Assembly: GCA_958296045.1 (NCBI GenBank)
Contig: CATQHT010000003.1
Location: forward strand, 1,809,246 to 1,873,245
Origin: Rhodothermales bacterium
GTDB lineage: Bacteria > Bacteroidota > Rhodothermia > Rhodothermales > Bin80
Direction of reading: 5' to 3'
DNA length: 64,000 bases
Shown: piece after piece, positions 1 through 64,000 of the stretch
Position numbering within the stretch: position 1 is the first letter of the stretch
Layout: the number at the start of each line of letters is the position of its first letter
Made by a program: the position numbers and the translations under genes
The notes under the pieces: model-generated
What the model saw: only the letters and a program-made list of their open reading frames with translations
Database searches by the model: none
Told to the model about the DNA's origin: nothing

Positions 1-1548
1 CGTTACTGGCCGTATCTCATAGTGCCCGTCAAGCTTGACCTTCCCATTGCCCGACAGTCCAGTGATACCATCGTAATAGCGGGAAGCAATGGCGACAAAT
101 ACACTGTGCTCGTTATTAGCCGTGGAGCCAAAAATGTCAAACGTCTCCGAAAACCCGAGCCCCCAGGTGTTGTTGGTAAACGTGGCTACAGGCTCCAACA
201 GGCCGCCTGATGGCGTAAACCGGAACACACTCTGCCCCAGCTTAAAGGAATCTGCGCCCACCACACCATCAAAACCGGCATAGCCCACCGTGCCCCAGAT
301 CCAACCGTCAAAACCGTACCGCAGGTTGGACGGACCCGCATGCGTGTCAAAGGTGCCGAATCCGGTGAATAAAACCTCCCTCACATCGGCCCGGTCATCA
401 CCGTCCGTATCCTTCAGAAACAGCATGTCTGGCGCCTGTGCTACAACCCACCCGCCATTCGCGTGCACCAAGCTTGTCGGCACGCTCAACCCATCGGCGA
501 AAACCTTTACCGTGTCCGAACGCCCATCGCCATCCAAATCCTCCAGAATCTTGATCCTGTCCCGACCATCGGGCCCGTCTGTACGCCTATTGGGGTAATC
601 AACCGTCTCAATGACGAACAACCGACCGGCGTCGTCCCAAGCCATCGCGATGGGATTCACGATGTCCGGCTCCGAGGCAAAGAGCGTCAGCTCAAATCCC
701 GACGGCACCTGGATATGCTGCTGAGACTCTGCTGGAGACAAAGGCAGCTGAAACCGCGGCGGCGGATCACGCTGCTCGTAGTTGGGGATGCTGTCATGGG
801 TGACGTATTCCAGCGGGGATATCTCATACTGCCCAACTAGCGCGCGCACCCGATCTCCGACAGCCCAAAGGATGCCACTCCGCATAAGCGCATGAAACCC
901 CGGATTACTCCATGTGCGCTCGTCGTGGCCATACGCCGTATAGAATACACGGCCTTTGCCGTGCGTGCGTACCCAGGTCCAGGGCTCGGCATGGTCGCCC
1001 TCTTTGCGCTCCATCAGGATCGTGCGATCCGCCGCATGACGCGTATGGACATACGTTTCGTCCCACGTTTCAAACGGCTCTACAAGTTCCATGGCAGGAT
1101 GCTCTACATCAACGATTTCGGCTGTGAATGCGTCCTCGCCATGGCTCTCGAACTGCGCTCCCACCAAGCTGACGAAGGCCTCGGAATTGCGAAAACAGTA
1201 ACTGGCGGCATGCACCGGCAAGAAACCCTTACCACTGGCGACAAAGTCCAGTAGCGCCCGCTCCTGCGTAGCCGTCATAGAATCGTGGTTGGCATACAGG
1301 ATGAGCGCGTCAAACCGGCTCAGATTGTCAGCATCAAGCGACGCCACCTCATTGGAATACGAAATGTTGATGCCATCATGCGCCAATGCAGACGCCAGCA
1401 TCGGCGCATAAGATTGCGCATCGTGGTGACGGCTGCCGTGTCCTAGAAACAGCACCTCTATGCGGCGTGGCGCCTCATCGGCCGGCTGCGGCGACCGGCA
1501 GGAAACCACCACAAGCAGCATCAGAATCAATAGCGTCGGACGATTCAT
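1..1548 (-). CDS. ThuA-domain / PVC-type dehydrogenase lipoprotein (3' end outside window)
   Basis: Open frame on the minus strand from an ATG at 1548 to the window edge (516 codons visible, no stop). The N-terminus is a lipoprotein signal with lipobox VVSC, so the product is probably an envelope lipoprotein. Residues about 25-240 read as a ThuA-like (trehalose-utilisation, class I glutamine amidotransferase-like fold) domain, with VLFLGHGSRHHD near the start and the typical HPAMELVEPFETWDETY-like stretch. From about residue 270 the sequence matches the beta-propeller 'membrane-bound dehydrogenase' type (PSGFELTLFASEP, DDAGRLFVIETVDYP, DGRDRIKILEDLDGDG). This fusion is common in Planctomycetes and Bacteroidetes; the substrate is unknown and oxidation of a sugar-like compound is only inferred. 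Its ATG overlaps the stop of the upstream cupin gene (ATGA), implying translational coupling. Confidence 0.85.
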   Translation of the reverse strand, partial: MNRPTLLILMLLVVVSCRSPQPADEAPRRIEVLFLGHGSRHHDAQSYAPMLASALAHDGINISYSNEVASLDADNLSRFDALILYANHDSMTATQERALLDFVASGKGFLPVHAASYCFRNSEAFVSLVGAQFESHGEDAFTAEIVDVEHPAMELVEPFETWDETYVHTRHAADRTILMERKEGDHAEPWTWVRTHGKGRVFYTAYGHDERTWSNPGFHALMRSGILWAVGDRVRALVGQYEISPLEYVTHDSIPNYEQRDPPPRFQLPLSPAESQQHIQVPSGFELTLFASEPDIVNPIAMAWDDAGRLFVIETVDYPNRRTDGPDGRDRIKILEDLDGDGRSDTVKVFADGLSVPTSLVHANGGWVVAQAPDMLFLKDTDGDDRADVREVLFTGFGTFDTHAGPSNLRYGFDGWIWGTVGYAGFDGVVGADSFKLGQSVFRFTPSGGLLEPVATFTNNTWGLGFSETFDIFGSTANNEHSVFVAIASRYYDGITGLSGNGKVKLDGHYEIRPVT

Positions 1549-1952
1549 GGCGCGTGCGGCAGGATAGTCACATCGGGGAGGGCTCGGAGCACCTGTTCCT
1601 CGCCAGCAGGCGCGTAAATCACCAGGAGGCGCAGCACTTCGTCACTCGTATTCTGGGTTCCGTGATAGATCCCTCTCGGGATATAGATGCTGGCTCCCTG
1701 TCGTACGATAACAGGGGGCTTATCGTCCAACATCTGCAAGGCCGTCCCTTGGACCACATAGATGATCTCATCCGACCCGTCGTGCTTGTGGCGTCCGTGG
1801 CCTGTGCCAGGCTGCACTTCCACCTCTGCAAACGTCATGGTGGAACCCCCGGTCAGGACAGGTTCCGCCAGTATTTTGATGAAGCCCCAGTCAAACGTCA
1901 GCGTCTCCACTTCGGAGCTGTAAACGACTTTGCAACTGCCGACGGTTTGCAT
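1545..1952 (-). CDS. cupin-domain protein
   Basis: A 135-residue single-domain protein. The first cupin motif is visible as GTGHGRHKHDGSDEIIYVVQG-like sequence (about residues 49-70) with the metal-binding His/His/Glu set, and the second as IYIPRGIYHGTQN (about 89-101). Such small cupins bind a metal and act as isomerases, dioxygenases or ligand sensors; nothing here fixes the reaction. It lies 68 bp after the Tm-1-like gene and shares an ATGA overlap with the ThuA/dehydrogenase gene, so the three genes probably form one operon. No signal peptide, so it should be cytoplasmic. Confidence 0.85.
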   Translation of the reverse strand: MQTVGSCKVVYSSEVETLTFDWGFIKILAEPVLTGGSTMTFAEVEVQPGTGHGRHKHDGSDEIIYVVQGTALQMLDDKPPVIVRQGASIYIPRGIYHGTQNTSDEVLRLLVIYAPAGEEQVLRALPDVTILPHAP

Positions 1953-2020
1953 AGCTAAGATAGCCTTGGTCTATGGCGCGGCCTATCGATGTGGTACTGC
2001 GACAGAACGACCCTCAGCAG

Positions 2021-3235
2021 TCACCGAGCTGGCATCAGCTCCAGAAGGTGGCGGGCCGCCGCCAGCGCAAATGCTTCTTCATTGATGTGAAGGTCCAGCT
2101 CCACCACCTCAACGTTTTTGCTCACATTCTCGCGCAGCGATGCAAACAGCGCCGCATCAGCCTCTGGGTCATAAAAGACCTCTCCCGCTTTGTCTATCGC
2201 ACTGACACCCTTGAGCGGCAATAACAGTCGCACCGAGGCCTTTGCGGCGCTTAGCTGCGCGGCGATCCTTCGGCCTATGCGGCGACATTCGTCTGGACTG
2301 GTCCGCATAAGCGTCACGTTGGTATTGTGCCTATACAGGTTGCGCCCGCGAAAGCGCTCCGGTACCGTGTCAGCACCACGAAAGTTGACCATATCCAGCG
2401 CACCCACGGAAACGACTTGCGGGATGCCGCGCATCGCAGCTGCGCTCAGGCGATCTGGACCCGCACTCAACACGCCTCCAACCACCTCGTCGCACCATTC
2501 CGTGGTTGTCATGTCCGCCACCGCGCTGAAAAAGCCACTCTGGATAAGCGCTTCCATCGTTCTTCCGCCAGTCCCGGTAGCATGAAACACCACCACCTCG
2601 CAGCCCGCTTCTGTCAACGCCCTCTGCATGCGCAGCACACACGGCGTCGTTACACCAAACATCGTTGCAGCCACTAGTGGCCTCTTGCTGCTCCCCGAGG
2701 TGACCTCCTGCTCCACCATGCCACATACAGCGCCCACGGCATTGGCAATAATTGGCCGGGAAATCCTGTTCAGGCCCGCGATGTCTGTCACAGAATGTAA
2801 CATCGCGATGTCGGAGAACTGTACGTACGGACCGACATCACCAGAAGCCAACGTCGACAGCATAACTTTCGGGACGCCTATGGGCAAGGCGCGCATCGCT
2901 GCCGTCGCTATCGCGGTGCCTCCGCTTCCGCCCAGGCCCAAGACGCCGCCAACTTGGCCCTGGCGATGCAACCGCTGGGCAAGATGTGCAGCACCCTGGG
3001 TCATCACGTCGATTGCGTGCGCCCGGTTCGCCCCTTCGCGAAGTTCTTCGAGCGTGCCTCCCCCAGCGCGTGCCACAACGGTTGCAGCAATCTCCGGTGC
3101 GGTGCTAGGCTCTCTCAGCACGCCGGCATCCATCAGGACGGCCGACAAGCCTCGCCCCTCAATCAGGTGGCGGGCAAACGCAAATTCGCGACCCTTGGTG
3201 TCGAGCGTGCCGACCAGAAGAATTGGTGGATCCAT
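2021..3235 (-). CDS. Tm-1-like ATP-binding (UPF0261) family protein
   Basis: A full-length 404-residue member of the UPF0261/Tm-1-like family. It starts with the family signature PPILLVGTLDTKGREFAF, followed by a Gly-rich nucleotide-binding segment GVLGLGGSGGTAIATAAMRALP around residues 95-120 and a second conserved block VFHATGTGGRTMEALI around 217-232. The family takes its name from the tomato Tm-1 resistance protein, whose N-terminal domain binds ATP; bacterial members are usually uncharacterised and often sit in catabolic operons. Here it leads an operon with a cupin and a ThuA/dehydrogenase lipoprotein, which suggests handling of a small organic compound. Start chosen at the ATG just before the conserved N-terminal motif. 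Confidence 0.88.
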   Translation of the reverse strand: MDPPILLVGTLDTKGREFAFARHLIEGRGLSAVLMDAGVLREPSTAPEIAATVVARAGGGTLEELREGANRAHAIDVMTQGAAHLAQRLHRQGQVGGVLGLGGSGGTAIATAAMRALPIGVPKVMLSTLASGDVGPYVQFSDIAMLHSVTDIAGLNRISRPIIANAVGAVCGMVEQEVTSGSSKRPLVAATMFGVTTPCVLRMQRALTEAGCEVVVFHATGTGGRTMEALIQSGFFSAVADMTTTEWCDEVVGGVLSAGPDRLSAAAMRGIPQVVSVGALDMVNFRGADTVPERFRGRNLYRHNTNVTLMRTSPDECRRIGRRIAAQLSAAKASVRLLLPLKGVSAIDKAGEVFYDPEADAALFASLRENVSKNVEVVELDLHINEEAFALAAARHLLELMPAR

Positions 3236-3421
3236 ATGCCGCCTCCTGCCAGATGGCGTTGCTTGAACCTAAGGGCGACCACTACCTGTCACGTGGCACC
3301 TGCTGCATGCACACGCTGGCCCGCTCTCTGACACATGATCATCACCCACGCGCGGTGAGATGCATAGGGACAGCTCACCGATGACGAGCAGCGCTAGAAG
3401 CAATCGGCATGCCGCACCCTG

Positions 3422-3512
3422 TGGCGGAGAGGGAGGGATTCGAACCCCCGGTACCCGTCAAGAGTACACTCGCTTTCCAGGCGAGCCCGTTCGGCCGCTC
3501 CGGCACCTCTCC
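3422..3512 (-). tRNA. tRNA-Ser (GGA anticodon)
   Basis: Minus-strand cloverleaf of 91 nt with acceptor stem GGAGAGG/CCTCTCC, a long variable arm as expected for a class II tRNA, T-loop GGTTCGAATCC and anticodon loop containing GGA (reads UCC/UCU). The 3' CCA is encoded. It lies between the Tm-1-like operon and frr. Confidence 0.95.
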
Positions 3513-3589
3513 GAATCCTTGTTCTTGGGATTGTGCATTTGTGCTGCACCTCATTACCACAGCACCTGCACATCACCGGCTATCGACGG

Positions 3590-4159
3590 TCAGATTTCCA
3601 TAATGGCTGCCTCTTTCTGCTTGAGGATAAGGTCCACCTTTTTCACAAACGTGTTCGTTTCTTCCTGCAGGCGGTCCTCGGCCCGGTAACGCATGTCCTC
3701 CGACAGCTTTTCCTCTTCCTGAGCACTCCGGAGATCATCGCGCGCATGGCGCCGGATGTTGCGTACGGCGATCTTTGCCTCTTCACCCAGGCGACGTGTG
3801 CTCCGGACCAGCTGCCTGCGGCGCTCTTCGGTAAGCGGCGGCACCGGCACGCGGACCAGGACCCCGTCATTAGAAGGGTTCAGCCCCAGGTTGCAGCTCC
3901 GTATAGCCCGCTCCACATCACGCAATGTGTTGTTGTCCCAGGGCTGGACGACGATAAGGTCAGGCTGCGGCGCGGTAACGGTTGCCAGGTGGAGCAACGG
4001 CATGACCCGGCCATAGACGCGCACCCTGACATCATGCAGCATGACGGCCGAAGCGCGCCCAGCGCGGATACCCTGGAGCTTCACCTTGAAGCCTCGGATG
4101 GATTTGCCCATCCGCTCTTTGGCATCCTCCAGAATAAGCTCCAGCATTTCATCCAGCAT
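3590..4159 (-). CDS. frr: ribosome recycling factor
   Basis: A protein of 189 residues, the normal size for RRF, which with EF-G splits the post-termination ribosome. Recognised by the N-terminal RAGRAS motif (IRAGRASAVML), the central WDNNTLRDVERAI block and the LTEERRRQLV-like motif (here PPLTEERRRQLVRSTRRLGEEAK). It is the last gene of the run rplM-rpsI-rpsB-tsf-pyrH-frr and starts 17 bp after pyrH ends, so it is likely co-transcribed. Cytoplasmic. Confidence 0.96.
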   Translation of the reverse strand: MLDEMLELILEDAKERMGKSIRGFKVKLQGIRAGRASAVMLHDVRVRVYGRVMPLLHLATVTAPQPDLIVVQPWDNNTLRDVERAIRSCNLGLNPSNDGVLVRVPVPPLTEERRRQLVRSTRRLGEEAKIAVRNIRRHARDDLRSAQEEEKLSEDMRYRAEDRLQEETNTFVKKVDLILKQKEAAIMEI

Positions 4160-4176
4160 GGCGCCAATCCCTGTAG

Positions 4177-4902
4177 CTATGCGTCCCAGTGCACCAACGT
4201 GCCCACATGGCAGCCTTGCACAATTCGGAGTAGGCTGCCAACGCTGTGCACGTCAAATATCACCATCGGAAGCTTGGACTCCTCACAAAGCGTAAATGCG
4301 GTCCTGTCCATCACCCGCAAGCCCCGGCGCAGCACTTCGCTGCCTGAGATGCGCGGAAAGTGGCGCGCGCTGGCGTCTTTCTCTGGATCCGCAGAGAAGA
4401 TGCCGTTCACACGGGTCCCCTTGATAAGGACCTCCGCATCGACTTCAAGCGCACGCAGAGCCGCCGCCGTGTCTGTAGTAAAATAGGGACTACCGGTTCC
4501 ACTGCCAAAGATGACAATCCGCCGCTTTTCCAGGTGCCTGAGCGCGCGGCGCCGGATATATGGCTCGGCAATCTCTTCCATCGCGATGCTAGACTGCAGA
4601 CGCGTCTCCAGACCCGACTTCTCCAGCGCGTCCTGCAGCGCCATAGCATTGATCATGGTGGAGAGCATGCCCATATAATCGCTCATCGCACGCGTCATGT
4701 CCATCGACGCTTCCCGAACACCGCGATAAATGTTACCGCCCCCGATCACGAGCGCCACCTCCACCCCTGTTGCCGCTACACTGCCTATCTCCTTCGCGTA
4801 GCGCTGAAGCACTTCGCGATCTATGCCGAACTCCTGCCGCCCAAGAAGTGCCGAGCCGCTCAGCTTTACCAGAATACGGCGGTAGGCGGGCTTGGGGTCC
4901 AT
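4177..4902 (-). CDS. pyrH: UMP kinase
   Basis: A 241-residue amino-acid-kinase-fold protein that phosphorylates UMP to UDP in pyrimidine nucleotide synthesis. Visible motifs are the N-terminal KLSGSALLG, the Gly-rich VIGGGNIYRG, the DYMGMLSTMINAMAL helix typical of bacterial PyrH, and the FGSGTGSPYFTTDTAAALRA loop. Gene order between tsf and frr is the standard bacterial arrangement and supports the assignment. Confidence 0.97.
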   Translation of the reverse strand: MDPKPAYRRILVKLSGSALLGRQEFGIDREVLQRYAKEIGSVAATGVEVALVIGGGNIYRGVREASMDMTRAMSDYMGMLSTMINAMALQDALEKSGLETRLQSSIAMEEIAEPYIRRRALRHLEKRRIVIFGSGTGSPYFTTDTAAALRALEVDAEVLIKGTRVNGIFSADPEKDASARHFPRISGSEVLRRGLRVMDRTAFTLCEESKLPMVIFDVHSVGSLLRIVQGCHVGTLVHWDA

Positions 4903-4947
4903 ATCAGCAGCGCCCTTGCCCGGCGCACAGGGGATGGTTTCGGGCCG

Positions 4948-5778
4948 CTATCTGCCCAACTGGTACCGCACAAACCGATGGAGTGTGCCCTGGGCCTGGC
5001 GCAGGATGTCGCGCACCCTCATGGACGAGTCCTTGACAAACGGCTGCTCCACCAGCACGTTATCCTTGAAGTAGCGCTCCAGCTTACCTTTGGCGATGAT
5101 GTCTATGATGCGCTCCGGCTTGCCTTCGAGGCGTGCCGCTTCCTGGGCGATCTCCATCTCCTTGTCCTTCACCTCCTGGGGCACTTCATGTCTGAATGCC
5201 GCCACAGGATTAAGCGCGGCCACCTGCATGGCCACATCGCGCCCTGTGCGCTCAAGCGCACCACTTCCAGACAATTCGACCAGAACACCCAGCCGCGCAC
5301 CCGGGTGCACGTACGACACCACCACGCCCTCGTCGCTCTCTAAGACAGCGAAACGGCTGATAGCCATCTTCTCGCCGATCTTGCCGATAAGGTCTGTCAG
5401 ATGGTCCCTTACGGTGCGACCGTCACCAAAATCCAGCGCCAAGAGCACGGCGGGATCCGCTGGCCGGTCTGCCAGAATCCGATCGGCCACCGTGCTGGCG
5501 AACGCGACAAACTCACTGTTGCGCGCTACGAAATCCGTCTCGCAGTTGACCTCCACCAGGATGCCCGAACGCCTGTCGGCACTGATACGTGCTACCACCA
5601 GTCCCTGCAGTGCCTTTTTGGACGCGCGGCGGGACGCTACTTTCAGCCCCTTTTTTCTGAGCTGATCAACTGCCGCCTCAAAATCTCCTCCGCTGGCAAC
5701 AAGTGCGCGCTTGCAGTCCATCATGCCAGCGCCAGTCATGCCCCGGAGCTTCTTTACGTCCTTCGCAGTGATTGCCAT
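4948..5778 (-). CDS. tsf: elongation factor Ts
   Basis: A 276-residue nucleotide exchange factor for EF-Tu. The N-terminal UBA-like domain carries the signature VKKLRGMTGAGMMDCKRAL, followed by the core motif VEVNCETDFVARNSEF. Length matches EF-Ts proteins of about 275-280 residues. It follows rpsB by 29 bp, the usual rpsB-tsf pairing, and is followed by pyrH. Confidence 0.97.
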   Translation of the reverse strand: MAITAKDVKKLRGMTGAGMMDCKRALVASGGDFEAAVDQLRKKGLKVASRRASKKALQGLVVARISADRRSGILVEVNCETDFVARNSEFVAFASTVADRILADRPADPAVLLALDFGDGRTVRDHLTDLIGKIGEKMAISRFAVLESDEGVVVSYVHPGARLGVLVELSGSGALERTGRDVAMQVAALNPVAAFRHEVPQEVKDKEMEIAQEAARLEGKPERIIDIIAKGKLERYFKDNVLVEQPFVKDSSMRVRDILRQAQGTLHRFVRYQLGR

Positions 5779-5807
5779 CGCTTAGTATGAACGGATAGTG
5801 GCTGGCG

Positions 5808-6749
5808 CTACTTTACACGTGACCGCCTGCGGGTCCGGCGCGAACGACGTTCAGGCCTGCCATCGGTGCCGCCATCGGTCCGCTGCTTGTCCCGGGCACG
5901 CTTCTCGCGCTCCATCCGCTTCGTTTTTTTCTCGATCTCGTACTGCTTCTTACCTTCGCCGACCGCGTCCGCGATCGTGGACGCCACCAGCTCAATAGAC
6001 CTGTAGGCGTCATCGTTGCATGGGATCACATGGTCGACCAGGTCAGGGTTGCAGTTGCTGTCCACCATCGCGATGATCGGGATTCCCACCTTGCGCGCTT
6101 CGGCCACGGCGATGTGCTCACGCCGTATATCGACCACGAAGAGCGCTCCGGGTATCCGCGCCATGGCGGCGATGCCACTCAGGTTGCGCTCCAGCTTGGC
6201 ACGCTCGCGGCTCTTCATCAGCCGCTCCTTCTTCTTAAGCTGATCCAAAGTGCCGTCCTGCTCCATCTTGCCGAGATCCTCCATGCGGCGGATACTCTTG
6301 CGGATGGTCTGGAAATTGGTCAGGGTCCCTCCCAGCCACCGCTCAACGACATAGGGCGACTCGCAGCGCTCCGCGCTTTCGCGCACGGTGGCTTTTGACT
6401 GCTTCTTGGTCCCGACAAAAAGGATCGCCTTACCTTGTCGCGCTAGGCGGGTCGCAGCATCCGCGGCCTTTTCGAGCATGCGCTGCGTCGCGACAAGATC
6501 GAAGATATGGATGCTGTTGCGCTCCATAAAGATGTACGGACGTATCTTCGGGTTCCACCGGCTGGTGAGGTGACCAAAGTGCGTGCCCGCACGCAATAAG
6601 GCCTCGATCGATACGCGATACTTGGACGCGGGAGCTTTGTCTGGAACGGACGGCGGGGCGGTTTCAGCAGCCGAAGGGGAAGCCTCGTCGGAGGCCGCAG
6701 GCGATTGCGGCGCAGGCTCGGTGGCCAGCGCCGCCGTGGTTTCTTCCAT
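5808..6749 (-). CDS. rpsB: 30S ribosomal protein S2 with extended tails
   Basis: The S2 core is clear: [19 protein letters not shown]-like sequence (here ending [10 protein letters not shown]), [25 protein letters not shown], and [15 protein letters not shown]. At 313 residues it is longer than the usual 230-260: about 42 residues rich in Ala, Pro and Ser precede the core, and a basic Arg-rich tail of about 45 residues follows. Such tails occur in some Bacteroidetes-group S2 proteins. An internal start just before the core is possible, but the upstream ATG gives an unbroken frame. Confidence 0.95.
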
Positions 6750-6844
6750 ATCAGAATTCGGGTTAAGCCGCTACCACCGTCACGCGCCCTAGCCAAACCT
6801 TGTGGTCACCCCGCCGGGCATCCGGTGGTATGTGAAATAAAATG

Positions 6845-7240
6845 CTAACGCTTGGAGAACTGGAACCGTTTACGTGCTTTGGGACGACCGTACTTTTTGC
6901 GCTCCACCATGCGGGAGTCGCGCGTGAGCAAGCCCGCATCACGCAAGGGCTTGCGAAAATCTTCCGCCACCTTGAGCAAGGCCCGGGCAATACCCAGACG
7001 AATCGCTTCGGCCTGGCCGGTCTTACCGCCCCCTTTCACGTTAACCACCAAGTCGTATGACCCAAGCGTACCTGTAACGACAAAGGGCTGCAGCAGCGAA
7101 CGCCGTCGCACCTCAGTCGCGAAGTACAGATCCAGCGGGCGCTTGTTGACAAGTATTTCTCCAGCGCCGGGACTTAGGTATACGCGCGCAGTGGCGGTCT
7201 TGCGCCGACCGACGGCACCTATCTGGGTAGCGGAAGCCAT
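6845..7240 (-). CDS. rpsI: 30S ribosomal protein S9
   Basis: A 131-residue S9 with the conserved [15 protein letters not shown] start, [20 protein letters not shown] centre, and the invariant basic tail ending FQFSKR, which enters the decoding centre. The start codon shares one base with the rplM stop (TAATG), so the pair is translationally coupled. Confidence 0.97.
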
Positions 7241-7698
7241 TACTGATTCGTATTGCTAAGGTCCAGAATCTGCGGTTGCTGAGCCTGGTGCGGGTGGCTA
7301 CTGTCGGCGTACACCTTCAGCTTTTTCAGCATCTGGCGGCCCAGCGTACCCTTGGGCAGCATTCCCCGGACCGCATGGCGTACCAGGTGCTCCGGGCGGC
7401 GGCTCCGCATTTCGCGAACCGTCCGCGAACGTAAGCCACCCTGATAGCCACTGTAGCGGTAATAGCGCTTATCGTTCTCCTTGTTGCCGCTAAAACGCGC
7501 GCGCCGCGCATTGAGTACGATCACGTAGTCGCCCGTATCCACATGAGGGGTGTACTGCGGCTTATGCTTGCCACGCAGAATCGCCGCCACCTTTGAAGCC
7601 AGACGGCCCACGACCAGCTGCTCAGCGTCGACCACATACCAAGCCCGCCGTACGTCGGCAGGCCTAGTGCTCACGGTCTTGAAGCTCCTTATGTCCAT
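7240..7698 (-). CDS. rplM: 50S ribosomal protein L13
   Basis: A 152-residue L13, close to the family length of 142-150. Motifs seen are [40 protein letters not shown], and [22 protein letters not shown]. It is probably the first gene of the ribosomal/translation run because 93 bp of non-coding sequence separates it from dnaN upstream. It overlaps rpsI by one base. Confidence 0.97.
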
Positions 7699-7791
7699 AG
7701 GTACGAGGTGCGCTCGAATCCGCAGGTAGCACGGTGGAACGCCGGGCTGACTCGAAAAGTTCGCAACCGCTCGACCGACTTCACCTCATCT

Positions 7792-8946
7792 TTACGATGA
7801 ATACTTGCGCAGCATCACCGGCATCAGGAGCATAAGTAGATCCTCTCCAGGATAGTTGATTGCTGGGCGCATAGTGCCGGCCCATTCCGGGTTACCGACC
7901 TCGAAGACCACCTCTTCACTTTCTAGGTGCTGCAGCACGCCCAAGAGGTATTTGGAGTTGTAGGCAAGCACCAGCGTGCCGTCACTGTCCTCTTTGTCTT
8001 CGAACTCACACGGGATGAGTTCAAAGGCCTTATGAGCACGCTCGATATCTTCGGCGCTAATCTTAAGCTCACCGTCTTTGATATCCAGTCGGATTTGGTT
8101 TGCAGCGGAGCCCGCAAAAGGCATGGTGCGGCGGGTAGCAGCCCAGAACAGCTCCCGGTTCGCACGCAGCGTGCGCTCATTGTCTTTGGGCAACACGGCT
8201 TCGTAATTCGGAAATGGCGCGTCCATGACGCGTGTCACCAGTCGTGACGTGTCAAAGTCAAAGGTCGCGTGCTCTTTGCCCATGGTGACCCTGCAATACT
8301 CGCCGCCCGACATGCGGGTCAGACCCTTCAGGCCTCCCACCGGGAGTACCCACTTGCCCTCCTCACGACAGGGTACCTCCAGGGCTTTGAACAGCACTAG
8401 GCGCACGCTGTCCGTGCCAACTAGGCGCAGATGGTCTGGAAACATCTGAAACAGGATCCCCGACAATGCGCTTCCCTGCTTTGACGTGGACACTGCGAAT
8501 CCGGCCTTCTCCACCGCCTTGGTAAGCACGCTTCGCGCTATCACAAAGTGCGGCTCCATCTCCCCCTGGGTGGGCAGGATCGGATAGTCCGCCCCATCGA
8601 GACCGGAAAGCTGGTACTGGCCGGGTCCTGCGCGGACAGTCAGGGCGAAATTCTCGTCCGCCTCAAAGTCGATCGGCACATCCCCCAGATTTCTCACCGT
8701 GCTGAGCAGGTAGCTACCCGGCACCGCGATGCGACGGCCTGGCACCGTCGGTTCCGTTTGAAAATGCACCGGCACACGCTCAACGATGGTGCTATCCAGG
8801 TCGGACGCGGTCAGCCGCAGGTACCCGTCATCCTCCTGCTCAAAGAGGATGTAGCTGAGAATCGGCATTACGGTGCTCCTAGGAAGCGCCGTTGCGACGC
8901 TTTCGAGCGCCATGCCGAGCACCTTGCTGTTGGTCGAGAATTTCAT
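7792..8946 (-). CDS. dnaN: DNA polymerase III beta subunit (sliding clamp)
   Basis: A 384-residue clamp protein that tethers the replicative polymerase to DNA. The N-terminus MKFSTNSKVLGMALESVATALPRS matches the family, with internal AVPGSYLLSTVRNL and the C-terminal YPGEDLLMLLMPVML. It lies 111 bp downstream of dnaA on the same strand, the classical dnaA-dnaN order at a bacterial origin. The dnaA-dnaN gap contains a weak reverse DnaA-box-like TGTGGATG at 8960. Confidence 0.96.
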   Translation of the reverse strand: MKFSTNSKVLGMALESVATALPRSTVMPILSYILFEQEDDGYLRLTASDLDSTIVERVPVHFQTEPTVPGRRIAVPGSYLLSTVRNLGDVPIDFEADENFALTVRAGPGQYQLSGLDGADYPILPTQGEMEPHFVIARSVLTKAVEKAGFAVSTSKQGSALSGILFQMFPDHLRLVGTDSVRLVLFKALEVPCREEGKWVLPVGGLKGLTRMSGGEYCRVTMGKEHATFDFDTSRLVTRVMDAPFPNYEAVLPKDNERTLRANRELFWAATRRTMPFAGSAANQIRLDIKDGELKISAEDIERAHKAFELIPCEFEDKEDSDGTLVLAYNSKYLLGVLQHLESEEVVFEVGNPEWAGTMRPAINYPGEDLLMLLMPVMLRKYSS

Positions 8947-9057
8947 GCAACCTAATAACTGTGGATGCCGAATTTACGTAATCTGCGCCGTTCTGTGGAA
9001 ACGCACAGTGTCTTGTTCCGTGCCCCTGGGCAGAGGGCGAAAAGGCGTGCAGGCGGC

Positions 9058-10497
9058 CTAACTCTCACTGAGAACCTCTTGGATGCGTCGAAATTTCTCC
9101 CGGAACTGCACGTTGGTTTCCGCGTGGTCTTCAACCTTCTTGATCGCATTGATGACGGTCGTATGATCCCGCTTGCCGAACCGCCGGCCGATCTCCTTGA
9201 GCGAGTGCCCTGTGAATTTTCGGCACAGATACATGGCGATGTGCCTTGCCTCCACGATTTCGCGCTTGCGTGATCGGCCATTTAGCAGGTCCTGCTTTAT
9301 CCCGAGGAAATCGGACACGGTCTCTTGAATGGCCTCGACTGTTAGGCGCGTAGGCTGGGTGATGAAGAAGGGTTTCAGCTCGCGCTTGGCCATCTCAAGG
9401 TCTACTTCCTCGGTCTGGAGCATCGACACCGCCATCAGCCGCACCATTGCACCTTCAAGCTCCCGCACGTTGCTCTGGACCTTTCGCGCTACGAAGTTCA
9501 TGACATTTGGCGACAGCTCGATTCCTTCTTCTTCGGCCTTGCAGTTCAGGATAGCCAGCCTCGTCTCAAATTTCGGCGCCTGCAGGTCTGCGGTCATGCC
9601 CATCAGGAATCTGGAAAGCAGGCGTTCCTCAATGCCTTCGATCTGTTTGGGCGGCCGGTCAGCAGTCAGGATGATCTGTTTGCCGATCTGGTGCAGCTCA
9701 TTGAAGGTGTGAAAAAACTCTTCCTGCGTCTTCTCCTTACCGCTGAAGAACTGCACATCATCAATGAGGAGCACATCGATGCTGCGATAATAGCTGGAGA
9801 ACCGGCTGACCTCATTATTCCGAATCGCCTGCACAAAGTCGTTGGTGAAGTGCTCGCTGGACACGAACCGGACGCGTTTCGCTGCGTCCCGCTCCTGCAC
9901 GGCATTGCCTATGGCCTGAATCAGATGGGTTTTGCCCAGGCCCACGCCCCCGTATATGAGAAACGGGTTCCACGTAGTGCCCGGGTCTTTCGCTACAGCC
10001 AGCGCCGCACTGCGCGCGAGCCGATTGCAATGGCCTTCGATGAAGTTCGCAAAGGTGTAGTGCTTGTTCAGCTTGCTGTCCACGGGCGGCAACGAACGGC
10101 CCACCTTTGGATACGTCTTGTTTAGAGCCGCTACGCTTTGGGGCACGCCAGGCTGGGCATTTGGCGCGGACAGCCGCGCTTTAGGCCGCTGGACAGCAGG
10201 TCGGGTCTCATTCGTTTCCGGCGCCTTCTGGTCTTCCAGATTAACCCTGAAGACTAGGCGGCCTTCTGGGCCCAGCACCTGGGTTACTGCACGGTCGTAC
10301 ACCTGATTGTAGTGTGTTTCCAGCCAATCAAGGTAGAACCGGTTTCGCACTTCGACGGTCAGCTGAATCTCTCCATTGACTATTTCCAGATCGACCGGCG
10401 TGATGGGCTGGAACCAGGTCTTAAAGCTGCTGGCATCCACCCCATCCCGGATCACGTCAAGGCAGGACTGCCATATTTCTGCCGTATTGGAGCGCAT
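9058..10497 (-). CDS. dnaA: chromosomal replication initiator DnaA
   Basis: A 479-residue initiator with all four domains. Domain I (about 1-85) includes FKTWFQPITPVDLEI; domain II is a Pro/Ala-rich linker; domain III is the AAA+ ATPase with Walker A GGVGLGKTH and Walker B LLIDDVQF; domain IV carries the DnaA-box recognition signature FTGHSLKEIGRRFGKRDHTTV. It binds DnaA boxes and opens the origin. A cluster of boxes lies upstream at 10995-11203, and a decayed copy of its own domain-I coding region lies between. Confidence 0.98.
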   Translation of the reverse strand: MRSNTAEIWQSCLDVIRDGVDASSFKTWFQPITPVDLEIVNGEIQLTVEVRNRFYLDWLETHYNQVYDRAVTQVLGPEGRLVFRVNLEDQKAPETNETRPAVQRPKARLSAPNAQPGVPQSVAALNKTYPKVGRSLPPVDSKLNKHYTFANFIEGHCNRLARSAALAVAKDPGTTWNPFLIYGGVGLGKTHLIQAIGNAVQERDAAKRVRFVSSEHFTNDFVQAIRNNEVSRFSSYYRSIDVLLIDDVQFFSGKEKTQEEFFHTFNELHQIGKQIILTADRPPKQIEGIEERLLSRFLMGMTADLQAPKFETRLAILNCKAEEEGIELSPNVMNFVARKVQSNVRELEGAMVRLMAVSMLQTEEVDLEMAKRELKPFFITQPTRLTVEAIQETVSDFLGIKQDLLNGRSRKREIVEARHIAMYLCRKFTGHSLKEIGRRFGKRDHTTVINAIKKVEDHAETNVQFREKFRRIQEVLSES

Positions 10498-10585
10498 GCG
10501 TATCTGTTGACTTGCGGACGACCGGATCGTTGACTGGCTTGCTACCCTCAGCTCCCGTAAGAGACCTGGAAATCCCGCCGGCTGT

Positions 10586-10840
10586 TTGACCCAGACCCGC
10601 CGTTACGGCATGGGTGAGCACCTCATGATGGTGCGCATGCGTCCACTGAACGATGAACCTGTTCGGCACCCTACCGGTCAGCTGAACCTCTCCGTCGAGA
10701 CTTTCAAGGTCAACTGGCGTGATGTGCGCAAATCGGGCCGTAAATCTACTGGGATGCACCTTGTCGGTGCCGCGACTCCTGATAGGGCAGGACTGCCAAG
10801 TAGCCGTCGTATTGGAGCGATGCTTGTCCATTGATTTTCC
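10586..10840 (-). pseudogene. decayed duplicate of the dnaA domain-I coding region
   Basis: Read on the minus strand, this stretch parallels the first 80 or so codons of the adjacent dnaA. The relic reads RSNTTATWQSC where dnaA reads RSNTAEIWQSC, ITPVDLESLDGEVQLTG where dnaA reads ITPVDLEIVNGEIQLTV, and VPNRF where dnaA reads VRNRF. Similarity is clear at both DNA and protein level but many substitutions have built up. The frame stays open well beyond the homologous part, yet the ATPase and DNA-binding domains are absent, so no working DnaA is made. It lies about 90 bp upstream of the dnaA start, between dnaA and the origin boxes. Confidence 0.8.
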
Positions 10841-10994
10841 AAGGCCCGCCAATATACAGCGGACAAGCGGCCCAGATGGCCGCATCGGAGGCTGAGCAAG
10901 GACCTGGCGACGTTGCTCACCGAGAACTTGTTCAACTCTTGTCATACAACCGTAAACCCAAGACGTGTTGAATGTACAACGAGGAGCGACGTGA

Positions 10995-11203
10995 CTATTC
11001 ACAAGTTATCCACGCGCTGTTGACATTATCCACATGGGCCATTTTGGGGCTACGCGCACCAGTCTCGCTCCTGCTTTGTCAGGCGTCGCAGGTTGCCACC
11101 AATGCCGACTCTTTTGCAACCTTGCGGTCTGCCTCCACCCTTCGGGAAGGCCGAAAGCCATTCTTGACGTCACTACGGATGGAATCTAAGCCGGTTATCC
11201 ACA
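10995..11203 (+). other. oriC: candidate oriC: DnaA-box cluster
   Basis: Four DnaA-box-like nonamers are visible: CTATTCACA (10995-11003, one mismatch), TTATCCACG (11006-11014), TTATCCACA (11026-11034) and TTATCCACA (11195-11203). Three fall within 40 bp, all in the same orientation. A further TTATCACAC occurs at 11408. The region 10841-11676 has no convincing gene. Position upstream of dnaA-dnaN and near the rnpA-yidC-mnmE-mnmG-rsmG set fits a bacterial origin. No strongly AT-rich unwinding element stands out by eye, so the exact unwinding site is open. Confidence 0.75.
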
Positions 11204-11676
11204 ATGCATCCACAACGGCAGCTTGTTCGCTATGTTACTCTGGCACAGCCTGCTGGTGGTTTGCTGGATGCAATCGGTTAAGCTGCGACCAGATACCGTC
11301 GCGAGATTGCGACTTCTTGTGTGCGGCCTGCTTCACATCGGTTGGGCCTCTATGGAGGAGGGCCGCCAATGACGTCTGGCTAGCCATCGAGGGGTCGTTC
11401 TTACGTGTTATCACACCTTTGCCGAATGCCAAGCTGATCGTGTCTAACGAGTGTGGCTATCACGGCAAATCACGCAGCCACCAGACACCCATGCTGCAGT
11501 CCACGAACCCACGAATGTATGTGCCCACCATACGAGGGCAGTTGCGCACTATTTGGACCAAGCCTAGCCTGCTGCTTCCTAGCTTAGGGCTGGCGACATA
11601 TTAACTTGGCCTGACCGGAACCATCGGCTCCATAACTGCGCAGACGCTATGCACGCCGATAACCGCTCCCGCCTGA

Positions 11677-11868
11677 ATGTCGGAAATAGTCCTTATTTAC
11701 GTTTCACGTAGCGCCCTTAACGCTGCTTTCGGTCTGGCCCTGCGCGAAGGGGCGCCGTACATGGACGTCGTGCGCCGAGCCGTTGTCGATGAGGCCATTG
11801 CGTACTCGAAGCGGATACGGGCTGCCCAGACGGCACGCCTGCAAGCCGGCCCACGAGAGCGCTCGTAG
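11677..11868 (+). CDS. small hypothetical ORF before the TnpB remnant
   Basis: A 63-codon ORF with ATG start that ends 2 bp before the TnpB-like frame. The product is mixed Ala/Arg-rich with a helical C-terminal half (VVRRAVVDEAIAYSKRIRAAQTARL). It resembles no family I can name with confidence; it may be a small DNA-binding partner of the IS605-type element or simply chance. Its position directly ahead of the transposase-like frame is the only support. Confidence 0.3.
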   Translation: MSEIVLIYVSRSALNAAFGLALREGAPYMDVVRRAVVDEAIAYSKRIRAAQTARLQAGPRERS

Positions 11869-11870
11869 CC

Positions 11871-12443
11871 TTGCTCCTGGGCCAGACATACCGCTGCTAT
11901 ACAAAGAAGGCGGGCTATGCCCGCCTGCGGCGGATGTTCGCAAACGGTAAGTGGGTCCGTAACTGGGCGGTCGAACAATGCCGCAACGCACACAAGGCAG
12001 CAGAGAAGCATCCGAGCTATTTCACATTGACGAAGCTCTGGACGACCGCCCGCAACGCCGATGAGCGCAATCTCGAGTTCGGCGTGACGGAGCAGCGTTC
12101 TGTGATCAGGGGCGTGACGGAGGGTTACAAGCGCTTTTTCAATAAGCACCATGTGCGTCCGCCGCGTTTCAGCGGCGACTTGGTGAAGAGCTTCAGGCTG
12201 CTACGAAAGCCCGAACGCGTCAGGCGCCAAGACTATCGCGTTCGCATCAAGGGCGTCGGGTACGTCCGTTTCACCGATCGGCGCGGGTTGATCAAGCGCT
12301 ACGGCTGCAAGTTCCTGCGCATCGTGCGGTCGTCGCTGGGTACCGAATACACGATACAAGTCGTGTACGAGCGCCCCGAGGCGCCAGAGAACAGCTGCGG
12401 CGTACGTGATTGCGTACCACAGCTGTTTGGAGCGTGCGGGTGA
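11871..12443 (+). pseudogene. TnpB (IS200/IS605 OrfB) N-terminal remnant
   Basis: The first 190 codons resemble the N-terminal half of TnpB, the RNA-guided nuclease of IS200/IS605 elements: TYRCYTKKAGYARLRRMF followed by VRNWAVEQCRNAHKAAEKH and SYFTLTKLW align with the HTH/OrfB_IS605 start, and RPPRFSGD with the usual PPRFK segment. The RuvC-like catalytic core and the C-terminal zinc ribbon are missing; the frame stops at 12443 and nothing downstream restores it. The apparent start is TTG. It is a dead fragment lying next to the origin candidate. Family assignment is moderate because the match is to a weakly conserved region. Confidence 0.55.
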
Positions 12444-12966
12444 CTTTTCGCGCATCAGACCTGCAATGCGCGGTTACGGCCCCAGGTTGCAGCAGCCGAG
12501 ATCTTGCTCTGCTGTCTGGCGGGCCATCTCCGACGTAGCCCGGTCGTGGCGTTCCCCGTCCAGGCCCAATATTGTTTGTGATCCAACTGACTCGGAGTCC
12601 TACCTTGCTAGTTCAGGCAAGGCGCCCTCGCATTCGTCTTCTGGCGGGCCACCACGCGTCCACAATCAGCCATACGGCGGCGGCTCACAATGGTGGTCTG
12701 CCGACTGCTTTTCATCGGTCGAACCCTGGTGCCGGAACCTGCCGATGTCGCGCCAGCGATAAGGGCACGGCACTGCAGGGTGGCCGCACCGCAATCACCT
12801 CAGAATCGGCGGCGCGCGATGTCCAAAACGGTTGCACGCCGCGCGCGGCCAGTGCAACAGTTAACGAAGCCTCCTCTGGTATGGCGCGATGTGGTCGACC
12901 GGGCGCCCTGCCTGTGCGGACAGCACCTGCGGAACACGAAGAAGGTGCAGCTGTTTACCACGCGCA
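12444..12966. other. intergenic region without a recognisable gene
   Basis: About 520 bp between the TnpB remnant and yceD. Several short frames are open on the plus strand but none resembles a known protein or shows convincing composition. It may hold decayed remains of the IS element and the promoter of the yceD-rpmF-plsX-fab operon. Confidence 0.4.
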
Positions 12967-13440
12967 ATGAGTTTAGAGAGCGTTGAATTGCGACCGGGAA
13001 CCCGACGGTGCTTCTTGTGCGAAGCCTCAGCCTTGGGGCTCGATCCCGACCGATTCTCTGACCTCAACATTGAGGTGAGCGTGGAAACCGAAGGTGAGCA
13101 CTTGGTGCTCTCACTGGCCGCCGAGGCCGACGTAACCCTCACTTGTGACCGCACACTGGATTCGTTTGTCCAGCGCATTTCCAGAGCGTGCCGTATTTTG
13201 CTTCAGCCGCATGGCAGCCAAGCGCCGAATTGTGCCTGTGACGAAGCGATTGCTTACCAGCCTCTGCAGCGTGCTGTGGATGTGACTACTGCCGCGCGAG
13301 ACACGCTTCTTCTGGCCGTGCCGCATCGCAATGTGGCGCCGCATGCCCGGCACCTTGACCTGCCGCGCGTATTCGGTGCTCCAGAAGCAGGTGTGGCACC
13401 GCATTGGACGCCGCTGCAGCGACTGAATCAAGATTCGTGA
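12967..13440 (+). CDS. yceD: YceD/DUF177 family protein
   Basis: A 157-residue protein of the DUF177 family, which almost always precedes rpmF. Visible features are the GLDPDRFSDLNIEVSVET start and the VTLTCDRTLDSFVQRI segment containing the conserved Cys-Asp pair of the family. In E. coli and plants the family is linked to 23S rRNA metabolism. I chose the ATG at 12967 because the upstream in-frame extension has no family resemblance. It starts the operon yceD-rpmF-plsX-fabH-fabD-fabG. Confidence 0.82.
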   Translation: MSLESVELRPGTRRCFLCEASALGLDPDRFSDLNIEVSVETEGEHLVLSLAAEADVTLTCDRTLDSFVQRISRACRILLQPHGSQAPNCACDEAIAYQPLQRAVDVTTAARDTLLLAVPHRNVAPHARHLDLPRVFGAPEAGVAPHWTPLQRLNQDS

Positions 13441-13446
13441 CTGACC

Positions 13447-13638
13447 ATGGCTAACCCCAAGCGGAAGCATTCCAAGGCACGGACGCGCACGCGCCGCAGT
13501 GTCTATTACGGCGGGCTGTCGCGCCCCAACACCATGCAATGCGAAAGCTGCGGCCAGACCAAGCTTCGTCACCGCCTTTGTCCAGCCTGCGGAAAGTATC
13601 GTGGACGCCAGATAGTGCTGGCTGAGGAAGAAGCGTAG
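13447..13638 (+). CDS. rpmF: 50S ribosomal protein L32
   Basis: A 63-residue L32 with the universal MANPKRKHSKARTRTRR start and a CESCG...CPACG zinc ribbon of four cysteines (zinc-binding, C+ form). It sits 6 bp after yceD and before plsX, the standard order. Confidence 0.97.
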   Translation: MANPKRKHSKARTRTRRSVYYGGLSRPNTMQCESCGQTKLRHRLCPACGKYRGRQIVLAEEEA

Positions 13639-13689
13639 TGATCTGCTGCCACCATGGCGGCAGCAGAACGGCCGGAGACTGACTTTCCG

Positions 13690-14703
13690 ATGCCGATCCG
13701 AATAGCTGTCGACGCAATGGGTGGCGATCATGCGCCCGCCGCAATCGTTGCTGCCGCGCTAAGCGCGGTGTCGGAATCCGACCTCAACGTACGACTAACG
13801 CTCTTTGGACCACTTCAGACGCTAACCGAAGAGCTGCGCCGTCAAGAGCCCCTAGGCCATCCGCACATAGATCTGGCAGATGCTCCCCAAGTAATCGGCA
13901 TGGGCGAGTCTCCAGTGAAAGCGGTACGCCGGAAGCCACGCTCCTCCATCCACGCAGGCCTCACCTTTCACAGAGAGGGAAGGGCAGACGCATTCATCAG
14001 CGCTGGCAACACGGGAGCGGTAACAGCGGCATCCCTGTTCATGCTCGGCCGCCTACCAGACGTCGAGAGGCCCTCTATCCCCACCTACTTCCCCACGGTC
14101 TGTGGCAAGTGCCTGGTCCTCGACGTCGGTTCCAACCTGGACAGCCGGCCCGAGCACCTGCTGCAGTATGGTCAGATGGGCACGGCATTCGCCACCTATG
14201 TGATGGATGTCCCCAACCCGCGCGTAGCCCTCCTAAACATCGGCGAGGAGCCGGCCAAAGGCAACGACGTGGTGCGGACCGCCTACAGACTGCTGTCCCG
14301 GGCAACGAACATCCGCTTTATAGGAAACATTGAGGGTCGTGACATCATGCATCACAAAGCGGATGTGGTGGTGTGCGACGGATTCGTCGGCAATGTGGTA
14401 CTCAAGCTCACCGAGAGCGTCATGACAGCCCTGCCAGTCTTGATCCGTCAGGCTGCTGCTACGAGACAGCTCAGCGCTGCCACCAAAGAACATATAGCAG
14501 GGATCCTACGCGATGTGGCTCGCCGGTTCGACCCAGAAACGTACGGCAGCTGCGCTCCACTCCTAGGCGTCAATGGTACCGTCTTCGTCGCACACGGCCG
14601 AAGCAGCGAAAGCGCTTTCAAAACGGCGCTTCGCCTGACCGCCCGCAGCGCATCGGCCAAGCTGACTAATGTCATAGGACGCCTGGTACAGCACGCCGCC
14701 TGA
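13690..14703 (+). CDS. plsX: phosphate acyltransferase PlsX
   Basis: Makes acyl-phosphate from acyl-ACP for phosphatidic acid synthesis. The protein begins with the family hallmark MPIRIAVDAMGGDHAP and contains SAGNTGAVTAASLFMLGRL and the DGFVGNVVLKLTE block. About 337 residues from the chosen ATG, matching the family; an ATG 36 bp upstream (13654) would add 12 residues with no family similarity. Peripheral membrane enzyme. Upstream neighbour rpmF and downstream fabH are typical. Confidence 0.95.
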   Translation: MPIRIAVDAMGGDHAPAAIVAAALSAVSESDLNVRLTLFGPLQTLTEELRRQEPLGHPHIDLADAPQVIGMGESPVKAVRRKPRSSIHAGLTFHREGRADAFISAGNTGAVTAASLFMLGRLPDVERPSIPTYFPTVCGKCLVLDVGSNLDSRPEHLLQYGQMGTAFATYVMDVPNPRVALLNIGEEPAKGNDVVRTAYRLLSRATNIRFIGNIEGRDIMHHKADVVVCDGFVGNVVLKLTESVMTALPVLIRQAAATRQLSAATKEHIAGILRDVARRFDPETYGSCAPLLGVNGTVFVAHGRSSESAFKTALRLTARSASAKLTNVIGRLVQHAA

Positions 14704-14708
14704 GAATC

Positions 14709-15770
14709 ATGACACGAGCCGCCATCACGGCCGTTGGCCGCTACCTGCCGCCAGACCGACTAACCAACAAGGATCTGGAGTCGATGGTCGACACTACCGA
14801 CGAATGGATCCGCACGCGCACTGGAATACAGGAACGCCGCATCCTCAGAGACCGTGGCAAAGCCAGCGCGTTTATGGGCACCGAGGCTGGCAGGCAGGCG
14901 CTAAAGAAGCGCGACATGGATCCTGCGGACCTTGATGTCATTATCGTGGCCACGGTGACGCCAGACATGTTTTTTCCGTCCAATGCCTGCCAGGTGCAGG
15001 CGGCACTCGGTGCGACTCGAGCGTGGGGATTCGACCTTTCGGCAGCCTGCAGCGGCTTCGTTTTCGGGCTTTGCACCGCCGCATCGCTGATCGAGTCCGG
15101 CCGCTACCGTAGTGTGCTGCTGATCGGCAGCGACAAGATGAGCAGCATCACCGACTACACCGACCGCAACACATGTGTTCTTTTTGGGGATGCGGCAGCA
15201 GCCGTGCTTCTCGAGCCCGATGACAGCGGCCACGGCCTGCTAGATCATGTGCTCCGATGTGATGGCGAGGGCTGGGAAGCTCTTTGCATGCTGGGTGGCG
15301 GCAGCCTGAGGCCGCCCTCACACGAGACACTGGCAAAAAAGATGCACTTCCTTCACCAGGACGGACGCACGGTGTACCGGTTTGCCGTGTCTGCCTTTGC
15401 GGATGTGGCCGAAGAGGTGATGATGCGCAACGGTCTGACCAGCGAAGACGTACGCTACTTTGTCCCGCACCAGGCAAACCGCCGCATCATTGACGCCGCC
15501 GCACAGCGGATGGGGCTGGGCGCCGACCAAGTGATGGTGAACATTCACCGCTATGGCAACACCACCAACGCGACTATTCCGCTGTGCCTTTGCGATTGGG
15601 AATCCGAGCTGCAGAAAGGCGACAACATAGTACTTGCCGCCTTTGGCGGCGGCTACACCTGGGGGGCTGGCTATCTGAAGTGGGCGTACGATACGCCAGC
15701 GGTGCGACCTCAGGGAGCGAAGCCGGCCCTGGAGCAGAAAGCGGCGCGGCTGGCGGTAAACACGATCTAA
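14709..15770 (+). CDS. fabH: beta-ketoacyl-ACP synthase III
   Basis: A 353-residue FabH that condenses acyl-CoA with malonyl-ACP to start fatty-acid synthesis. The catalytic triad is visible: Cys in SAACSGFVFGL (about residue 115), His in VPHQANRRI and Asn in HRYGNTTNATIPL. The N-terminus (VGRYLPPDRLTNKDLESMVDT) is typical. It has about 25 extra residues at the C-terminus beyond the usual YLKW end, with no known domain. Starts 5 bp after plsX. Confidence 0.96.
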   Translation: MTRAAITAVGRYLPPDRLTNKDLESMVDTTDEWIRTRTGIQERRILRDRGKASAFMGTEAGRQALKKRDMDPADLDVIIVATVTPDMFFPSNACQVQAALGATRAWGFDLSAACSGFVFGLCTAASLIESGRYRSVLLIGSDKMSSITDYTDRNTCVLFGDAAAAVLLEPDDSGHGLLDHVLRCDGEGWEALCMLGGGSLRPPSHETLAKKMHFLHQDGRTVYRFAVSAFADVAEEVMMRNGLTSEDVRYFVPHQANRRIIDAAAQRMGLGADQVMVNIHRYGNTTNATIPLCLCDWESELQKGDNIVLAAFGGGYTWGAGYLKWAYDTPAVRPQGAKPALEQKAARLAVNTI

Positions 15771-15776
15771 TCTTCA

Positions 15777-16724
15777 GTGAGCACAGCATTCTTGTTTCCT
15801 GGCCAGGGGTCCCAATATCCGGGCATGGCCAGCGACCTGTATCAGCAGTATGCCAAGGTTCGTGCACTGTTCGACGAAGCCGACGGCATTCTCGGCTTTG
15901 AGTTGTCTGAGTGCTGCTTTGCACAAGACACTGCTACGGACCGCGCCGAGTGGGTGCTCACGCAGACGGACATTTGCCAGCCCGCCATCTACCTGCACTC
16001 TCTGGCCGTCTTCAAGGCGCTTGGCCGGCCACCCGTAGCTGTAGCCGGCCATAGCGTGGGGGAGTATTCAGCTCTGGCCGCAAGCGGCGCGATCGCTTTT
16101 TCTGACGGGCTGCGCCTGGTACGACTGCGGGCACAGCTGATGGGCCAGGCGGGTGAGCAGCGGCGCGGCGCCATGAGCGCCATTCTGGGGATGGATGCTG
16201 CTGCGCTGGTAGCCACATGCAAAGAAGCGTCCACAGACGACGAAGTCGTGCAGCCGGCGAACTTTAATGCGCCCGGCCAGGTTGTGATATCCGGCGACGC
16301 TGCAGCGGTCACCTACGCTTCAGCGCTCGCCAGGCAACGCGGAGCCCGGCGTGTCATCCCTCTCCGCGTTAGCGGAGCCTTTCATTCGCCGCTTATGCAG
16401 GATGTCTACGGACCCCTAGCGTTGCATGTGGCAGACCTGGAAATCGGGATACCTGACTGCCCTGTATATATGAACGCGTTGGGTACGGCCACCACAGATC
16501 CGGCACAGATCCGACAGAATCTCCTGCAGCAGCTGACGTCACCTGTCCTATGGATGCAGCTTATTCGCGCGATGGACCGGGACGGCTGCACCCGCTATGT
16601 TGAGCTTGGGCCGGGCCGTGTCCTAAGTGGTCTCACACGGCGCATCCTAGGACGCGGTACGGATGTGAGGAGTGTGGGGTTTGCGCACGAAGTGGCAGAC
16701 GCAATAAATCTTATGAGTTCATGA
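15777..16724 (+). CDS. fabD: malonyl-CoA:ACP transacylase
   Basis: A 315-residue enzyme that loads malonyl groups onto acyl carrier protein. Motifs: FLFPGQGSQYPGM at the N-terminus, active-site serine in GHSVGEYSALAASG, and the C-terminal VELGPGRVLSGL. It overlaps fabG by an ATGA junction and follows fabH by 6 bp. No acpP gene accompanies the cluster, although acpP commonly follows fabG in other bacteria. Confidence 0.96.
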   Translation: MSTAFLFPGQGSQYPGMASDLYQQYAKVRALFDEADGILGFELSECCFAQDTATDRAEWVLTQTDICQPAIYLHSLAVFKALGRPPVAVAGHSVGEYSALAASGAIAFSDGLRLVRLRAQLMGQAGEQRRGAMSAILGMDAAALVATCKEASTDDEVVQPANFNAPGQVVISGDAAAVTYASALARQRGARRVIPLRVSGAFHSPLMQDVYGPLALHVADLEIGIPDCPVYMNALGTATTDPAQIRQNLLQQLTSPVLWMQLIRAMDRDGCTRYVELGPGRVLSGLTRRILGRGTDVRSVGFAHEVADAINLMSS

Positions 16725-17458
16725 AGGGCAAGACAGTGCTGGTGACCGGCGGCACGCGCGGCATTGGGCGCGCTATCGTCAAGGCGTTTGCTCAGGCCGG
16801 TGCGCACACGGCGTTCACGTATCGCAGCTCCCAGCAGGCCGCAGCAGCGCTGGAGAAAGAGCTGAAGGAGAAAGGCCGCGAAACGCTTTCTTTCCAGGGA
16901 GATGCCGCGCTGATGGACTCAGCTGAGGAAGCCGTCAAAGGCGTCCTTGGCCAGTGGGGGCAACTTGATGTGTTGGTCAACAATGCTGGCATCACGCGTG
17001 ATAACCTGCTATTGCGGATGTCCCAGGAAGACTGGGATGCGGTTTTAGCTGCGAATCTGCGCAGCATGTTCAACTTCTGCAAGGTGGCCTGCGGACCCAT
17101 GATGCGGCAGCGCCGAGGATGTATCATCAACATCTCTTCAGTGGTCGGCATTACGGGCAATGCTGGGCAGGCCAACTACGCAGCATCAAAGGCTGGAGTA
17201 TTTGGCTTTACGCGCAGCTTGGCCAAAGAGCTCGGCAGGCGCAACATAACCGTCAACGCATTGGCGCCCGGCTATGTTGACACTGATATGACGGCATCCA
17301 TGAACGATGCAGCGCGCAAAGCCGTCTTGAAGCAGATACCGCTCCAGCGCGTGGCTGCGCCGCCAGAAGTGGCCGCTGCTGTACTGTTTCTGGCTTCTGA
17401 TGCCGCAAACTACATCACGGGCCATACGCTGGTGGTCGATGGCGGGTTGGGGCTTTAG
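16721..17458 (+). CDS. fabG: 3-oxoacyl-ACP reductase
   Basis: A 245-residue short-chain dehydrogenase. It shows the NADPH-binding VTGGTRGIGRAIV, NNAGITRDNLL, the catalytic Ser in INISSVVG and the YxxxK site in NYAASKAG, and the C-terminal NYITGHTLVVDGGLGL ending. It performs the first reduction step of fatty-acid elongation. The start overlaps the fabD stop; the DEAD-box helicase gene follows after 5 bp. Confidence 0.97.
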   Translation: MKGKTVLVTGGTRGIGRAIVKAFAQAGAHTAFTYRSSQQAAAALEKELKEKGRETLSFQGDAALMDSAEEAVKGVLGQWGQLDVLVNNAGITRDNLLLRMSQEDWDAVLAANLRSMFNFCKVACGPMMRQRRGCIINISSVVGITGNAGQANYAASKAGVFGFTRSLAKELGRRNITVNALAPGYVDTDMTASMNDAARKAVLKQIPLQRVAAPPEVAAAVLFLASDAANYITGHTLVVDGGLGL

Positions 17459-17463
17459 CTGCG

Positions 17464-18948
17464 ATGGCAAGCCGTTACACTCGAACGCTAGATTTCACTC
17501 CACGCGCACAGCGCACCGAAAAAGAGCGGGCCGCTCGCCGTGCGTTTCCCCCGCCGGATCCGCCGCTTCCGCCATTAGCGGCGTCTGGACTGCCAGCCGC
17601 CTCTAGCGCCGCCTTTGACGCTACCGGATGGCCCTCACTGATGCGTGTGCAGGCCGTCGCCATTCCCTACGTGCTCCGCGGCGACGACCTGATAGTGCAG
17701 TCCCGCACGGGGAGCGGAAAGACGGGAGCCTTTCTTTTGCCCTTGTTTGCCACGCTGGACGTGGTAATGCCGAGAGTTCAGGCCCTCATCCTGACGCCTA
17801 CTCGTGAGCTGGCGCGACAGATTTTCGGAGAGTTTGAGCGCATGGCTGCTCAGAGTGGATTCAAAGGAGCGCTCGTATATGGGGGCGTGGGATACGGTGC
17901 ACAGATCAAAAGCCTGAAGGAAGGTGCACAGATCCTTGTTGGAACGCCGGGACGAATCCTAGACCTTCTCGGGCGGCGTACCTTTACGCTGGACGCCATG
18001 AAGGTGTTGATCCTCGATGAGGCCGACGAGATGCTATCGATGGGTTTTCTCCCAGACATGCAGCGTCTGGCAGAATATGTGCCTACCCCGCGCCACTCGT
18101 ACATGTTCAGTGCCACCATGCCACCGAAGGTGCGCGCGCTGGGTCGCCTGTTTCTTCAGAACCCATCCTTTCTGGGGCTCAGCGCCGATAACATCAGCGT
18201 CGACACCCTTAAGCATTCTTATTGCCGAACAGGAACCGAGGGCAAGACAGCAGCACTTATCCGCCTTCTAGAATACGACAATCCGCGGTCGGCCCTGGTA
18301 TTTGCCAATACGCGCAGCGAGGTGACCTTCGTGGCCAAGCTTCTCGCGAGGCGCGGCTTCAGTGTGGCGCGCATTGCAGGAGATATGCCACAGAACAGGC
18401 GAGAGGATGCGATGCGACGCTTACGTCAGGGCACCTTGCGTATCCTTGTCGCTACCGATGTCGCAGCTCGCGGCATCGACATCAGTGAGCTGAGTCACGT
18501 CATGCAATACGATGTGCCGCAGCATACTGAGATGTATATTCACCGCACTGGCCGCACAGCCCGCGCTGGCCAGGCGGGCGTCGCCATAACGCTGACCACC
18601 TTTGAAGACGAGGTTGCGCTAAAGGCTATCGCGCGGTACTACGCGCTTGACATGGAAAACCGTCCGCTACCCACCGAAGAAGAAACCACCGAGCGCGTCC
18701 AAAGTCGCGCTACGGTAACGCTTGCGTCCACGCTGCGCAGCAAGTCGCCTCAGGAGCGGGAACGGATGGCACGCTTTGTGCCACTGGTAACCTCTCTCGC
18801 TGAAGAGGAGCCGGAGCTGTTGGCGATGCTCGTGGATGACCTGTATCAGCGCAAGGTCTATGGCACGCGTCAGAATCGGCGTTCGCGCCCCAAACGCCGC
18901 AAGCGGCCCGATAGACACAAAGGCGACAAATCTGGAGGCAAGCAATGA
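17464..18948 (+). CDS. DEAD-box ATP-dependent RNA helicase
   Basis: A 494-residue helicase with a short, low-complexity Pro/Ala N-terminus and the two RecA-like lobes: Q-motif region LMRVQAVAIPYVL, motif I SRTGSGKT, Ia PTRELA, motif II DEAD, motif III SAT, motif V ATDVAARGID and motif VI HRTGRTARAG. The C-terminal tail is basic (RQNRRSRPKRRKR) and could bind RNA. It likely acts in ribosome assembly or RNA turnover; the exact paralogue (for example DeaD or RhlE) cannot be told. It is tightly linked to fabG and overlaps the next lipoprotein gene by ATGA. Confidence 0.94.
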   Translation: MASRYTRTLDFTPRAQRTEKERAARRAFPPPDPPLPPLAASGLPAASSAAFDATGWPSLMRVQAVAIPYVLRGDDLIVQSRTGSGKTGAFLLPLFATLDVVMPRVQALILTPTRELARQIFGEFERMAAQSGFKGALVYGGVGYGAQIKSLKEGAQILVGTPGRILDLLGRRTFTLDAMKVLILDEADEMLSMGFLPDMQRLAEYVPTPRHSYMFSATMPPKVRALGRLFLQNPSFLGLSADNISVDTLKHSYCRTGTEGKTAALIRLLEYDNPRSALVFANTRSEVTFVAKLLARRGFSVARIAGDMPQNRREDAMRRLRQGTLRILVATDVAARGIDISELSHVMQYDVPQHTEMYIHRTGRTARAGQAGVAITLTTFEDEVALKAIARYYALDMENRPLPTEEETTERVQSRATVTLASTLRSKSPQERERMARFVPLVTSLAEEEPELLAMLVDDLYQRKVYGTRQNRRSRPKRRKRPDRHKGDKSGGKQ

Positions 18949-19406
18949 AGGCGCCGGCGCTAGGTGCCGCACTAATGGCACTCTTGGCCCAAGCCTGCTC
19001 ACAGCCGGATCAGTACTTGCAATTTGGTCCCAAAGTGGGTGTGACCGAATTTGTCGGCCTCGCTATGGGCGGCCAGCGTGTCTGGCCTCCCGAGGCCCTT
19101 GTACGGCGCTTCGGGCCTGCCATAGACACCATCCATGTCGCGCCTTCGAACAAACGTCTCACGTATTACGGGTTTGAACTCACCCTTAGTGGCGATACGC
19201 TCAAGAACATCGTCTTGACGGAGAGTCGCCATGTCGCGCCTGAAGGGATTCGCGTAGGATATGCGATGTCGCATGTGCGGCGCCTCCTCGGCCCGCCATT
19301 GACAGCCTCCACTGAGCGTTGGACCTACCAGAGCGAGGGGGCACTCATGGCAATCACGGTCGGTGAGGGCGTCGTCCTGCAGATACAGTGGACGCTGGAC
19401 CCATAA
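18945..19406 (+). CDS. putative small lipoprotein
   Basis: A 153-residue product whose N-terminus is a lipoprotein signal (hydrophobic stretch then lipobox LAQAC). The remainder has SmpA/BamE-like spacing: a repeated GVTEFV/VGYAMSHVRRLLGPP pattern in which a short helix is followed by LLGPP, plus WTYQSEG, as in small outer-membrane-assembly lipoproteins. I cannot assign a function. Its ATG overlaps the helicase stop. Confidence 0.65.
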   Translation: MKAPALGAALMALLAQACSQPDQYLQFGPKVGVTEFVGLAMGGQRVWPPEALVRRFGPAIDTIHVAPSNKRLTYYGFELTLSGDTLKNIVLTESRHVAPEGIRVGYAMSHVRRLLGPPLTASTERWTYQSEGALMAITVGEGVVLQIQWTLDP

Positions 19407-19870
19407 GCACTGACGTATTCTATGTGTCTTGTCTTCTAGGTAGGGCTTGTCAAAAACACAGGGCCTGCCTTGCTAAAGCGGCTACGTGGTAGTTGGCAGG
19501 GGGCAAGACACGCCAGAAATCGGCGTTATTGCTGGCTAATGGTCCCTCGACCATCGTGAACCCGCTATTGACCCATGCATGCCGAAAGCTTGAAACCGCG
19601 AATGTAGGTTCAGATCTAGGTTTTCTCAGCGATAGCCACAATCTTGAGCTCTTAACCTGCTCACATTCGCCCGATTCGTACACATAAGAGCGGTCCTTAA
19701 CTCAACTTCGTCACTGGCTGTGAAGTGAACGGTCGCCCCTCTCCCAATCCCGTTTTGGGGAGCGTGTTTTCGGTTGCTATGGGACCTTGCTTTTTACCGG
19801 AGCGGTCGGTGGTGGGTTAGGGTGGTGTTCGCCCCTGTCTTGCGTGTCCTTTGTCGTATTGGGGCCCATC
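19407..19870. other. intergenic, possible old IS remains
   Basis: About 460 bp between the small lipoprotein and the group II intron region. A stretch starting at 19441 (GGGCTTGTCAAAAACACAGG) looks like the tip of an IS element, and a weak minus-strand frame of 77 codons follows, but neither is convincing. No gene is supported here. Confidence 0.3.
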
Positions 19871-19877
19871 GCGGTAG

Positions 19878-19897
19878 CCCCAGGGTTTCCCCTGGGG
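19878..19897. other. strong stem-loop near the 3' side of the group II intron
   Basis: CCCCAGGG and CCCTGGGG arms of 8 bp pair perfectly around a 4-nt loop (GAAA on the minus strand), inside a larger GGGGCCC/GGGCCCC-type pairing. It lies about 100 bp beyond the intron domain V on the minus strand. It could be a terminator-like exon hairpin or part of an older target site; there is no clear U-tract. Confidence 0.5.
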
Positions 19898-19992
19898 CCC
19901 CGCACACGTAGGGTCGGGGTCTGGCGCGCCAATCCACAGGACTCAGTCGGTAACCGCCTTGTCCTGGAATCACGTTTCCAGACCCCGCCACA

Positions 19993-21363
19993 TCAAACCA
20001 CGGCGTGCGGTTTTCCCGCACCGGGCTTTCCTGCTGGATACGCCGTAAAGTTCATACGCAGTTGGCGTGGGCGTGCTTTCGGCTTGTAATACGATATGTG
20101 CCACTGGTCGTACAGTCCCAGTCGCTCGTAGAACAGGCGCCTATTCCACCGTTTCCAACCATAGCCCCGACGTCCTCGGGCTCGCATCAGATGGCGCCTG
20201 ATCTTCAGTTCTACCCAATTGCGGATGTAACGAAAGCATCGGCTGGATTGCCCTATCCGAAAATAGTTCAACCATCCCCGCAAAATCGGGTTGATACGTT
20301 CAATTACACGTGTAACCGGCTGTGAGCGAAAACGTCGGAATACCTCCTTGAGCCGCCGTAGCAGCTTCGTGCGCGCCTTCATACGGGGCACCGTCAGGGC
20401 GCCCCAGCGCCCCCGCTTCGTCCTGTACCGACGAATGCGGAACCCAAGAAACGTGAAACTCGCCCCTTCGGTCAGGTCAACCCTCCGCGTCTTCTCTACA
20501 TTGAGCGAAACGTCAAGCTTAGCCAATTCCTCCAGCAAACGCCGGTAAACCCCCCGCTCCAGCCAGCCCCATTTGGGGTAGCCATCCACCACTATCACCA
20601 GGTCGTCAGCAAAGCGGGCGTACTCCATATGGAAGTACCCCCTCTCGCGGGTGACCGCCTTCGCACGCTCCAGCATACGATCCACCTCATTGAGGTAGAT
20701 GTTGCTCAGAAGCGGCGAGATGACGCCCCCTTGAGGCACGCCTTTGTTGCCACCAGACTTCAGTATCCGCTTTAGTAGCCAAAGAATCGCGTTGTCCTTA
20801 ACGCGGACAGCCACTTTCCGGAGTAGAATATGGTGACGTATCGTATCGAAGTACGACGCCAGATCCACATCTATTACCCGGGTCATTCCTTTGACCACCG
20901 CCGAGGTTACACGGTGTACGGCAGCATGAGGCGTGCGCTTCGGTCGGTACCCATAGGATCCGTCCTGAAAGTCGGCCTCAAAGATCGGCTCCAGAATCAG
21001 CTTCAACGCTCCCTGTACCACGCGATCACGTATCGTCGGAATACCCAGCGTGCGGAACTTGCCGCCGCCTTTAGGTATCCGCTTCTTACGCAATCCCGAT
21101 GGTCGGTAGCGGTATAAGACAAGATCGCGCCGTATATCGTCCAGAAACGCCTCCAATCCCGACTCCTCTATGGCTTCAAACGTCATTCCGTCAATGCCTG
21201 GGGCACCGCCGTTTCGTTTTGCCATTCGGTACGCCTCCTGGAGCGTTTCCATCTTACATACATGCACGTACATGCCCCAAAAACGCCATTCCGGCTCTGC
21301 CTTGGCTTTACGGTATATTCTCCTCCTCAGGTCCTGCAGGCTTATAGTTGCGGCCTTCTTCAT
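19993..21363 (-). CDS. ltrA: group II intron reverse transcriptase/maturase
   Basis: A 456-residue intron-encoded protein. RT motifs are visible: GGAPGIDGMT (RT1), YRPSGLRKKRIPKGGGKFRTLGIP-type block (RT2), DGSYGYRPKRTPHAAV (RT2a), VIDVDLASYFDTI (RT3), GVPQGGVISPLLSNIYL (RT4), YARFADD (RT5, catalytic FADD), and FTFLGFRIRR (RT7). The maturase domain X follows, with INPILRGWLNYF and RRHLMRARGRRGYGWKRW. There is no HNH endonuclease domain. It should help the intron RNA splice and reverse-transcribe into new sites. The last 12 codons are encoded within domain V itself. Confidence 0.95.
   Translation of the reverse strand: MKKAATISLQDLRRRIYRKAKAEPEWRFWGMYVHVCKMETLQEAYRMAKRNGGAPGIDGMTFEAIEESGLEAFLDDIRRDLVLYRYRPSGLRKKRIPKGGGKFRTLGIPTIRDRVVQGALKLILEPIFEADFQDGSYGYRPKRTPHAAVHRVTSAVVKGMTRVIDVDLASYFDTIRHHILLRKVAVRVKDNAILWLLKRILKSGGNKGVPQGGVISPLLSNIYLNEVDRMLERAKAVTRERGYFHMEYARFADDLVIVVDGYPKWGWLERGVYRRLLEELAKLDVSLNVEKTRRVDLTEGASFTFLGFRIRRYRTKRGRWGALTVPRMKARTKLLRRLKEVFRRFRSQPVTRVIERINPILRGWLNYFRIGQSSRCFRYIRNWVELKIRRHLMRARGRRGYGWKRWNRRLFYERLGLYDQWHISYYKPKARPRQLRMNFTAYPAGKPGAGKPHAVV
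19995..20029 (-). ncRNA. group II intron domain V (active intron)
   Basis: On the minus strand an AAGCCCGG arm, a TGCGGGAAAACCGCA hairpin and the closing GCCGTGGTTT arm match the domain V shape, the catalytic heart of a group II intron. It overlaps the stop region of the maturase gene, as is known for some compact bacterial introns. Confidence 0.75.
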
Positions 21364-21840
21364 GTCTTCAGTGCCTCCCCGTTATTGTCGGAAAACATAC
21401 CAGCAGCGAGGCGCCTTCGCTCCACGGGCATTACCCCGCTTCAGCGCTACTACGCACCTCTCCGCCACCCTCTCACCTTCGGTACACTTCCCGGTGCCAC
21501 CGGTTATAGTACCTACCTTTCTCCGACGATTTCTCGTCGGGGCGAGGAGGGCTTCTCCAGTTGCTTTGCATGTCCTTGTGATCGTGCCGTCGCTACCACC
21601 CCGCCGAAGTGGAACAGTCGTTTCAATCAGATTTCGACCGCCCATGCTGCCTTCGTCCCACGGATGAGGACTCGGCCTTCGGGATACACTGACGAGGCCA
21701 CCTGTGCGTTCACTTGCGTTACGGCCCGAACACTCGCAACCTCCCCAAGGGAGGCCTTGTCGGTAGGCTTCATGAATTAAGTTTCCCGCTTCCATGCTAC
21801 CCGAGCTACAGAGCTCTGATTTCTCCTCTGGCAGGACTGA

Positions 21841-22500
21841 CTCCTGCCGAACATGCCAGCCTATGCTGGACACACATCCGTGCGTGCGCGTTAACGCACA
21901 CGGCTCTTCCCGCAGGTCGCGCTCCCGCGCATGACGTTAGGAAGTGGGGAAACCCCACCTCCAGCCGTAAGCGGTACACCTGCGCCCCGACTGTGGCACT
22001 GAGTCCACAGCTCTTGGACAGATCCACGTAATCCGGCCCAGAGTCCGGCATGAATCCAGCTTCCCGCTTTCCCCTTGGGTGCGACCCTTGGCTCCACCGG
22101 CTCCGCCCCGTGGTCATCCACGCGTTGTTCGCTGGCTTCATAGCTACTATGGTCGCATCTGACTTCTCTCCACCGTGCATCCTCCGATCAGCATTTAGCC
22201 TACGCTTTGGCGACCCTCCCCGAAGGGATGGGTAGTGGAGAGACCTCCCAGGTCCCGATGCAGTACGTACGTGCGTGCCTGGGTTCTTGGACACCGCGGG
22301 ACCCTCCTCCGCCTCACCATTAACGGCAAAGAAGGTGTTGCCTTCGACCACGAAGAAACCCTCGGCGTCCCGGACGATGACATTTTCGGTGCTCATTAGC
22401 CCTGCCCACCCGCACCTCTACCGACGCTTCGCCTGCACCCTCGCGGGTACCAACGCACGGCTCGAGGAGATGCGTGGATGGTTAGTCCTTCACATCGGGA
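21841..22500 (-). mobile_element. second group II intron, ORF-less relic
   Basis: Minus-strand sequence from about 22500 to 21841 has the hallmarks of intron RNA from a different group II lineage. It includes stretches often translated in databases as MHGGEKSDATIVAMKPANN and AEPVEPRVAPKGKA, which come from intron domains I-IV, and ends in a domain V hairpin. No reverse transcriptase ORF belongs to it. It lies directly 5' of the intact intron, so the two are stacked head to tail. Confidence 0.6.
21872..21906 (-). ncRNA. group II intron domain V (relic intron)
   Basis: The minus strand reads GAGCCGTGTGCG, a TTAA-type loop, then CGCACGCACGGATGTGT, a good domain V (AGCCG start, two helices with a bulge). 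It lies upstream of the intact intron's ORF, so it cannot be that intron's own domain V; it belongs to a second copy. Confidence 0.75.
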
Positions 22501-22641
22501 GACTTTCACTCCCTGTACTGGCACCAGTTAGCCTGGCGCACCTTCATCCGGTCTCATCTGTCCGAATCGGACACAGCTCACGCTGCTCCTTCTGGAGTGG
22601 GTACGGCCGTGAGGTATGGAGAGCATCGTAGGATTCCTGCG

Positions 22642-22959
22642 TCAGGAGGTTTTTCCAGATCGCTCGGCTCGCCGGAGTATTCCTCCTCGGTTCTTGTCGC
22701 CGCGGGATCGTAGCTCATGTCCAGACAGTGGACGATCCGCTGCAAGAATGACATCAACGTCTGATCCACGTACGAGATAGCGTTGCTTACCCTTTGGCAG
22801 CACCGTGGTAATCTGATGGATCTGGTTGAGTCTGAGGCGGAGCGTATCCCACCTTTCATGGATGTGGTTGGCCTTGAGCTTTGTGTGGATCACATGGGAG
22901 GCGCGGTAGGCCAGCACGGCAATGAACAGATGCCCTTCAATCCGGGAAGTAGGCCACAA
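22642..22959 (-). pseudogene. IS1634-like transposase C-terminal relic
   Basis: The minus-strand frame contains RIEGHLFIAVLAYRASHVI and KANHIHERWDTLRLRL, matching the C-terminal end of IS1634/IS4-type DDE transposases (usual pattern: HLFISVLAYHL...LKAQGIHDSWETLR). The frame then loses similarity. The catalytic core is absent, so this is a fragment. It lies between the intron relic and the IS30 remnant. Confidence 0.55.
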
Positions 22960-23544
22960 TTAGTGGGAAGAGGGCTAGAAGGGGATTCTGGGCTTTCGTA
23001 GTCGGGTCCTGGCATCCATAAGCGCCTTTTGGCGCGTAGGTACGTGTTGGTGGTTGGGGATAATCTTCAGTTTGGGTTCTGGAAACATGAGTGCCAGCGT
23101 CATCCAGCGGTGGACCTGTGTCGAGTTTTCCAACTGCAGACATTGCGCGTCAATCTGCCGACCCGGTCACTCGCTACGTCTCCCTATTCACCCTTCTCCA
23201 TATGGCCTTGACCGCTTCCACCAGGCACCCATCATCCAGCCCGAGTGCCCAGATCAAGACCCCGGTCACGGATGACCCGATTGGCCTCTGAGCCCCACTT
23301 TTTCCCTGAAATGGCCTTGCTTAGATGGTAGGAAGTCCCCATACATTCAAGGCAACAGGGGCAATTGGTTACTCCCAGAGAGATGTCTCTCCGTGATGCG
23401 ACGCTCAGCGAAGTGCACCGTATTCAGTGACCGAAACGCTGGGCTGGCCAAGCCCAAGACATCATTAGGCAACCTCGGTCGCCAAGATCTCCACCTCAGT
23501 GATTACCTTCAGGATGCACGCCAAGAGCGTCACTTATGAGATAC
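22960..23544. other. intergenic without a supported gene
   Basis: About 580 bp between two transposase remnants. Short frames only; no recognisable protein, RNA gene or repeat was found. Confidence 0.4.
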
Positions 23545-24213
23545 AGGGGGGCTGGGCGCGGCCTGATACCGAATCGTGTAGACATCAGCGAACGGGATCC
23601 CATAGTGGAGAGGAAGACGCGTATAGGGGACTAGGAGGTGGATACGATCATTGGGGGCAAGCACCAGGGTGCGTTGGCATCGATGGTCGACCGTGCGTCG
23701 ACATTCCCATTTCTTGCGCTGGTATCTTCGAAGGCAGCGATCGGTGTCCGCCGCGCGATGCTAGCGTGTTCGAATCCGGTGAAGGATCGGGTGCTTACCA
23801 TCACGGCGGACAACGGGAAGGAATTCGCTCATCACCAGCAAATCGCCCGGGCCCTTTCAGCGTCGTTTTACTTTGCGCGGCCGTACCATTCCTGGGAGCG
23901 TGGCCTGAACGAGCACACCAATGGCCTGGTACGGCAATACTTTCCGAAGGCGACCAACTTCCGCACTGTTGAGCCAGCAGCGGTAATGCGGGTACAGACG
24001 ATTCTGAACGATCGTCCACGTAAGTGCTTGGGTTACCGCACACCGGCGGAAGTCTTCATTGGCGCGCGGTACGCTGTAGCGGCCGCTGTGGATGGTGCAC
24101 CAAGGTCTGAGCCAGACCCGACAGCAGAAGTCGGTGCGCCTGGATCAGCGATTCCCAGCAGTCCAGTCTGTGGTAATGGATTGATTCGGTCGTATCACCA
24201 GGACGACCGGTAG
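23545..24213 (+). pseudogene. IS30-family transposase, nonsense-mutated and 5'-truncated
   Basis: Reads as the C-terminal two-thirds of an IS30 transposase. PNRVDISERDPIVERKTRIGD is followed by an in-frame TAG (23632-23634) exactly where the family has Trp, then EVDTIIGGKHQGALASMVDR, ITADNGKEFAHH (second catalytic Asp) and FARPYHSWERGLNEHTNGLVRQYFPK (catalytic Glu region), and YRTPAEVF. The N-terminal HTH is missing. So at least one nonsense mutation plus a 5' deletion have killed it. Confidence 0.85.
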
Positions 24214-24501
24214 GGCACGATACCGTCTACATGCGGCATCATGCATGGCTGCGCGCATGGGAAAGGGCGTTTGTCCCGCCGGCACCGAAGCTCTTGGGGC
24301 CCAAAGCGCTGTTTCAGTCTGCCCGACGCCGTTCCATCTCCGGTCGGGCGTCGCCCTCCCTTCGATGGAACGGCCCCTTCCTGCTCTCTTCACTAATCCC
24401 TCCCTCTATTTGCGAGCACACTGACCTGATTGCATATGTTGCGCTTCGGAGTTAAGTTCGAGCGATTTAAAACCGCACACTTTACCAAAGCCGATTTCAC
24501 C

Positions 24502-25065
24502 ATGAACCGAGGCCTTCTGGTTGGAGCCCTTGTTGTTGGGCTTACATTCCACTCTCCTTCATTTGCGCAGGTGGTCGGCCAACGCGTACGGGTCGTCACG
24601 GATGACGGCAAAATGATCGGCGAAGTAAGAGCTGTGAATGCAACGGATCTTACACTAACGCTGGGTGAGGACGCAACCCGAAATGTGGCTTTCGCCAACA
24701 TTAAGGACTTACGCTACGCCGATGGCACACGCACCTACCGAAAAGCTGCCGCCCTTATTGGTGCAGGCGTGGGTATTGCTACTGGTATTGGAATGGGCAT
24801 ATTGTTCGCGGAATCTTGCGATACCACCGATCCTGACGTCGCTCCTTTCCTCGATTCCACATGTAGAGTCCTTGATCATGCCGCAGCTGTTACCGCTTCA
24901 TTTCTCTATGGACTCGGCGGGGCTGTAGCCGGCATAGTTGTCGGGTCGTTTATCAAAGGCGACCGTTGGAGAACCATTGACCTCTCCTCACGCATATCGT
25001 TGGCTCCGACCCTGAGATACCTGCCGGGCCAGGGCGTTGTCGGCGGGGTGCGCCTTACTTTGTGA
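24502..25065 (+). CDS. exported protein of unknown function
   Basis: A 187-residue product with a clear signal peptide (MNRGLLVGALVVGLTF...SFAQ) cleaved after FAQ. The next about 55 residues form a short beta-rich domain (GQRVRVVTDDGKMIGEVRAVNATDLTLTL), similar in feel to small SH3/LSm-type folds. Two Gly/Ala-rich hydrophobic stretches (about 85-105 and 130-155) look like membrane or glycine-zipper segments. I do not recognise the family. The upstream in-frame ATG at 24430 would lack a signal peptide, so 24502 is preferred. It stands alone between two graveyards of IS remnants. Confidence 0.65.
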   Translation: MNRGLLVGALVVGLTFHSPSFAQVVGQRVRVVTDDGKMIGEVRAVNATDLTLTLGEDATRNVAFANIKDLRYADGTRTYRKAAALIGAGVGIATGIGMGILFAESCDTTDPDVAPFLDSTCRVLDHAAAVTASFLYGLGGAVAGIVVGSFIKGDRWRTIDLSSRISLAPTLRYLPGQGVVGGVRLTL

Positions 25066-25423
25066 TCGCGAATTAAGGGCCTCGGGGCCTGTGTTTTGGT
25101 ATGAGAGCTGGCACCTTGGTCGATCGACGGGACGGACCTGATACACGAAACCCGTAGCAAGTGAATGTAAGGCCACATAGCCCAGGCAGTAAGAACAGGG
25201 TAAATACGCAACCGCGCACAATTCGCGGTTAAGCGGAGGCACTTGTTAAGCCATAACCGACCGTGCATAGGACCCTACTGACAAGCGCTGTTGCGGCATA
25301 TGTGACCATCAGGGCTATGGGCCTTCACTGCAACCATCTTGTAGAGTCCACAGCGCCCCAAAACACGCTGCTCAAAACGGGAACAGGAGAGGTCCGACCT
25401 TTCACTTCACTACCACTTCTTCA
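25066..25423. other. intergenic without a supported gene
   Basis: About 360 bp between the exported protein gene and the left end of the older IS21 copy. Nothing recognisable on either strand. Confidence 0.4.
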
Positions 25424-25479
25424 GCGACAACTAGAATTGACGTGGAAGGAATCGGTGAGATGCGTATGTACGGGCAGGT

Positions 25480-25691
25480 TTGTTCACCTCTCAACATGCA
25501 TTCAGCATCGTTACTGATCAGCAAGTTAAGCTCCTGTTCAAGCTGGTTAACGGGGAGAACAGGGCACGGTCAACGGCTGCGGCGAAGGCCGGTATGTCCG
25601 AGAACACCGCACGCTAGTACCTGCGCGCGGGCAAGCTGCCCAGCGAAATGAAGACCCAGCAAACGTATTGCACGCGTCCAGACGCGTTTAC
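25480..25691 (+). pseudogene. istA 5' fragment of the older IS21 copy
   Basis: In one frame this reads FTSQHAF, VTDQQVKLLFKLVNGENRAR and KAGMSENTAR followed by a stop (TAG 25615-25617), then YLRAGKLPSEMKT and RPDAF, matching the first about 70 residues of the intact istA. It is cut exactly where the younger copy was inserted; the matching continuation starts at 29325. Confidence 0.85.
25686..25691. repeat. target-site duplication GTTTAC (left) of the younger IS21
   Basis: GTTTAC occurs directly before the TGTCC left tip of the younger IS21 and again directly after its ACA right tip (29325-29330). Joining the two sides at one copy restores the istA reading of the older element, so this is a 6-bp target duplication, within the IS21-family range of 4-8 bp. 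Confidence 0.85.
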
Positions 25692-25697
25692 TGTCCA

Positions 25698-25735
25698 ACG
25701 ACAACTAGAATTGAGACCAGCGACAATTAGAATTG
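25698..25735. repeat. paired terminal repeats, left end of younger IS21
   Basis: ACGACAACTAGAATTG at 25698-25713 and GCGACAATTAGAATTG at 25720-25735, two direct copies of the end motif that IstA should bind. Confidence 0.85.
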
Positions 25736-25914
25736 CGTTTCGGGAGGAGGAGACTCCCCGGCGGAGCAGCGAGCTGCGAAGCCGGGGAGTCTGTCCGATT
25801 TCGTAGGCGTTCAGTGGTCCGTACCTCGTTCGTTCGGGGTAAAGATACTGCTGTATGGGAGACATATGATTCAGGTATTTCCTTGTTTGATTGGCGTTGG
25901 TTGGAGGCTTCCAG

Positions 25915-26460
25915 TCATCCGCTGTGGTAGTGCTGCTGGAGCCTGTTTAGGGCGGCCGTCACCCCCACCATAGGCGTGCCGTTGGTTTCCGGCTGGCTGA
26001 AGGCAACGGGGCGGGTGGTTCGTAGGCTGCCCCGTTTGGTCGATACCGTTTCCTCGCGGGATCGCTTTCGTGCGGTCTCTGTAGCCATCGTACAGGCCCT
26101 CGGTGCGCTCTCGCCTGTGCTGGAGGCGTACCAGGGTGTCCGGGCTGAGACCGTCGTAAGCGCCTTTCTCACGTGTCCCTGAGCATCATACGGCGATCCG
26201 GAACCGTGCAACCCAGAACACAGCAAGGACCTCTCACCGCTGTTCGGTGGACTGAAGGGGGTCCTGTGTGCTCCCTGGTCCCGGCAGCCGCCTTCCAAGT
26301 ACACGCTCAGGTCATGATGGATGCGAGTGGGCGGCCGCGTTTGATCACAGACCCCCGAGATCTTCTCCAGCGGGAATCCACAATTCCGCAGCTTATTGAC
26401 CCGATGCTTCGGCAGACGGCATGAACAGCTCGAAGACACCGGACAGACTCCCGGTGAACG
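25915..26460 (-). pseudogene. degenerate second istB-like segment inside IS21
   Basis: The minus strand aligns with the neighbouring intact istB at many points: GFPLEKISGVCDQTRPPTRIHHDLSVYLEGG-like sequence parallels GLPLEK...RGRLPVRIDHHVSVLLEGG, and SLLCSGL parallels HLLCALG. The ATP-binding loop is destroyed (PPNSGERS in place of PPGSGKTH). A frame of 217 codons (stop 25915, start 26568) stays open, but catalytic residues are lost. The same kind of segment lies downstream of istB in the older copy. Confidence 0.6.
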
Positions 26461-26643
26461 AAGCTGTATGCTCGGCGGTATCGCGATCAACCTGTTCCAT
26501 GGACGCTGTAGGCCGTCATAGGCGCTCAGATCCACTATTGGGTGCGAGTATCTCATCTGGATCAGCACTAGGTAAGGGCAGACCCGCTGCGACCGCTAGC
26601 CGCTCGCGACGGCTCCATGGAACCACTAAGGAGCTGCTGCGTT
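26371..26643. repeat. direct repeat unit A (302-bp period)
   Basis: About 272 bp repeated once at 26673-26945 with roughly 90 percent identity by eye (for example GGCAGACGGC, ACACCGGACAGACTCCCGGT, CGGTATCGCGATCAACCTGT and CTCGCGACGGCTCCATGGAA are shared). On the minus strand it contains VDLSAYDG, a decayed form of the IstA C-terminus VDLSAYNS, so the unit derives from the istA-istB junction. Confidence 0.85.
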
Positions 26644-26672
26644 CTCAAGGGATTTTGCTGGGCATGTTGACG

Positions 26673-26945
26673 CGGGAATCCGCAATTCCGCTGCTTGTTG
26701 ACCCGATGCTTCGGCAGACGGCCTGAACAGCTCGGAGACACCGGACAGACTCCCGGTGAACCGACCTTTCTGCTCGGCGGTATCGCGATCAACCTGTTCC
26801 ATGGACGCTGCGGACCGTCATAAGCGCTCAGATCCACTATTGGGTGTGAGTATCTCATCTGGATTAGCACTAGGTAAGGGCAGAGCCCGCCGCGACGGCT
26901 AAGCGCTCGCGACGGCTCCATGGAACCGCTAAGGGGCTGCTGTGT
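26673..26945. repeat. direct repeat unit B (302-bp period)
   Basis: Second copy of unit A, ending just inside the 3' end of the intact istB. One further, more diverged, inverted copy lies at about 32399-32670 in the older IS21. Confidence 0.85.
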
Positions 26946-27729
26946 TAATGCTAGGTTTATGCTGGGCTTGTTGCCGCTGCCTGGATGCTTCCAGTCGATA
27001 GCTGGGCAGGTTGAGCTCCAGGATCACGCTGTGATGCATGATGCGATCTATGGCAGCGGCGGTGGTCATCGGATCCTTGAAGATGCTTTCCCAGTGGCTG
27101 AAGGCGAGATTGCTGGTAATCAGGATGCTGCCGCGTTCGTAGCGTTCGGCCAGCAAGTGGAACAAGACCTCCATCTCTTCGCGGCTGTGCTGTACGTAGC
27201 CGATGTCGTCCAGGATCAGCGCCTCGTATCGCCTCAGGCGCTTCAGCATCTGCGGTAATCGCAGGTCGCGCTTAGCGGCGAGTAGTTGCTGGACGAGCAT
27301 GCCGCAGCGATAAAACTTCACGCGGCGGTGCTGAAAGATGAGCTCCCGGCCCAGCGCACACAGCAAATGGGTCTTTCCGCTGCCTGGAGGACCGAAGGCC
27401 AGCACATTCTCCTTGCGATCCAGAAAGCCACCTTCTAGGAGCACGCTCACATGGTGATCGATTCGAACTGGCAGCCGACCCCGGTCAAACGTGTCCATGG
27501 TTTTCTCCAGTGGTAGCCCGGATTCCCGGAGCCAGCGCTGTATCCGGTTGTTGCGGCGGGTGTGCACCTCCGTCTCGACCAGTTCCCACAAGAACCGTTC
27601 AAAGCTCAAAGACTCTCGTCGAGCCAAGTCCGCCCTATCCCGGTAGCCGTCGCGCATACTCGGCAAACGAAGCTCCTTCAAGCCTGCACGCAGCGCACGG
27701 TCCAGCTGCGCGGTGGTCAGTGTCTTCAT
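26929..27729 (-). CDS. istB: IS21 helper ATPase IstB
   Basis: A 266-residue AAA+ protein that helps the IstA transposase choose targets. The Walker A is GPPGSGKTH (about residue 110), Walker B is ALILDDIG, and the C-terminal arm has the usual ITSNLAFSHWESIF and DRIMHHSVILELNLPSYR. The start overlaps the istA stop (ATGA), giving translational coupling. Intact and apparently functional. Confidence 0.95.
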   Translation of the reverse strand: MKTLTTAQLDRALRAGLKELRLPSMRDGYRDRADLARRESLSFERFLWELVETEVHTRRNNRIQRWLRESGLPLEKTMDTFDRGRLPVRIDHHVSVLLEGGFLDRKENVLAFGPPGSGKTHLLCALGRELIFQHRRVKFYRCGMLVQQLLAAKRDLRLPQMLKRLRRYEALILDDIGYVQHSREEMEVLFHLLAERYERGSILITSNLAFSHWESIFKDPMTTAAAIDRIMHHSVILELNLPSYRLEASRQRQQAQHKPSINTAAP

Positions 27730-29240
27730 TGCGCTTCGTGGTGTAACAGGCTATTATAGGCGCTCAGATCCACCGCACAAACCTGCACCGATGGCTCCTC
27801 AATCTCTTGATTCATGAGCGTCTTTACCGAAACGAGCGTAAGCGGCTGCGTACTATTGAGCAACTGGCTAAGCGCAGCAGATACGGCGGCTTCGCTCTCT
27901 TTGGCCGCCAGATGCAGCACGCGCAGGTATTGCTTGTCGGCCGCAAGCGAGCTCGAGTGGACACGCTTTAGCTCGTCATACGCCATGCGAAACGTATGAG
28001 ACGGAAATAGATCGGCCTTGTACCGATAATGAGCAAAGGCTCCAGGCTTGCGCACCAGCATATCAATCACATGGCGGTATTCGACCCGAGCCTTACCTGT
28101 GCCGTGGAGCCGTGGCATATGCGTCACGCGCTGCTGCGCATACCACACCTCGATCCGCTCCGCATAAATCCGTACATCCACCAGCTCCCCGATCAGCCGA
28201 CTATTAACCGAATACCAGTTCTTCTTCACGCGGACCAACCCGCCCTTGCTCACGCGCATACGCCTGCGCTGATAGCTGTTCAGGCGCCGCTCGGGTAACG
28301 AGCGCAGCTTGGCCTGATCCTCTTTGAGACGGGCCTCTCGATTAGCATTGCGCCCCGCAAACACCTTGGCCAGAAATGCCTCATATTCTTGCCTGCTTTC
28401 AAAGTCCGAACTGCCCCGCAAGGCGAGCTGGTTACCGATCGCGCGCTTGAGCCGAAAGTGACTCTGCTCAATCTTCCCGTTCTCGTTGGGGCGCCGTGGC
28501 TGCGTGTGCTGCGCCTCCATCCCGTAATGCCGCATCAGAGCACCATATCGGTCGGTAAAGGGGGCTCCCTCCTTCTCGGTACGCTTTAGATTGCGTACCG
28601 CACAGCTCATAGAGTCGGTCTGGTGCAGCCGGGGCACACCACCCAGCTGCGTGAGCGCATTCTGCAGCCCCTCACTTAGCGCCTCAAAGCTCTCAGACAT
28701 GCAGATCGTACCCGCCTCCCAGTTGGAGTAGGGCAAAACGAAGTGGAACAGCATATGCTTAAACGGCTGGCCTTGGATGGTCACGCCCAGCTTGTTCATG
28801 CAGGTGAAGTCCGACTGCGCCCGCTCACCAGGTTCGTATGCCTGGTCAAAGAAGACCTCCTTCCCAGGACCCGCTTCGGCTCGCCACCGCTTCACACGCC
28901 GCTGCAATGTGCGCAGCTGACTCGACTGAAACTGGCCAGGGTGGCGACGCTGCAAGTGCTCGAACACAGCCTTGACCTCCAGCCCAGGGTTCTCCTCCAA
29001 ATAGGGCAGTATTTCGCCCCATACTTCCGCAAACGCGTCGGGACGCGTGCGATACGTTCGCTCGGTCTTCATCTCACTCGGCAGTTTGCCCGCACGCAGG
29101 TACTTGCGTGCGGTGTTCTCAGACATACCAGCCTTCGCCGCAGCCGTTGATCGTGTCCTCTTTTTCCCGTTAACGAGCTTGAACAGGAGCTTGACTTGCT
29201 GATCGGTAACCATAATGAATGCGTGTTGACAGGTGAACAA
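27726..29240 (-). CDS. istA: IS21 transposase IstA
   Basis: A 504-residue DDE transposase. The N-terminal HTH (VTDQQVKLLFKL...AKAGMSENTARKYL) is followed by the integrase core with the catalytic Asp in GERAQSDFTC, Asp in RLHQTDSM and Glu in RPNENGKIEQSH, and a C-terminal beta domain. A start at the internal ATG (29213, MVTDQQVK) is equally plausible. Intact; forms an operon with istB. Confidence 0.95.
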   Translation of the reverse strand: MFTCQHAFIMVTDQQVKLLFKLVNGKKRTRSTAAAKAGMSENTARKYLRAGKLPSEMKTERTYRTRPDAFAEVWGEILPYLEENPGLEVKAVFEHLQRRHPGQFQSSQLRTLQRRVKRWRAEAGPGKEVFFDQAYEPGERAQSDFTCMNKLGVTIQGQPFKHMLFHFVLPYSNWEAGTICMSESFEALSEGLQNALTQLGGVPRLHQTDSMSCAVRNLKRTEKEGAPFTDRYGALMRHYGMEAQHTQPRRPNENGKIEQSHFRLKRAIGNQLALRGSSDFESRQEYEAFLAKVFAGRNANREARLKEDQAKLRSLPERRLNSYQRRRMRVSKGGLVRVKKNWYSVNSRLIGELVDVRIYAERIEVWYAQQRVTHMPRLHGTGKARVEYRHVIDMLVRKPGAFAHYRYKADLFPSHTFRMAYDELKRVHSSSLAADKQYLRVLHLAAKESEAAVSAALSQLLNSTQPLTLVSVKTLMNQEIEEPSVQVCAVDLSAYNSLLHHEAQ

Positions 29241-29280
29241 TCCTGCCCGTAGATACGCATCTCACCGATTCCTTCCCCCG

Positions 29281-29318
29281 CAATTCTAGTTGTCGCCAAC
29301 CGCAATTCTAATTGTCGC
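29281..29318. repeat. paired terminal repeats, right end of younger IS21
   Basis: CAATTCTAGTTGTCGC (29281-29296) and CAATTCTAATTGTCGC (29303-29318), inverse copies of the left-end motif. Confidence 0.85.
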
Positions 29319-29324
29319 TGAACA

Positions 29325-29330
29325 GTTTAC
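29325..29330. repeat. target-site duplication GTTTAC (right) of the younger IS21
   Basis: Second copy of the 6-bp duplication; see 25686-25691. Confidence 0.85.
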
Positions 29331-30597
29331 GGATGTATGGAACGCAATACTGCCCTTCATTGGGAGAACCCCGGGCTGGAGGTCAAAGTTGTGTTCGAGG
29401 ACTTGGAGCGCCGCTACCTGGGCTGGTTCAATTCGGGTTGGCTGCGCACATTGCAGCGGCGTGTGAAGCCGTGGCGGGCCGAAGCGGGTCCTGGGAAGGA
29501 GGTCTACTTTCACCAGGCATACGAACCTGGTGAGCGGGCGCAGTCGGACTTCACCTGCATGAACAAGCTGGGCGTGACCATCCAAAGCCAGCCGTTTAAG
29601 CATATGCTATTCCACTTCGTTTTGGCATACTCCAACTGGGAGGCACGTACGATCTGCAAGTCTGAGAGCTTTGAGGCGGTAGCGGAGAGGCTGCAGAATG
29701 TGCTCACGCAGTTGGGTGGTGTACCCCGGCTGCGCCAGGCCGACCCGATGAGCTGGGCGATACGCAATCTGAAGCGTACGGAGAAGGAGGGAGCCCCTTT
29801 ACGGATCGATATGGCGCGCTCTTGCGGCACTACGGGATGGAGGCGCAGCACACGCAGCCACGGCGCCCCAACGAGAACGGGAAAATTGAGCAGCGTCACT
29901 ATCGACTCAAGCGCGCGATCGGTAACCAGATTGCCTTGCAGGGCAGTTCAGACACTGAAAGTAGGCAAGCATATGAGGCGTTTCTGGGTGATTGCGGGAC
30001 GCAATGCCGATCGAGATGCCCGTCTCAAAGAGGATCAGGCCAAGCTACGCTCGTTACCCGAGCGGCGCCTGAATAGCTATCAGCGCGGGCGTATGCGCGT
30101 GACCAAGGGCGCGTTGGTCCCTCGGAAGAGGAACTGGTATTCGGCTAATAGTCGGCTGATCGGGGAGCTGGTGGATGTAAGGATTCATGCGGAGCGTGAC
30201 TCACATGCCACGGCTTCACGGCAAAGGCAAGGCTCGGGTCGAATACCGCCATGTGAGTGGCATGCTGGTGCGCAAGCCTAGAGACTATGGTCGTTGCCAG
30301 TACAGGGCCGAACTGTTTCCGTCTCATACGTCCCCCACGGCGTATGACGAGCTACAGCGCGTCCACTCGAGCTCGCCTGCTGCCGATAAGCAATCCCTGC
30401 GTGTGCTGCATCTGGCGGCCAAAGAGAGCGAAGTCGCCGTATCTGATGCTCTTAGCCAGTTGCTCAATAGTACGCAGCCGCTTACGTTCGGCTCGGTAAA
30501 GACGGTCATCAATCAAGGGATTGAGGAGCCTTCGGTGCAGGTTCGTGCGGTGGATCTGAGCGCCTATAGTGTCCTTTTGCACCAGAGAGCGCTATGA
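29325..30597 (+). pseudogene. istA 3' part of the older IS21 copy, frameshifted
   Basis: Continues the istA that was cut at 25691. It reads ENPGLEVKVVFEDLERR, GERAQSDFTCMNKLG and RLRQADPMSWAIRNL in one frame, shifts near 29800, continues as AQHTQPRRPNENGKIEQRH, shifts again near 29980 and again near 30200, and ends DLSAYSVLLHQ. At least three frameshifts, so it is inactive. Confidence 0.88.
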
Positions 30598-31138
30598 AGA
30601 CACTGACCTCCGGGCAGCTGGACCGTGCGCTGCGTGCAGGCTTGAAGGAGCTTCGTTTGCCGAGTATGCGCGACCGCTACCGGGATACGGCGGACTTGGC
30701 TCGACGGGAGTCTCTGAGCTTTGAACGGTTCTTGTGGGAACTGGTCGAGACGGAAGTGCACACCCGCGCCAAACACCGTATACAGCGCTGGCTCCGGGAA
30801 TCCGGGCTACCGCTGGAGAACACCATGGACACGTGTGACCGGGGTCGGCTGCCAGCTCGAATCGATCATCATGTGAGCGTGCTCCTAGAAGGTGGCTTTC
30901 TGGATCGTAAGGAGCATGTGCTGGCCTTCGGTCCTCCGGCAGCGAAAAGACCACCCTTGCTGTGTGCGCTGGGCCGGGAGCTCATCGTTCAGCACCGCTG
31001 CGTGAAGTTCTATCGCTGCGGCATGATCGCGGAGCAACTACTCGCCGCTAAGCGCGACCTGCGATTACCGCAGCTGCTGAAGCGACTGAGGCAATACGAG
31101 GCGCTGATCCTGGACGACATCGCCTCCGTACAACACAG
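30594..31138 (+). pseudogene. istB 5' part of the older IS21 copy
   Basis: Close match to the intact istB through ALILDDI, overlapping the istA relic by ATGA. The Walker A is ruined (GPPAAKRPP). Similarity stops at about 31138 where a foreign segment enters; the remainder of istB resumes at about 32153. Confidence 0.88.
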
Positions 31139-31174
31139 ACCATCATAAAAGCGAAGTATCGGAGAGCGGGTGCC

Positions 31175-31780
31175 TTGCGCGTAGACAGGACAACGGTTTT
31201 CAGCGCGGCACACCGCAAGAGTGTTTTGAGGCAGCTGCCGAACGCTCCCACTCGTGAGATGGTATCGGATGATTATGATGTGCTGGATTCAACGATCGCG
31301 GCGCAGCAGAAGGCGCAAGACCGGGCGATCCGAGAGCGCAGACAGTACCCAGAGATTCAGCAGTTCATGAAGATGCCCAGCATGGGACCGATCAGTGCTC
31401 ATGTCTTTGATGCGTTCATTCAGACGCCGCACCGTTTTGCGACCAAGCAGCGGCTTTGGCGCTACTGCAGGCTGGGCATTCGCACACGCAGTTCTGCTGG
31501 CAAGCCGCTGGCGTATAAACGCCTGGATCGCTCGGGCAATGGCGAGCTCAAGGCCCTTAGCTATCGCGCCTGGATGAACGGCATACGCGGCGGTAAGGAC
31601 TCGAATGAGGTGAAGCGCTTTTTTGAGGCCTCGCTGGATCGCACGAACAACCGCACACATGCGCGCCTGAATACGCAGCGCAAGATTCTGGCCGTGCTGT
31701 GGACCATCTGGAGAAAACAGACAGCCTACGACCCCAACCTTTTCTTCCCATTGACCCCAACCGCACAAGCGGTCTGCTGA
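31175..31780 (+). pseudogene. IS110-family transposase, C-terminal half only
   Basis: The frame includes MPSMGPISAHVFDAFIQTPHRF and WRYCRLGIRTRSSAGKPL followed by ALSYRAWM, which is the Transposase_20 (serine-bearing) domain of IS110 enzymes. The N-terminal RuvC-like DEDD domain needed for catalysis is absent; only about 200 codons remain. Such elements depend on a structured non-coding RNA; whether one survives here is unknown. Confidence 0.8.
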
Positions 31781-32152
31781 ACCATTAGCAGCAGCGAAGG
31801 CAATGTGCATAGCAGTCGCGACAAGCGGATACGGTAGCCGGGAAATGCTCCACTCGCGGAATAACTGCTTTACGGTAAGTTCGAAGCACAGCTTAGCATC
31901 CCGGCCTCCATGCCCCATATCACTATAGATCCCATCAGTGGGAATCTCATAAACGAGCCTGGCAATCGACAAGCGCTACCAACCGTCATGCACATCCGTT
32001 ACCCCGCTGGCTACCAGCCCATGCACTGACCCCTCGCCTACGCACGGCTCTACTGCAGATGCGGTCCTGACCGGGAGTCACGCGCGACCTGAAAAATCTC
32101 GCCCATTTTTCAGGATGGGGGACGTATGGGCTTGACTTTCTTTTTGAAACGA
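31781..32152. other. non-coding part of the IS110-derived segment
   Basis: About 370 bp between the transposase remnant and the resumed istB. It has no supported gene. Near its end CTGAAAAAT and ATTTTTCAG pair as a 9-bp stem (32089-32113). Confidence 0.5.
32089..32113. other. perfect 9-bp stem-loop near the end of the IS110 segment
   Basis: CTGAAAAAT pairs with ATTTTTCAG around a 7-nt loop. It could act as a terminator or as part of the element's end structure. Confidence 0.5.
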
Positions 32153-32398
32153 GCCGCGAAGAGATGAAGGTCTTGTTCCACTTGCTGGCCGAACGCTACG
32201 AACGTGGCAGCATCCTGATTACCAGCAACCTCGCCTTCCGCCACTGGGAAAGCATCTTCGAGGATCCGATGACCACAGCCGCCGCCATAGATCGCATCGT
32301 GCATCACAGCGTGATCCTGGAGCTCAACCTGCCCAGCTATTGACTGGAAGCATTCAAGCAGCGTCAACAAGCCCAGCATGAACCCAACTCCAGCGCAG
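32153..32398 (+). pseudogene. istB 3' part of the older IS21 copy
   Basis: Resumes at SREEMKVLFHLLAERYERG and continues ITSNLAFRHWESIFEDP to LNLPSY, where an Arg codon has become TGA, then LEAFKQRQQAQHEP. It joins in frame order with the fragment ending at 31138. Confidence 0.88.
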
Positions 32399-33240
32399 CA
32401 GTCCCTTAGCGGTTCCGGGGGGCCGCTGCGAGCGCTTTGCGGTCGCGGCAGGCTCTCCCCTTACCTGGTCCAGATGAGACACCCGCACCCAATCGTGAAT
32501 CTGAACGCCTATGACGGCTTGGTGCGTCCACAGAACAGGTTGATCGCGATACCGCCGTGCACAAAGCTCCGTTCACAGGGAGCCTGTCCGGTGTCTCCGA
32601 CCTGTTCATGCCATCTACTCAAGTACCGGGTCAACAAGCAGCGGAATTGGGGATACCCGCTCGAGAAGATCTCGGGGGTCTGTGATCAAACGCGGCCGCC
32701 CATTCGCATCCATCATGCGCGTGCACTCGGAAGGCGGCTGCCAGCACCTGCGAGCACACAGGACGGCCTTCAGGCCACCAAACAGCGGTGAGATGTCCTT
32801 ACTCTGTGCTCTGGGTTGCACGATTCCGCATCGCCGTTTGATGCTCAGAGACACGCGAGAAAGGCGCATACAGCAGCCTCAGCCTGAACACGCTTGTATA
32901 TGCACAGCCGAGAGCGCACCGAGGGCCTGTACGATGGCTACAGAGACCGCACGAATGCGGCCGCGAGGAAACGATACCGACCAAGCGGGACAGCCTACCG
33001 TCCACCCGCCCCGTTGACTTCTGCCAATCGGCAACCAACGGCACGTCTATGGTGAGGGTGACCGCCGCCCTGGACATGCGCCTGCAGCATCGCCACAGCC
33101 GATGACTGGAAGCCTCCAACCAACGCCAACCAAACAAGGAACAACCTGAATCATATGCCTCCCATGCAGCCGAATCTTTACCCCGAACGAACGCGATACG
33201 GACCCCTGGACGCCTACGAAACCGAATGGACTCCCCCCTA
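32399..33240 (+). pseudogene. degenerate istA/istB-like segment of the older IS21 copy
   Basis: Inverted, diverged counterpart of 25740-26928 in the younger copy. Shared landmarks include NLNAYDG for VDLSAYDG, GYPLEKISGVCDQTRPP and, near the end, LEASNQRQPNKEQ-like sequence before the terminal repeat. It shows that this extra segment was part of the element before the two copies separated. Confidence 0.6.
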
Positions 33241-33260
33241 CCCACAATTCTAATTGTCGC

Positions 33261-33632
33261 TGGATACACGTTATTAGTACCGCTTGGCCACCTGCCCACA
33301 TTCCGCGACGGAAGCGCTCAGGCCTGGTCTTACGGAAAGCTGCTCTTAGCGCTGCTGACAGAGCCGATGGTTCGCCACGCGCAGACTCTTTGCCCTTGGG
33401 GCTATGGCAACTGTGGAACCACCCAGCACATGAAGGACACGTGCGTCCTTCGCCCTTAAACAGATAGCAAGTTTCACCGAACCGGGCTACTCGCTACAAA
33501 GCACGATCTAAGATCGGCTTGGGATCACCGTTGGGCCCGCAGCGCCCCCCGATATCACAAACATGGCAGCTTGAAAGTCACTGCGATCTGCTGCCAACAC
33601 GTTGGCGCTTAAGGACGCTGAACCCTAATATG
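33261..33632. other. intergenic with a possible transposase scrap
   Basis: About 370 bp between the IS21 end and tRNA-Val. The plus strand around 33300-33450 reads WSYGKLLLALLTEPMVRHAQTL, similar to the C-terminal end of some IS4-type transposases, but the match is short. Nothing else is seen. Confidence 0.35.
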
Positions 33633-33707
33633 TGGGCGATGCGGGATTCGAACCCACGACCTCCTGCGTGTAAGGCAGGCGCTCTAAACCTGCTGAGCTA
33701 ACCGCCC
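33633..33707 (-). tRNA. tRNA-Val (TAC anticodon)
   Basis: A 75-nt minus-strand cloverleaf with acceptor GGGCGGT/ATCGCCC, D-arm TAGCTCAGCAGGTTTAGAGC, anticodon TAC in a CCTTACACG-type loop, and T-arm GTGGGTTCGAATCC. CCA is not encoded. Confidence 0.93.
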
Positions 33708-33712
33708 CGATG

Positions 33713-33785
33713 AGCGGGAAACGGGACTCGAACCCGCGGCCCTCAGCTTGGGAAGCTGATGCTCTACCAACTGAGCTATTCCCGC
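33713..33785 (-). tRNA. tRNA-Gly (CCC anticodon)
   Basis: A 73-nt minus-strand cloverleaf with acceptor GCGGGAA/TTCCCGC, anticodon loop TTCCCAA (CCC, reads GGG) and T-arm GCGGGTTCGAGTCCCG. CCA is not encoded. It sits 5 bp upstream of tRNA-Val on the same strand, so the two are likely one transcript, divergent from rpmH. Confidence 0.93.
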
Positions 33786-33890
33786 ATCTGCAGGGTTTAA
33801 CCGGGACGCCGCACGAAAGTTGGGCATCCGGGCACAATCGTACGACTGCGGGGTTAACGCCAGCGCTTTGGACAAAGTCTGACCTTCTCG

Positions 33891-34046
33891 ATGAAACGCA
33901 CGTACCAGCCCAGCCGCAGAAAGCGCAGAAACAAGCACGGCTTTCGCCAGCGCATGAGCAATCGCCACGGGCGCAAACTTCTCGCCCGCCGCCGCAAGAA
34001 GCGGCGCCGCTCGCTCACGGTGAGCGACCGCTATGTAGGCAAGTAG
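33891..34046 (+). CDS. rpmH: 50S ribosomal protein L34
   Basis: A 51-residue, very basic L34 with the signature [22 protein letters not shown]...[13 protein letters not shown]. Too short for many gene callers but unmistakable. It heads the rpmH-rnpA-yidC operon common near bacterial origins. Confidence 0.96.
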
Positions 34047-34047
34047 C

Positions 34048-34452
34048 GTGCATACAAGGCTGGAAGCATGGCCGCGTGCTGCACGTCTGAAGCGCCAGCG
34101 GCTGATTCGTCCGCTCTTCAAACGTAAGCAACCGGGCACGTACAGCATATCTGCAGGCACGATACGTATCCTGTACCGTACGGTGCCCCGCGCACTGACA
34201 GGCACTGACGCACCTATCCAAGCCGGCTTTGCTACAGGCCGCCAACCATCAGCCGTCCAACGCAACGCGGTCCGCCGCACTTTGCGCGAAGCGTTTCGCA
34301 CGAGCCCCCTGCGCCACGCACTGCCGGTAGCACCCGACCAAGCACTGACGCTTATCGTGCTCTGTCGTAGCCGCAAAGACTCTGCCCACGCGCAGCTGCG
34401 GACAGATCTGCATAGAGCGATGGAAATCCTTAGCTCCCGCCTTTCCAGATGA
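34048..34452 (+). CDS. rnpA: ribonuclease P protein component
   Basis: A 134-residue basic protein, the partner of RNase P RNA in trimming tRNA 5' ends. The family motif RNAVRRTLREAFR (usually RNRVKRRLRE) is clear at about residues 72-84, with LIVLCR typical of the following beta strand. A GTG start 1 bp after rpmH is used. It lies between rpmH and yidC; the usual intervening yidD is missing. Confidence 0.92.
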   Translation: MHTRLEAWPRAARLKRQRLIRPLFKRKQPGTYSISAGTIRILYRTVPRALTGTDAPIQAGFATGRQPSAVQRNAVRRTLREAFRTSPLRHALPVAPDQALTLIVLCRSRKDSAHAQLRTDLHRAMEILSSRLSR

Positions 34453-34477
34453 CCAGACAGTCTAACAACTACCGATT

Positions 34478-36301
34478 GTGGACCGCAACGTAATTGTCGG
34501 CACGATTCTGATGGCTTTGGTCATCATCCTGTGGATGTGGTGGCTCCCGTCACCACAGTTGCCAGAGCCTGCCTTGCAGCCGCCACAGGATTCTTTACAA
34601 GTGCCGGCAGAGCAGCCTACGGTGGAGACAACCGAGTCAGCAGTTACACCACTCCCTGCGCCGGCGCCCGCAGCCCAGGTGATAGATACTACGGTGGCGC
34701 TCACAGGGGAAGAGCGGCATATCACAATAATACATCGCCTCTATGAGGCGGAGATGTCTACCCTTGGCGCCACCTTTACGCGCTTTTCACTGACGCAATA
34801 CCGGAAGTTCGACCAGGAAACACCTGTGGAACTGATAGGCGATGAGCCCGCGCTGGGCCTCCGGTTTCAGTCGCCAGGCGGGCGCAACCGCGATACGCGC
34901 GAATTCTATTACGAGCCCAGCCTGACCACCAACCGCCTAGATGTTCTTGATCAGCCCCGAACCCTGTCGTTTACGACGCCTGCCGGCGCTGGCTGGATTC
35001 GCAAGACCTATACGTTTACGCCAGACAGCTACGAGGTCGGCCTGAAGATTGACATGATCGAGGCCTCCTCATTCCAGTCTGGCGACGGCTATGAAGTGGT
35101 CTGGGCGGGCGCACTCCCTTTCAGCGAGGATATTAACAACCGGAAGGAGGAGATGAACCAGGTGGGAGCCTGGGCCCGCAGCGGCGGCGAGGTGGAAGGA
35201 GTAAACGTGGGCCGGCGTGAAGAGGATGACGTTTCTTTGCGCGGCGATGTGTCTTGGATCGGTGTTAAGAACAAATACTTTGCCGTTGCTGTCATCCCGG
35301 ATGTGCCGGCGCTGGAAGCCTACCTGGCAAGCTCGCGCACGGGCGATGCAGACGATCCCGATGTGGAGATTGACCTCACCGCAAGCCTCTTCATGGGGTC
35401 TCCCAGGCTCGGAGGCGACGAGTTTCGGCTGTACATGGGTCCACTAGACTACACCTATGTGCGCGGCTATGAAGGGCTGTACGGCATGGTGGATTACGGG
35501 TGGGACGGCTTTGAGTGGATCACCCGGCCACTAGCGCGCTTTGTGTTCATCCCGCTCTTCTCATTCCTGAGCTCGCACATCGCCAGCTATGGGCTGGTGA
35601 TCATAGTGTTTTGCATCCTCATCAAGCTGCTGCTGTTTCCTATTACGCGCGTCTCGTACCGCGCTATGGCTGGCATGCGTGAGCTGGCCCCGCAGATGCA
35701 GGAGATAAAGGCGAAATACAAAGATAACCCGCAGAAGCAGCAGCAGGCTACCATGAAGCTGTACAAAGAGACGGGGATGAACCCGCTTAGCAGCTGCCTG
35801 CCCATGCTTTTACAATACCCGATCATCATCGCCCTCTGGCAATTCTTGCAGCAGTCGATCGAGATTCGACAGCAGAGCTTTCTGTGGGCTCCAGACCTGT
35901 CGGCCCCGGATGCCATCCTCAGTCTACCATTCAGCATCCCATTCTATGGCGACTATGTGGCTGGCTTCACGGTACTGATGGGGGTCTCTCTGGTGATTCA
36001 GATGCGTATCCAGTCGGCGCCCACAGGCGGGATGCAGCAGAAGATGATGATGTACGGAATGCCACTCATAATTTTCGTTGTATTCAACCGGCTGCCGTCC
36101 GGGCTCAGCCTGTATTACCTCTGCTACAACATCTTCACCGCGGCGCAGCAGAAGCTCATCAACCTGGGAATCAAGAAGAAGAAGGCTAACGCTCCCCCCA
36201 AGGGCGTCATTCGTGACATTACTCCTAAGAAAGGGCGCCGGGGCAAAGCCTCCAAGGGTGGCAGAGGGAGCATGGGGGGCAAGCCCCTGCGGCGCAGGTA
36301 G
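34478..36301 (+). CDS. yidC: membrane protein insertase YidC
   Basis: A 607-residue insertase of the YidC/Oxa1/Alb3 family. An N-terminal membrane helix (IVGTILMALVIILWMWWL) is followed by a large periplasmic beta domain (about 60-350) and a five-helix core starting PLFSFLSSHIASYGLVIIVFCI, with LASAL-type loop replaced by GMNPLSSCLPMLLQYPIIIALWQF, typical of the family. The tail is basic (KKGRRGKASKGGRG). It inserts membrane proteins with or without Sec. A GTG start is used. Confidence 0.96.
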   Translation: MDRNVIVGTILMALVIILWMWWLPSPQLPEPALQPPQDSLQVPAEQPTVETTESAVTPLPAPAPAAQVIDTTVALTGEERHITIIHRLYEAEMSTLGATFTRFSLTQYRKFDQETPVELIGDEPALGLRFQSPGGRNRDTREFYYEPSLTTNRLDVLDQPRTLSFTTPAGAGWIRKTYTFTPDSYEVGLKIDMIEASSFQSGDGYEVVWAGALPFSEDINNRKEEMNQVGAWARSGGEVEGVNVGRREEDDVSLRGDVSWIGVKNKYFAVAVIPDVPALEAYLASSRTGDADDPDVEIDLTASLFMGSPRLGGDEFRLYMGPLDYTYVRGYEGLYGMVDYGWDGFEWITRPLARFVFIPLFSFLSSHIASYGLVIIVFCILIKLLLFPITRVSYRAMAGMRELAPQMQEIKAKYKDNPQKQQQATMKLYKETGMNPLSSCLPMLLQYPIIIALWQFLQQSIEIRQQSFLWAPDLSAPDAILSLPFSIPFYGDYVAGFTVLMGVSLVIQMRIQSAPTGGMQQKMMMYGMPLIIFVVFNRLPSGLSLYYLCYNIFTAAQQKLINLGIKKKKANAPPKGVIRDITPKKGRRGKASKGGRGSMGGKPLRRR

Positions 36302-36312
36302 GACGCCGGGCT

Positions 36313-37656
36313 ATGGCAACCTCCGACACTGTAGCCGCCATTGCCACCGCGCGCGGCAGGGCGGCTTTGGCGATTGTGCGCGCCAGCGGACCGGAAGCCA
36401 TTGTAGTGGCTTCACGCTGCTTCGAGGGCCAAGACCTCACGACCGTACCCGCGCATACGCTGCATGTGGGGCTGTGGCATGCGGATGACGGCACGGCCGT
36501 AGATCAGGTAGTGTGCGCCGTCTATCGCGCGCCCCGCTCATATACCGGCGAAGACATGGTCGAGGTCTCCTGCCACGGAGGCGACTATGTGGTGGCGCGC
36601 GTCCTTGATAGCCTGGTAGCCAGCGGGGCCCGCCTCGCAGCTCCCGGTGAATTCACGCAGCGCGCCTTTTTAAACGGCAAACTCGATCTGGTGCAGGCCG
36701 AGGCCGTGGCGGACCTTATCCACTCTTCCTCGGCCCGTGCGCACCGTGCTTCCATGGACAGCCTGCGCGGCCGCTATTCAGAAGCCATCGGATCGCTGCG
36801 TGACACGCTTCTGGAAGTGGCCGCGCTGGCGGAGCTGGAGATTGACTTCTCCGATGAGGATGTGGAGTTTGCGGATCGCGGCGCCTTGGCGTCGCTTCTT
36901 GCCCGCACCCAGTCCCTCCTGCGGGCAGCACTGGACTCCTTCGCGCTGGGCGTGCTCGTCAAAGAAGGCGTGCGTGTAGTGATAGCCGGGCGCCCCAACG
37001 CGGGCAAGTCCACGCTGCTTAATGCGCTGGTGGGCGAGGACCGCGCCATAGTAAGTGACACGCCCGGCACTACACGCGACACGGTCACCGCTGACCAAGA
37101 GATTGACGGGCTGCTGTTTCGTTTCACGGACACTGCAGGTCTGCATGACTCCCGGGACCTCATTGAGCAGGAAGGCGTGCGCCGCTCGCGAGAGGCGGTA
37201 CGCCGAGCGGACCTTGTGCTGTATGTCTACGACGCGGCGGTCGGATTTCAGGCCGTGGAGCAGGAGTTTGTCCGATCCATCGAGGTCGCCCCCGTACTCG
37301 TCGTCGGCAATAAGGTGGACTTAGCTCCGGTCACGCACGGCCTTGTCGTGTCAGCACTGGCGGCGCGCCAAGACCATACGGAGCTGAATGACCTGCGCAT
37401 CGCGCTCGTTCGAGCTGTTGAGAAGTGTGCGGCAGACCCGGTGAGGCTGGTCACCAGCGCACGGCATCAGGGCCATCTGGTGCGTGCTGCTGATGCGGTA
37501 GAACGCTCACTTGAGGCGCTACGCACAGGCATGCCGGTGGACATCCTTACGCTGGATCTGCGCGCCGCGCTTCACGAGCTCGGCTGCATCACAGGAGCGG
37601 TCACCACCGAAGAGGTGCTGAGCGCCATCTTTTCCAAGTTCTGTATTGGCAAATGA
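36313..37656 (+). CDS. mnmE: tRNA modification GTPase MnmE
   Basis: A 447-residue GTPase which with MnmG builds the cmnm5 modification on U34 of several tRNAs. An N-terminal tetrahydrofolate-binding domain is followed by the embedded G domain with G1 GRPNAGKST, G3 DTAG and G4 NKVD, and the invariant C-terminal CIGK whose Cys is catalytic. It follows yidC by 11 bp, so probably one operon. Confidence 0.97.
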   Translation: MATSDTVAAIATARGRAALAIVRASGPEAIVVASRCFEGQDLTTVPAHTLHVGLWHADDGTAVDQVVCAVYRAPRSYTGEDMVEVSCHGGDYVVARVLDSLVASGARLAAPGEFTQRAFLNGKLDLVQAEAVADLIHSSSARAHRASMDSLRGRYSEAIGSLRDTLLEVAALAELEIDFSDEDVEFADRGALASLLARTQSLLRAALDSFALGVLVKEGVRVVIAGRPNAGKSTLLNALVGEDRAIVSDTPGTTRDTVTADQEIDGLLFRFTDTAGLHDSRDLIEQEGVRRSREAVRRADLVLYVYDAAVGFQAVEQEFVRSIEVAPVLVVGNKVDLAPVTHGLVVSALAARQDHTELNDLRIALVRAVEKCAADPVRLVTSARHQGHLVRAADAVERSLEALRTGMPVDILTLDLRAALHELGCITGAVTTEEVLSAIFSKFCIGK

Positions 37657-37981
37657 TCGTCCTTGTTTTGCATAACGCAGAGGCTGATAAGCAATATAGA
37701 CGCAGGTACGATGTCTGGAACTAACGTAATTCGGCCCAAGTAGGAACACACATGATTACGGTAAACTGCGCAGCTAATTGCGGTTAGTGCCCAGCGTGAG
37801 GCTCAGTATAGAGCGTGGTGGCAAGTCGTCTAGGGTGCAGTAAGGCCTTGATGCCATGCAGAAACATAACCAGGTGCTCAGGGCTGTGCTTGAGCAAGTA
37901 CCCAGGGAACAGCCCTTCGCATGTATACTCTGGTAATAGATCTGCATAAGCACCGGTCGGCGCAGAGCAAAGCACGATTCG
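37657..37981. other. intergenic between mnmE and mnmG
   Basis: About 325 bp without a supported gene. Its length suggests that mnmG has its own promoter; no clear signal could be named. Confidence 0.4.
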
Positions 37982-39874
37982 TTGGCGAAGTTTGATGTCA
38001 TTGTAGTAGGCGGCGGCCATGCTGGCACGGAGGCGGCTGCGGCCGCTGCCCGCATGGGTGCGCGCACGCTGCTCATTACGATGAGCCTCGAAGCTCTCGG
38101 CCGCATGTCGTGCAACCCCGCCATAGGCGGCATCGGCAAAGGGCATATCGTGCGTGAAGTCGACGCGCTTGGCGGCATCATGGGACGCGCGTCCGACGCG
38201 GCTGGCATCCAGTTTCGGATGCTAAACCGGCGTAAGGGCCCGGCTGTGTGGGGCCCTAGGGCACAATGTGACCGAGTGGAGTACGCCACGGCGGTGCGAG
38301 AGGCGCTAGAGTCAGAAGAGCGGCTGTACTTCCGGGCGGATGTGGTGACTTCGGTGACCACCGCGCAAGGTCGCGTGACAGGCGTGGAAACGCAGCTTGG
38401 CACCACCATCCAGGCCGACGCTGTGATCCTAACCAGCGGCACTTTTATGAACGGTGTGGTCCACGTGGGTGCCAAAACGTTTGGCGGAGGGCGGATGGGG
38501 GAGCGCGCCACACGCGGCCTCACGGGATGCCTTCACCGGCTCGGATTCCAGTCTGGAAGGCTAAAGACAGGAACGCCGCCTAGAGTTGACGGCCGCTCTC
38601 TCGATTACAGCAGCCTGAAGGAGCAGACGGGCGATCCCAACCCCACCCCATTCTCCTTCATGTCGGATCAGCTGCCGCTGTGTCAGGTGAGCTGCTGGAT
38701 TACACATACCTCACCTGCGGTACATGACATCTTGCGCACGGGATTTGATCTCAGCCCCATGTTTGCTGGGCGCATTCAGGGACGCGGACCCCGGTATTGC
38801 CCTTCCATAGAAGACAAGATTGACCGGTTTGCCAGCCGGGACCGGCACCAGCTGTTTCTGGAGCCGGAAGGACTGCGCACCACAGAGGTGTACGTCAACG
38901 GGTTTTCCACGAGCCTGCCAGAGGACGTTCAGCAGCGTGCCCTGCGCCGCATAAAGGGGATGGAAGCGGTGCACATGTTGCGGCCCGGGTATGCGATCGA
39001 ATACGACTACTTTCCACCCTACCAGCTTCAGTACTCATTGGCCACGAAGCGCGTACCGGGTCTGTTTTTTGGCGGCCAAATCAACGGCACCACGGGATAC
39101 GAAGAGGCCGCGGCCCAAGGCCTGATGGCTGGCATCAATGCGGTGCGCTATCTCACTCGCGAAGAGCCCGTGGTATTGAGTCGTGCACAGGGCTACATCG
39201 GCGTATTGGTGGACGACCTTATCGCTAAGGGTACCGATGAACCTTACCGCATGTTCACGTCGCGTGCAGAGCACCGCATCTTGCTGCGCCAGGACAATGC
39301 CGACTTGCGCCTGACCGCCCTGGGCCGTGACCTGGGGCTCGTCTGCGAGACCCGCTTTGCAAGGATGCAAGCCAAGCGGGATGCCATACGTGCCACGCTT
39401 GAATCCCTCAAGAAAGTAACGGTTCGTCCCCACGAAGTGAATCCGTACCTGGAGTCTGTAAATACGCGGCCCCTGGCCAAGCCCACGCGACTGGTTAGGC
39501 TGGTACTAAGACCCGAGGTCTCCCTCAAGCCCCTGCTTAAGGCTATCGGCCAGCGATGCGCCCGTCAGGCGCCGGGTATGGAGGATGTAGCACTCCTGGT
39601 GGAAACCGATCTCAAGTACGCGGGATATGTGCGGCGCCAGAAAGAGGAAGCCGAAAGGATGAAGCGTCTGGAGTCACGCTGCATGCCGCGCGCTATCGAC
39701 TACGCAGCCCTTACCAGCCTCAGCTCGGAAGCCCGTGAAAAGCTCAGCTTGGTGCAACCTGAAACTCTGGGGCAGGCTTCCCGCATCAGCGGGGTCAGTG
39801 CAGCGGACCTTTCCGTCCTGATGGTCTTAGTTAGCCGGACCTCGCCACATGCCGCCTCAGCGGTCAGTGCATGA
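37982..39874 (+). CDS. mnmG: tRNA uridine-5-carboxymethylaminomethyl modification enzyme MnmG
   Basis: A 630-residue FAD enzyme, partner of MnmE. The dinucleotide-binding motif VVGGGHAGTEAA is at the N-terminus, with SCNPAIGGIGKGHIVREVDALGG and the FFGGQINGTTGYEEAAAQGL signature. It starts with TTG at 37982, directly before KFDVIVVGGG; no better start exists. The 3' end overlaps rsmG by 26 bp. Confidence 0.96.
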   Translation: MAKFDVIVVGGGHAGTEAAAAAARMGARTLLITMSLEALGRMSCNPAIGGIGKGHIVREVDALGGIMGRASDAAGIQFRMLNRRKGPAVWGPRAQCDRVEYATAVREALESEERLYFRADVVTSVTTAQGRVTGVETQLGTTIQADAVILTSGTFMNGVVHVGAKTFGGGRMGERATRGLTGCLHRLGFQSGRLKTGTPPRVDGRSLDYSSLKEQTGDPNPTPFSFMSDQLPLCQVSCWITHTSPAVHDILRTGFDLSPMFAGRIQGRGPRYCPSIEDKIDRFASRDRHQLFLEPEGLRTTEVYVNGFSTSLPEDVQQRALRRIKGMEAVHMLRPGYAIEYDYFPPYQLQYSLATKRVPGLFFGGQINGTTGYEEAAAQGLMAGINAVRYLTREEPVVLSRAQGYIGVLVDDLIAKGTDEPYRMFTSRAEHRILLRQDNADLRLTALGRDLGLVCETRFARMQAKRDAIRATLESLKKVTVRPHEVNPYLESVNTRPLAKPTRLVRLVLRPEVSLKPLLKAIGQRCARQAPGMEDVALLVETDLKYAGYVRRQKEEAERMKRLESRCMPRAIDYAALTSLSSEAREKLSLVQPETLGQASRISGVSAADLSVLMVLVSRTSPHAASAVSA

Positions 39875-40499
39875 CCTATTGGACACCGGCGTTCTTGAAC
39901 GCCTGCGTCATTTTGAGGCTGCCTTCTTGCGTCTTAACCGGCGGCACAGGCTCATGGCGCGAGGAGAGGATACGCATTTCTGGGAGCGCCACATAAGGCA
40001 CAGCCTAGCCCTTTGTGCGCGTCCTTTCCCCTCGAGCGCCCGTGTGGTAGACTGGGGCACCGGTGGCGGGCTACCGGCGTTGCCACTGGCTATCGCTCAG
40101 CCCTCGCTGCATGTAATAGCTGTGGACTCCGTGCAGAAAAAGGTCTGGGCGGTGCGCCTTCTCGTGCGTGAGCTGGGCTTGGATAATGTGGATACGTGGT
40201 GCGGCCGAGCGCAGGAGTATCCAGACGTAGCTACGCACAGCATAAGCCGCGCAACGGCTTGCCTGGCTACGCTTTGGCAGTGGCACCAGTGCGTGGCTGC
40301 CCCAGGCGCTCGTAATCAGGCAAGATCAGACGACACGGAGTGGGCACCTGGCCTGCTCTGCTTGAAGGGAGGCGACTTATCTTCTGAACTACATGCGCTG
40401 CGTCGGGCAGATGATCTGCTCCGCGTTACGCGGATGCCACTCGACCATATGGGACCATGGTTTCGCACCAAGGCGGTGGTACACGTTCACCGGCCGTAA
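39849..40499 (+). CDS. rsmG: 16S rRNA (guanine-N7) methyltransferase RsmG
   Basis: A 216-residue SAM methyltransferase that modifies G527 (E. coli numbering) of 16S rRNA. Motif I is VVDWGTGGGLPALPLAI, with HIRHSLAL upstream and the RAQEY (usually RAE) block downstream. The usual order mnmG-rsmG is kept, but parA/parB, which often follow, do not. Confidence 0.92.
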   Translation: MPPQRSVHDLLDTGVLERLRHFEAAFLRLNRRHRLMARGEDTHFWERHIRHSLALCARPFPSSARVVDWGTGGGLPALPLAIAQPSLHVIAVDSVQKKVWAVRLLVRELGLDNVDTWCGRAQEYPDVATHSISRATACLATLWQWHQCVAAPGARNQARSDDTEWAPGLLCLKGGDLSSELHALRRADDLLRVTRMPLDHMGPWFRTKAVVHVHRP

Positions 40500-40506
40500 C
40501 AACGCT

Positions 40507-41517
40507 ATGAATTCCAATTGGCAGGAAGATGTCCCGAAGCGGCTTGAGCGGCTTCTGGACCTGATCGCATATATCAGTGGCAAGAAAACGTTGCCCGCCC
40601 GAAAGCTGATGGCCGAGGAATTTGGGGTTACGGTGCGGACAATCTACAGGGACCTCCAGTTGTTGACCAGGCGCGGCTACATCCTGCCTGCGGGCAAGGA
40701 TAGTGGTATCGAGGTGGATGGGGAGAAGGGACGCGTGCTTCCGCTGCTAAGGTTGTCGCGGCGGCAGGCGGCCGCATTTCAGATTGGCATGGAGTTCATC
40801 AAGCTTCGCTCCGGCTCTGACATAAGGGAAGAGGCGGAAAAGGTGGCGGACAGGGTGCGGTCCGTGCTGCACGGAGCCAGCCGCGCATATTTTGATGCGC
40901 TGATAAACAGTACGGCGCTGGATCCTTACCTGCTGCATGAGGTACCGCCACACAAGCACTGGACGCAGATCACAGATGCTATCGCAACCCAGAGCAGCTT
41001 ATACCTACAATACTTCGTTCGCAGCCGCGCGGAAATCACCCGCCGTATAGTGTGGCCACTCGGCCTTGTGCTGTACTTGGATCACTGGAACCTTATTGCG
41101 TTTGATAAGGATAAGAATGACTTCCGGCAATTCACGCTCGACTATATTCAAAAGGCGGATAAGCTTGCTGCAACATTCAAGCCGCCGGATGGCTTCAGCC
41201 TTAGGCAATACTTGGCCGACCGAGCCGCAAGCAAACACGGCACCAAGGTCAAAGTGAGCTTTACCTCACCGAGCTATCCGATGGCGAGGCGTGCCATCCC
41301 CGCCAAGCCTTTGGAAGAGGTTGACGATGGCAAGCATGTCACGGTCACCTTCAACTTCGACAACCTGGAATTCCTGGCCGAGTACCTACTGCGTTTTGGC
41401 CAGGAGATCCAGGTGCTGGAGCCGGAGTCACTGCGCCAAGACATTCGTGCGGCTGCGCTGAAGGTGGCGGGCATATACGATCAGTCCCCAGAGCCAGTGG
41501 CGGGCCGCCCAGCCTGA
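40507..41517 (+). CDS. WYL-domain transcriptional regulator
   Basis: A 336-residue regulator: an N-terminal winged HTH of the HTH_11/DeoR-like type (RKLMAEEFGVTVRTIYRDLQLLTRRGY, about residues 35-61) and a WYL-type ligand-sensing domain (PLGLVLYLDHWNLIAFDKDKNDFRQF, about 180-205, with WNL in place of WYL), then a C-terminal WCX-like extension. WYL regulators often respond to DNA or nucleic-acid ligands. ATG at 40507 chosen; 7 bp after rsmG. Its 3' end overlaps mfd's 3' end by 37 bp on the opposite strand. Confidence 0.85.
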   Translation: MNSNWQEDVPKRLERLLDLIAYISGKKTLPARKLMAEEFGVTVRTIYRDLQLLTRRGYILPAGKDSGIEVDGEKGRVLPLLRLSRRQAAAFQIGMEFIKLRSGSDIREEAEKVADRVRSVLHGASRAYFDALINSTALDPYLLHEVPPHKHWTQITDAIATQSSLYLQYFVRSRAEITRRIVWPLGLVLYLDHWNLIAFDKDKNDFRQFTLDYIQKADKLAATFKPPDGFSLRQYLADRAASKHGTKVKVSFTSPSYPMARRAIPAKPLEEVDDGKHVTVTFNFDNLEFLAEYLLRFGQEIQVLEPESLRQDIRAAALKVAGIYDQSPEPVAGRPA

Positions 41518-44500
41518 TCCGACAGCTGCTGCATCAGTGCCAATGCCACCTTCATTGAAAGCACTTGCTGCACAATGGCACGCGGAACGCCGCGCTTGGA
41601 AGGCTTCATGGCATACCGGTGTCCAGTATTGTCCAAGCGCTCCATCAGCGGCTGTAACACGTATTTCCGAAAGTGTGGCACATCCATCGGCAGATGAAGA
41701 AAGAGGCGCTGGCGCCTATAGCTGACACGCGGAAGCCCTAGTTTCTGGGCATGCATCTTCATTCTCGCCGCAGCCAACAGGTTGCGAGCTTCTTTGGGAA
41801 GCGGACCAAACCGGTCCTTCAGCTCATCACGAAGGTCATCGAGCTGCTCTGGTGCGCCGATCTCGCTTATGCGGCGATAGAGCCCAAGCCGCTCCAGGTC
41901 GCTGTCCACGTAGCTCACCGGCAATGAGGCGGCCAGCTCTGTATCCACCTGTGTTTCCGTAGCTGCTGGCGGCGGTGGCTCACCATTTGATAGAGCGGGA
42001 AACTCCGCTGCGCGCAGCTCCTGCACGGCTTCATCTAGGATCTGCTGATAGGTAGACAGACCCAGGTCGGCGATGAAACCACTCTGTTCGCCGCCCAATA
42101 CGTTGCCCGCGCCACGGATGTCCAGGTCGCGCATGGCAATCTGAAACCCACTGCCAAGGTTGCTCAGCTGTTCAACCGCGCGCAGGCGCTGCCGTGCTTC
42201 ACGCGTAAGCGCATGGATCGAGGGTACCAGGAGGTAGCAGAAGGCTCTGCGATGGCTGCGACCGACACGCCCGCGTAGTTGATGCAGCTCTGCCAGCCCG
42301 AACCTATGCGCCCCGTGGATAATCATGGTGTTGGCATTAGCGATGTCAAGCCCGTTTTCAATGATTGTCGTGGACACAAGCACATCCGCTTTGCGGTCCA
42401 CAAAGGCTGCCATTGCACGCTCCATCTCTGCGGCCCGCATCTGGCCGTGGGCCACCTGAATCCGCGCGCCAGGCGCCAGCGCTTCAATCATGTCGGCGGC
42501 CTCACCAATGGAGCGCACCCGGTTATGCACAAAAAAGACTTGACCACCTCTGCTCAGTTCGTACAGGATGGCGTCGCGAATCAGTCCCTTATCAAAGGAA
42601 TGAATCTCCGTGACGATGGGCTGCCGGTTCGGTGGCGGAGTGCTGATAATGGATAGGTCTCGCGCGCCCATCAGCGAAAACTGAAGCGTTCTGGGTATGG
42701 GCGTGGCCGTAAGCGTGAGCGTATCGATGTTGACCCGCATCTGGCGCAACCGCTCTTTGACGCCTACCCCAAACCGTTGCTCCTCGTCAACTACCAGCAG
42801 GCCAAGATCTTTGAATTCCACATCTTTCGAGATGATGCGATGCGTGCCGATCAGGATGTCTACCGCGCCGGACTTCAAGTCTTTCAGTATTTGACGCGTT
42901 GCCTTGGAGGCGCGATGTCGTGAAAGCATCTCTACCCGTACAGGAAAGTGTTCCAGGCGCTCCGCAAACGTGGCTTCGTGCTGACGCGCCAACACGGTAG
43001 TTGGCACGAGCACGGCCACCTGCTTTTCGTCCTGCACCGCCTTGAAAGCGGCCCGAACGGCCACCTCCGTCTTCCCAAATCCCACATCGCCACATACGAG
43101 GCGGTCCATGGGGGCAGGGGCCTCCATGTCCCGTTTGACCTCGTGACTTGCGCTGTACTGGTCCGGCGTGTCTTCAAAAGCGAAGGACGCTTCCATCTCC
43201 TGCTGCCAGACCGTGTCAGTCGAGAAGGGGTGGCCTTTCGAAGCCTTGCGCTGTGCGTAGAGCTTTATCAGGTCCCTGGCAATGTCCTTGATCCGCTTCT
43301 TCGTTCTCCGCTTTTTGCGCTCCCACTGGCCAGAGCCCAGCTTCGTCAGCTTGGGTTGGTGACCCTCTTTGCCAGTGTACTTGTGCAGTTTGTACAGCGC
43401 GTTGACGTTCACGTAGAGCACGTCCCCTCCGGCATAGTGCACACGCACCGCTTCCTGCTCTTTGCCACGTACTGTGATGGTGCGAAAGCCGGCGAACGTT
43501 CCGACACCGAAGTCTGAATGCACCACGTAGTCCCCGGGATGCAGGCTGCGCAGCTCATGCAGGCGGATGCCCCCGTGCTGCTTTCGGCGGCGCGTCGTAG
43601 CCCGATAGTAGCGGCCGAATATGTCGTGATCCGTATATACGGCTAGGTCAGCAGATGGCAGCCTGAAGCCCTGGTGCAGCGACTCACCTACGAGCCGCAC
43701 CCACCCCTGCTGAATGGCGTCATCCAGCAGCCCCTTCAGCCGCTTTATTTGGTTGTCGCTTTCGCAGAGTATGTACGTGCTGGTTCCGGTTTCAGCATTT
43801 TCAGCCAGGTGGGCCCGCAGCAGCTTGAATTGACGGTTGAATGCGGGCTGGGCCCAAGCCCCGGCGTCAATCGTGGTAGCCGTCATTGGCTGCTCTGCAA
43901 ACGTGCCGAAATACAATCGTGGACGCACCATCAGCAGTGACTGCAGCCTGGCTCCATCCAGATACCGTTTGGCGGGCGGCACCAGTGGTGCCTTGTCTTC
44001 CGCCTGCTTATACCGCTCTGAGGCAGCCGTAAACAAATCGGTGGCCAGTGGCTCATGACGTTGGCTGTCAAACAGCACCATAAGCGCATCGGCTGGCAGA
44101 TAGTCAAACAGGGAGGCCCAGGTGGTGCGGCTCGCCTCAAAGTGCTCCAGTCGCGGTGCGATGCGTGCCTGCCGCAGTTCGCTTATTGACCGTTGGGAGC
44201 GCGGGTCAAATTCGCGCAGGGAGTCTACATCGTCACCGAAAAACTCGATGCGAATGGGATAGTCTCCCGCAAAAGAGTAGATATCCACGATACCGCCACG
44301 CCATGCTACTTCGCCGGGCTGATCCACGAACCGAACGCGCTCGAAGTCTTGGCGCACCAGGTCTTCCACCAGCTTTTGCGGCGCCACCGTATCGCCCAGC
44401 GCAATGTTGCGAGAGGCCTGCCGCACAGCACCCAATGACGGTGTGCGCTCTACCAGAGCCGGCACGCTGGTCACCAGCACGCCACATCGTTGTTCTGTAA

Positions 44501-44852
44501 GCTGCTGCAGCACATCTGCACGACGCACCAGAGGCTCGGAGCGCGTATCCTGCTCCTGGTTGTACGGAATCTGGCCACTGGGAGGAAAAAGAAACAGATC
44601 CGCGCTGGAGCCCGCGATGCGGGACAGGTCGCTGTGCAAATAGACCGCGTCTTCAGGCTCTGGGAGCACGCACATTGTGAATCGCCGGGTCACCTGCCAC
44701 AGACGGTGCAGCAGAAAGGCAGGCAGGGATCCCGCCGCACCTCGCACAATGAGGGGATCTTCAGCGCCGCTTCGAGCCCAGCGGATCAGTGCATGACAGA
44801 GGGTAGTTCTCCCGATCCTGCCAACGATATCGTGCAGCGGCAAGTCACTCAC
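41481..44852 (-). CDS. mfd: transcription-repair coupling factor
   Basis: A 1123-residue translocase that removes stalled RNA polymerase and recruits UvrA. The N-terminal UvrB-like modules are followed by the RNAP-interacting Tudor-like domain (LHPGDYVVHSDFGVGTFAGF), then RecA-like lobes with Walker A GDVGFGKT, motif II DEEQRFG, motif III TATPIPRTL, and motif VI QLRGRVGRS, and the C-terminal TRCF domain. It is convergent with the WYL regulator (37-bp overlap), so their transcripts collide at the 3' ends. Confidence 0.97.
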   Translation of the reverse strand: MSDLPLHDIVGRIGRTTLCHALIRWARSGAEDPLIVRGAAGSLPAFLLHRLWQVTRRFTMCVLPEPEDAVYLHSDLSRIAGSSADLFLFPPSGQIPYNQEQDTRSEPLVRRADVLQQLTEQRCGVLVTSVPALVERTPSLGAVRQASRNIALGDTVAPQKLVEDLVRQDFERVRFVDQPGEVAWRGGIVDIYSFAGDYPIRIEFFGDDVDSLREFDPRSQRSISELRQARIAPRLEHFEASRTTWASLFDYLPADALMVLFDSQRHEPLATDLFTAASERYKQAEDKAPLVPPAKRYLDGARLQSLLMVRPRLYFGTFAEQPMTATTIDAGAWAQPAFNRQFKLLRAHLAENAETGTSTYILCESDNQIKRLKGLLDDAIQQGWVRLVGESLHQGFRLPSADLAVYTDHDIFGRYYRATTRRRKQHGGIRLHELRSLHPGDYVVHSDFGVGTFAGFRTITVRGKEQEAVRVHYAGGDVLYVNVNALYKLHKYTGKEGHQPKLTKLGSGQWERKKRRTKKRIKDIARDLIKLYAQRKASKGHPFSTDTVWQQEMEASFAFEDTPDQYSASHEVKRDMEAPAPMDRLVCGDVGFGKTEVAVRAAFKAVQDEKQVAVLVPTTVLARQHEATFAERLEHFPVRVEMLSRHRASKATRQILKDLKSGAVDILIGTHRIISKDVEFKDLGLLVVDEEQRFGVGVKERLRQMRVNIDTLTLTATPIPRTLQFSLMGARDLSIISTPPPNRQPIVTEIHSFDKGLIRDAILYELSRGGQVFFVHNRVRSIGEAADMIEALAPGARIQVAHGQMRAAEMERAMAAFVDRKADVLVSTTIIENGLDIANANTMIIHGAHRFGLAELHQLRGRVGRSHRRAFCYLLVPSIHALTREARQRLRAVEQLSNLGSGFQIAMRDLDIRGAGNVLGGEQSGFIADLGLSTYQQILDEAVQELRAAEFPALSNGEPPPPAATETQVDTELAASLPVSYVDSDLERLGLYRRISEIGAPEQLDDLRDELKDRFGPLPKEARNLLAAARMKMHAQKLGLPRVSYRRQRLFLHLPMDVPHFRKYVLQPLMERLDNTGHRYAMKPSKRGVPRAIVQQVLSMKVALALMQQLSDQAGRPATGSGD

Positions 44853-44958
44853 TACAGGCCTTCAAATGCAGTTGGCGATGGGGCTGATGCTGCGAGATGA
44901 GCCGTGCGCTAAGATGGCTGGGGCGCCAGCGCACCATGCTATGAGTATTTATCGACAG

Positions 44959-44974
44959 TGTTTCACGTGAAACA
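44959..44974. promoter_or_regulatory. parS: parS site 1
   Basis: Perfect 16-bp TGTTTCACGTGAAACA, the ParB/Spo0J recognition palindrome. Located between mfd and the giant exported protein gene, about 34 kb from the oriC candidate. Confidence 0.93.
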
Positions 44975-45024
44975 CGCGATTTTCTCGAATGACTCGGCTT
45001 GCATCCCGCGCCATATGATGTCCT

Positions 45025-48000
45025 TTAGCGCGTCACCGCGAATCGGCCGCTCTGGCGGCCAGACTGCGACTCAAGCACATATACATACACGCCGGCGGCC
45101 CAGTCGTGGTTATCCAGCCGCACCCGGTACTCGCCAGGTTGCAGTGCAGTTTCCAGGGGTTGCGCGACTGGCTGCCCCAACATGTTAAATATGCGCAGAC
45201 TGATCACACCCGCGAATTCGCTGATGGCCACTTTGAAGGTTATGGCACCGCGGGTAGGATTCGGGTAGGGAGGCTCCAGAGTCAGCTGCACGGGTCTGTT
45301 GTTGGGCTCCGTACTGGTGGGCCCGCCATCATCGTCGGTTAGCAGGACGGTTGCCGAATTCAGCACCAGCTGGCTTGTGCTGCTCACGGTGACAATCTCG
45401 TCGGACTCGCCTTCCTCGTCGTTAACTGGTATCAGCGTGAATTCCTTGGATCCTTCTATAGCCTCTGCAGCGACGGTTACTGTGAAATCACTGACGGGGA
45501 CGAAGTCCACGGTGGAGGTGTTCCCTGAGCCAGTTGCCATGACAACGAGGCCCAAATCTGTCGCGTACGTAGTCTGGCCACTGACCGACATCGTGGCAGT
45601 GATGGGTGTGGGCCCTTGCCCCTCGTCCACTGTAGCTGGGTGCACGGACAGCCGCACTCCGATCGGGGCCGCATCGTCATCTTCAAGTGTCACGTAAGCG
45701 GTGTCTACCACGGCCGGCGCTGCACTGCTGATGCGAATCACTTCGTTCAGCTCATCCACCCGATCGTTTTCCGGGTTCACTGAAAACGAGGCGGTTCCGG
45801 TGAACGTCCCTATTGGTACCACCAGATCAAATTCGCTGACGTCGGCAAAGTCCACCGCGGGCGTTATACCACTTCCATCGACGTCAATCGTCAATACCTG
45901 CGGTACATTGTAGGCTCCACCGCCTTGCACATTCGCGGTCACCGTCACTGTTGTTAGACCGTCATTCTCACCTATTGTCATCGGACTGGCCGCGAGGCTG
46001 ATGCCGTGGGGCGCTTCGTCGTTATCGACAATCGTGATTGTGCTTGCATTGTCGGCCACCGGATTCGTGGTGCTAACCGTGACAACCTCATCAGATCGTA
46101 GAACGGTGTCATCCACCGGCTCCAGGTCAAACGTGGATGAATCTGTCGTTGCACCCGCTGGCACCACCAGGTCGAATCCAACTACAGGCACGAATTCCAC
46201 CACATCGGGCTGTCCAGAACCCTCTACTGTGATGGGTAGTACCTGGTCTGTCGTATACGTGGCGCCTCCTCCGAGCACTGTTGCCGAAACCGTCACCGCC
46301 GTGGCGCCATCACCTTCGCCCACGGTTGTAGGGCTTACAGCGAGGGCAATTCCGGTCGGATCGCTGCTGTCGTCGTCGGTAAGCAACAGGGAAACCGCGT
46401 CTGCCACCAGTGGACTGGGGCTTGCGATCGAAATGGTTTCGTCGTTCTCTTCCTCCGTATCGTCAATCGGCTCGAGCGTAAAGGTGGTTATTCCGTAGTC
46501 GGCACTGGCTTCTACGGTGAGCACGAGGTCCGCTACCGGGTAGAAGTCTACCACGCCCGCTTGGCCCGAACCAGCAACTGTGATCGTCAGCGTCTGATCA
46601 GCAGCATACGTGGTGCCGCCCAGGACCTGTCCAAGCACGGTCACTATGGTCGGACCGGCATCCTCGGCTACCGTCGTAGGGTTGAGAAATAGCGCGATTC
46701 CTGTTGGCGGCGAATCGTCGTCCGTCAGGGTTAGCGTGGCTAGACCATTCACATCAGGATGCGTGCTGGAAATCGTTATGATCTCGTCTGCCTCGTCAAC
46801 CGCATCATCAACGGGGGCCAGCGAAAAGGTCCCATTCTCTGATGTCGTTCCTGCTGCCACCGTGATGGTAAAGTCGGAAACCGCACCAAAGTCCACCGCA
46901 TCGGCTGCTCCCGAGCCGGTCACTGCAATCGGCACCGCCTGATCCGATACAAAAGGCGTGTTGTCCGCTTTCGCTGCAGTAACCGTCACCGTTGTAGTTC
47001 CCGCACCCTCACTCACCGTCGTCGGGCTGACAATCAGCACAATGCTGGCCGCGGCATCGTCGTCTGTGAGTGTCAGCGTAATGCTCCCAGACACCGCAGG
47101 GTGCGTGCTGGAGATGGTAATAGTCTCGTCGGACTCGTCTATCGAATCGTCGGTGGGCGTCAACGTGAATGTGCCATCCGCAGACGCGGCGCTTGCTCCA
47201 AGCGCAATGGTAAAATCCGAAACCGCGGCAAAGTCCACCACACCATCTGCACCAGAGCCCGACACGGAGATCACGATCGACTGATCCGTAGCAAATGAAG
47301 CACTGCCCGTCTTCGTCGCCGTCACCGTGACCGTCGTTGCACCCGCGTCTTCACTGACCGTTGCAGGACTTACGGTGAGCGTGATGCCAGGCGCGCTGTC
47401 ATCGTCTGTGAGTGTCAGCGTAGTACTGCCGGACACATCCGCATGCGTGCTCGAAATCGTGATCGTCTCATCCGTCTCATCCTCCGTGTCATCTATAGGC
47501 GTCAACGTGAATGTGCCCGTGCCCGAATCCGCGCCCGTTGCCACCGTAAAGGTGAAGTCCGTTACCGGGACGAAATCCACAGCAGAGGTCGTTCCAGAGC
47601 CGGTGACTGAGATCGGAATAGACTGCGCAACGGCATAGGTGCCTCCAGAGACCGTTGCAGTCACAGATACCGTAGTCACACCGGCGCCCTCAGATACGGT
47701 TGAGGGGCTTACTCTCAGTGCAATGCTCGGGGAAGCGTCACCTTCGATGGTTATCGTAAAGTTCGTAGAGACTGACGAGCCTTTATGGTCGGTGACTTTC
47801 CAGGTGTACGCAGTAGCGGACTGAGCACTGGTCGGAGTACCAGATACCGTACGCGTCGAGGCATCGAGCATAAGCCCGGCTGGCACATCGGGACTGATAG
47901 CAAATGTGTAGGGAACGATGCCACCTGTCGCACCGGGGAGCGTAAGCGCAGATATTGCGCTACCAGCCGTGAAGGTCTGATCGGGTACTGTATCGTCCAA

Positions 48001-49122
48001 GCTTAAATCTGCAGGTGAAAAGCGATAAATGTTGCCGTTGAATGCTAGAATGTACACCTCGCCATGCGCATCCTGGCCGAATGAGGCGATATTATAGGGG
48101 GTGTCCATCAGCTCGGTATTTACCCGTGTGGCGTCGGTTGTCAGCGCCCAGATAGTGCCTTCCACATAGTCAGCGTAAATGTATTTGCTATTCAGAGACG
48201 GTACGCTGGTGCTGCGATATACGTAGCCGCCCGTGATGGAGCGGGACGCGCCGTTGGTGGCGTATGAATGGACAGGAAGCGTCAGGCCTGTCTGATCGCA
48301 GCCCGTCGAAGGGCTGTAGCAGGCCGGGCCTTCCATCGTTTTCCAGCCGTAGTTGCCGCCTTTGGCGACGACATCGATCTCCTCATGTGCGTTCTGGCCG
48401 ACATCTGCCGCATACAGTTCGCCAGTTGTCATGTCAAAGCTGAATCGCCAGGGATTCCGAAACCCCCAGGCCCATATCTCTTCCTTATAGCTGTTGGTGT
48501 TGTTGGCAAGCGGATTATCTGTGGGGATGGAGTATGGCAACGAGCTCACATCTATGCGTAGCAGGTTCCCCAGGAGCGTGCCTCTGTCCTGGCCGTGATT
48601 CTGGGGGTCTCCAGAGCTGCCTCCGTCCCCAAGCCCGATATAGAGGTATCCGTCGGACCCGAATGCCAACTGTCCTCCGTTGTGATTGGAGTACGGCTGT
48701 GCGATGGTCATGACCAATGTTGCGGTAGAGCCATCCGCTACGAGTGAATTGGACGAGCTGCGCGTGTACCGTTCAATGACGGAGCGCCTGGGCGATGAGG
48801 CGGAATAGTAGACGTACAGGTATCCGCTGGTGCCATAGTCAGGCGCGAAGGCCAATCCCAACAGGCCTTCTTCATTGCCATTGCGCGACACCTTGCTGGA
48901 GATATCCATGTAGGTGGTCGCAGAACTTGCTGACTGGTCGTTTTTAAACACACGAATGACGCCGTCTTGCTCTACGACATAGATACTGTCCCCTTGATGC
49001 TGAAAGTCCACCGGTCGGCTAAAGCTCAGCGAGGGAAATGCATTTTCGATCTGCACGCTCTGGCTGGCAGCAATAGATGCCGCCATCAGGGACGCGACTA
49101 AAGTTGCAAGTCGGCTGTGCAT
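45025..49122 (-). CDS. T9SS-exported PQQ-type sugar dehydrogenase with Calx-beta repeats
   Basis: A 1365-residue secreted protein. Signal peptide (about 1-20), then a six-bladed glucose/sorbosone dehydrogenase-like propeller (about 25-370; EEGLLGLAFAPDYG, NHNGGQLAFGSDGYLYIGLGDGG, GNLLRIDV), a He_PIG-type Ig domain (about 375-460; AGLMLDASTRTVSGTPTSA), seven tandem Calx-beta-like repeats of about 113 residues each ending in LTDDD (about 465-1265), and a type A T9SS sorting domain (PPYPNPTRGAITF ... GVYVYVLES). It is probably released or anchored at the cell surface and may oxidise sugars, inferred from the family. The acidic DDD ends suggest calcium binding. Confidence 0.9.
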   Translation of the reverse strand: MHSRLATLVASLMAASIAASQSVQIENAFPSLSFSRPVDFQHQGDSIYVVEQDGVIRVFKNDQSASSATTYMDISSKVSRNGNEEGLLGLAFAPDYGTSGYLYVYYSASSPRRSVIERYTRSSSNSLVADGSTATLVMTIAQPYSNHNGGQLAFGSDGYLYIGLGDGGSSGDPQNHGQDRGTLLGNLLRIDVSSLPYSIPTDNPLANNTNSYKEEIWAWGFRNPWRFSFDMTTGELYAADVGQNAHEEIDVVAKGGNYGWKTMEGPACYSPSTGCDQTGLTLPVHSYATNGASRSITGGYVYRSTSVPSLNSKYIYADYVEGTIWALTTDATRVNTELMDTPYNIASFGQDAHGEVYILAFNGNIYRFSPADLSLDDTVPDQTFTAGSAISALTLPGATGGIVPYTFAISPDVPAGLMLDASTRTVSGTPTSAQSATAYTWKVTDHKGSSVSTNFTITIEGDASPSIALRVSPSTVSEGAGVTTVSVTATVSGGTYAVAQSIPISVTGSGTTSAVDFVPVTDFTFTVATGADSGTGTFTLTPIDDTEDETDETITISSTHADVSGSTTLTLTDDDSAPGITLTVSPATVSEDAGATTVTVTATKTGSASFATDQSIVISVSGSGADGVVDFAAVSDFTIALGASAASADGTFTLTPTDDSIDESDETITISSTHPAVSGSITLTLTDDDAAASIVLIVSPTTVSEGAGTTTVTVTAAKADNTPFVSDQAVPIAVTGSGAADAVDFGAVSDFTITVAAGTTSENGTFSLAPVDDAVDEADEIITISSTHPDVNGLATLTLTDDDSPPTGIALFLNPTTVAEDAGPTIVTVLGQVLGGTTYAADQTLTITVAGSGQAGVVDFYPVADLVLTVEASADYGITTFTLEPIDDTEEENDETISIASPSPLVADAVSLLLTDDDSSDPTGIALAVSPTTVGEGDGATAVTVSATVLGGGATYTTDQVLPITVEGSGQPDVVEFVPVVGFDLVVPAGATTDSSTFDLEPVDDTVLRSDEVVTVSTTNPVADNASTITIVDNDEAPHGISLAASPMTIGENDGLTTVTVTANVQGGGAYNVPQVLTIDVDGSGITPAVDFADVSEFDLVVPIGTFTGTASFSVNPENDRVDELNEVIRISSAAPAVVDTAYVTLEDDDAAPIGVRLSVHPATVDEGQGPTPITATMSVSGQTTYATDLGLVVMATGSGNTSTVDFVPVSDFTVTVAAEAIEGSKEFTLIPVNDEEGESDEIVTVSSTSQLVLNSATVLLTDDDGGPTSTEPNNRPVQLTLEPPYPNPTRGAITFKVAISEFAGVISLRIFNMLGQPVAQPLETALQPGEYRVRLDNHDWAAGVYVYVLESQSGRQSGRFAVTR

Positions 49123-49548
49123 GAGGATCAGGTGAATGCAGGCAGAGTGGCCGGCTTCTCTGGTGACACACGTCTGGCTGATGCGGTTGGGAATTCCAGT
49201 GAAAATAGTGAATGCGGGACTTCTGGCCGTGTCCGTCCGCGGATAGGTCTCTTGTTTGTCCCTACCGGTCGCGACAATCTGGGGCGACCTCCATGTCCTG
49301 ACTCACTTGGTCGCGTTAACAGCCCTCGGAGCCCTGCTGCCGATCCAACCGAATCACCCTTAACGCGGACGCCACCGGACAGAATATCCGGGTATGAAAT
49401 GAGGGGGCGGTCAATGTCTGAATTGGGAGACTGGATTATGACCTTATCTGCGGGACTATGCGCCATTCCCTGTCCCCTTAGAGATTTGTCGTTGGGATAG
49501 GTGGTCTGGAGTCTGGCATCTATTACTGCACGCGCGATGTCCGTAGAG

Positions 49549-49595
49549 AAGGAGGTGAACCAATGGCTCTTTCGCTGCAGCCGTGTTTCACGTGA
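49549..49595 (+). other. strong ribosome-binding site with a 10-codon ORF ending inside parS
   Basis: AAGGAGGTGA (49549-49558) stands 7 bp before ATG at 49563, an almost perfect anti-16S match. The ORF reads MALSLQPCFT and stops at TGA 49593-49595, which lies within the parS palindrome. It may be the stump of a lost gene or a leader peptide. No homology can be claimed. Confidence 0.4.
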
Positions 49596-49599
49596 AACA
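49584..49599. promoter_or_regulatory. parS: parS site 2
   Basis: Perfect TGTTTCACGTGAAACA, first site of cassette A. Confidence 0.93.
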
Positions 49600-49692
49600 T
49601 CGAGGTGGCCAGCCTACAGGAGTGGAAGGCTCGGTTGCTTAGCCTGAGCGCGAGTCGGTGCGGGGACAAATGCGCGTCCCGCTTGCAGCAAA

Positions 49693-49708
49693 TGTTTCAC
49701 GTGAAACA
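49693..49708. promoter_or_regulatory. parS: parS site 3
   Basis: Perfect TGTTTCACGTGAAACA, second site of cassette A, 109 bp from site 2. Confidence 0.93.
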
Positions 49709-49908
49709 TCGCGGTTGTTGGGTGGAGCCCACTCCTTGGGAAACATGGACTCCTGAAGCACGCACAGGCATAGGCCAAGGGGGCGGCCTCCTGCGACAAC
49801 ATCTGCGACGACAGAGCACCCACAACGGCGACCTGCACCGGATCAGAGAGCCTCACGTAGCACCGTAGCAGCAGCGACATGCCGCTCACAATATTCACTC
49901 GATTGCGT

Positions 49909-49966
49909 TGCCAGGCACCTGTGTCGTTGGCTGTTTCGTCGTGTCGCTCAATAGGTGCCAGGCACC
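49909..49966. repeat. GGTGCCAGGCACC palindrome pair
   Basis: TGCCAGGCACC at 49909-49919 and the full GGTGCCAGGCACC at 49954-49966. This word recurs in many genomes as a REP-like or transposon-derived palindrome. Only these two copies were noticed here. Confidence 0.5.
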
Positions 49967-50090
49967 GACGCACCAGATGGGCTACGAGTATCCAGCGACA
50001 TCACTGGCTGCCATACTCTTGAGCCGCAGGCCTCGGATTCACGATTCCTGCAGCTCCATGGGCGGACCTTCTGTGCCCAGGCTGCGAACG

Positions 50091-50106
50091 TGTTTCACGT
50101 GAAACA
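50091..50106. promoter_or_regulatory. parS: parS site 4
   Basis: Perfect TGTTTCACGTGAAACA, first site of cassette B. Confidence 0.93.
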
Positions 50107-50200
50107 TCGAGGTGGCCAGCCTACAGGAGTGGAAGGCTCGGTTGCTTAGCCTGAGCGCGAGTCGGTGCGGGGGACAAATGCGCGCCCCGCTTGCAGCAAA

Positions 50201-50216
50201 TGTTTCACGTGAAACA
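50201..50216. promoter_or_regulatory. parS: parS site 5
   Basis: Perfect TGTTTCACGTGAAACA, second site of cassette B, 110 bp from site 4. Confidence 0.93.
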
Positions 50217-50457
50217 TCGCGGTTGTTGGGTGGAGCCCACTCCATTCGATAGCGAGACCGCGGCCACAGGGGGAGCGGAAAACCCCAGATGCTCCGGCCT
50301 GCTACGTTTCGCTGTTCAAGGAAGGGGACCCGTAATAACCCGCGTAAGTCGTTCGACGTGGAGGCCACCAACACCAATTACAGAACCGCGAAGCTGAGGA
50401 GCCATATCGCACAGCTTCCGACGCGGCCTAAGAATCCAGCTGTCTGGGGGCGTTGTA

Positions 50458-50541
50458 TCGGCTCCAGAGTCAGTCTGTCACGAAGGAGCATGTCGCTGAA
50501 ACGCCGCCCTCCGTCAAGCAGCCTTTATAGGCCCCTAACCT
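50458..50541. repeat. left flank repeat of the restriction island
   Basis: About 84 bp matching 57074-57158 in the same orientation, with shared cores CAGTCTGTCACGAAGG and CCCTCCGTCAAGC. It ends 3 bp from the res stop codon. Confidence 0.75.
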
Positions 50542-50543
50542 AT

Positions 50544-53500
50544 CTACGCAGGTGCCAGCAGCTTTTCGATATAGTCACCATTCTCATCTGGAAAAAGAAT
50601 ATGCCGTTCAGCGAATTCCTCTTTCGACCATAGTGCTCCATATCGCAGCCGTAATTCGCGGTACTCCGTGGCTGACACGATGAACGAATCTAGGCTTACG
50701 ACGCCGGCTACGTTACTCCGACTCGCGATTCCCTCTGCTAGGATCGGCAATTGTTCGTGCAGCCGCGCCTTCTCGTCCTCTTCGTAGGCCTTGGCGTGCA
50801 CCATCCCGTGAGGCTCTACGAAAATAACACGCTGCCGGTCGCCTGTAATCATCCACAGTATGAAGTCCGGGTAGAATCCGGTTCCTTCCAGAGAAAAGCC
50901 TACACCTCGCCCACGTCCCTGATTCCGCAGCAGGAAGAGCTCTGTATCTGGGTACAGTGTGCTGCCACGCTGCTGCCAAAAGTCGCGCAGATGGCGCACA
51001 AACCCCGCTTCACTTTCGTTCAAGGGAAGGGGTGAGACTGTTACCGCCGGGTTCGAGCTTTGGATCAGCAGAGGCTGGTACAAGTGGCGGTCGAAGTAGA
51101 TGCGACGCAGCGAGCCGTTCTCCTGCTCGTAGAGCTTTTCCTGCTGCTCAATCAGATCCACGATCTGACTAAAGAGATTCGCTTGCTCCCGAGGAGCGCT
51201 TACAGCGTAATGGGACTGGTGTAGTGCGCTTGGCTTCGACGCCGCGCCACGGCTAACGTTGTGTAGCAAGTTCAAGTCGGAGTCATCCACCACGCGGTAT
51301 CTCATGCGCACACTCTCCCACCGGCTACGTGCGCGCTTCCAGCACTTATCCGCACAGCATCGGAGCATCGTACGCACGATCGCCTGCAGATCTTCACGGT
51401 CTCGCCAGTTCCGGGGAGTGAAAACATGCTGGTCAGCCAGGACCCTAACGGGTGCTTTTTCGACAAGAGACTTAAGAGTGCTCGGTCGGGGAATAGCCAA
51501 GGCATGCATGCCCTTAATGCGCCGATATAACATCAGGTCCAGGTAAGCCTCTTCCCAGTCTACCAGTCTCAAGGGAAGGTCCGACACGTCGCGTTCGAAC
51601 CCTGCAGTACCCTCCGAAATCTGCTGCCCGCTGGCACTGACTTCCCATGCCGACGCTCGTGTAACACGGTCAATCAGAATTGGTGCTAACTGTTCTGTAT
51701 CAAGCGCGAAGTTGGATTGCGACTCGAAATCGACTCCGTCAGGGAGCGCAGGAACCTTCAGCCCTCTATCCAGGAATTTCTCATTGGTGCGCACGGGTAC
51801 GCGCAGGGACACGGGATCCCTCGTTTCCAGACCCTCCGTCTCCAGATACTCACGGAATTTCGTCATATAGTCTGCCCGAACTGAAAAGATGTTGAGGGTT
51901 TCTAGCAGACCAATGTTCGCTGGATGCTGCCCCTCCAAGTAAGTACTGCGCTTGAGCGACATTCCCTTCCCTTTAAGTCTCACGCCGCGCCCGAAAAGCT
52001 GGATGATCTCTGAACCTTTGGCTCTGCCCACGTTCATAAGGCCCATACTCGATACCCGCCACGAATTCCAGCCTTCGACGAACTTCTTGGCGCCTATCAG
52101 TACGTTGACTGTAGCTCCCTTTTCGTTGATTCCGTCAAATATTGTGCCGCCAACCGCGTCTTGTTCCAGGATAATGCCCCCTCCTGCCTTCTGAGCGAGT
52201 TTTTTAAACTTCGCGGTATCGCCGATGTAGGTGAGGCCGAAATAGTGGTCCGCACCTACCGCTTTGAGTCCAAGTTCTCCCGGCGCCCCCAAAATATCGC
52301 ACAGGCGGAGGCCAGCGGGGCCACTGGTATGAAACACGCTACGGAGCATATCAGCGTAAATCTCTTCCGATGTTCCCTGGGACTGCGCTAAGTCGTTGAA
52401 ACGACCGTCGAATAGATCCACGTTCCAGGCGGAGTGAAGTCCAGATTTTCCCCGCAACAGCTTTCCGATGGCATCCTTTGCCCACCTTGAATCGCTGAGC
52501 ACACGATGGAGAAAGAGTTGGATAGCAAGAACATCGCTTGTTTCGCGCCCGCGCCTCTTGTATACCGCGTTGACACTTCCACCGACAAAAATCCAGAGAG
52601 GCTTTTCCAAATTGTAGGCACGCATGTCGGATGCGTTGTCGCGGTAGGTACACAATTGCTCGTAGAAGGACAGAAGATTGCCAAGCAGGAGCAGATTAGT
52701 TAGCGCTGGCGGAGGGTCGCTCCCTGCCACGTTGAGGACGCGAAAGTCCTTTCCGAAACCATCGCGGTGGAAGTAACGGTAAGAGTAATCGAAAACTATG
52801 GACTTGCCGTAGTCAAGGGTAAGCTTGTTGTCCCGCGCTACTGCCAGCGCCTGTCCAAAGGTAGCACTGTACTCAAAGGTGAAACCACGGTCGGCGATTG
52901 CGTTTCGTACCGAATGCCATACTTCACCACTCGCGCCACGGTGGCCTTCGTCCACAAACACGAGATTGCGGTCGCCGAGGGCATCGACTTCTATGCTAAC
53001 ACCCGTTCTTCCCCTGCGCTTCTCAACCAGCTTGGTGATCTCCGTCACCCACACGGTTTTGGGATGGCCTGCGAGCAATCCTACATCTCCAAAGCGGGCA
53101 GACGGAATTCCAGACGCGGTCAATTCCTCCATGTGCTGCGCACTCAACCCCTCGTTGGGTGTAACCAGGATGATGTTTTCCAAGCGAGCACTACCGAAGT
53201 AATGCAGATACTGCAAGTAATTCAGGTGCATGATCAGCGTCTTACCGCTGCCGGTCGCCATCCAGAATGCGAGCTTATTCAAGTCGTCCGTTTCGATTCT
53301 GCGGACTGGGTAGTTACTTGGTAGAGAATGGACCCGTTGACGAACGTAGCTATGGATTTCACTTGCAAGCCTCACAGGGTCTGTAGCTAGGCGGTCCAGG
53401 AACAGTTCGGCGTATAGTGCGCCCAACTGCTGGAAGTAGCGCAAGATTATTGGATCTCGCCTACGCTCGTTGATGGACCGCAAGTGACGTTGCACGTTGT

Positions 53501-53750
53501 CGTCATATCGGGCCAAGTCCCCGGGCGGAATCAAGCAGTAATCCCGGGCGCCTAGCATACGCGCAACATGGCTGCGGCCGCCTGCGTCGTACCCCTCGCT
53601 TGCGCTCTTCATCACATCAAAGAGCATCTGGTTAGTCCTGAACCCGAATTTCTGATTGGCCCAACCGAGTAGCATGAGTTGCGACTCGAGCTGGTATAGA
53701 GTCTTGGACGAAGTCACTGAGGGACGCCCCGCTCGTTTCCTGCGGGCCAT
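50544..53750 (-). CDS. res: type III-like restriction endonuclease/helicase subunit
   Basis: A 1068-residue SF2 helicase-nuclease. Motif I is WMATGSGKT (about residue 165), motif II VFVDEGHRG (about 265), motif VI IIQLFGRGVRLKG (about 590). Near the C-terminus GFYPDFILWM...VIFVEPHG (about 955-985) resembles the PD-(D/E)xK nuclease core, but the lysine position reads His (EPH). It should cut or translocate on foreign DNA with the methyltransferase partner, whose stop overlaps its start (TAATG). Not certain that it is a classical type III Res. Confidence 0.85.
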   Translation of the reverse strand: MARRKRAGRPSVTSSKTLYQLESQLMLLGWANQKFGFRTNQMLFDVMKSASEGYDAGGRSHVARMLGARDYCLIPPGDLARYDDNVQRHLRSINERRRDPIILRYFQQLGALYAELFLDRLATDPVRLASEIHSYVRQRVHSLPSNYPVRRIETDDLNKLAFWMATGSGKTLIMHLNYLQYLHYFGSARLENIILVTPNEGLSAQHMEELTASGIPSARFGDVGLLAGHPKTVWVTEITKLVEKRRGRTGVSIEVDALGDRNLVFVDEGHRGASGEVWHSVRNAIADRGFTFEYSATFGQALAVARDNKLTLDYGKSIVFDYSYRYFHRDGFGKDFRVLNVAGSDPPPALTNLLLLGNLLSFYEQLCTYRDNASDMRAYNLEKPLWIFVGGSVNAVYKRRGRETSDVLAIQLFLHRVLSDSRWAKDAIGKLLRGKSGLHSAWNVDLFDGRFNDLAQSQGTSEEIYADMLRSVFHTSGPAGLRLCDILGAPGELGLKAVGADHYFGLTYIGDTAKFKKLAQKAGGGIILEQDAVGGTIFDGINEKGATVNVLIGAKKFVEGWNSWRVSSMGLMNVGRAKGSEIIQLFGRGVRLKGKGMSLKRSTYLEGQHPANIGLLETLNIFSVRADYMTKFREYLETEGLETRDPVSLRVPVRTNEKFLDRGLKVPALPDGVDFESQSNFALDTEQLAPILIDRVTRASAWEVSASGQQISEGTAGFERDVSDLPLRLVDWEEAYLDLMLYRRIKGMHALAIPRPSTLKSLVEKAPVRVLADQHVFTPRNWRDREDLQAIVRTMLRCCADKCWKRARSRWESVRMRYRVVDDSDLNLLHNVSRGAASKPSALHQSHYAVSAPREQANLFSQIVDLIEQQEKLYEQENGSLRRIYFDRHLYQPLLIQSSNPAVTVSPLPLNESEAGFVRHLRDFWQQRGSTLYPDTELFLLRNQGRGRGVGFSLEGTGFYPDFILWMITGDRQRVIFVEPHGMVHAKAYEEDEKARLHEQLPILAEGIASRSNVAGVVSLDSFIVSATEYRELRLRYGALWSKEEFAERHILFPDENGDYIEKLLAPA

Positions 53751-56700
53751 TAGTTACTTGCGGACCCGAACATCCGTCGCTTGAATAGAATGTCTAACGA
53801 CCTCGCGTCCTTCACCATCGAGTCACCATTCATATATATCTCGTCGGCACCGGATGTCATTCGTTTAGCGGCCACGAACTTCGCATCCCTTTCACGGTCC
53901 TCAAGTGTCCACCCTTCAGTGTTCCTCCAAATGACAACAGCGGTTCGGCCATCCTGCATAGTGCCGGTATAGGTCACGTACCGGCGGCCTTCCTTGTCGT
54001 AGACCTGACGCGTGCGTACGGCGAGGCCGAGCAAGTAATTGAAGGTTTCCGGCAGATCCACTAGGATCTCCGTATCCTCTCCCCCACCGTTAAGGCGCAG
54101 TTTGTAGGCAAAGGGGCGCTCCAGTGCTGTTACATTCAGCAAGGTCGCGCATCCTCTTGTCTCCCACTTAAGCATGTAGCGCAGCATATAGTCCTGCAAG
54201 TCGAACAAGTCTCCCTCCTCCTCCCCAAACTCGATGTTTCCGAGCGCGTCTTCATAAGTCTCCAAGCAGAAATACTTAATTATCCGGGGGCCACGCCTCG
54301 CCTCTTCAGGGGTTGCCGAACGAATCGCGACTCCCTTCTTCCACTCCGGCGAGAACGCCACCTTCTTGAGGCGCGGGAGAAGCACCGAATCGAAGTGGTC
54401 GCCCATTTCCACCAAGATAAAGTTGCGCCGACCGCCGTCCTCACGGTTTAGGTTGATGACCGCATGGCCGGTGGTGCCGGAGCCAGCAAAGTAGTCGACG
54501 ACACAGCCATCTCGCGAGTTTCCAAGAGCAGCATCAATCGAATCCCGCACCGTAAATATTGACTTAGGGAATGCGAAACTAGTGTTAGGTAGAAGATTGC
54601 GTAGGAGAACGGTGCCATGACTATTCGCCGAGTACCTCTTGTTCGACCAGACTGTCTTGTAATTGAATCTACTCTTGCTTCTCACTATGTCCCAGAATCC
54701 CGTCTTTCTATCGAGCCTTGCACTCAATTCGTCCTTTATCCTCTCGACGTTCTTGCGTGCAAACACCCACTTGCGCTCTTGATTTCTTGCATCGATTGGG
54801 TAGATCTCAATGGTCCCGTCATCAGTCTTCACATTCTTGGCCGTAGGATGGTATTCATCATCGCACACATCCCCAAAACCTACTATTTGCCCGTGCTGTA
54901 CATAGATCGGATAGAAGCAATTCGCCGCGTCTGTCCTCAGATGAGCCCCTTTCGATACATCGCGTAGTGGTCGAATATCCGGCTTAAGTCGCGTCTGAAG
55001 ACCGATAAAGGATCCCACCTTTGGGAAGACAAAATACGCAAATTCATGTGTGTATGAAAAATTTGAACCCTGCTGTCCAGTTGCGTTGTGCACGACAGTT
55101 ACGCAAGTTTTTCTCTGATCGGGATAAAGGTGACTCAGCAATTGTCCCAAGACTTCTTGCTCTACCTCATCAATGGCTATTACCACAACAGCTTCCGAAG
55201 ACATAAGACTGCGGGCCAATGAAATGCGGTTTCCCATCAGCGTCAGCCATGTAGAATGCTTATACGAGTTCTTGTAGGCGATTTCTGATGATTTTGTGTT
55301 GTAGGGTGGATCGATATAAGTCATTTGCAACGACTTTCGATAACGTTCTTGCAACAGGTTGAGCGCTTGCCAATTCTCACTCTTGATGGCCACGCCGTCG
55401 GTCTTGTCGTCAATGTCCACGAGCGTCGCCAGCAGCTCGTCCAAAAAACTCGAATCAAAATGTCGCGTATCAAGAAGGACCCCAGGATTGCGTTCCATGA
55501 AGGCGCGCCGCGCTGCCATTCTGTCTCCGCTAGTAAAGAGGGAAGCGTCGTTTTGGACGCATCCCAATGCGCACCACTCGTCCCATTGTGCCTCACACTG
55601 TAGGACAAGGGGAAGGAGCCGCTTCGGAACCAGTCCAACTGCCACGCAGTACTGGACATCTATGACGAACTTGCGTTTTTCCCAGAGCATCTTCTGGAAA
55701 CCCTCGATCTGCGCGAGGAATTCGATAATGTTTCGGCCGACTCTGCGAATCACTCGCATCTTGTCTAGCCAGGCATCGGCCTGTGCCTCGCCGCCCGCCG
55801 TAAGCGAACCCAGACTCAGGACTTCCGACTTAAGGTAGTATTCGAGCTCCCTAGTGAGAAAACCCTCAAGATCTCGGTGGACAAAGAAGTCCGAAGTCCT
55901 GCGGCGGGCGAATCGAAGCCCGTGGTACGTGAAATAAGTAGGTGAGACGGCGCTGTCGTCGGCGCCACCCTGCCGGTGACCGAGCAGCACCGCAGCCGCC
56001 TCCGGGTAGGCGGCAAGCGCCACAGGTATCTTTGATTCCGCTCGATTGATGATTGCCTTCTGCTGGCCATTCCTGCCGTACTCCTTTGCCTCGGCGGGCG
56101 TAAGGGAACGGCACTCGAACGGCAGTTCCAGCACGCGGCTCTCCCCGTTCCAAGTCGTACGATCTAGTATTGGGAAGAAGAACCGCTTCTGGCCCTTAAC
56201 GTCATTCTGGTCGACTTTGGCTGAGCACATGAAGAAGCGGACAGACACTCCCGATGCTGTGCGGTACCTGTAGTCGCTGAAATGCTCGGCAGCCTTTACA
56301 TAGTACTGATCACGATTTGCCCAGTGAAAATGGACATCTTCACCGCTGTAGGGTACCACATACGGATGCTCCCATGCATACCGGCGCTTCGGCATGAAGT
56401 CGCCGTCCTGGTAGTACCGGCCGAAGAAGGCATAGAGGTGGTTGTAAACATCCCGCCGCACGTCTGCGGCCAACAATGAATGGCAAGCGCGCTTGCGCCA
56501 GAGGATGTATTTTTCGCCGAGCGGGGTTTCCTGGTACTTGATAAGCTTCCCACCGGGGGCGAACGCGTCGTCTCCAAAGGCTTGCATTGCGGTCTGGCGT
56601 ACCTCCGCGAATACTTTAGCACGCTCTGCCTCTGTGTGGATGGCTCCCTGCCCGACTGCAGCTTCAATCGCTTCTGGCAGCTCCCGTTCAATATACCTAT

Positions 56701-56911
56701 CGAGAACCCTGCGCTTGTAGTTCATGATCCGGTAGATGCCAAAATCCAGGTCGGCACAGTCAAACTGAAACAGCTCTCGAAGGAGGCGTTGAAATTTGGC
56801 CTGCTCCTCCGATGGGGCGCTCTGCTTCTCCGCCGCCTTAGCCGGTTTCCACTCGATATGAAACGGCGTTTGCATAAATCCTAATGCACTGTTAGGCGTA
56901 GGATATGTCAC
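53750..56911 (-). CDS. mod: type III-like DNA methyltransferase with long N-terminal region
   Basis: A 1053-residue protein. The catalytic motif IV MTYIDPPYN is at about residue 530 and the SAM-binding FAGSGTTGHAV at about 805, the motif order of beta-class amino-methyltransferases such as type III Mod. It is much longer than EcoP-type Mod (about 640): roughly 480 residues precede motif IV, starting with a FQRLLRELFQFDCADLDFGIYRIMNYKR segment shared with a widespread family of large methyltransferases paired with DEAD/DEAH helicases. Probably N6-adenine or N4-cytosine specific. First gene of the two-gene island. Confidence 0.88.
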   Translation of the reverse strand: MTYPTPNSALGFMQTPFHIEWKPAKAAEKQSAPSEEQAKFQRLLRELFQFDCADLDFGIYRIMNYKRRVLDRYIERELPEAIEAAVGQGAIHTEAERAKVFAEVRQTAMQAFGDDAFAPGGKLIKYQETPLGEKYILWRKRACHSLLAADVRRDVYNHLYAFFGRYYQDGDFMPKRRYAWEHPYVVPYSGEDVHFHWANRDQYYVKAAEHFSDYRYRTASGVSVRFFMCSAKVDQNDVKGQKRFFFPILDRTTWNGESRVLELPFECRSLTPAEAKEYGRNGQQKAIINRAESKIPVALAAYPEAAAVLLGHRQGGADDSAVSPTYFTYHGLRFARRRTSDFFVHRDLEGFLTRELEYYLKSEVLSLGSLTAGGEAQADAWLDKMRVIRRVGRNIIEFLAQIEGFQKMLWEKRKFVIDVQYCVAVGLVPKRLLPLVLQCEAQWDEWCALGCVQNDASLFTSGDRMAARRAFMERNPGVLLDTRHFDSSFLDELLATLVDIDDKTDGVAIKSENWQALNLLQERYRKSLQMTYIDPPYNTKSSEIAYKNSYKHSTWLTLMGNRISLARSLMSSEAVVVIAIDEVEQEVLGQLLSHLYPDQRKTCVTVVHNATGQQGSNFSYTHEFAYFVFPKVGSFIGLQTRLKPDIRPLRDVSKGAHLRTDAANCFYPIYVQHGQIVGFGDVCDDEYHPTAKNVKTDDGTIEIYPIDARNQERKWVFARKNVERIKDELSARLDRKTGFWDIVRSKSRFNYKTVWSNKRYSANSHGTVLLRNLLPNTSFAFPKSIFTVRDSIDAALGNSRDGCVVDYFAGSGTTGHAVINLNREDGGRRNFILVEMGDHFDSVLLPRLKKVAFSPEWKKGVAIRSATPEEARRGPRIIKYFCLETYEDALGNIEFGEEEGDLFDLQDYMLRYMLKWETRGCATLLNVTALERPFAYKLRLNGGGEDTEILVDLPETFNYLLGLAVRTRQVYDKEGRRYVTYTGTMQDGRTAVVIWRNTEGWTLEDRERDAKFVAAKRMTSGADEIYMNGDSMVKDARSLDILFKRRMFGSASN

Positions 56912-57073
56912 GGAATAAAATCAAACTCGTGCCGGAACTAGCACGGCGCATAGACTTCGTATCGCCAGACCCTGCACAGGTTCCTGGGCTGCCCTAAAGG
57001 GGTTTCGGAAACCTTTGCGTGTAGTAATCACAGATGCTCCTGGGCGTGGTGACCTTTACCCCATAGCACTGGA

Positions 57074-57158
57074 TCGGCTACTAGGATCAGTCTGTCACGA
57101 AGGGGAATGTCGCGCCCCCCCCCTCCGTCAAGCGGTCTTTATATGCCCCCTTAGCTTA
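57074..57158. repeat. right flank repeat of the restriction island
   Basis: Direct-repeat partner of 50458-50541; lies 163 bp upstream of the mod start codon. Confidence 0.75.
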
Positions 57159-57538
57159 CTCCGTTCCTGCGACCACATCCCAGCTACGCTTGACCACGCA
57201 GATGCACGGCGATCGGTGCCCTTCACCCGGAACATCCGCGCGAGTTGCCAGACAGCCTTCATCTCTGTGGCACAAACCGTGCTCATCCGCGCCGACGAAA
57301 CCCCGCGGATCAGCCGGCGCCAAGGCCAGCTGATCGGTCTTTCCGCGGCAGAGTTGCCCGAAAGCGGCATTGCCAATGCGCGAAGAAGCCATTGCTGGCT
57401 ATCCATACCTGTAGTCCCCCAGAACTGATTCCTGAAGCGAGGGCAGTCAAATACCCACCCTTCGCCGGTAGTAGAGCGCAGTGCATATGTCGTTCCTACC
57501 TCACGCCCTGAATGCATCCCCATCCGTTTTTCGGTCAC
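57128..57538 (-). pseudogene. truncated unknown gene downstream of potC
   Basis: A GTG start 3 bp after the potC stop begins MTEKRMGMHSGREVGTTYAL. The partial copy at 63916-64000 begins in the same way (TEIRVAKHSGREVGTTYAL), so this start is real coding sequence conserved between two transporter operons. After about 40 codons the frame runs on to 137 codons but loses plausible composition, and its end lies in the flank repeat of the restriction island. I infer a gene cut off by that island. Family unknown. Confidence 0.5.
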
Positions 57539-57541
57539 CGA

Positions 57542-58363
57542 CTATCTATTGCCTCGCCGCCGTAACCAGTTCACCGTAAGTAGCAATAATGCCGCGAACA
57601 CGATCAGAAACGTCGCAACGGCCAAGATCGCCGGACTGATCTGTTCCCGGATTCCTGCCCACATCTGGCGCGGGATCGTGCGCTGCTCGACACCACCCAT
57701 GAACAGCACCACTACGACCTCATCAAACGAAACGGCGAAGGCGAAGAGTGCGCCAGAGATTATTCCGGGTGCAATCAGCGGTAGCTGCACACGCCGGAAG
57801 GTGATCCACGGGCCCGCCCCCAAGCTCGCGGCCGCACGCGTGAGGTTGCGGTCGTAGGCGGCTAACGTTGCAGTGACCGTGACGACAACAAAGGGCACGC
57901 CCAGCGTGGCATGCGCAAGGATGAGGCCAAGATGTGTCTGCCCAAGTCCTAGCCCAGAGTAAAAGAAGAACATGCCAGCCGCAGCGATAATAACCGGCGT
58001 TACCATCGGCGAAATAAGGAATGCCATGACCATCCGTCGACCAGGCATGGCTGGACTCGATAGACCCAACGCCGCCAGTGTGCCCAGTAACGTGGCCAGC
58101 ACCGTCGCGCTGACCCCGATAACAAGGCTGTTCACTAGGCTCGCCGACCACACCTCGTTCTCGATGATCTCGCGGTACCATCGCAGTGACCACGCCTCCG
58201 GGTCTAGGCGGAGCATCCCTTCGGTGAAGGTGAAATACGGCTCGGCATTAAAGCTGAGCGGGACGATCACAATGATCGGAGCCACGAGGAACACGAATAC
58301 GCATGTGCAGAAAGCCAGGTAGACGATTCGGGCTGGACCCAGACGAAAGGCGCTTTTCATCAC
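57542..58363 (-). CDS. potC: polyamine-type ABC transporter permease (PotC-like)
   Basis: A 273-residue inner-membrane permease with six hydrophobic segments. The EAA-loop is visible as RAAASLGAGPWITFRRVQLPLIAPGI, which docks on the ATPase. The family imports spermidine/putrescine or related solutes. It overlaps potB by ATGA. A diverged copy lies inverted at 63092-63913. Confidence 0.92.
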   Translation of the reverse strand: MMKSAFRLGPARIVYLAFCTCVFVFLVAPIIVIVPLSFNAEPYFTFTEGMLRLDPEAWSLRWYREIIENEVWSASLVNSLVIGVSATVLATLLGTLAALGLSSPAMPGRRMVMAFLISPMVTPVIIAAAGMFFFYSGLGLGQTHLGLILAHATLGVPFVVVTVTATLAAYDRNLTRAAASLGAGPWITFRRVQLPLIAPGIISGALFAFAVSFDEVVVVLFMGGVEQRTIPRQMWAGIREQISPAILAVATFLIVFAALLLLTVNWLRRRGNR

Positions 58364-59580
58364 CCCAGTCCCATCCGCTCAACGCCCACAAGCCGATCGT
58401 ACACCGCGTACAGCACAAGAACGCCCACGAGCAACACGCCGCCCAGCGCGGCAGCCAGCCCCCAATTCAGCGAGGTCTGCATATGGTAGGCGATCATATT
58501 GGAGATCAGCTGCCCGTCACTGCCCCCTACCAAAGCGGGGGTGATGTAGTAACCGATGGCCAGGATAAAGACTAGGAGGGCCCCGGCGCCCACACCGGGT
58601 AGCGACTGCGGCCAATACACGCGCAGGAAGGCCTGCAACGGCTTGGCACCGAGAGAGGCCGCGGCCTTCATATGAACCGAGGGGATCCCGCGCATCACCG
58701 AATAGAGCGGCAGGACCATAAACGGCAGCAGCACATGGGTCATGGCCACTATCGTTCCGGTCATATTGTACACCATGGCCAGCCGCCCGTCGTCATTTAT
58801 AAGCCCAAGAACAACCAAAAGATCATTCAGAACCCCTTGGGTCTGAAGCAACACGATCCATGCGGTAGTGCGCACCAGGAGCGAAGTCCAGAATGGGACC
58901 AGCACTAGAATCAGGAGCAGGTTCGCACGGTGGGGCGGCGAACGGGCGATCAGGAGCGCAATCGGATACCCCAGTGCAAGACACAGCAGGGTGATTATAC
59001 TACTCACTATTATGGTCCGCCAGAATAGCCGCAGGTAGATTCGACGCTCCTGAGGTTGTGCGACCACCGCTCCGCTTGGCAGGCGCTGCAGATCCAAGGC
59101 ATTCAGGTAGTGGCGCGAAGTGAATCGTTCACCTGTCGCCTGGATTGCATGCCAAGTCGCGGGATCGGCCCAGATTGGGTCAATAGCCCCCATGGTCTCG
59201 CGCCACGGACCTTGCTCAACATCGCGCAACGCCCGCTCAGTGCGCGCAAGCGCGCTGCGCAGCCCTCCCTGCACGCGATTGATTCTTGAGGCCACCTGGC
59301 CGAGCGTGCGCTCAGCCCCCGCGCGTTTCAGTTCCTTAGCTACGGCGGCATAGACAGCTTCCGACGGAAGCCCCTCCTCCCCGTCCCAGTCCTTGAGAAG
59401 CATCTGCGTTTCAGGCAGTGCATCAGCTACTACCGGATCGTAGACACTTCGAACAAGCATCGTCGCTAAGGGCGTAACAAAGGTCAAGCCGACGAAGATC
59501 AAAAGAGGTGCAACGAGTCCGAACGCACGCAACTGCGCGCGGCGGTGCAGACGCGCAGACACCCTTAACGAGCCAGCCAT
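58360..59580 (-). CDS. potB: polyamine-type ABC transporter permease (PotB-like)
   Basis: A 406-residue permease. The first membrane helix (LVAPLLIFVGLTFVTPLATML) is followed by an unusually long periplasmic insert (about residues 55-190) before the permease core; this insert is known in a PotB subgroup. The EAA-loop is [25 protein letters not shown]. It overlaps potD by 16 bp and potC by 4 bp. Confidence 0.92.
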   Translation of the reverse strand: MAGSLRVSARLHRRAQLRAFGLVAPLLIFVGLTFVTPLATMLVRSVYDPVVADALPETQMLLKDWDGEEGLPSEAVYAAVAKELKRAGAERTLGQVASRINRVQGGLRSALARTERALRDVEQGPWRETMGAIDPIWADPATWHAIQATGERFTSRHYLNALDLQRLPSGAVVAQPQERRIYLRLFWRTIIVSSIITLLCLALGYPIALLIARSPPHRANLLLILVLVPFWTSLLVRTTAWIVLLQTQGVLNDLLVVLGLINDDGRLAMVYNMTGTIVAMTHVLLPFMVLPLYSVMRGIPSVHMKAAASLGAKPLQAFLRVYWPQSLPGVGAGALLVFILAIGYYITPALVGGSDGQLISNMIAYHMQTSLNWGLAAALGGVLLVGVLVLYAVYDRLVGVERMGLG

Positions 59581-60665
59581 GCGCTAAAACGCTCGTTCAT
59601 TTCGTCTTGGTGGTCGACCCACCAGGCCCAGTCGAAACGCAGGGCACGCGCCACGTTGGCGGGACTCGCCGGCATGTGCGGCTCCATGTCCACACCCGCC
59701 ACCACATGGGTGGTTACCAGTGCCATCCCCGATTTTCGCATGGGGGAATACGAAATCCGACGTGCGATTCGCGCCAACGATTCGGCGCTGGTTGCGAAGG
59801 CTAGATATTCCAGTGCCTCTTTAAGCCTGGGCGTCCCCGCGACGATCGCGACCTGACCCACATCAAGCAGCTGCCCGTCCCACACGATCACGAACGGCTG
59901 GTCTTCGAGTACTTGCGCATTGAAAATGCGGCCATTGTACGCGGTGGTCATGACCACCTCCCCGTCAGCCAACAGCTGTGGTGGCTGTGCGCCCGCTTCC
60001 CACCAGATGACCTCGTCCTTGATCGATTCGAGTTTGGCAAAGGCACGATCGAGTCCCTCTGGCGTGTCAAGCGTGCTGTACACCTGGTCGAGTGGAACAC
60101 CGTCGGCGATTAGCGCGAACTCCAGGTTTGCTTGCGGAACCCGCCTCATCCCGCGGCGACCAGGAAACGCCTCAAGGTCGAAGAAGTCGGCCATCGTGGT
60201 CGGCTTGGCACCGGGAATGTTATCGTCGTTGTACGCATACACCGTCGACCAGTAGAGACTGCCTGCTCCGCAAGCGTACCGGCCGTCCACCACGAAGTCC
60301 TCCGCGGCAGGTGTTCCGTCGGCTCCGGGCGGCAGAGCATTGAGGTCGATCCGTTCCAACAGCCCCTCATCGCATCCCCGCACCGCATCGGTAATCTCTA
60401 AATCCACTACATCCCAGTGAATGACGCCGATGTCTACTTGTGCGCGGATCTGGGCGAGACCACCGTTATAGTCTTCAACCCCAATCCCGATGCCGGTCGC
60501 CTCGGTGAAGGGAATGTTTACGGCCTCATTGACAGCACGTCCGAATGAACCTCCCCAAGATACGGTCGTGATGGAGCGTGGCTTATCTGATCCGCCCGAT
60601 CCGCACGCGGCAGCGCACAAGGCAACTAGGATGGCTGGAATAACCGACTTAACACGATGGCTCAT
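59565..60665 (-). CDS. potD: polyamine-type substrate-binding lipoprotein (PotD-like)
   Basis: A 366-residue periplasmic-binding protein with lipobox LCAAAC, so anchored to a membrane. The mature part shows VSWGGSFGRAVNEAV, WDVVDLEITDAVRGCDEGLL, YWSTVYAYN and TTAYNGR, typical of spermidine/putrescine-binding proteins (type 2 fold). The exact ligand is unknown. It lies 17 bp after potA. Confidence 0.9.
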   Translation of the reverse strand: MSHRVKSVIPAILVALCAAACGSGGSDKPRSITTVSWGGSFGRAVNEAVNIPFTEATGIGIGVEDYNGGLAQIRAQVDIGVIHWDVVDLEITDAVRGCDEGLLERIDLNALPPGADGTPAAEDFVVDGRYACGAGSLYWSTVYAYNDDNIPGAKPTTMADFFDLEAFPGRRGMRRVPQANLEFALIADGVPLDQVYSTLDTPEGLDRAFAKLESIKDEVIWWEAGAQPPQLLADGEVVMTTAYNGRIFNAQVLEDQPFVIVWDGQLLDVGQVAIVAGTPRLKEALEYLAFATSAESLARIARRISYSPMRKSGMALVTTHVVAGVDMEPHMPASPANVARALRFDWAWWVDHQDEMNERFSAWLAR

Positions 60666-60682
60666 GGGTTTATGCCTTTTGG

Positions 60683-61798
60683 TCAGGAGCGCTCATGGTT
60701 GAGGGCTCGGCAGTCGAGGGCCGTCCACCCAATGCGAACGGAGTCGCCTCTGAGCAGTGGGCTGTGCCCCACGATATTAGGAATAGTAACGATGAAGTCA
60801 CTTCGGCCGCACGCGGTCAGACGCACACGCAGCTGATCGCCCAGAAACGTCAAGTCTTCCACCGTTGCGCTTACTTCGTTCTTATAGCGGCCCGGTACCG
60901 AGTTGATCGCAACGCGTTCGGGCCGTATCGATAGCGTTACGGGATCTCCTGTCTCACATGCCACCACCTTCAGCGCGTGGACCTTCTCACCGCCCGTTTC
61001 CACCTCGCAAACCTCATCCAGCACAGCGGTCACACGTCCTTTGAGCAGGTTACTCTCACCAATGAACCGGGCGACGAATGCGCGCTCCGGCTCCTCGTAC
61101 AATCCCTCGGGTACCGCAATCTGTTCAACGATTCCCTCTCGCAGCACTGCGATCCGGTCCGACATGACCATCGCCTCCTGCTGATCATGCGTAACGTAGA
61201 CGACGGTCACATCCAGGGTGCGATGGATGCGCCGGATTTCGTACTGCATCTCGTCGCGCAAGCTCCGATCGAGCGCCCCCAGAGGCTCGTCCATCAGCAC
61301 CAGTTCGGGTTCGAATACTAAGGCACGCGCGATTGCCACCCGCTGCTGCTGACCACCAGAGAGTTGGCTGGGCCGGCGGTCAGCAAAGCCCTCGAGGCGG
61401 ACAAGCCGGAGCACTCGATCAACCAGCTCAGTGCGTTCCTCCGCGCCCACGTTGCGCACCTCTAGCGGAAACGCCAAGTTGGCGCCTACAGTCATGTGCG
61501 GGAAGAGCGCGTAGTTCTGGAAGACCATCCCTATCCCGCGTTTCCGCGCCGGCAGGTCTTGGATGGGGCGGCCGTCGAGTAGAATCTCGCCCGCTGTGGG
61601 CGACTGGAACCCTGCGAGCATCATCAGGATTGTGGTCTTTCCTGACCCCGAGGGCCCCAGAAACGTTACGAATTCGCCTGTACGAATGCTGAGGTCGAGG
61701 TTCTTGACGACCAGCGTGCGACCGTCGTAGCTCTTGGAGATGCCCCTGAATTCCACATGGGCGGTGCGTGCACGGTTACCCACGACACCGGTGCGCAA
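60683..61798 (-). CDS. potA: polyamine-type ABC transporter ATPase (PotA-like)
   Basis: A 371-residue ATPase: Walker [11 protein letters not shown]-loop [11 protein letters not shown], signature [15 protein letters not shown], Walker [13 protein letters not shown], and a C-terminal TOBE domain ([12 protein letters not shown]). It powers uptake through PotB/PotC. First gene of potA-potD-potB-potC. Confidence 0.95.
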
Positions 61799-62530
61799 AT
61801 ACGGCCGTAGTCGGCTTCATAGGTTTCGCTATTGGCTGGATGCCGCCAACAGTGCTGCGAGGGCTCTCCGCCTTGGATCTATGCTCCCTGGGTCTCTCTG
61901 CCGCGGCCGCAGCCCAAAGCATTTCCAGATGCCCTCCCGGCCAGGACCGGCCCGCCGCGACAGATTGCATGTGCATCCCGGTTCCGGTACCGGAATCCCG
62001 GTCTCCACACCCTCTTCTGCCTGTTGCGTCTTTCGGGTGGCCATGGCTGACCCGCTGAAAGAACGCCTTGATTGTACTCACGAAGTCTTTTCCGGTGGTT
62101 CTCGCTGCCGGTGCGCGATGACGCCGCACTGCCCGGGGCAGCCCTGGGTTCCAACCCGCACGACGCCTGAGGTGCGCGGCCATCCCCCAGATTGCCCGCG
62201 GTCGCGCTACGTTCAACAAGCGCTGGAAGCGCACCCACTGCATTCTGCGCATAATGCCCGTTCTTTAATGCCTTCCTTCGTGAGCACCCGGTGCTCTCGC
62301 CCGCGCCGGGTCTATGGAAACCCGCAGGCGGATTGTAGATCCGTGTCCGGGCACATTAAGCGTCGCGTTGTTGGTCAACAGGATAGCCCGTCGGGATGGT
62401 GCCCCAAAATATGCCGAAATGGAATGCGAAGTCACGCTGCTCCCGGTAACGCTCGCGGCCTTCGCCATTCCGATCTTGCCCATACCGATAAGGATACGCA
62501 TTCGCGCCACCCCGGCCATCGGACGGATTC
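61799..62530. other. intergenic/decayed region between divergent potA and the potB copy
   Basis: About 730 bp without a convincing gene. The last part (about 62410-62530) hints at a decayed potB N-terminal membrane segment leading into the potB copy. Open frames on both strands are Pro/Arg-rich and look spurious. Confidence 0.45.
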
Positions 62531-63095
62531 GAACCTGCTCCTGATTCTCGTGCTGGTCCCATTCTGGACCTCGCTTCTGGTACGCACTACCGCATGGATC
62601 GTGTTGCTTCAGACCCAAGGGGTGCTGAATGACCTTATGGTTCTTATTGGCCTGGTAAGCGACGACGGGCGACTGGCCATGGTGTACAACATGACCGGAA
62701 CGATCGTGGCCATGACCCATGTACTGCTGCCGTTTATGGTCCTGCCGCTCTATTCGGTGATGCGCGGGATCCCCTCGACCCATATGAATGCCGCGGCCTC
62801 GCTCGGCGCTACGCCGCTGCAAGCCTTCCTGCGCGTGTACTGGCCGCAGTCGCTTCCCGGTGTGGGCGCCGGGGCCCTCCTGGTATTTATCCTGGCGATC
62901 GGTTATTACATCACCCCCGCACTGGTCGGGGGCAGTGACGGGCAGCTGATCTCCAATATGATCGCCTACCATATGCAGACCTCACTGAACTGGGGGCTGG
63001 CCGCGGCGCTGGGCGGCGTGCTGCTCGTGGGCGTTCTCGTGCTGTACGCGGTGTACGATCGCTTGGTGGGCGTCGAGCGGATGGGGCTGGGGTGA
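62531..63095 (+). pseudogene. potB-like permease, N-terminally truncated second copy
   Basis: From [19 protein letters not shown] to VGVERMGLG it matches the C-terminal half of PotB with scattered substitutions ([17 protein letters not shown] versus LNDLLVVLGLINDDGRL). The N-terminal helix and the periplasmic insert are missing or decayed. It is inverted relative to the intact operon. Confidence 0.88.
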
Positions 63096-63913
63096 TGAAA
63101 AGCACCATCCATCTGAGCCCAGCCCGAGTCGTCTACCTGGCTTTCTGCACACTCGTCTTCGTATTCCTGCTGGCTCCGATCATTGTGATCGTTCCACTCA
63201 GCTTCAATGCAGAGCCGTATTTCACCTTCACCGAAGCGATGCTCCGTCTTGATCTGGAGGCCTGGTCCCTGCGGTGGTACCGCGAGATCGTCGAAAACGA
63301 GACCTGATCGGCGAGTCTGGTGAACAGCCTCGTAATCGGGGCCAGCGCGACGGCACTGGCCACGGCACTGGGCACGCTGGCGGCGTTGGGTCTGGCGAGT
63401 CCAGCCATGCCCGGTCGACGGATGGTCATGGCGGTCCTTATTTCGCCAATGGTGACGCCGGTAATTATTGCAGCGGCCGGCATGTTTTTCTTCTACTCCG
63501 GGCTTGGGCTTGGGCAGACGCATCTTGGCCTCATCCTTGCGCATGCGACGCTGGGCGTGCCCTTTGTGGTCGTTACAGTCACGGCAACGCTGGCCGCGTA
63601 CGACCGCAACCTCACGCGGGCAGCCGCGAGCCTGGCCGCGGGCCCCTGGACCACCTTTCGGCGTGTGCAGCTACCCCTGATTTCACCCGGAATAATCTCC
63701 AGCGCACTCTTCGCCTTCGCCGTTTCGTTTGACGAGGTTGTCGTGGTGCTGTTCATGGGCGGCGTCGACCAGCGCACGATCCCGCGCCAGATGTGGTCAG
63801 GAATTCGGGAACAGATCAGTCCGGCGATCCTGGCCATTGCGACGTTTCTGATCGTGTTCGCCGCGTTATTGCTCCTTACGGTGAACTGGTTACGGCGGCG
63901 GAGCAACACATAG
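63092..63913 (+). pseudogene. potC-like permease, second copy with premature stop
   Basis: A full-length match to PotC, overlapping the potB copy by ATGA, but codon 72 or so is TGA (63305-63307) where the intact gene has the Trp of ENEVWSAS. The rest of the frame stays open to the end. The stop splits it, so it is probably dead unless read through. Confidence 0.88.
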
Positions 63914-63915
63914 TC

Positions 63916-64000
63916 GGTGACCGAAATACGTGTGGCGAAGCATTCCGGGCGCGAGGTAGGAACGACATATGCACTGGGCCCTCCTACCGGCGACGGGCGC
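63916..64000 (+). CDS. unknown gene downstream of the potC copy (partial)
   Basis: GTG start right after the potC copy, encoding TEIRVAKHSGREVGTTYALGPP before the window ends. It matches the start of the truncated frame at 57128-57538. Family unknown. Confidence 0.5.

What the first reader, a model, noticed from the sequence alone, without database searches (positions are those of the whole stretch)
49582..50243. Two near-identical 154-bp cassettes, each with two perfect parS sites
Four of the five parS sites lie in a duplicated unit with only about two differences between copies. parS sites are usually scattered singly; a duplicated double-parS cassette suggests recent duplication or strong selection for ParB loading dose.
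Basis: seen in the sequence. Interest (0 to 1): 0.7.

Follow-up and report, generated by a model that had tools for sequence, protein, structure and literature searches.

The report
Duplicated centromere sites near replication origin
This bacterium carries all five of its chromosome-segregation (parS) sites in one 5-kb stretch near the replication origin, four of them in a recently copied 154-bp piece of DNA; this is a local copy-number variant of a well-known system, in a position beside the gene mfd that its whole order shares.

Summary
Two cassettes, 49582-49735 (154 bp) and 50089-50243 (155 bp), differ by one substitution and one inserted G, and each carries two perfect TGTTTCACGTGAAACA sites. 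With the site at 44959 these are all the parS sites (up to 2 mismatches) in the 4.78-Mb genome. The cassette occurs nowhere else in this genome and not in 58 related genomes, so the duplication looks recent and specific to this lineage.

The locus is the chromosomal centromere: the window also holds dnaA, dnaN and yidC-mnmE-mnmG-rsmG, and the genome's ParB has the parS-type residues (R173, G201). In 47 of 50 sampled genomes of the order, parS lies within 8 kb of mfd (36 within 1 kb), often in groups of two or three. So 'usually scattered singly' does not hold here; clustering is widespread in the order.

Most likely the extra sites modestly raise ParB-CTP clamp loading. Selection for dose is not shown: two changes in 154 bp cannot separate it from neutral duplication. 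An assembly error is unlikely, since unique spacer and flanks separate unequal copies. This is a new example of a known kind. The less usual point is the mfd-anchored parS locus with parAB about 0.1-1 Mb away.

The parts
44959..44974 (.). parS site 1, perfect palindrome TGTTTCACGTGAAACA, 107 bp upstream of mfd; the position shared with relatives (ancestral)
49582..49735 (+). Cassette copy 1 (154 bp)
49584..49599 (.). parS site 2, perfect, at the left end of cassette copy 1
49693..49708 (.). parS site 3, perfect, in cassette copy 1, 109 bp from site 2
49736..50088 (.). Single-copy 353-bp spacer between the cassettes; no homology elsewhere in the genome
50089..50243 (+). Cassette copy 2 (155 bp; one extra G and one T->C relative to copy 1)
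50091..50106 (.). parS site 4, perfect, at the left end of cassette copy 2
50201..50216 (.). parS site 5, perfect, in cassette copy 2, 110 bp from site 4
41481..44852 (-). mfd (transcription-repair coupling factor), the gene that parS accompanies across the order
   Evidence: (TIGR00580, 977 bits)
34478..40499 (+). yidC-mnmE-mnmG-rsmG, classic origin-region gene cluster
7792..10497 (-). dnaN and dnaA; two perfect DnaA boxes TTATCCACA at 11026 and 11195 lie just upstream

Best explanation
The locus is the chromosome's centromere region. ParB-CTP dimers from the parAB operon elsewhere in the genome load at the five parS sites, close into sliding clamps, spread over the neighbouring DNA, form one partition complex about 40 kb from dnaA, are moved by ParA and recruit SMC. 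Across the order parS sites, usually one to three per group, are kept beside mfd. In this lineage a 154-bp piece holding two sites was copied once, about 500 bp away, in a 1.4-kb non-coding gap, so the number of sites rose from three to five. The extra sites should raise local clamp loading and add redundancy, but probably have a modest or no phenotype. Shown by sequence: the sites, the duplication, the location, the ParB specificity residues and the conserved position. Inferred from other species: loading, spreading, segregation and SMC recruitment. Not shown: selection for the extra copies.
For: All five perfect parS of the genome are in 5.3 kb. dnaA, dnaN, yidC-mnmE-mnmG-rsmG are in the same window. 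In the closest complete relative, G002, the cumulative GC-skew minimum (about 1.44-1.55 Mb) coincides with dnaA (1.512 Mb) and parS (1.532-1.537 Mb). parS lies within 8 kb of mfd in 47 of 50 sampled genomes of the order (own included), 36 within 1 kb. The genome has a chromosomal-type parA-parB operon whose ParB keeps R173 and G201 (motifs CKGRSTVANSLRLLRLP, ITAGHARALL), the residues absolutely conserved in parS-binding ParB (PMC7383237). SMC is present (893 bits). In vitro, condensation force rises with parS number (PMC8299390). The cassette is in no relative and only twice in this genome.
Against: ParB binding was not measured. A single parS suffices for segregation in P. aeruginosa and C. 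glutamicum, so extra sites may do nothing measurable. GC skew in the window's own contig shows no clean minimum, so the origin position rests on gene content and on the relative. No same-genus genome was available, so the age of the duplication is known only from copy identity.
Confidence: 0.85

Rival explanations
1. Neutral duplication: the 154-bp piece was copied by chance in non-coding DNA (for example by replication slippage or repair), and the four sites are only redundant. The locus is still the centromere, but the copy number has no selected role.
For: A single parS suffices in other species (PMC4368675, PMC7083940). parS number in the family varies 1-5 and in the order 0-7 among otherwise similar genomes. 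The DNA between the two sites is nearly as well conserved between copies as the sites themselves.
Against: All four duplicated sites are still perfect, but with two changes per 154 bp this is expected without selection as well. Other lineages in the order carry 2-3 clustered sites, which hints at a benefit.
Confidence: 0.45
2. Selection for ParB loading dose: five closely spaced sites are kept because they speed clamp loading and strengthen condensation near the origin.
For: Condensation force rises with parS number, with 5-7 sites needed against force in vitro (PMC8299390). Multi-site clusters recur in the order, including triplets on both sides of mfd in genus g8.
Against: No direct test. 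Sister genera manage with one to three sites.
Confidence: 0.4
3. Assembly artefact: only one cassette exists.
For: No reads could be examined; the genome is a four-contig assembly.
Against: The copies differ at two positions, are separated by 353 bp of unique sequence, have different flanks on both outer sides, and lie inside a 2.9-Mb contig.
Confidence: 0.04
4. Mobile-element or plasmid parS: the cassettes came with an integrated element that has its own partition system.
For: Insertion sequences and a group II intron are common in the window; a second ParB-like gene exists at C3:2466582.
Against: No parA/parB lies beside the cassettes, the sites match the chromosomal 16-bp consensus, the position beside mfd is shared across the order, and the second ParB lies 0.6 Mb away near an IS21 element.
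Confidence: 0.03

Closest known systems
Chromosomal ParABS centromere clusters (P. aeruginosa parS1-4; C. glutamicum ten sites in 35 kb)
   Same: Same 16-bp palindrome type, several sites clustered close to oriC, chromosomal ParA/ParB and SMC present
   Different: Here four of the five sites sit in a recently duplicated cassette, and all sites are within 5.3 kb; parAB lies on another contig instead of near the sites
Myxococcus xanthus parS array (24 sites in the origin-proximal region, PMC3778016)
   Same: Many parS sites packed in a short stretch near the origin
   Different: Five sites, not 24; there the array is drawn as part of the parABS locus, here parAB is elsewhere
mfd-linked parS of related genomes in the same order (for example genus g8 with parS triplets on both sides of mfd)
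   Same: Same position beside mfd, same consensus, small clusters of sites
   Different: The 154-bp cassette and its duplication are found only in this genome

Membership tests
Chromosomal ParABS centromere (parS cluster) | Matches the 16-bp parS consensus more often than chance | tested here: met
   Five perfect sites against 0.17 expected at up to 3 mismatches
Chromosomal ParABS centromere (parS cluster) | Close to the replication origin | tested here: met
   About 40 kb from dnaA, with dnaN, yidC, mnmE, mnmG, rsmG in the window; skew minimum at the orthologous place in G002, no clean minimum in the own contig
Chromosomal ParABS centromere (parS cluster) | Genome encodes chromosomal-type ParA and ParB with N-terminal CTPase, HTH and dimerisation domains | tested here: met
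   PF02195, PF17762, PF23552 in ParB; AAA_31 in ParA; adjacent genes
Chromosomal ParABS centromere (parS cluster) | ParB has parS-type specificity residues R173 and G201, not the Noc set Q/K/K/R | tested here: met
   R, S, R, G at 173/179/184/201 by alignment; no NBS site in the window
Chromosomal ParABS centromere (parS cluster) | ParB binds the sites in the cell and they drive segregation | not testable with these tools
   Needs ChIP-seq or imaging
Recent segmental duplication | Two near-identical copies absent from relatives | tested here: met
   99% identity over 154 bp; no full-length copy in 58 relatives
Noc-NBS nucleoid occlusion | Sites match TATTTCCCGGGAAATA and the protein has Q173/R201 | tested here: not met
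   No NBS in the window; ParB has R and G, although its overall sequence scores higher with Noc chains and the Noc model than with ParB, below the Noc cut-off

The most novel reading that the evidence does not exclude
In this order the centromere is anchored to mfd and kept apart from parAB, and local cassette duplication is an active way of tuning parS number, so that natural strains differing in cassette number form a ready-made dose series for ParB loading.
Probability: 0.15. Interest if true: 0.5.

Novelty: new member of a known kind. Interest (0 to 1): 0.3.

Why it matters
Why parS number varies between species, and what drives the clustering, are listed as open questions (PMC7333895). 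A recent duplication of a two-site unit shows one concrete way in which numbers rise. The order-wide link between parS and mfd gives a fixed reference point for comparing centromere architecture, and the separation of parS from parAB in these genomes is worth knowing for anyone annotating them.

Tried and rejected
Repetitive or mobile spacer: the 353-bp spacer is single-copy; its GGTGCCAGGCACC inverted repeat has only two perfect copies in the genome and is not a REP family. Structured RNA: the cassette folds with z = -3.1, but the main stem is one parS palindrome pairing with the other, so this follows from the two palindromes and is not evidence of an RNA; no Rfam match there. Coding: ORFs over the cassettes (49614-49973 and 50039-50377, minus strand) contain the parS letters and were not taken as genes. 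An internal ancient duplication inside the cassette was looked for by aligning the two half-units and gave only a trivial match. Noc-type sites: none. Paper searches for mfd-linked parS found nothing on the subject; the main comparative survey of parS sites (Livny 2007) is not held.

Full report
Observation. The window holds five perfect parS palindromes (TGTTTCACGTGAAACA) at 44959, 49584, 49693, 50091 and 50201. A dinucleotide-preserving shuffle expects 0.17 sites with up to three mismatches, and none of 100 shuffles reaches five. Four of them sit in two cassettes, 49582-49735 (154 bp) and 50089-50243 (155 bp), which differ by one extra G in a G-run and one T->C. The copies are separated by 353 bp of sequence found nowhere else in the genome, and their outer flanks are unrelated.

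Whole genome. The window lies in contig C3 of a 4.78-Mb, four-contig assembly. With up to two mismatches the genome has no other parS, and the cassette occurs only at these two places. So this is the only parS locus, and all sites are within 5.3 kb.

Where it lies. The same window carries dnaN and dnaA (7792-10497), two perfect DnaA boxes at 11026 and 11195, and yidC-mnmE-mnmG-rsmG (34478-40499), followed by a WYL regulator and mfd (41481-44852). This is the usual gene content of an origin region. Sampled GC skew of the closest complete relative, G002, has its cumulative minimum at about 1.44-1.55 Mb, where its dnaA (1.512 Mb) and parS sites (1.532-1.537 Mb) lie. The window's own contig shows no clean minimum.

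Relatives. The named organisms among the closest mfd matches are a Rhodothermaceae MAG and Longimonas halophila; I take the order to be Rhodothermales, by inference. In 59 genomes searched (58 relatives and the window's own) the number of sites at up to one mismatch ranges from 0 to 7. I fetched up to 20 kb around parS in 50 of them, chosen by their parS match and not by mfd. mfd was present in 47 of the 50 stretches, always within 8 kb of a parS site and in 36 within 1 kb; two of the three exceptions are short contigs. The sites lie upstream of mfd, downstream, or both; genus g8 has groups of sites on both sides with conserved spacing, and pairs 45-70 bp apart occur in several genera. In the window's own family most genomes have one or two sites, G004 has three within 365 bp, and this genome has the most. 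The site at 44959, 107 bp upstream of mfd, is in the shared place; the cassettes lie beyond a 4.1-kb gene for a secreted glucose/sorbosone-dehydrogenase-like protein. A full-length cassette is in no relative; matches there are confined to the parS itself with a few flanking bases.

The protein that reads the sites. The chromosomal parA-parB pair is on contig C2. By alignment the ParB has R, S, R and G at the four positions that decide between parS and the Noc site (Caulobacter numbering 173, 179, 184, 201; the numbering was carried over by motif alignment). [quoted passage not shown] Its overall sequence scores best with Noc structures and with the Noc model, but below that model's cut-off; the window has no Noc site. 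SMC is present. From these, the standard mechanism is inferred: ParB-CTP clamps load at parS, spread, interact with ParA and recruit SMC (PMC7333895).

What the duplication means. Copying is recent by identity and was found only in this lineage. More parS sites raise loading and condensation force in vitro (PMC8299390). Yet one site suffices for segregation in P. aeruginosa and C. glutamicum. Two differences in 154 bp cannot tell selection from drift, so I give the neutral and the dose readings about equal weight; both are sub-readings of the centromere explanation, so their confidences do not add up with it. An assembly error is unlikely because the copies are unequal and separated by unique DNA, but reads were not available.

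Compared with what is known. Origin-proximal parS clusters are ordinary: four in P. aeruginosa, ten in C. glutamicum, 24 in M. xanthus, up to 20-23 in Streptomyces and Listeria. This is a new example of that kind, with a clear duplication step. What I did not find described in the papers available is the order-wide anchoring of parS beside mfd, together with a parAB operon that lies about 0.1-1 Mb away in the complete relatives; the main survey of parS sites could not be read, so I make no claim that this is unreported.

Noticed in passing
Related genomes G002, G017, G022, G026, G028, G039, G048, G053; own genome C2:~480700-482600 (L172:4728-6564): The parAB operon lies about 0.5-1.0 Mb from the parS/mfd locus in the complete relatives (0.10 Mb in G053), and on another contig here, not next to rsmG as in many bacteria.
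   Followed up: partly
L289-L292, L156 (genus g8 of the same order): mfd is flanked by groups of parS sites (mostly triplets) on both sides with nearly constant spacing across five species.
   Followed up: partly
window 50544-56911, minus strand: A ResIII-helicase protein and an N6/N4 DNA methylase form a type III-like restriction-modification pair directly beside the parS cluster.
   Followed up: no
window 45025-49122, minus strand: A 1365-aa secreted protein (GSDH domain, Calx-beta repeats, C-terminal sorting tail) lies between parS site 1 and the cassettes; no match in relatives' mfd loci.
   Followed up: no
window 19993-22506 and 26929-31148: A group II intron with its reverse transcriptase, and IS21-type istA/istB copies, interrupt the origin region between dnaA and yidC; istB-like genes occur many times in the genome.
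   Followed up: no
G000:C3:2466582-2466920 (L173:5112-5936): A second ParB-like gene, weaker match and shorter aligned part, near an IS21 copy and a SNF2-type gene; probably from a mobile element.
   Followed up: partly
L172:4728-5618, minus strand: The chromosomal ParB scores higher with Noc structures and the Noc model than with ParB, although its specificity residues are of parS type.
   Followed up: partly
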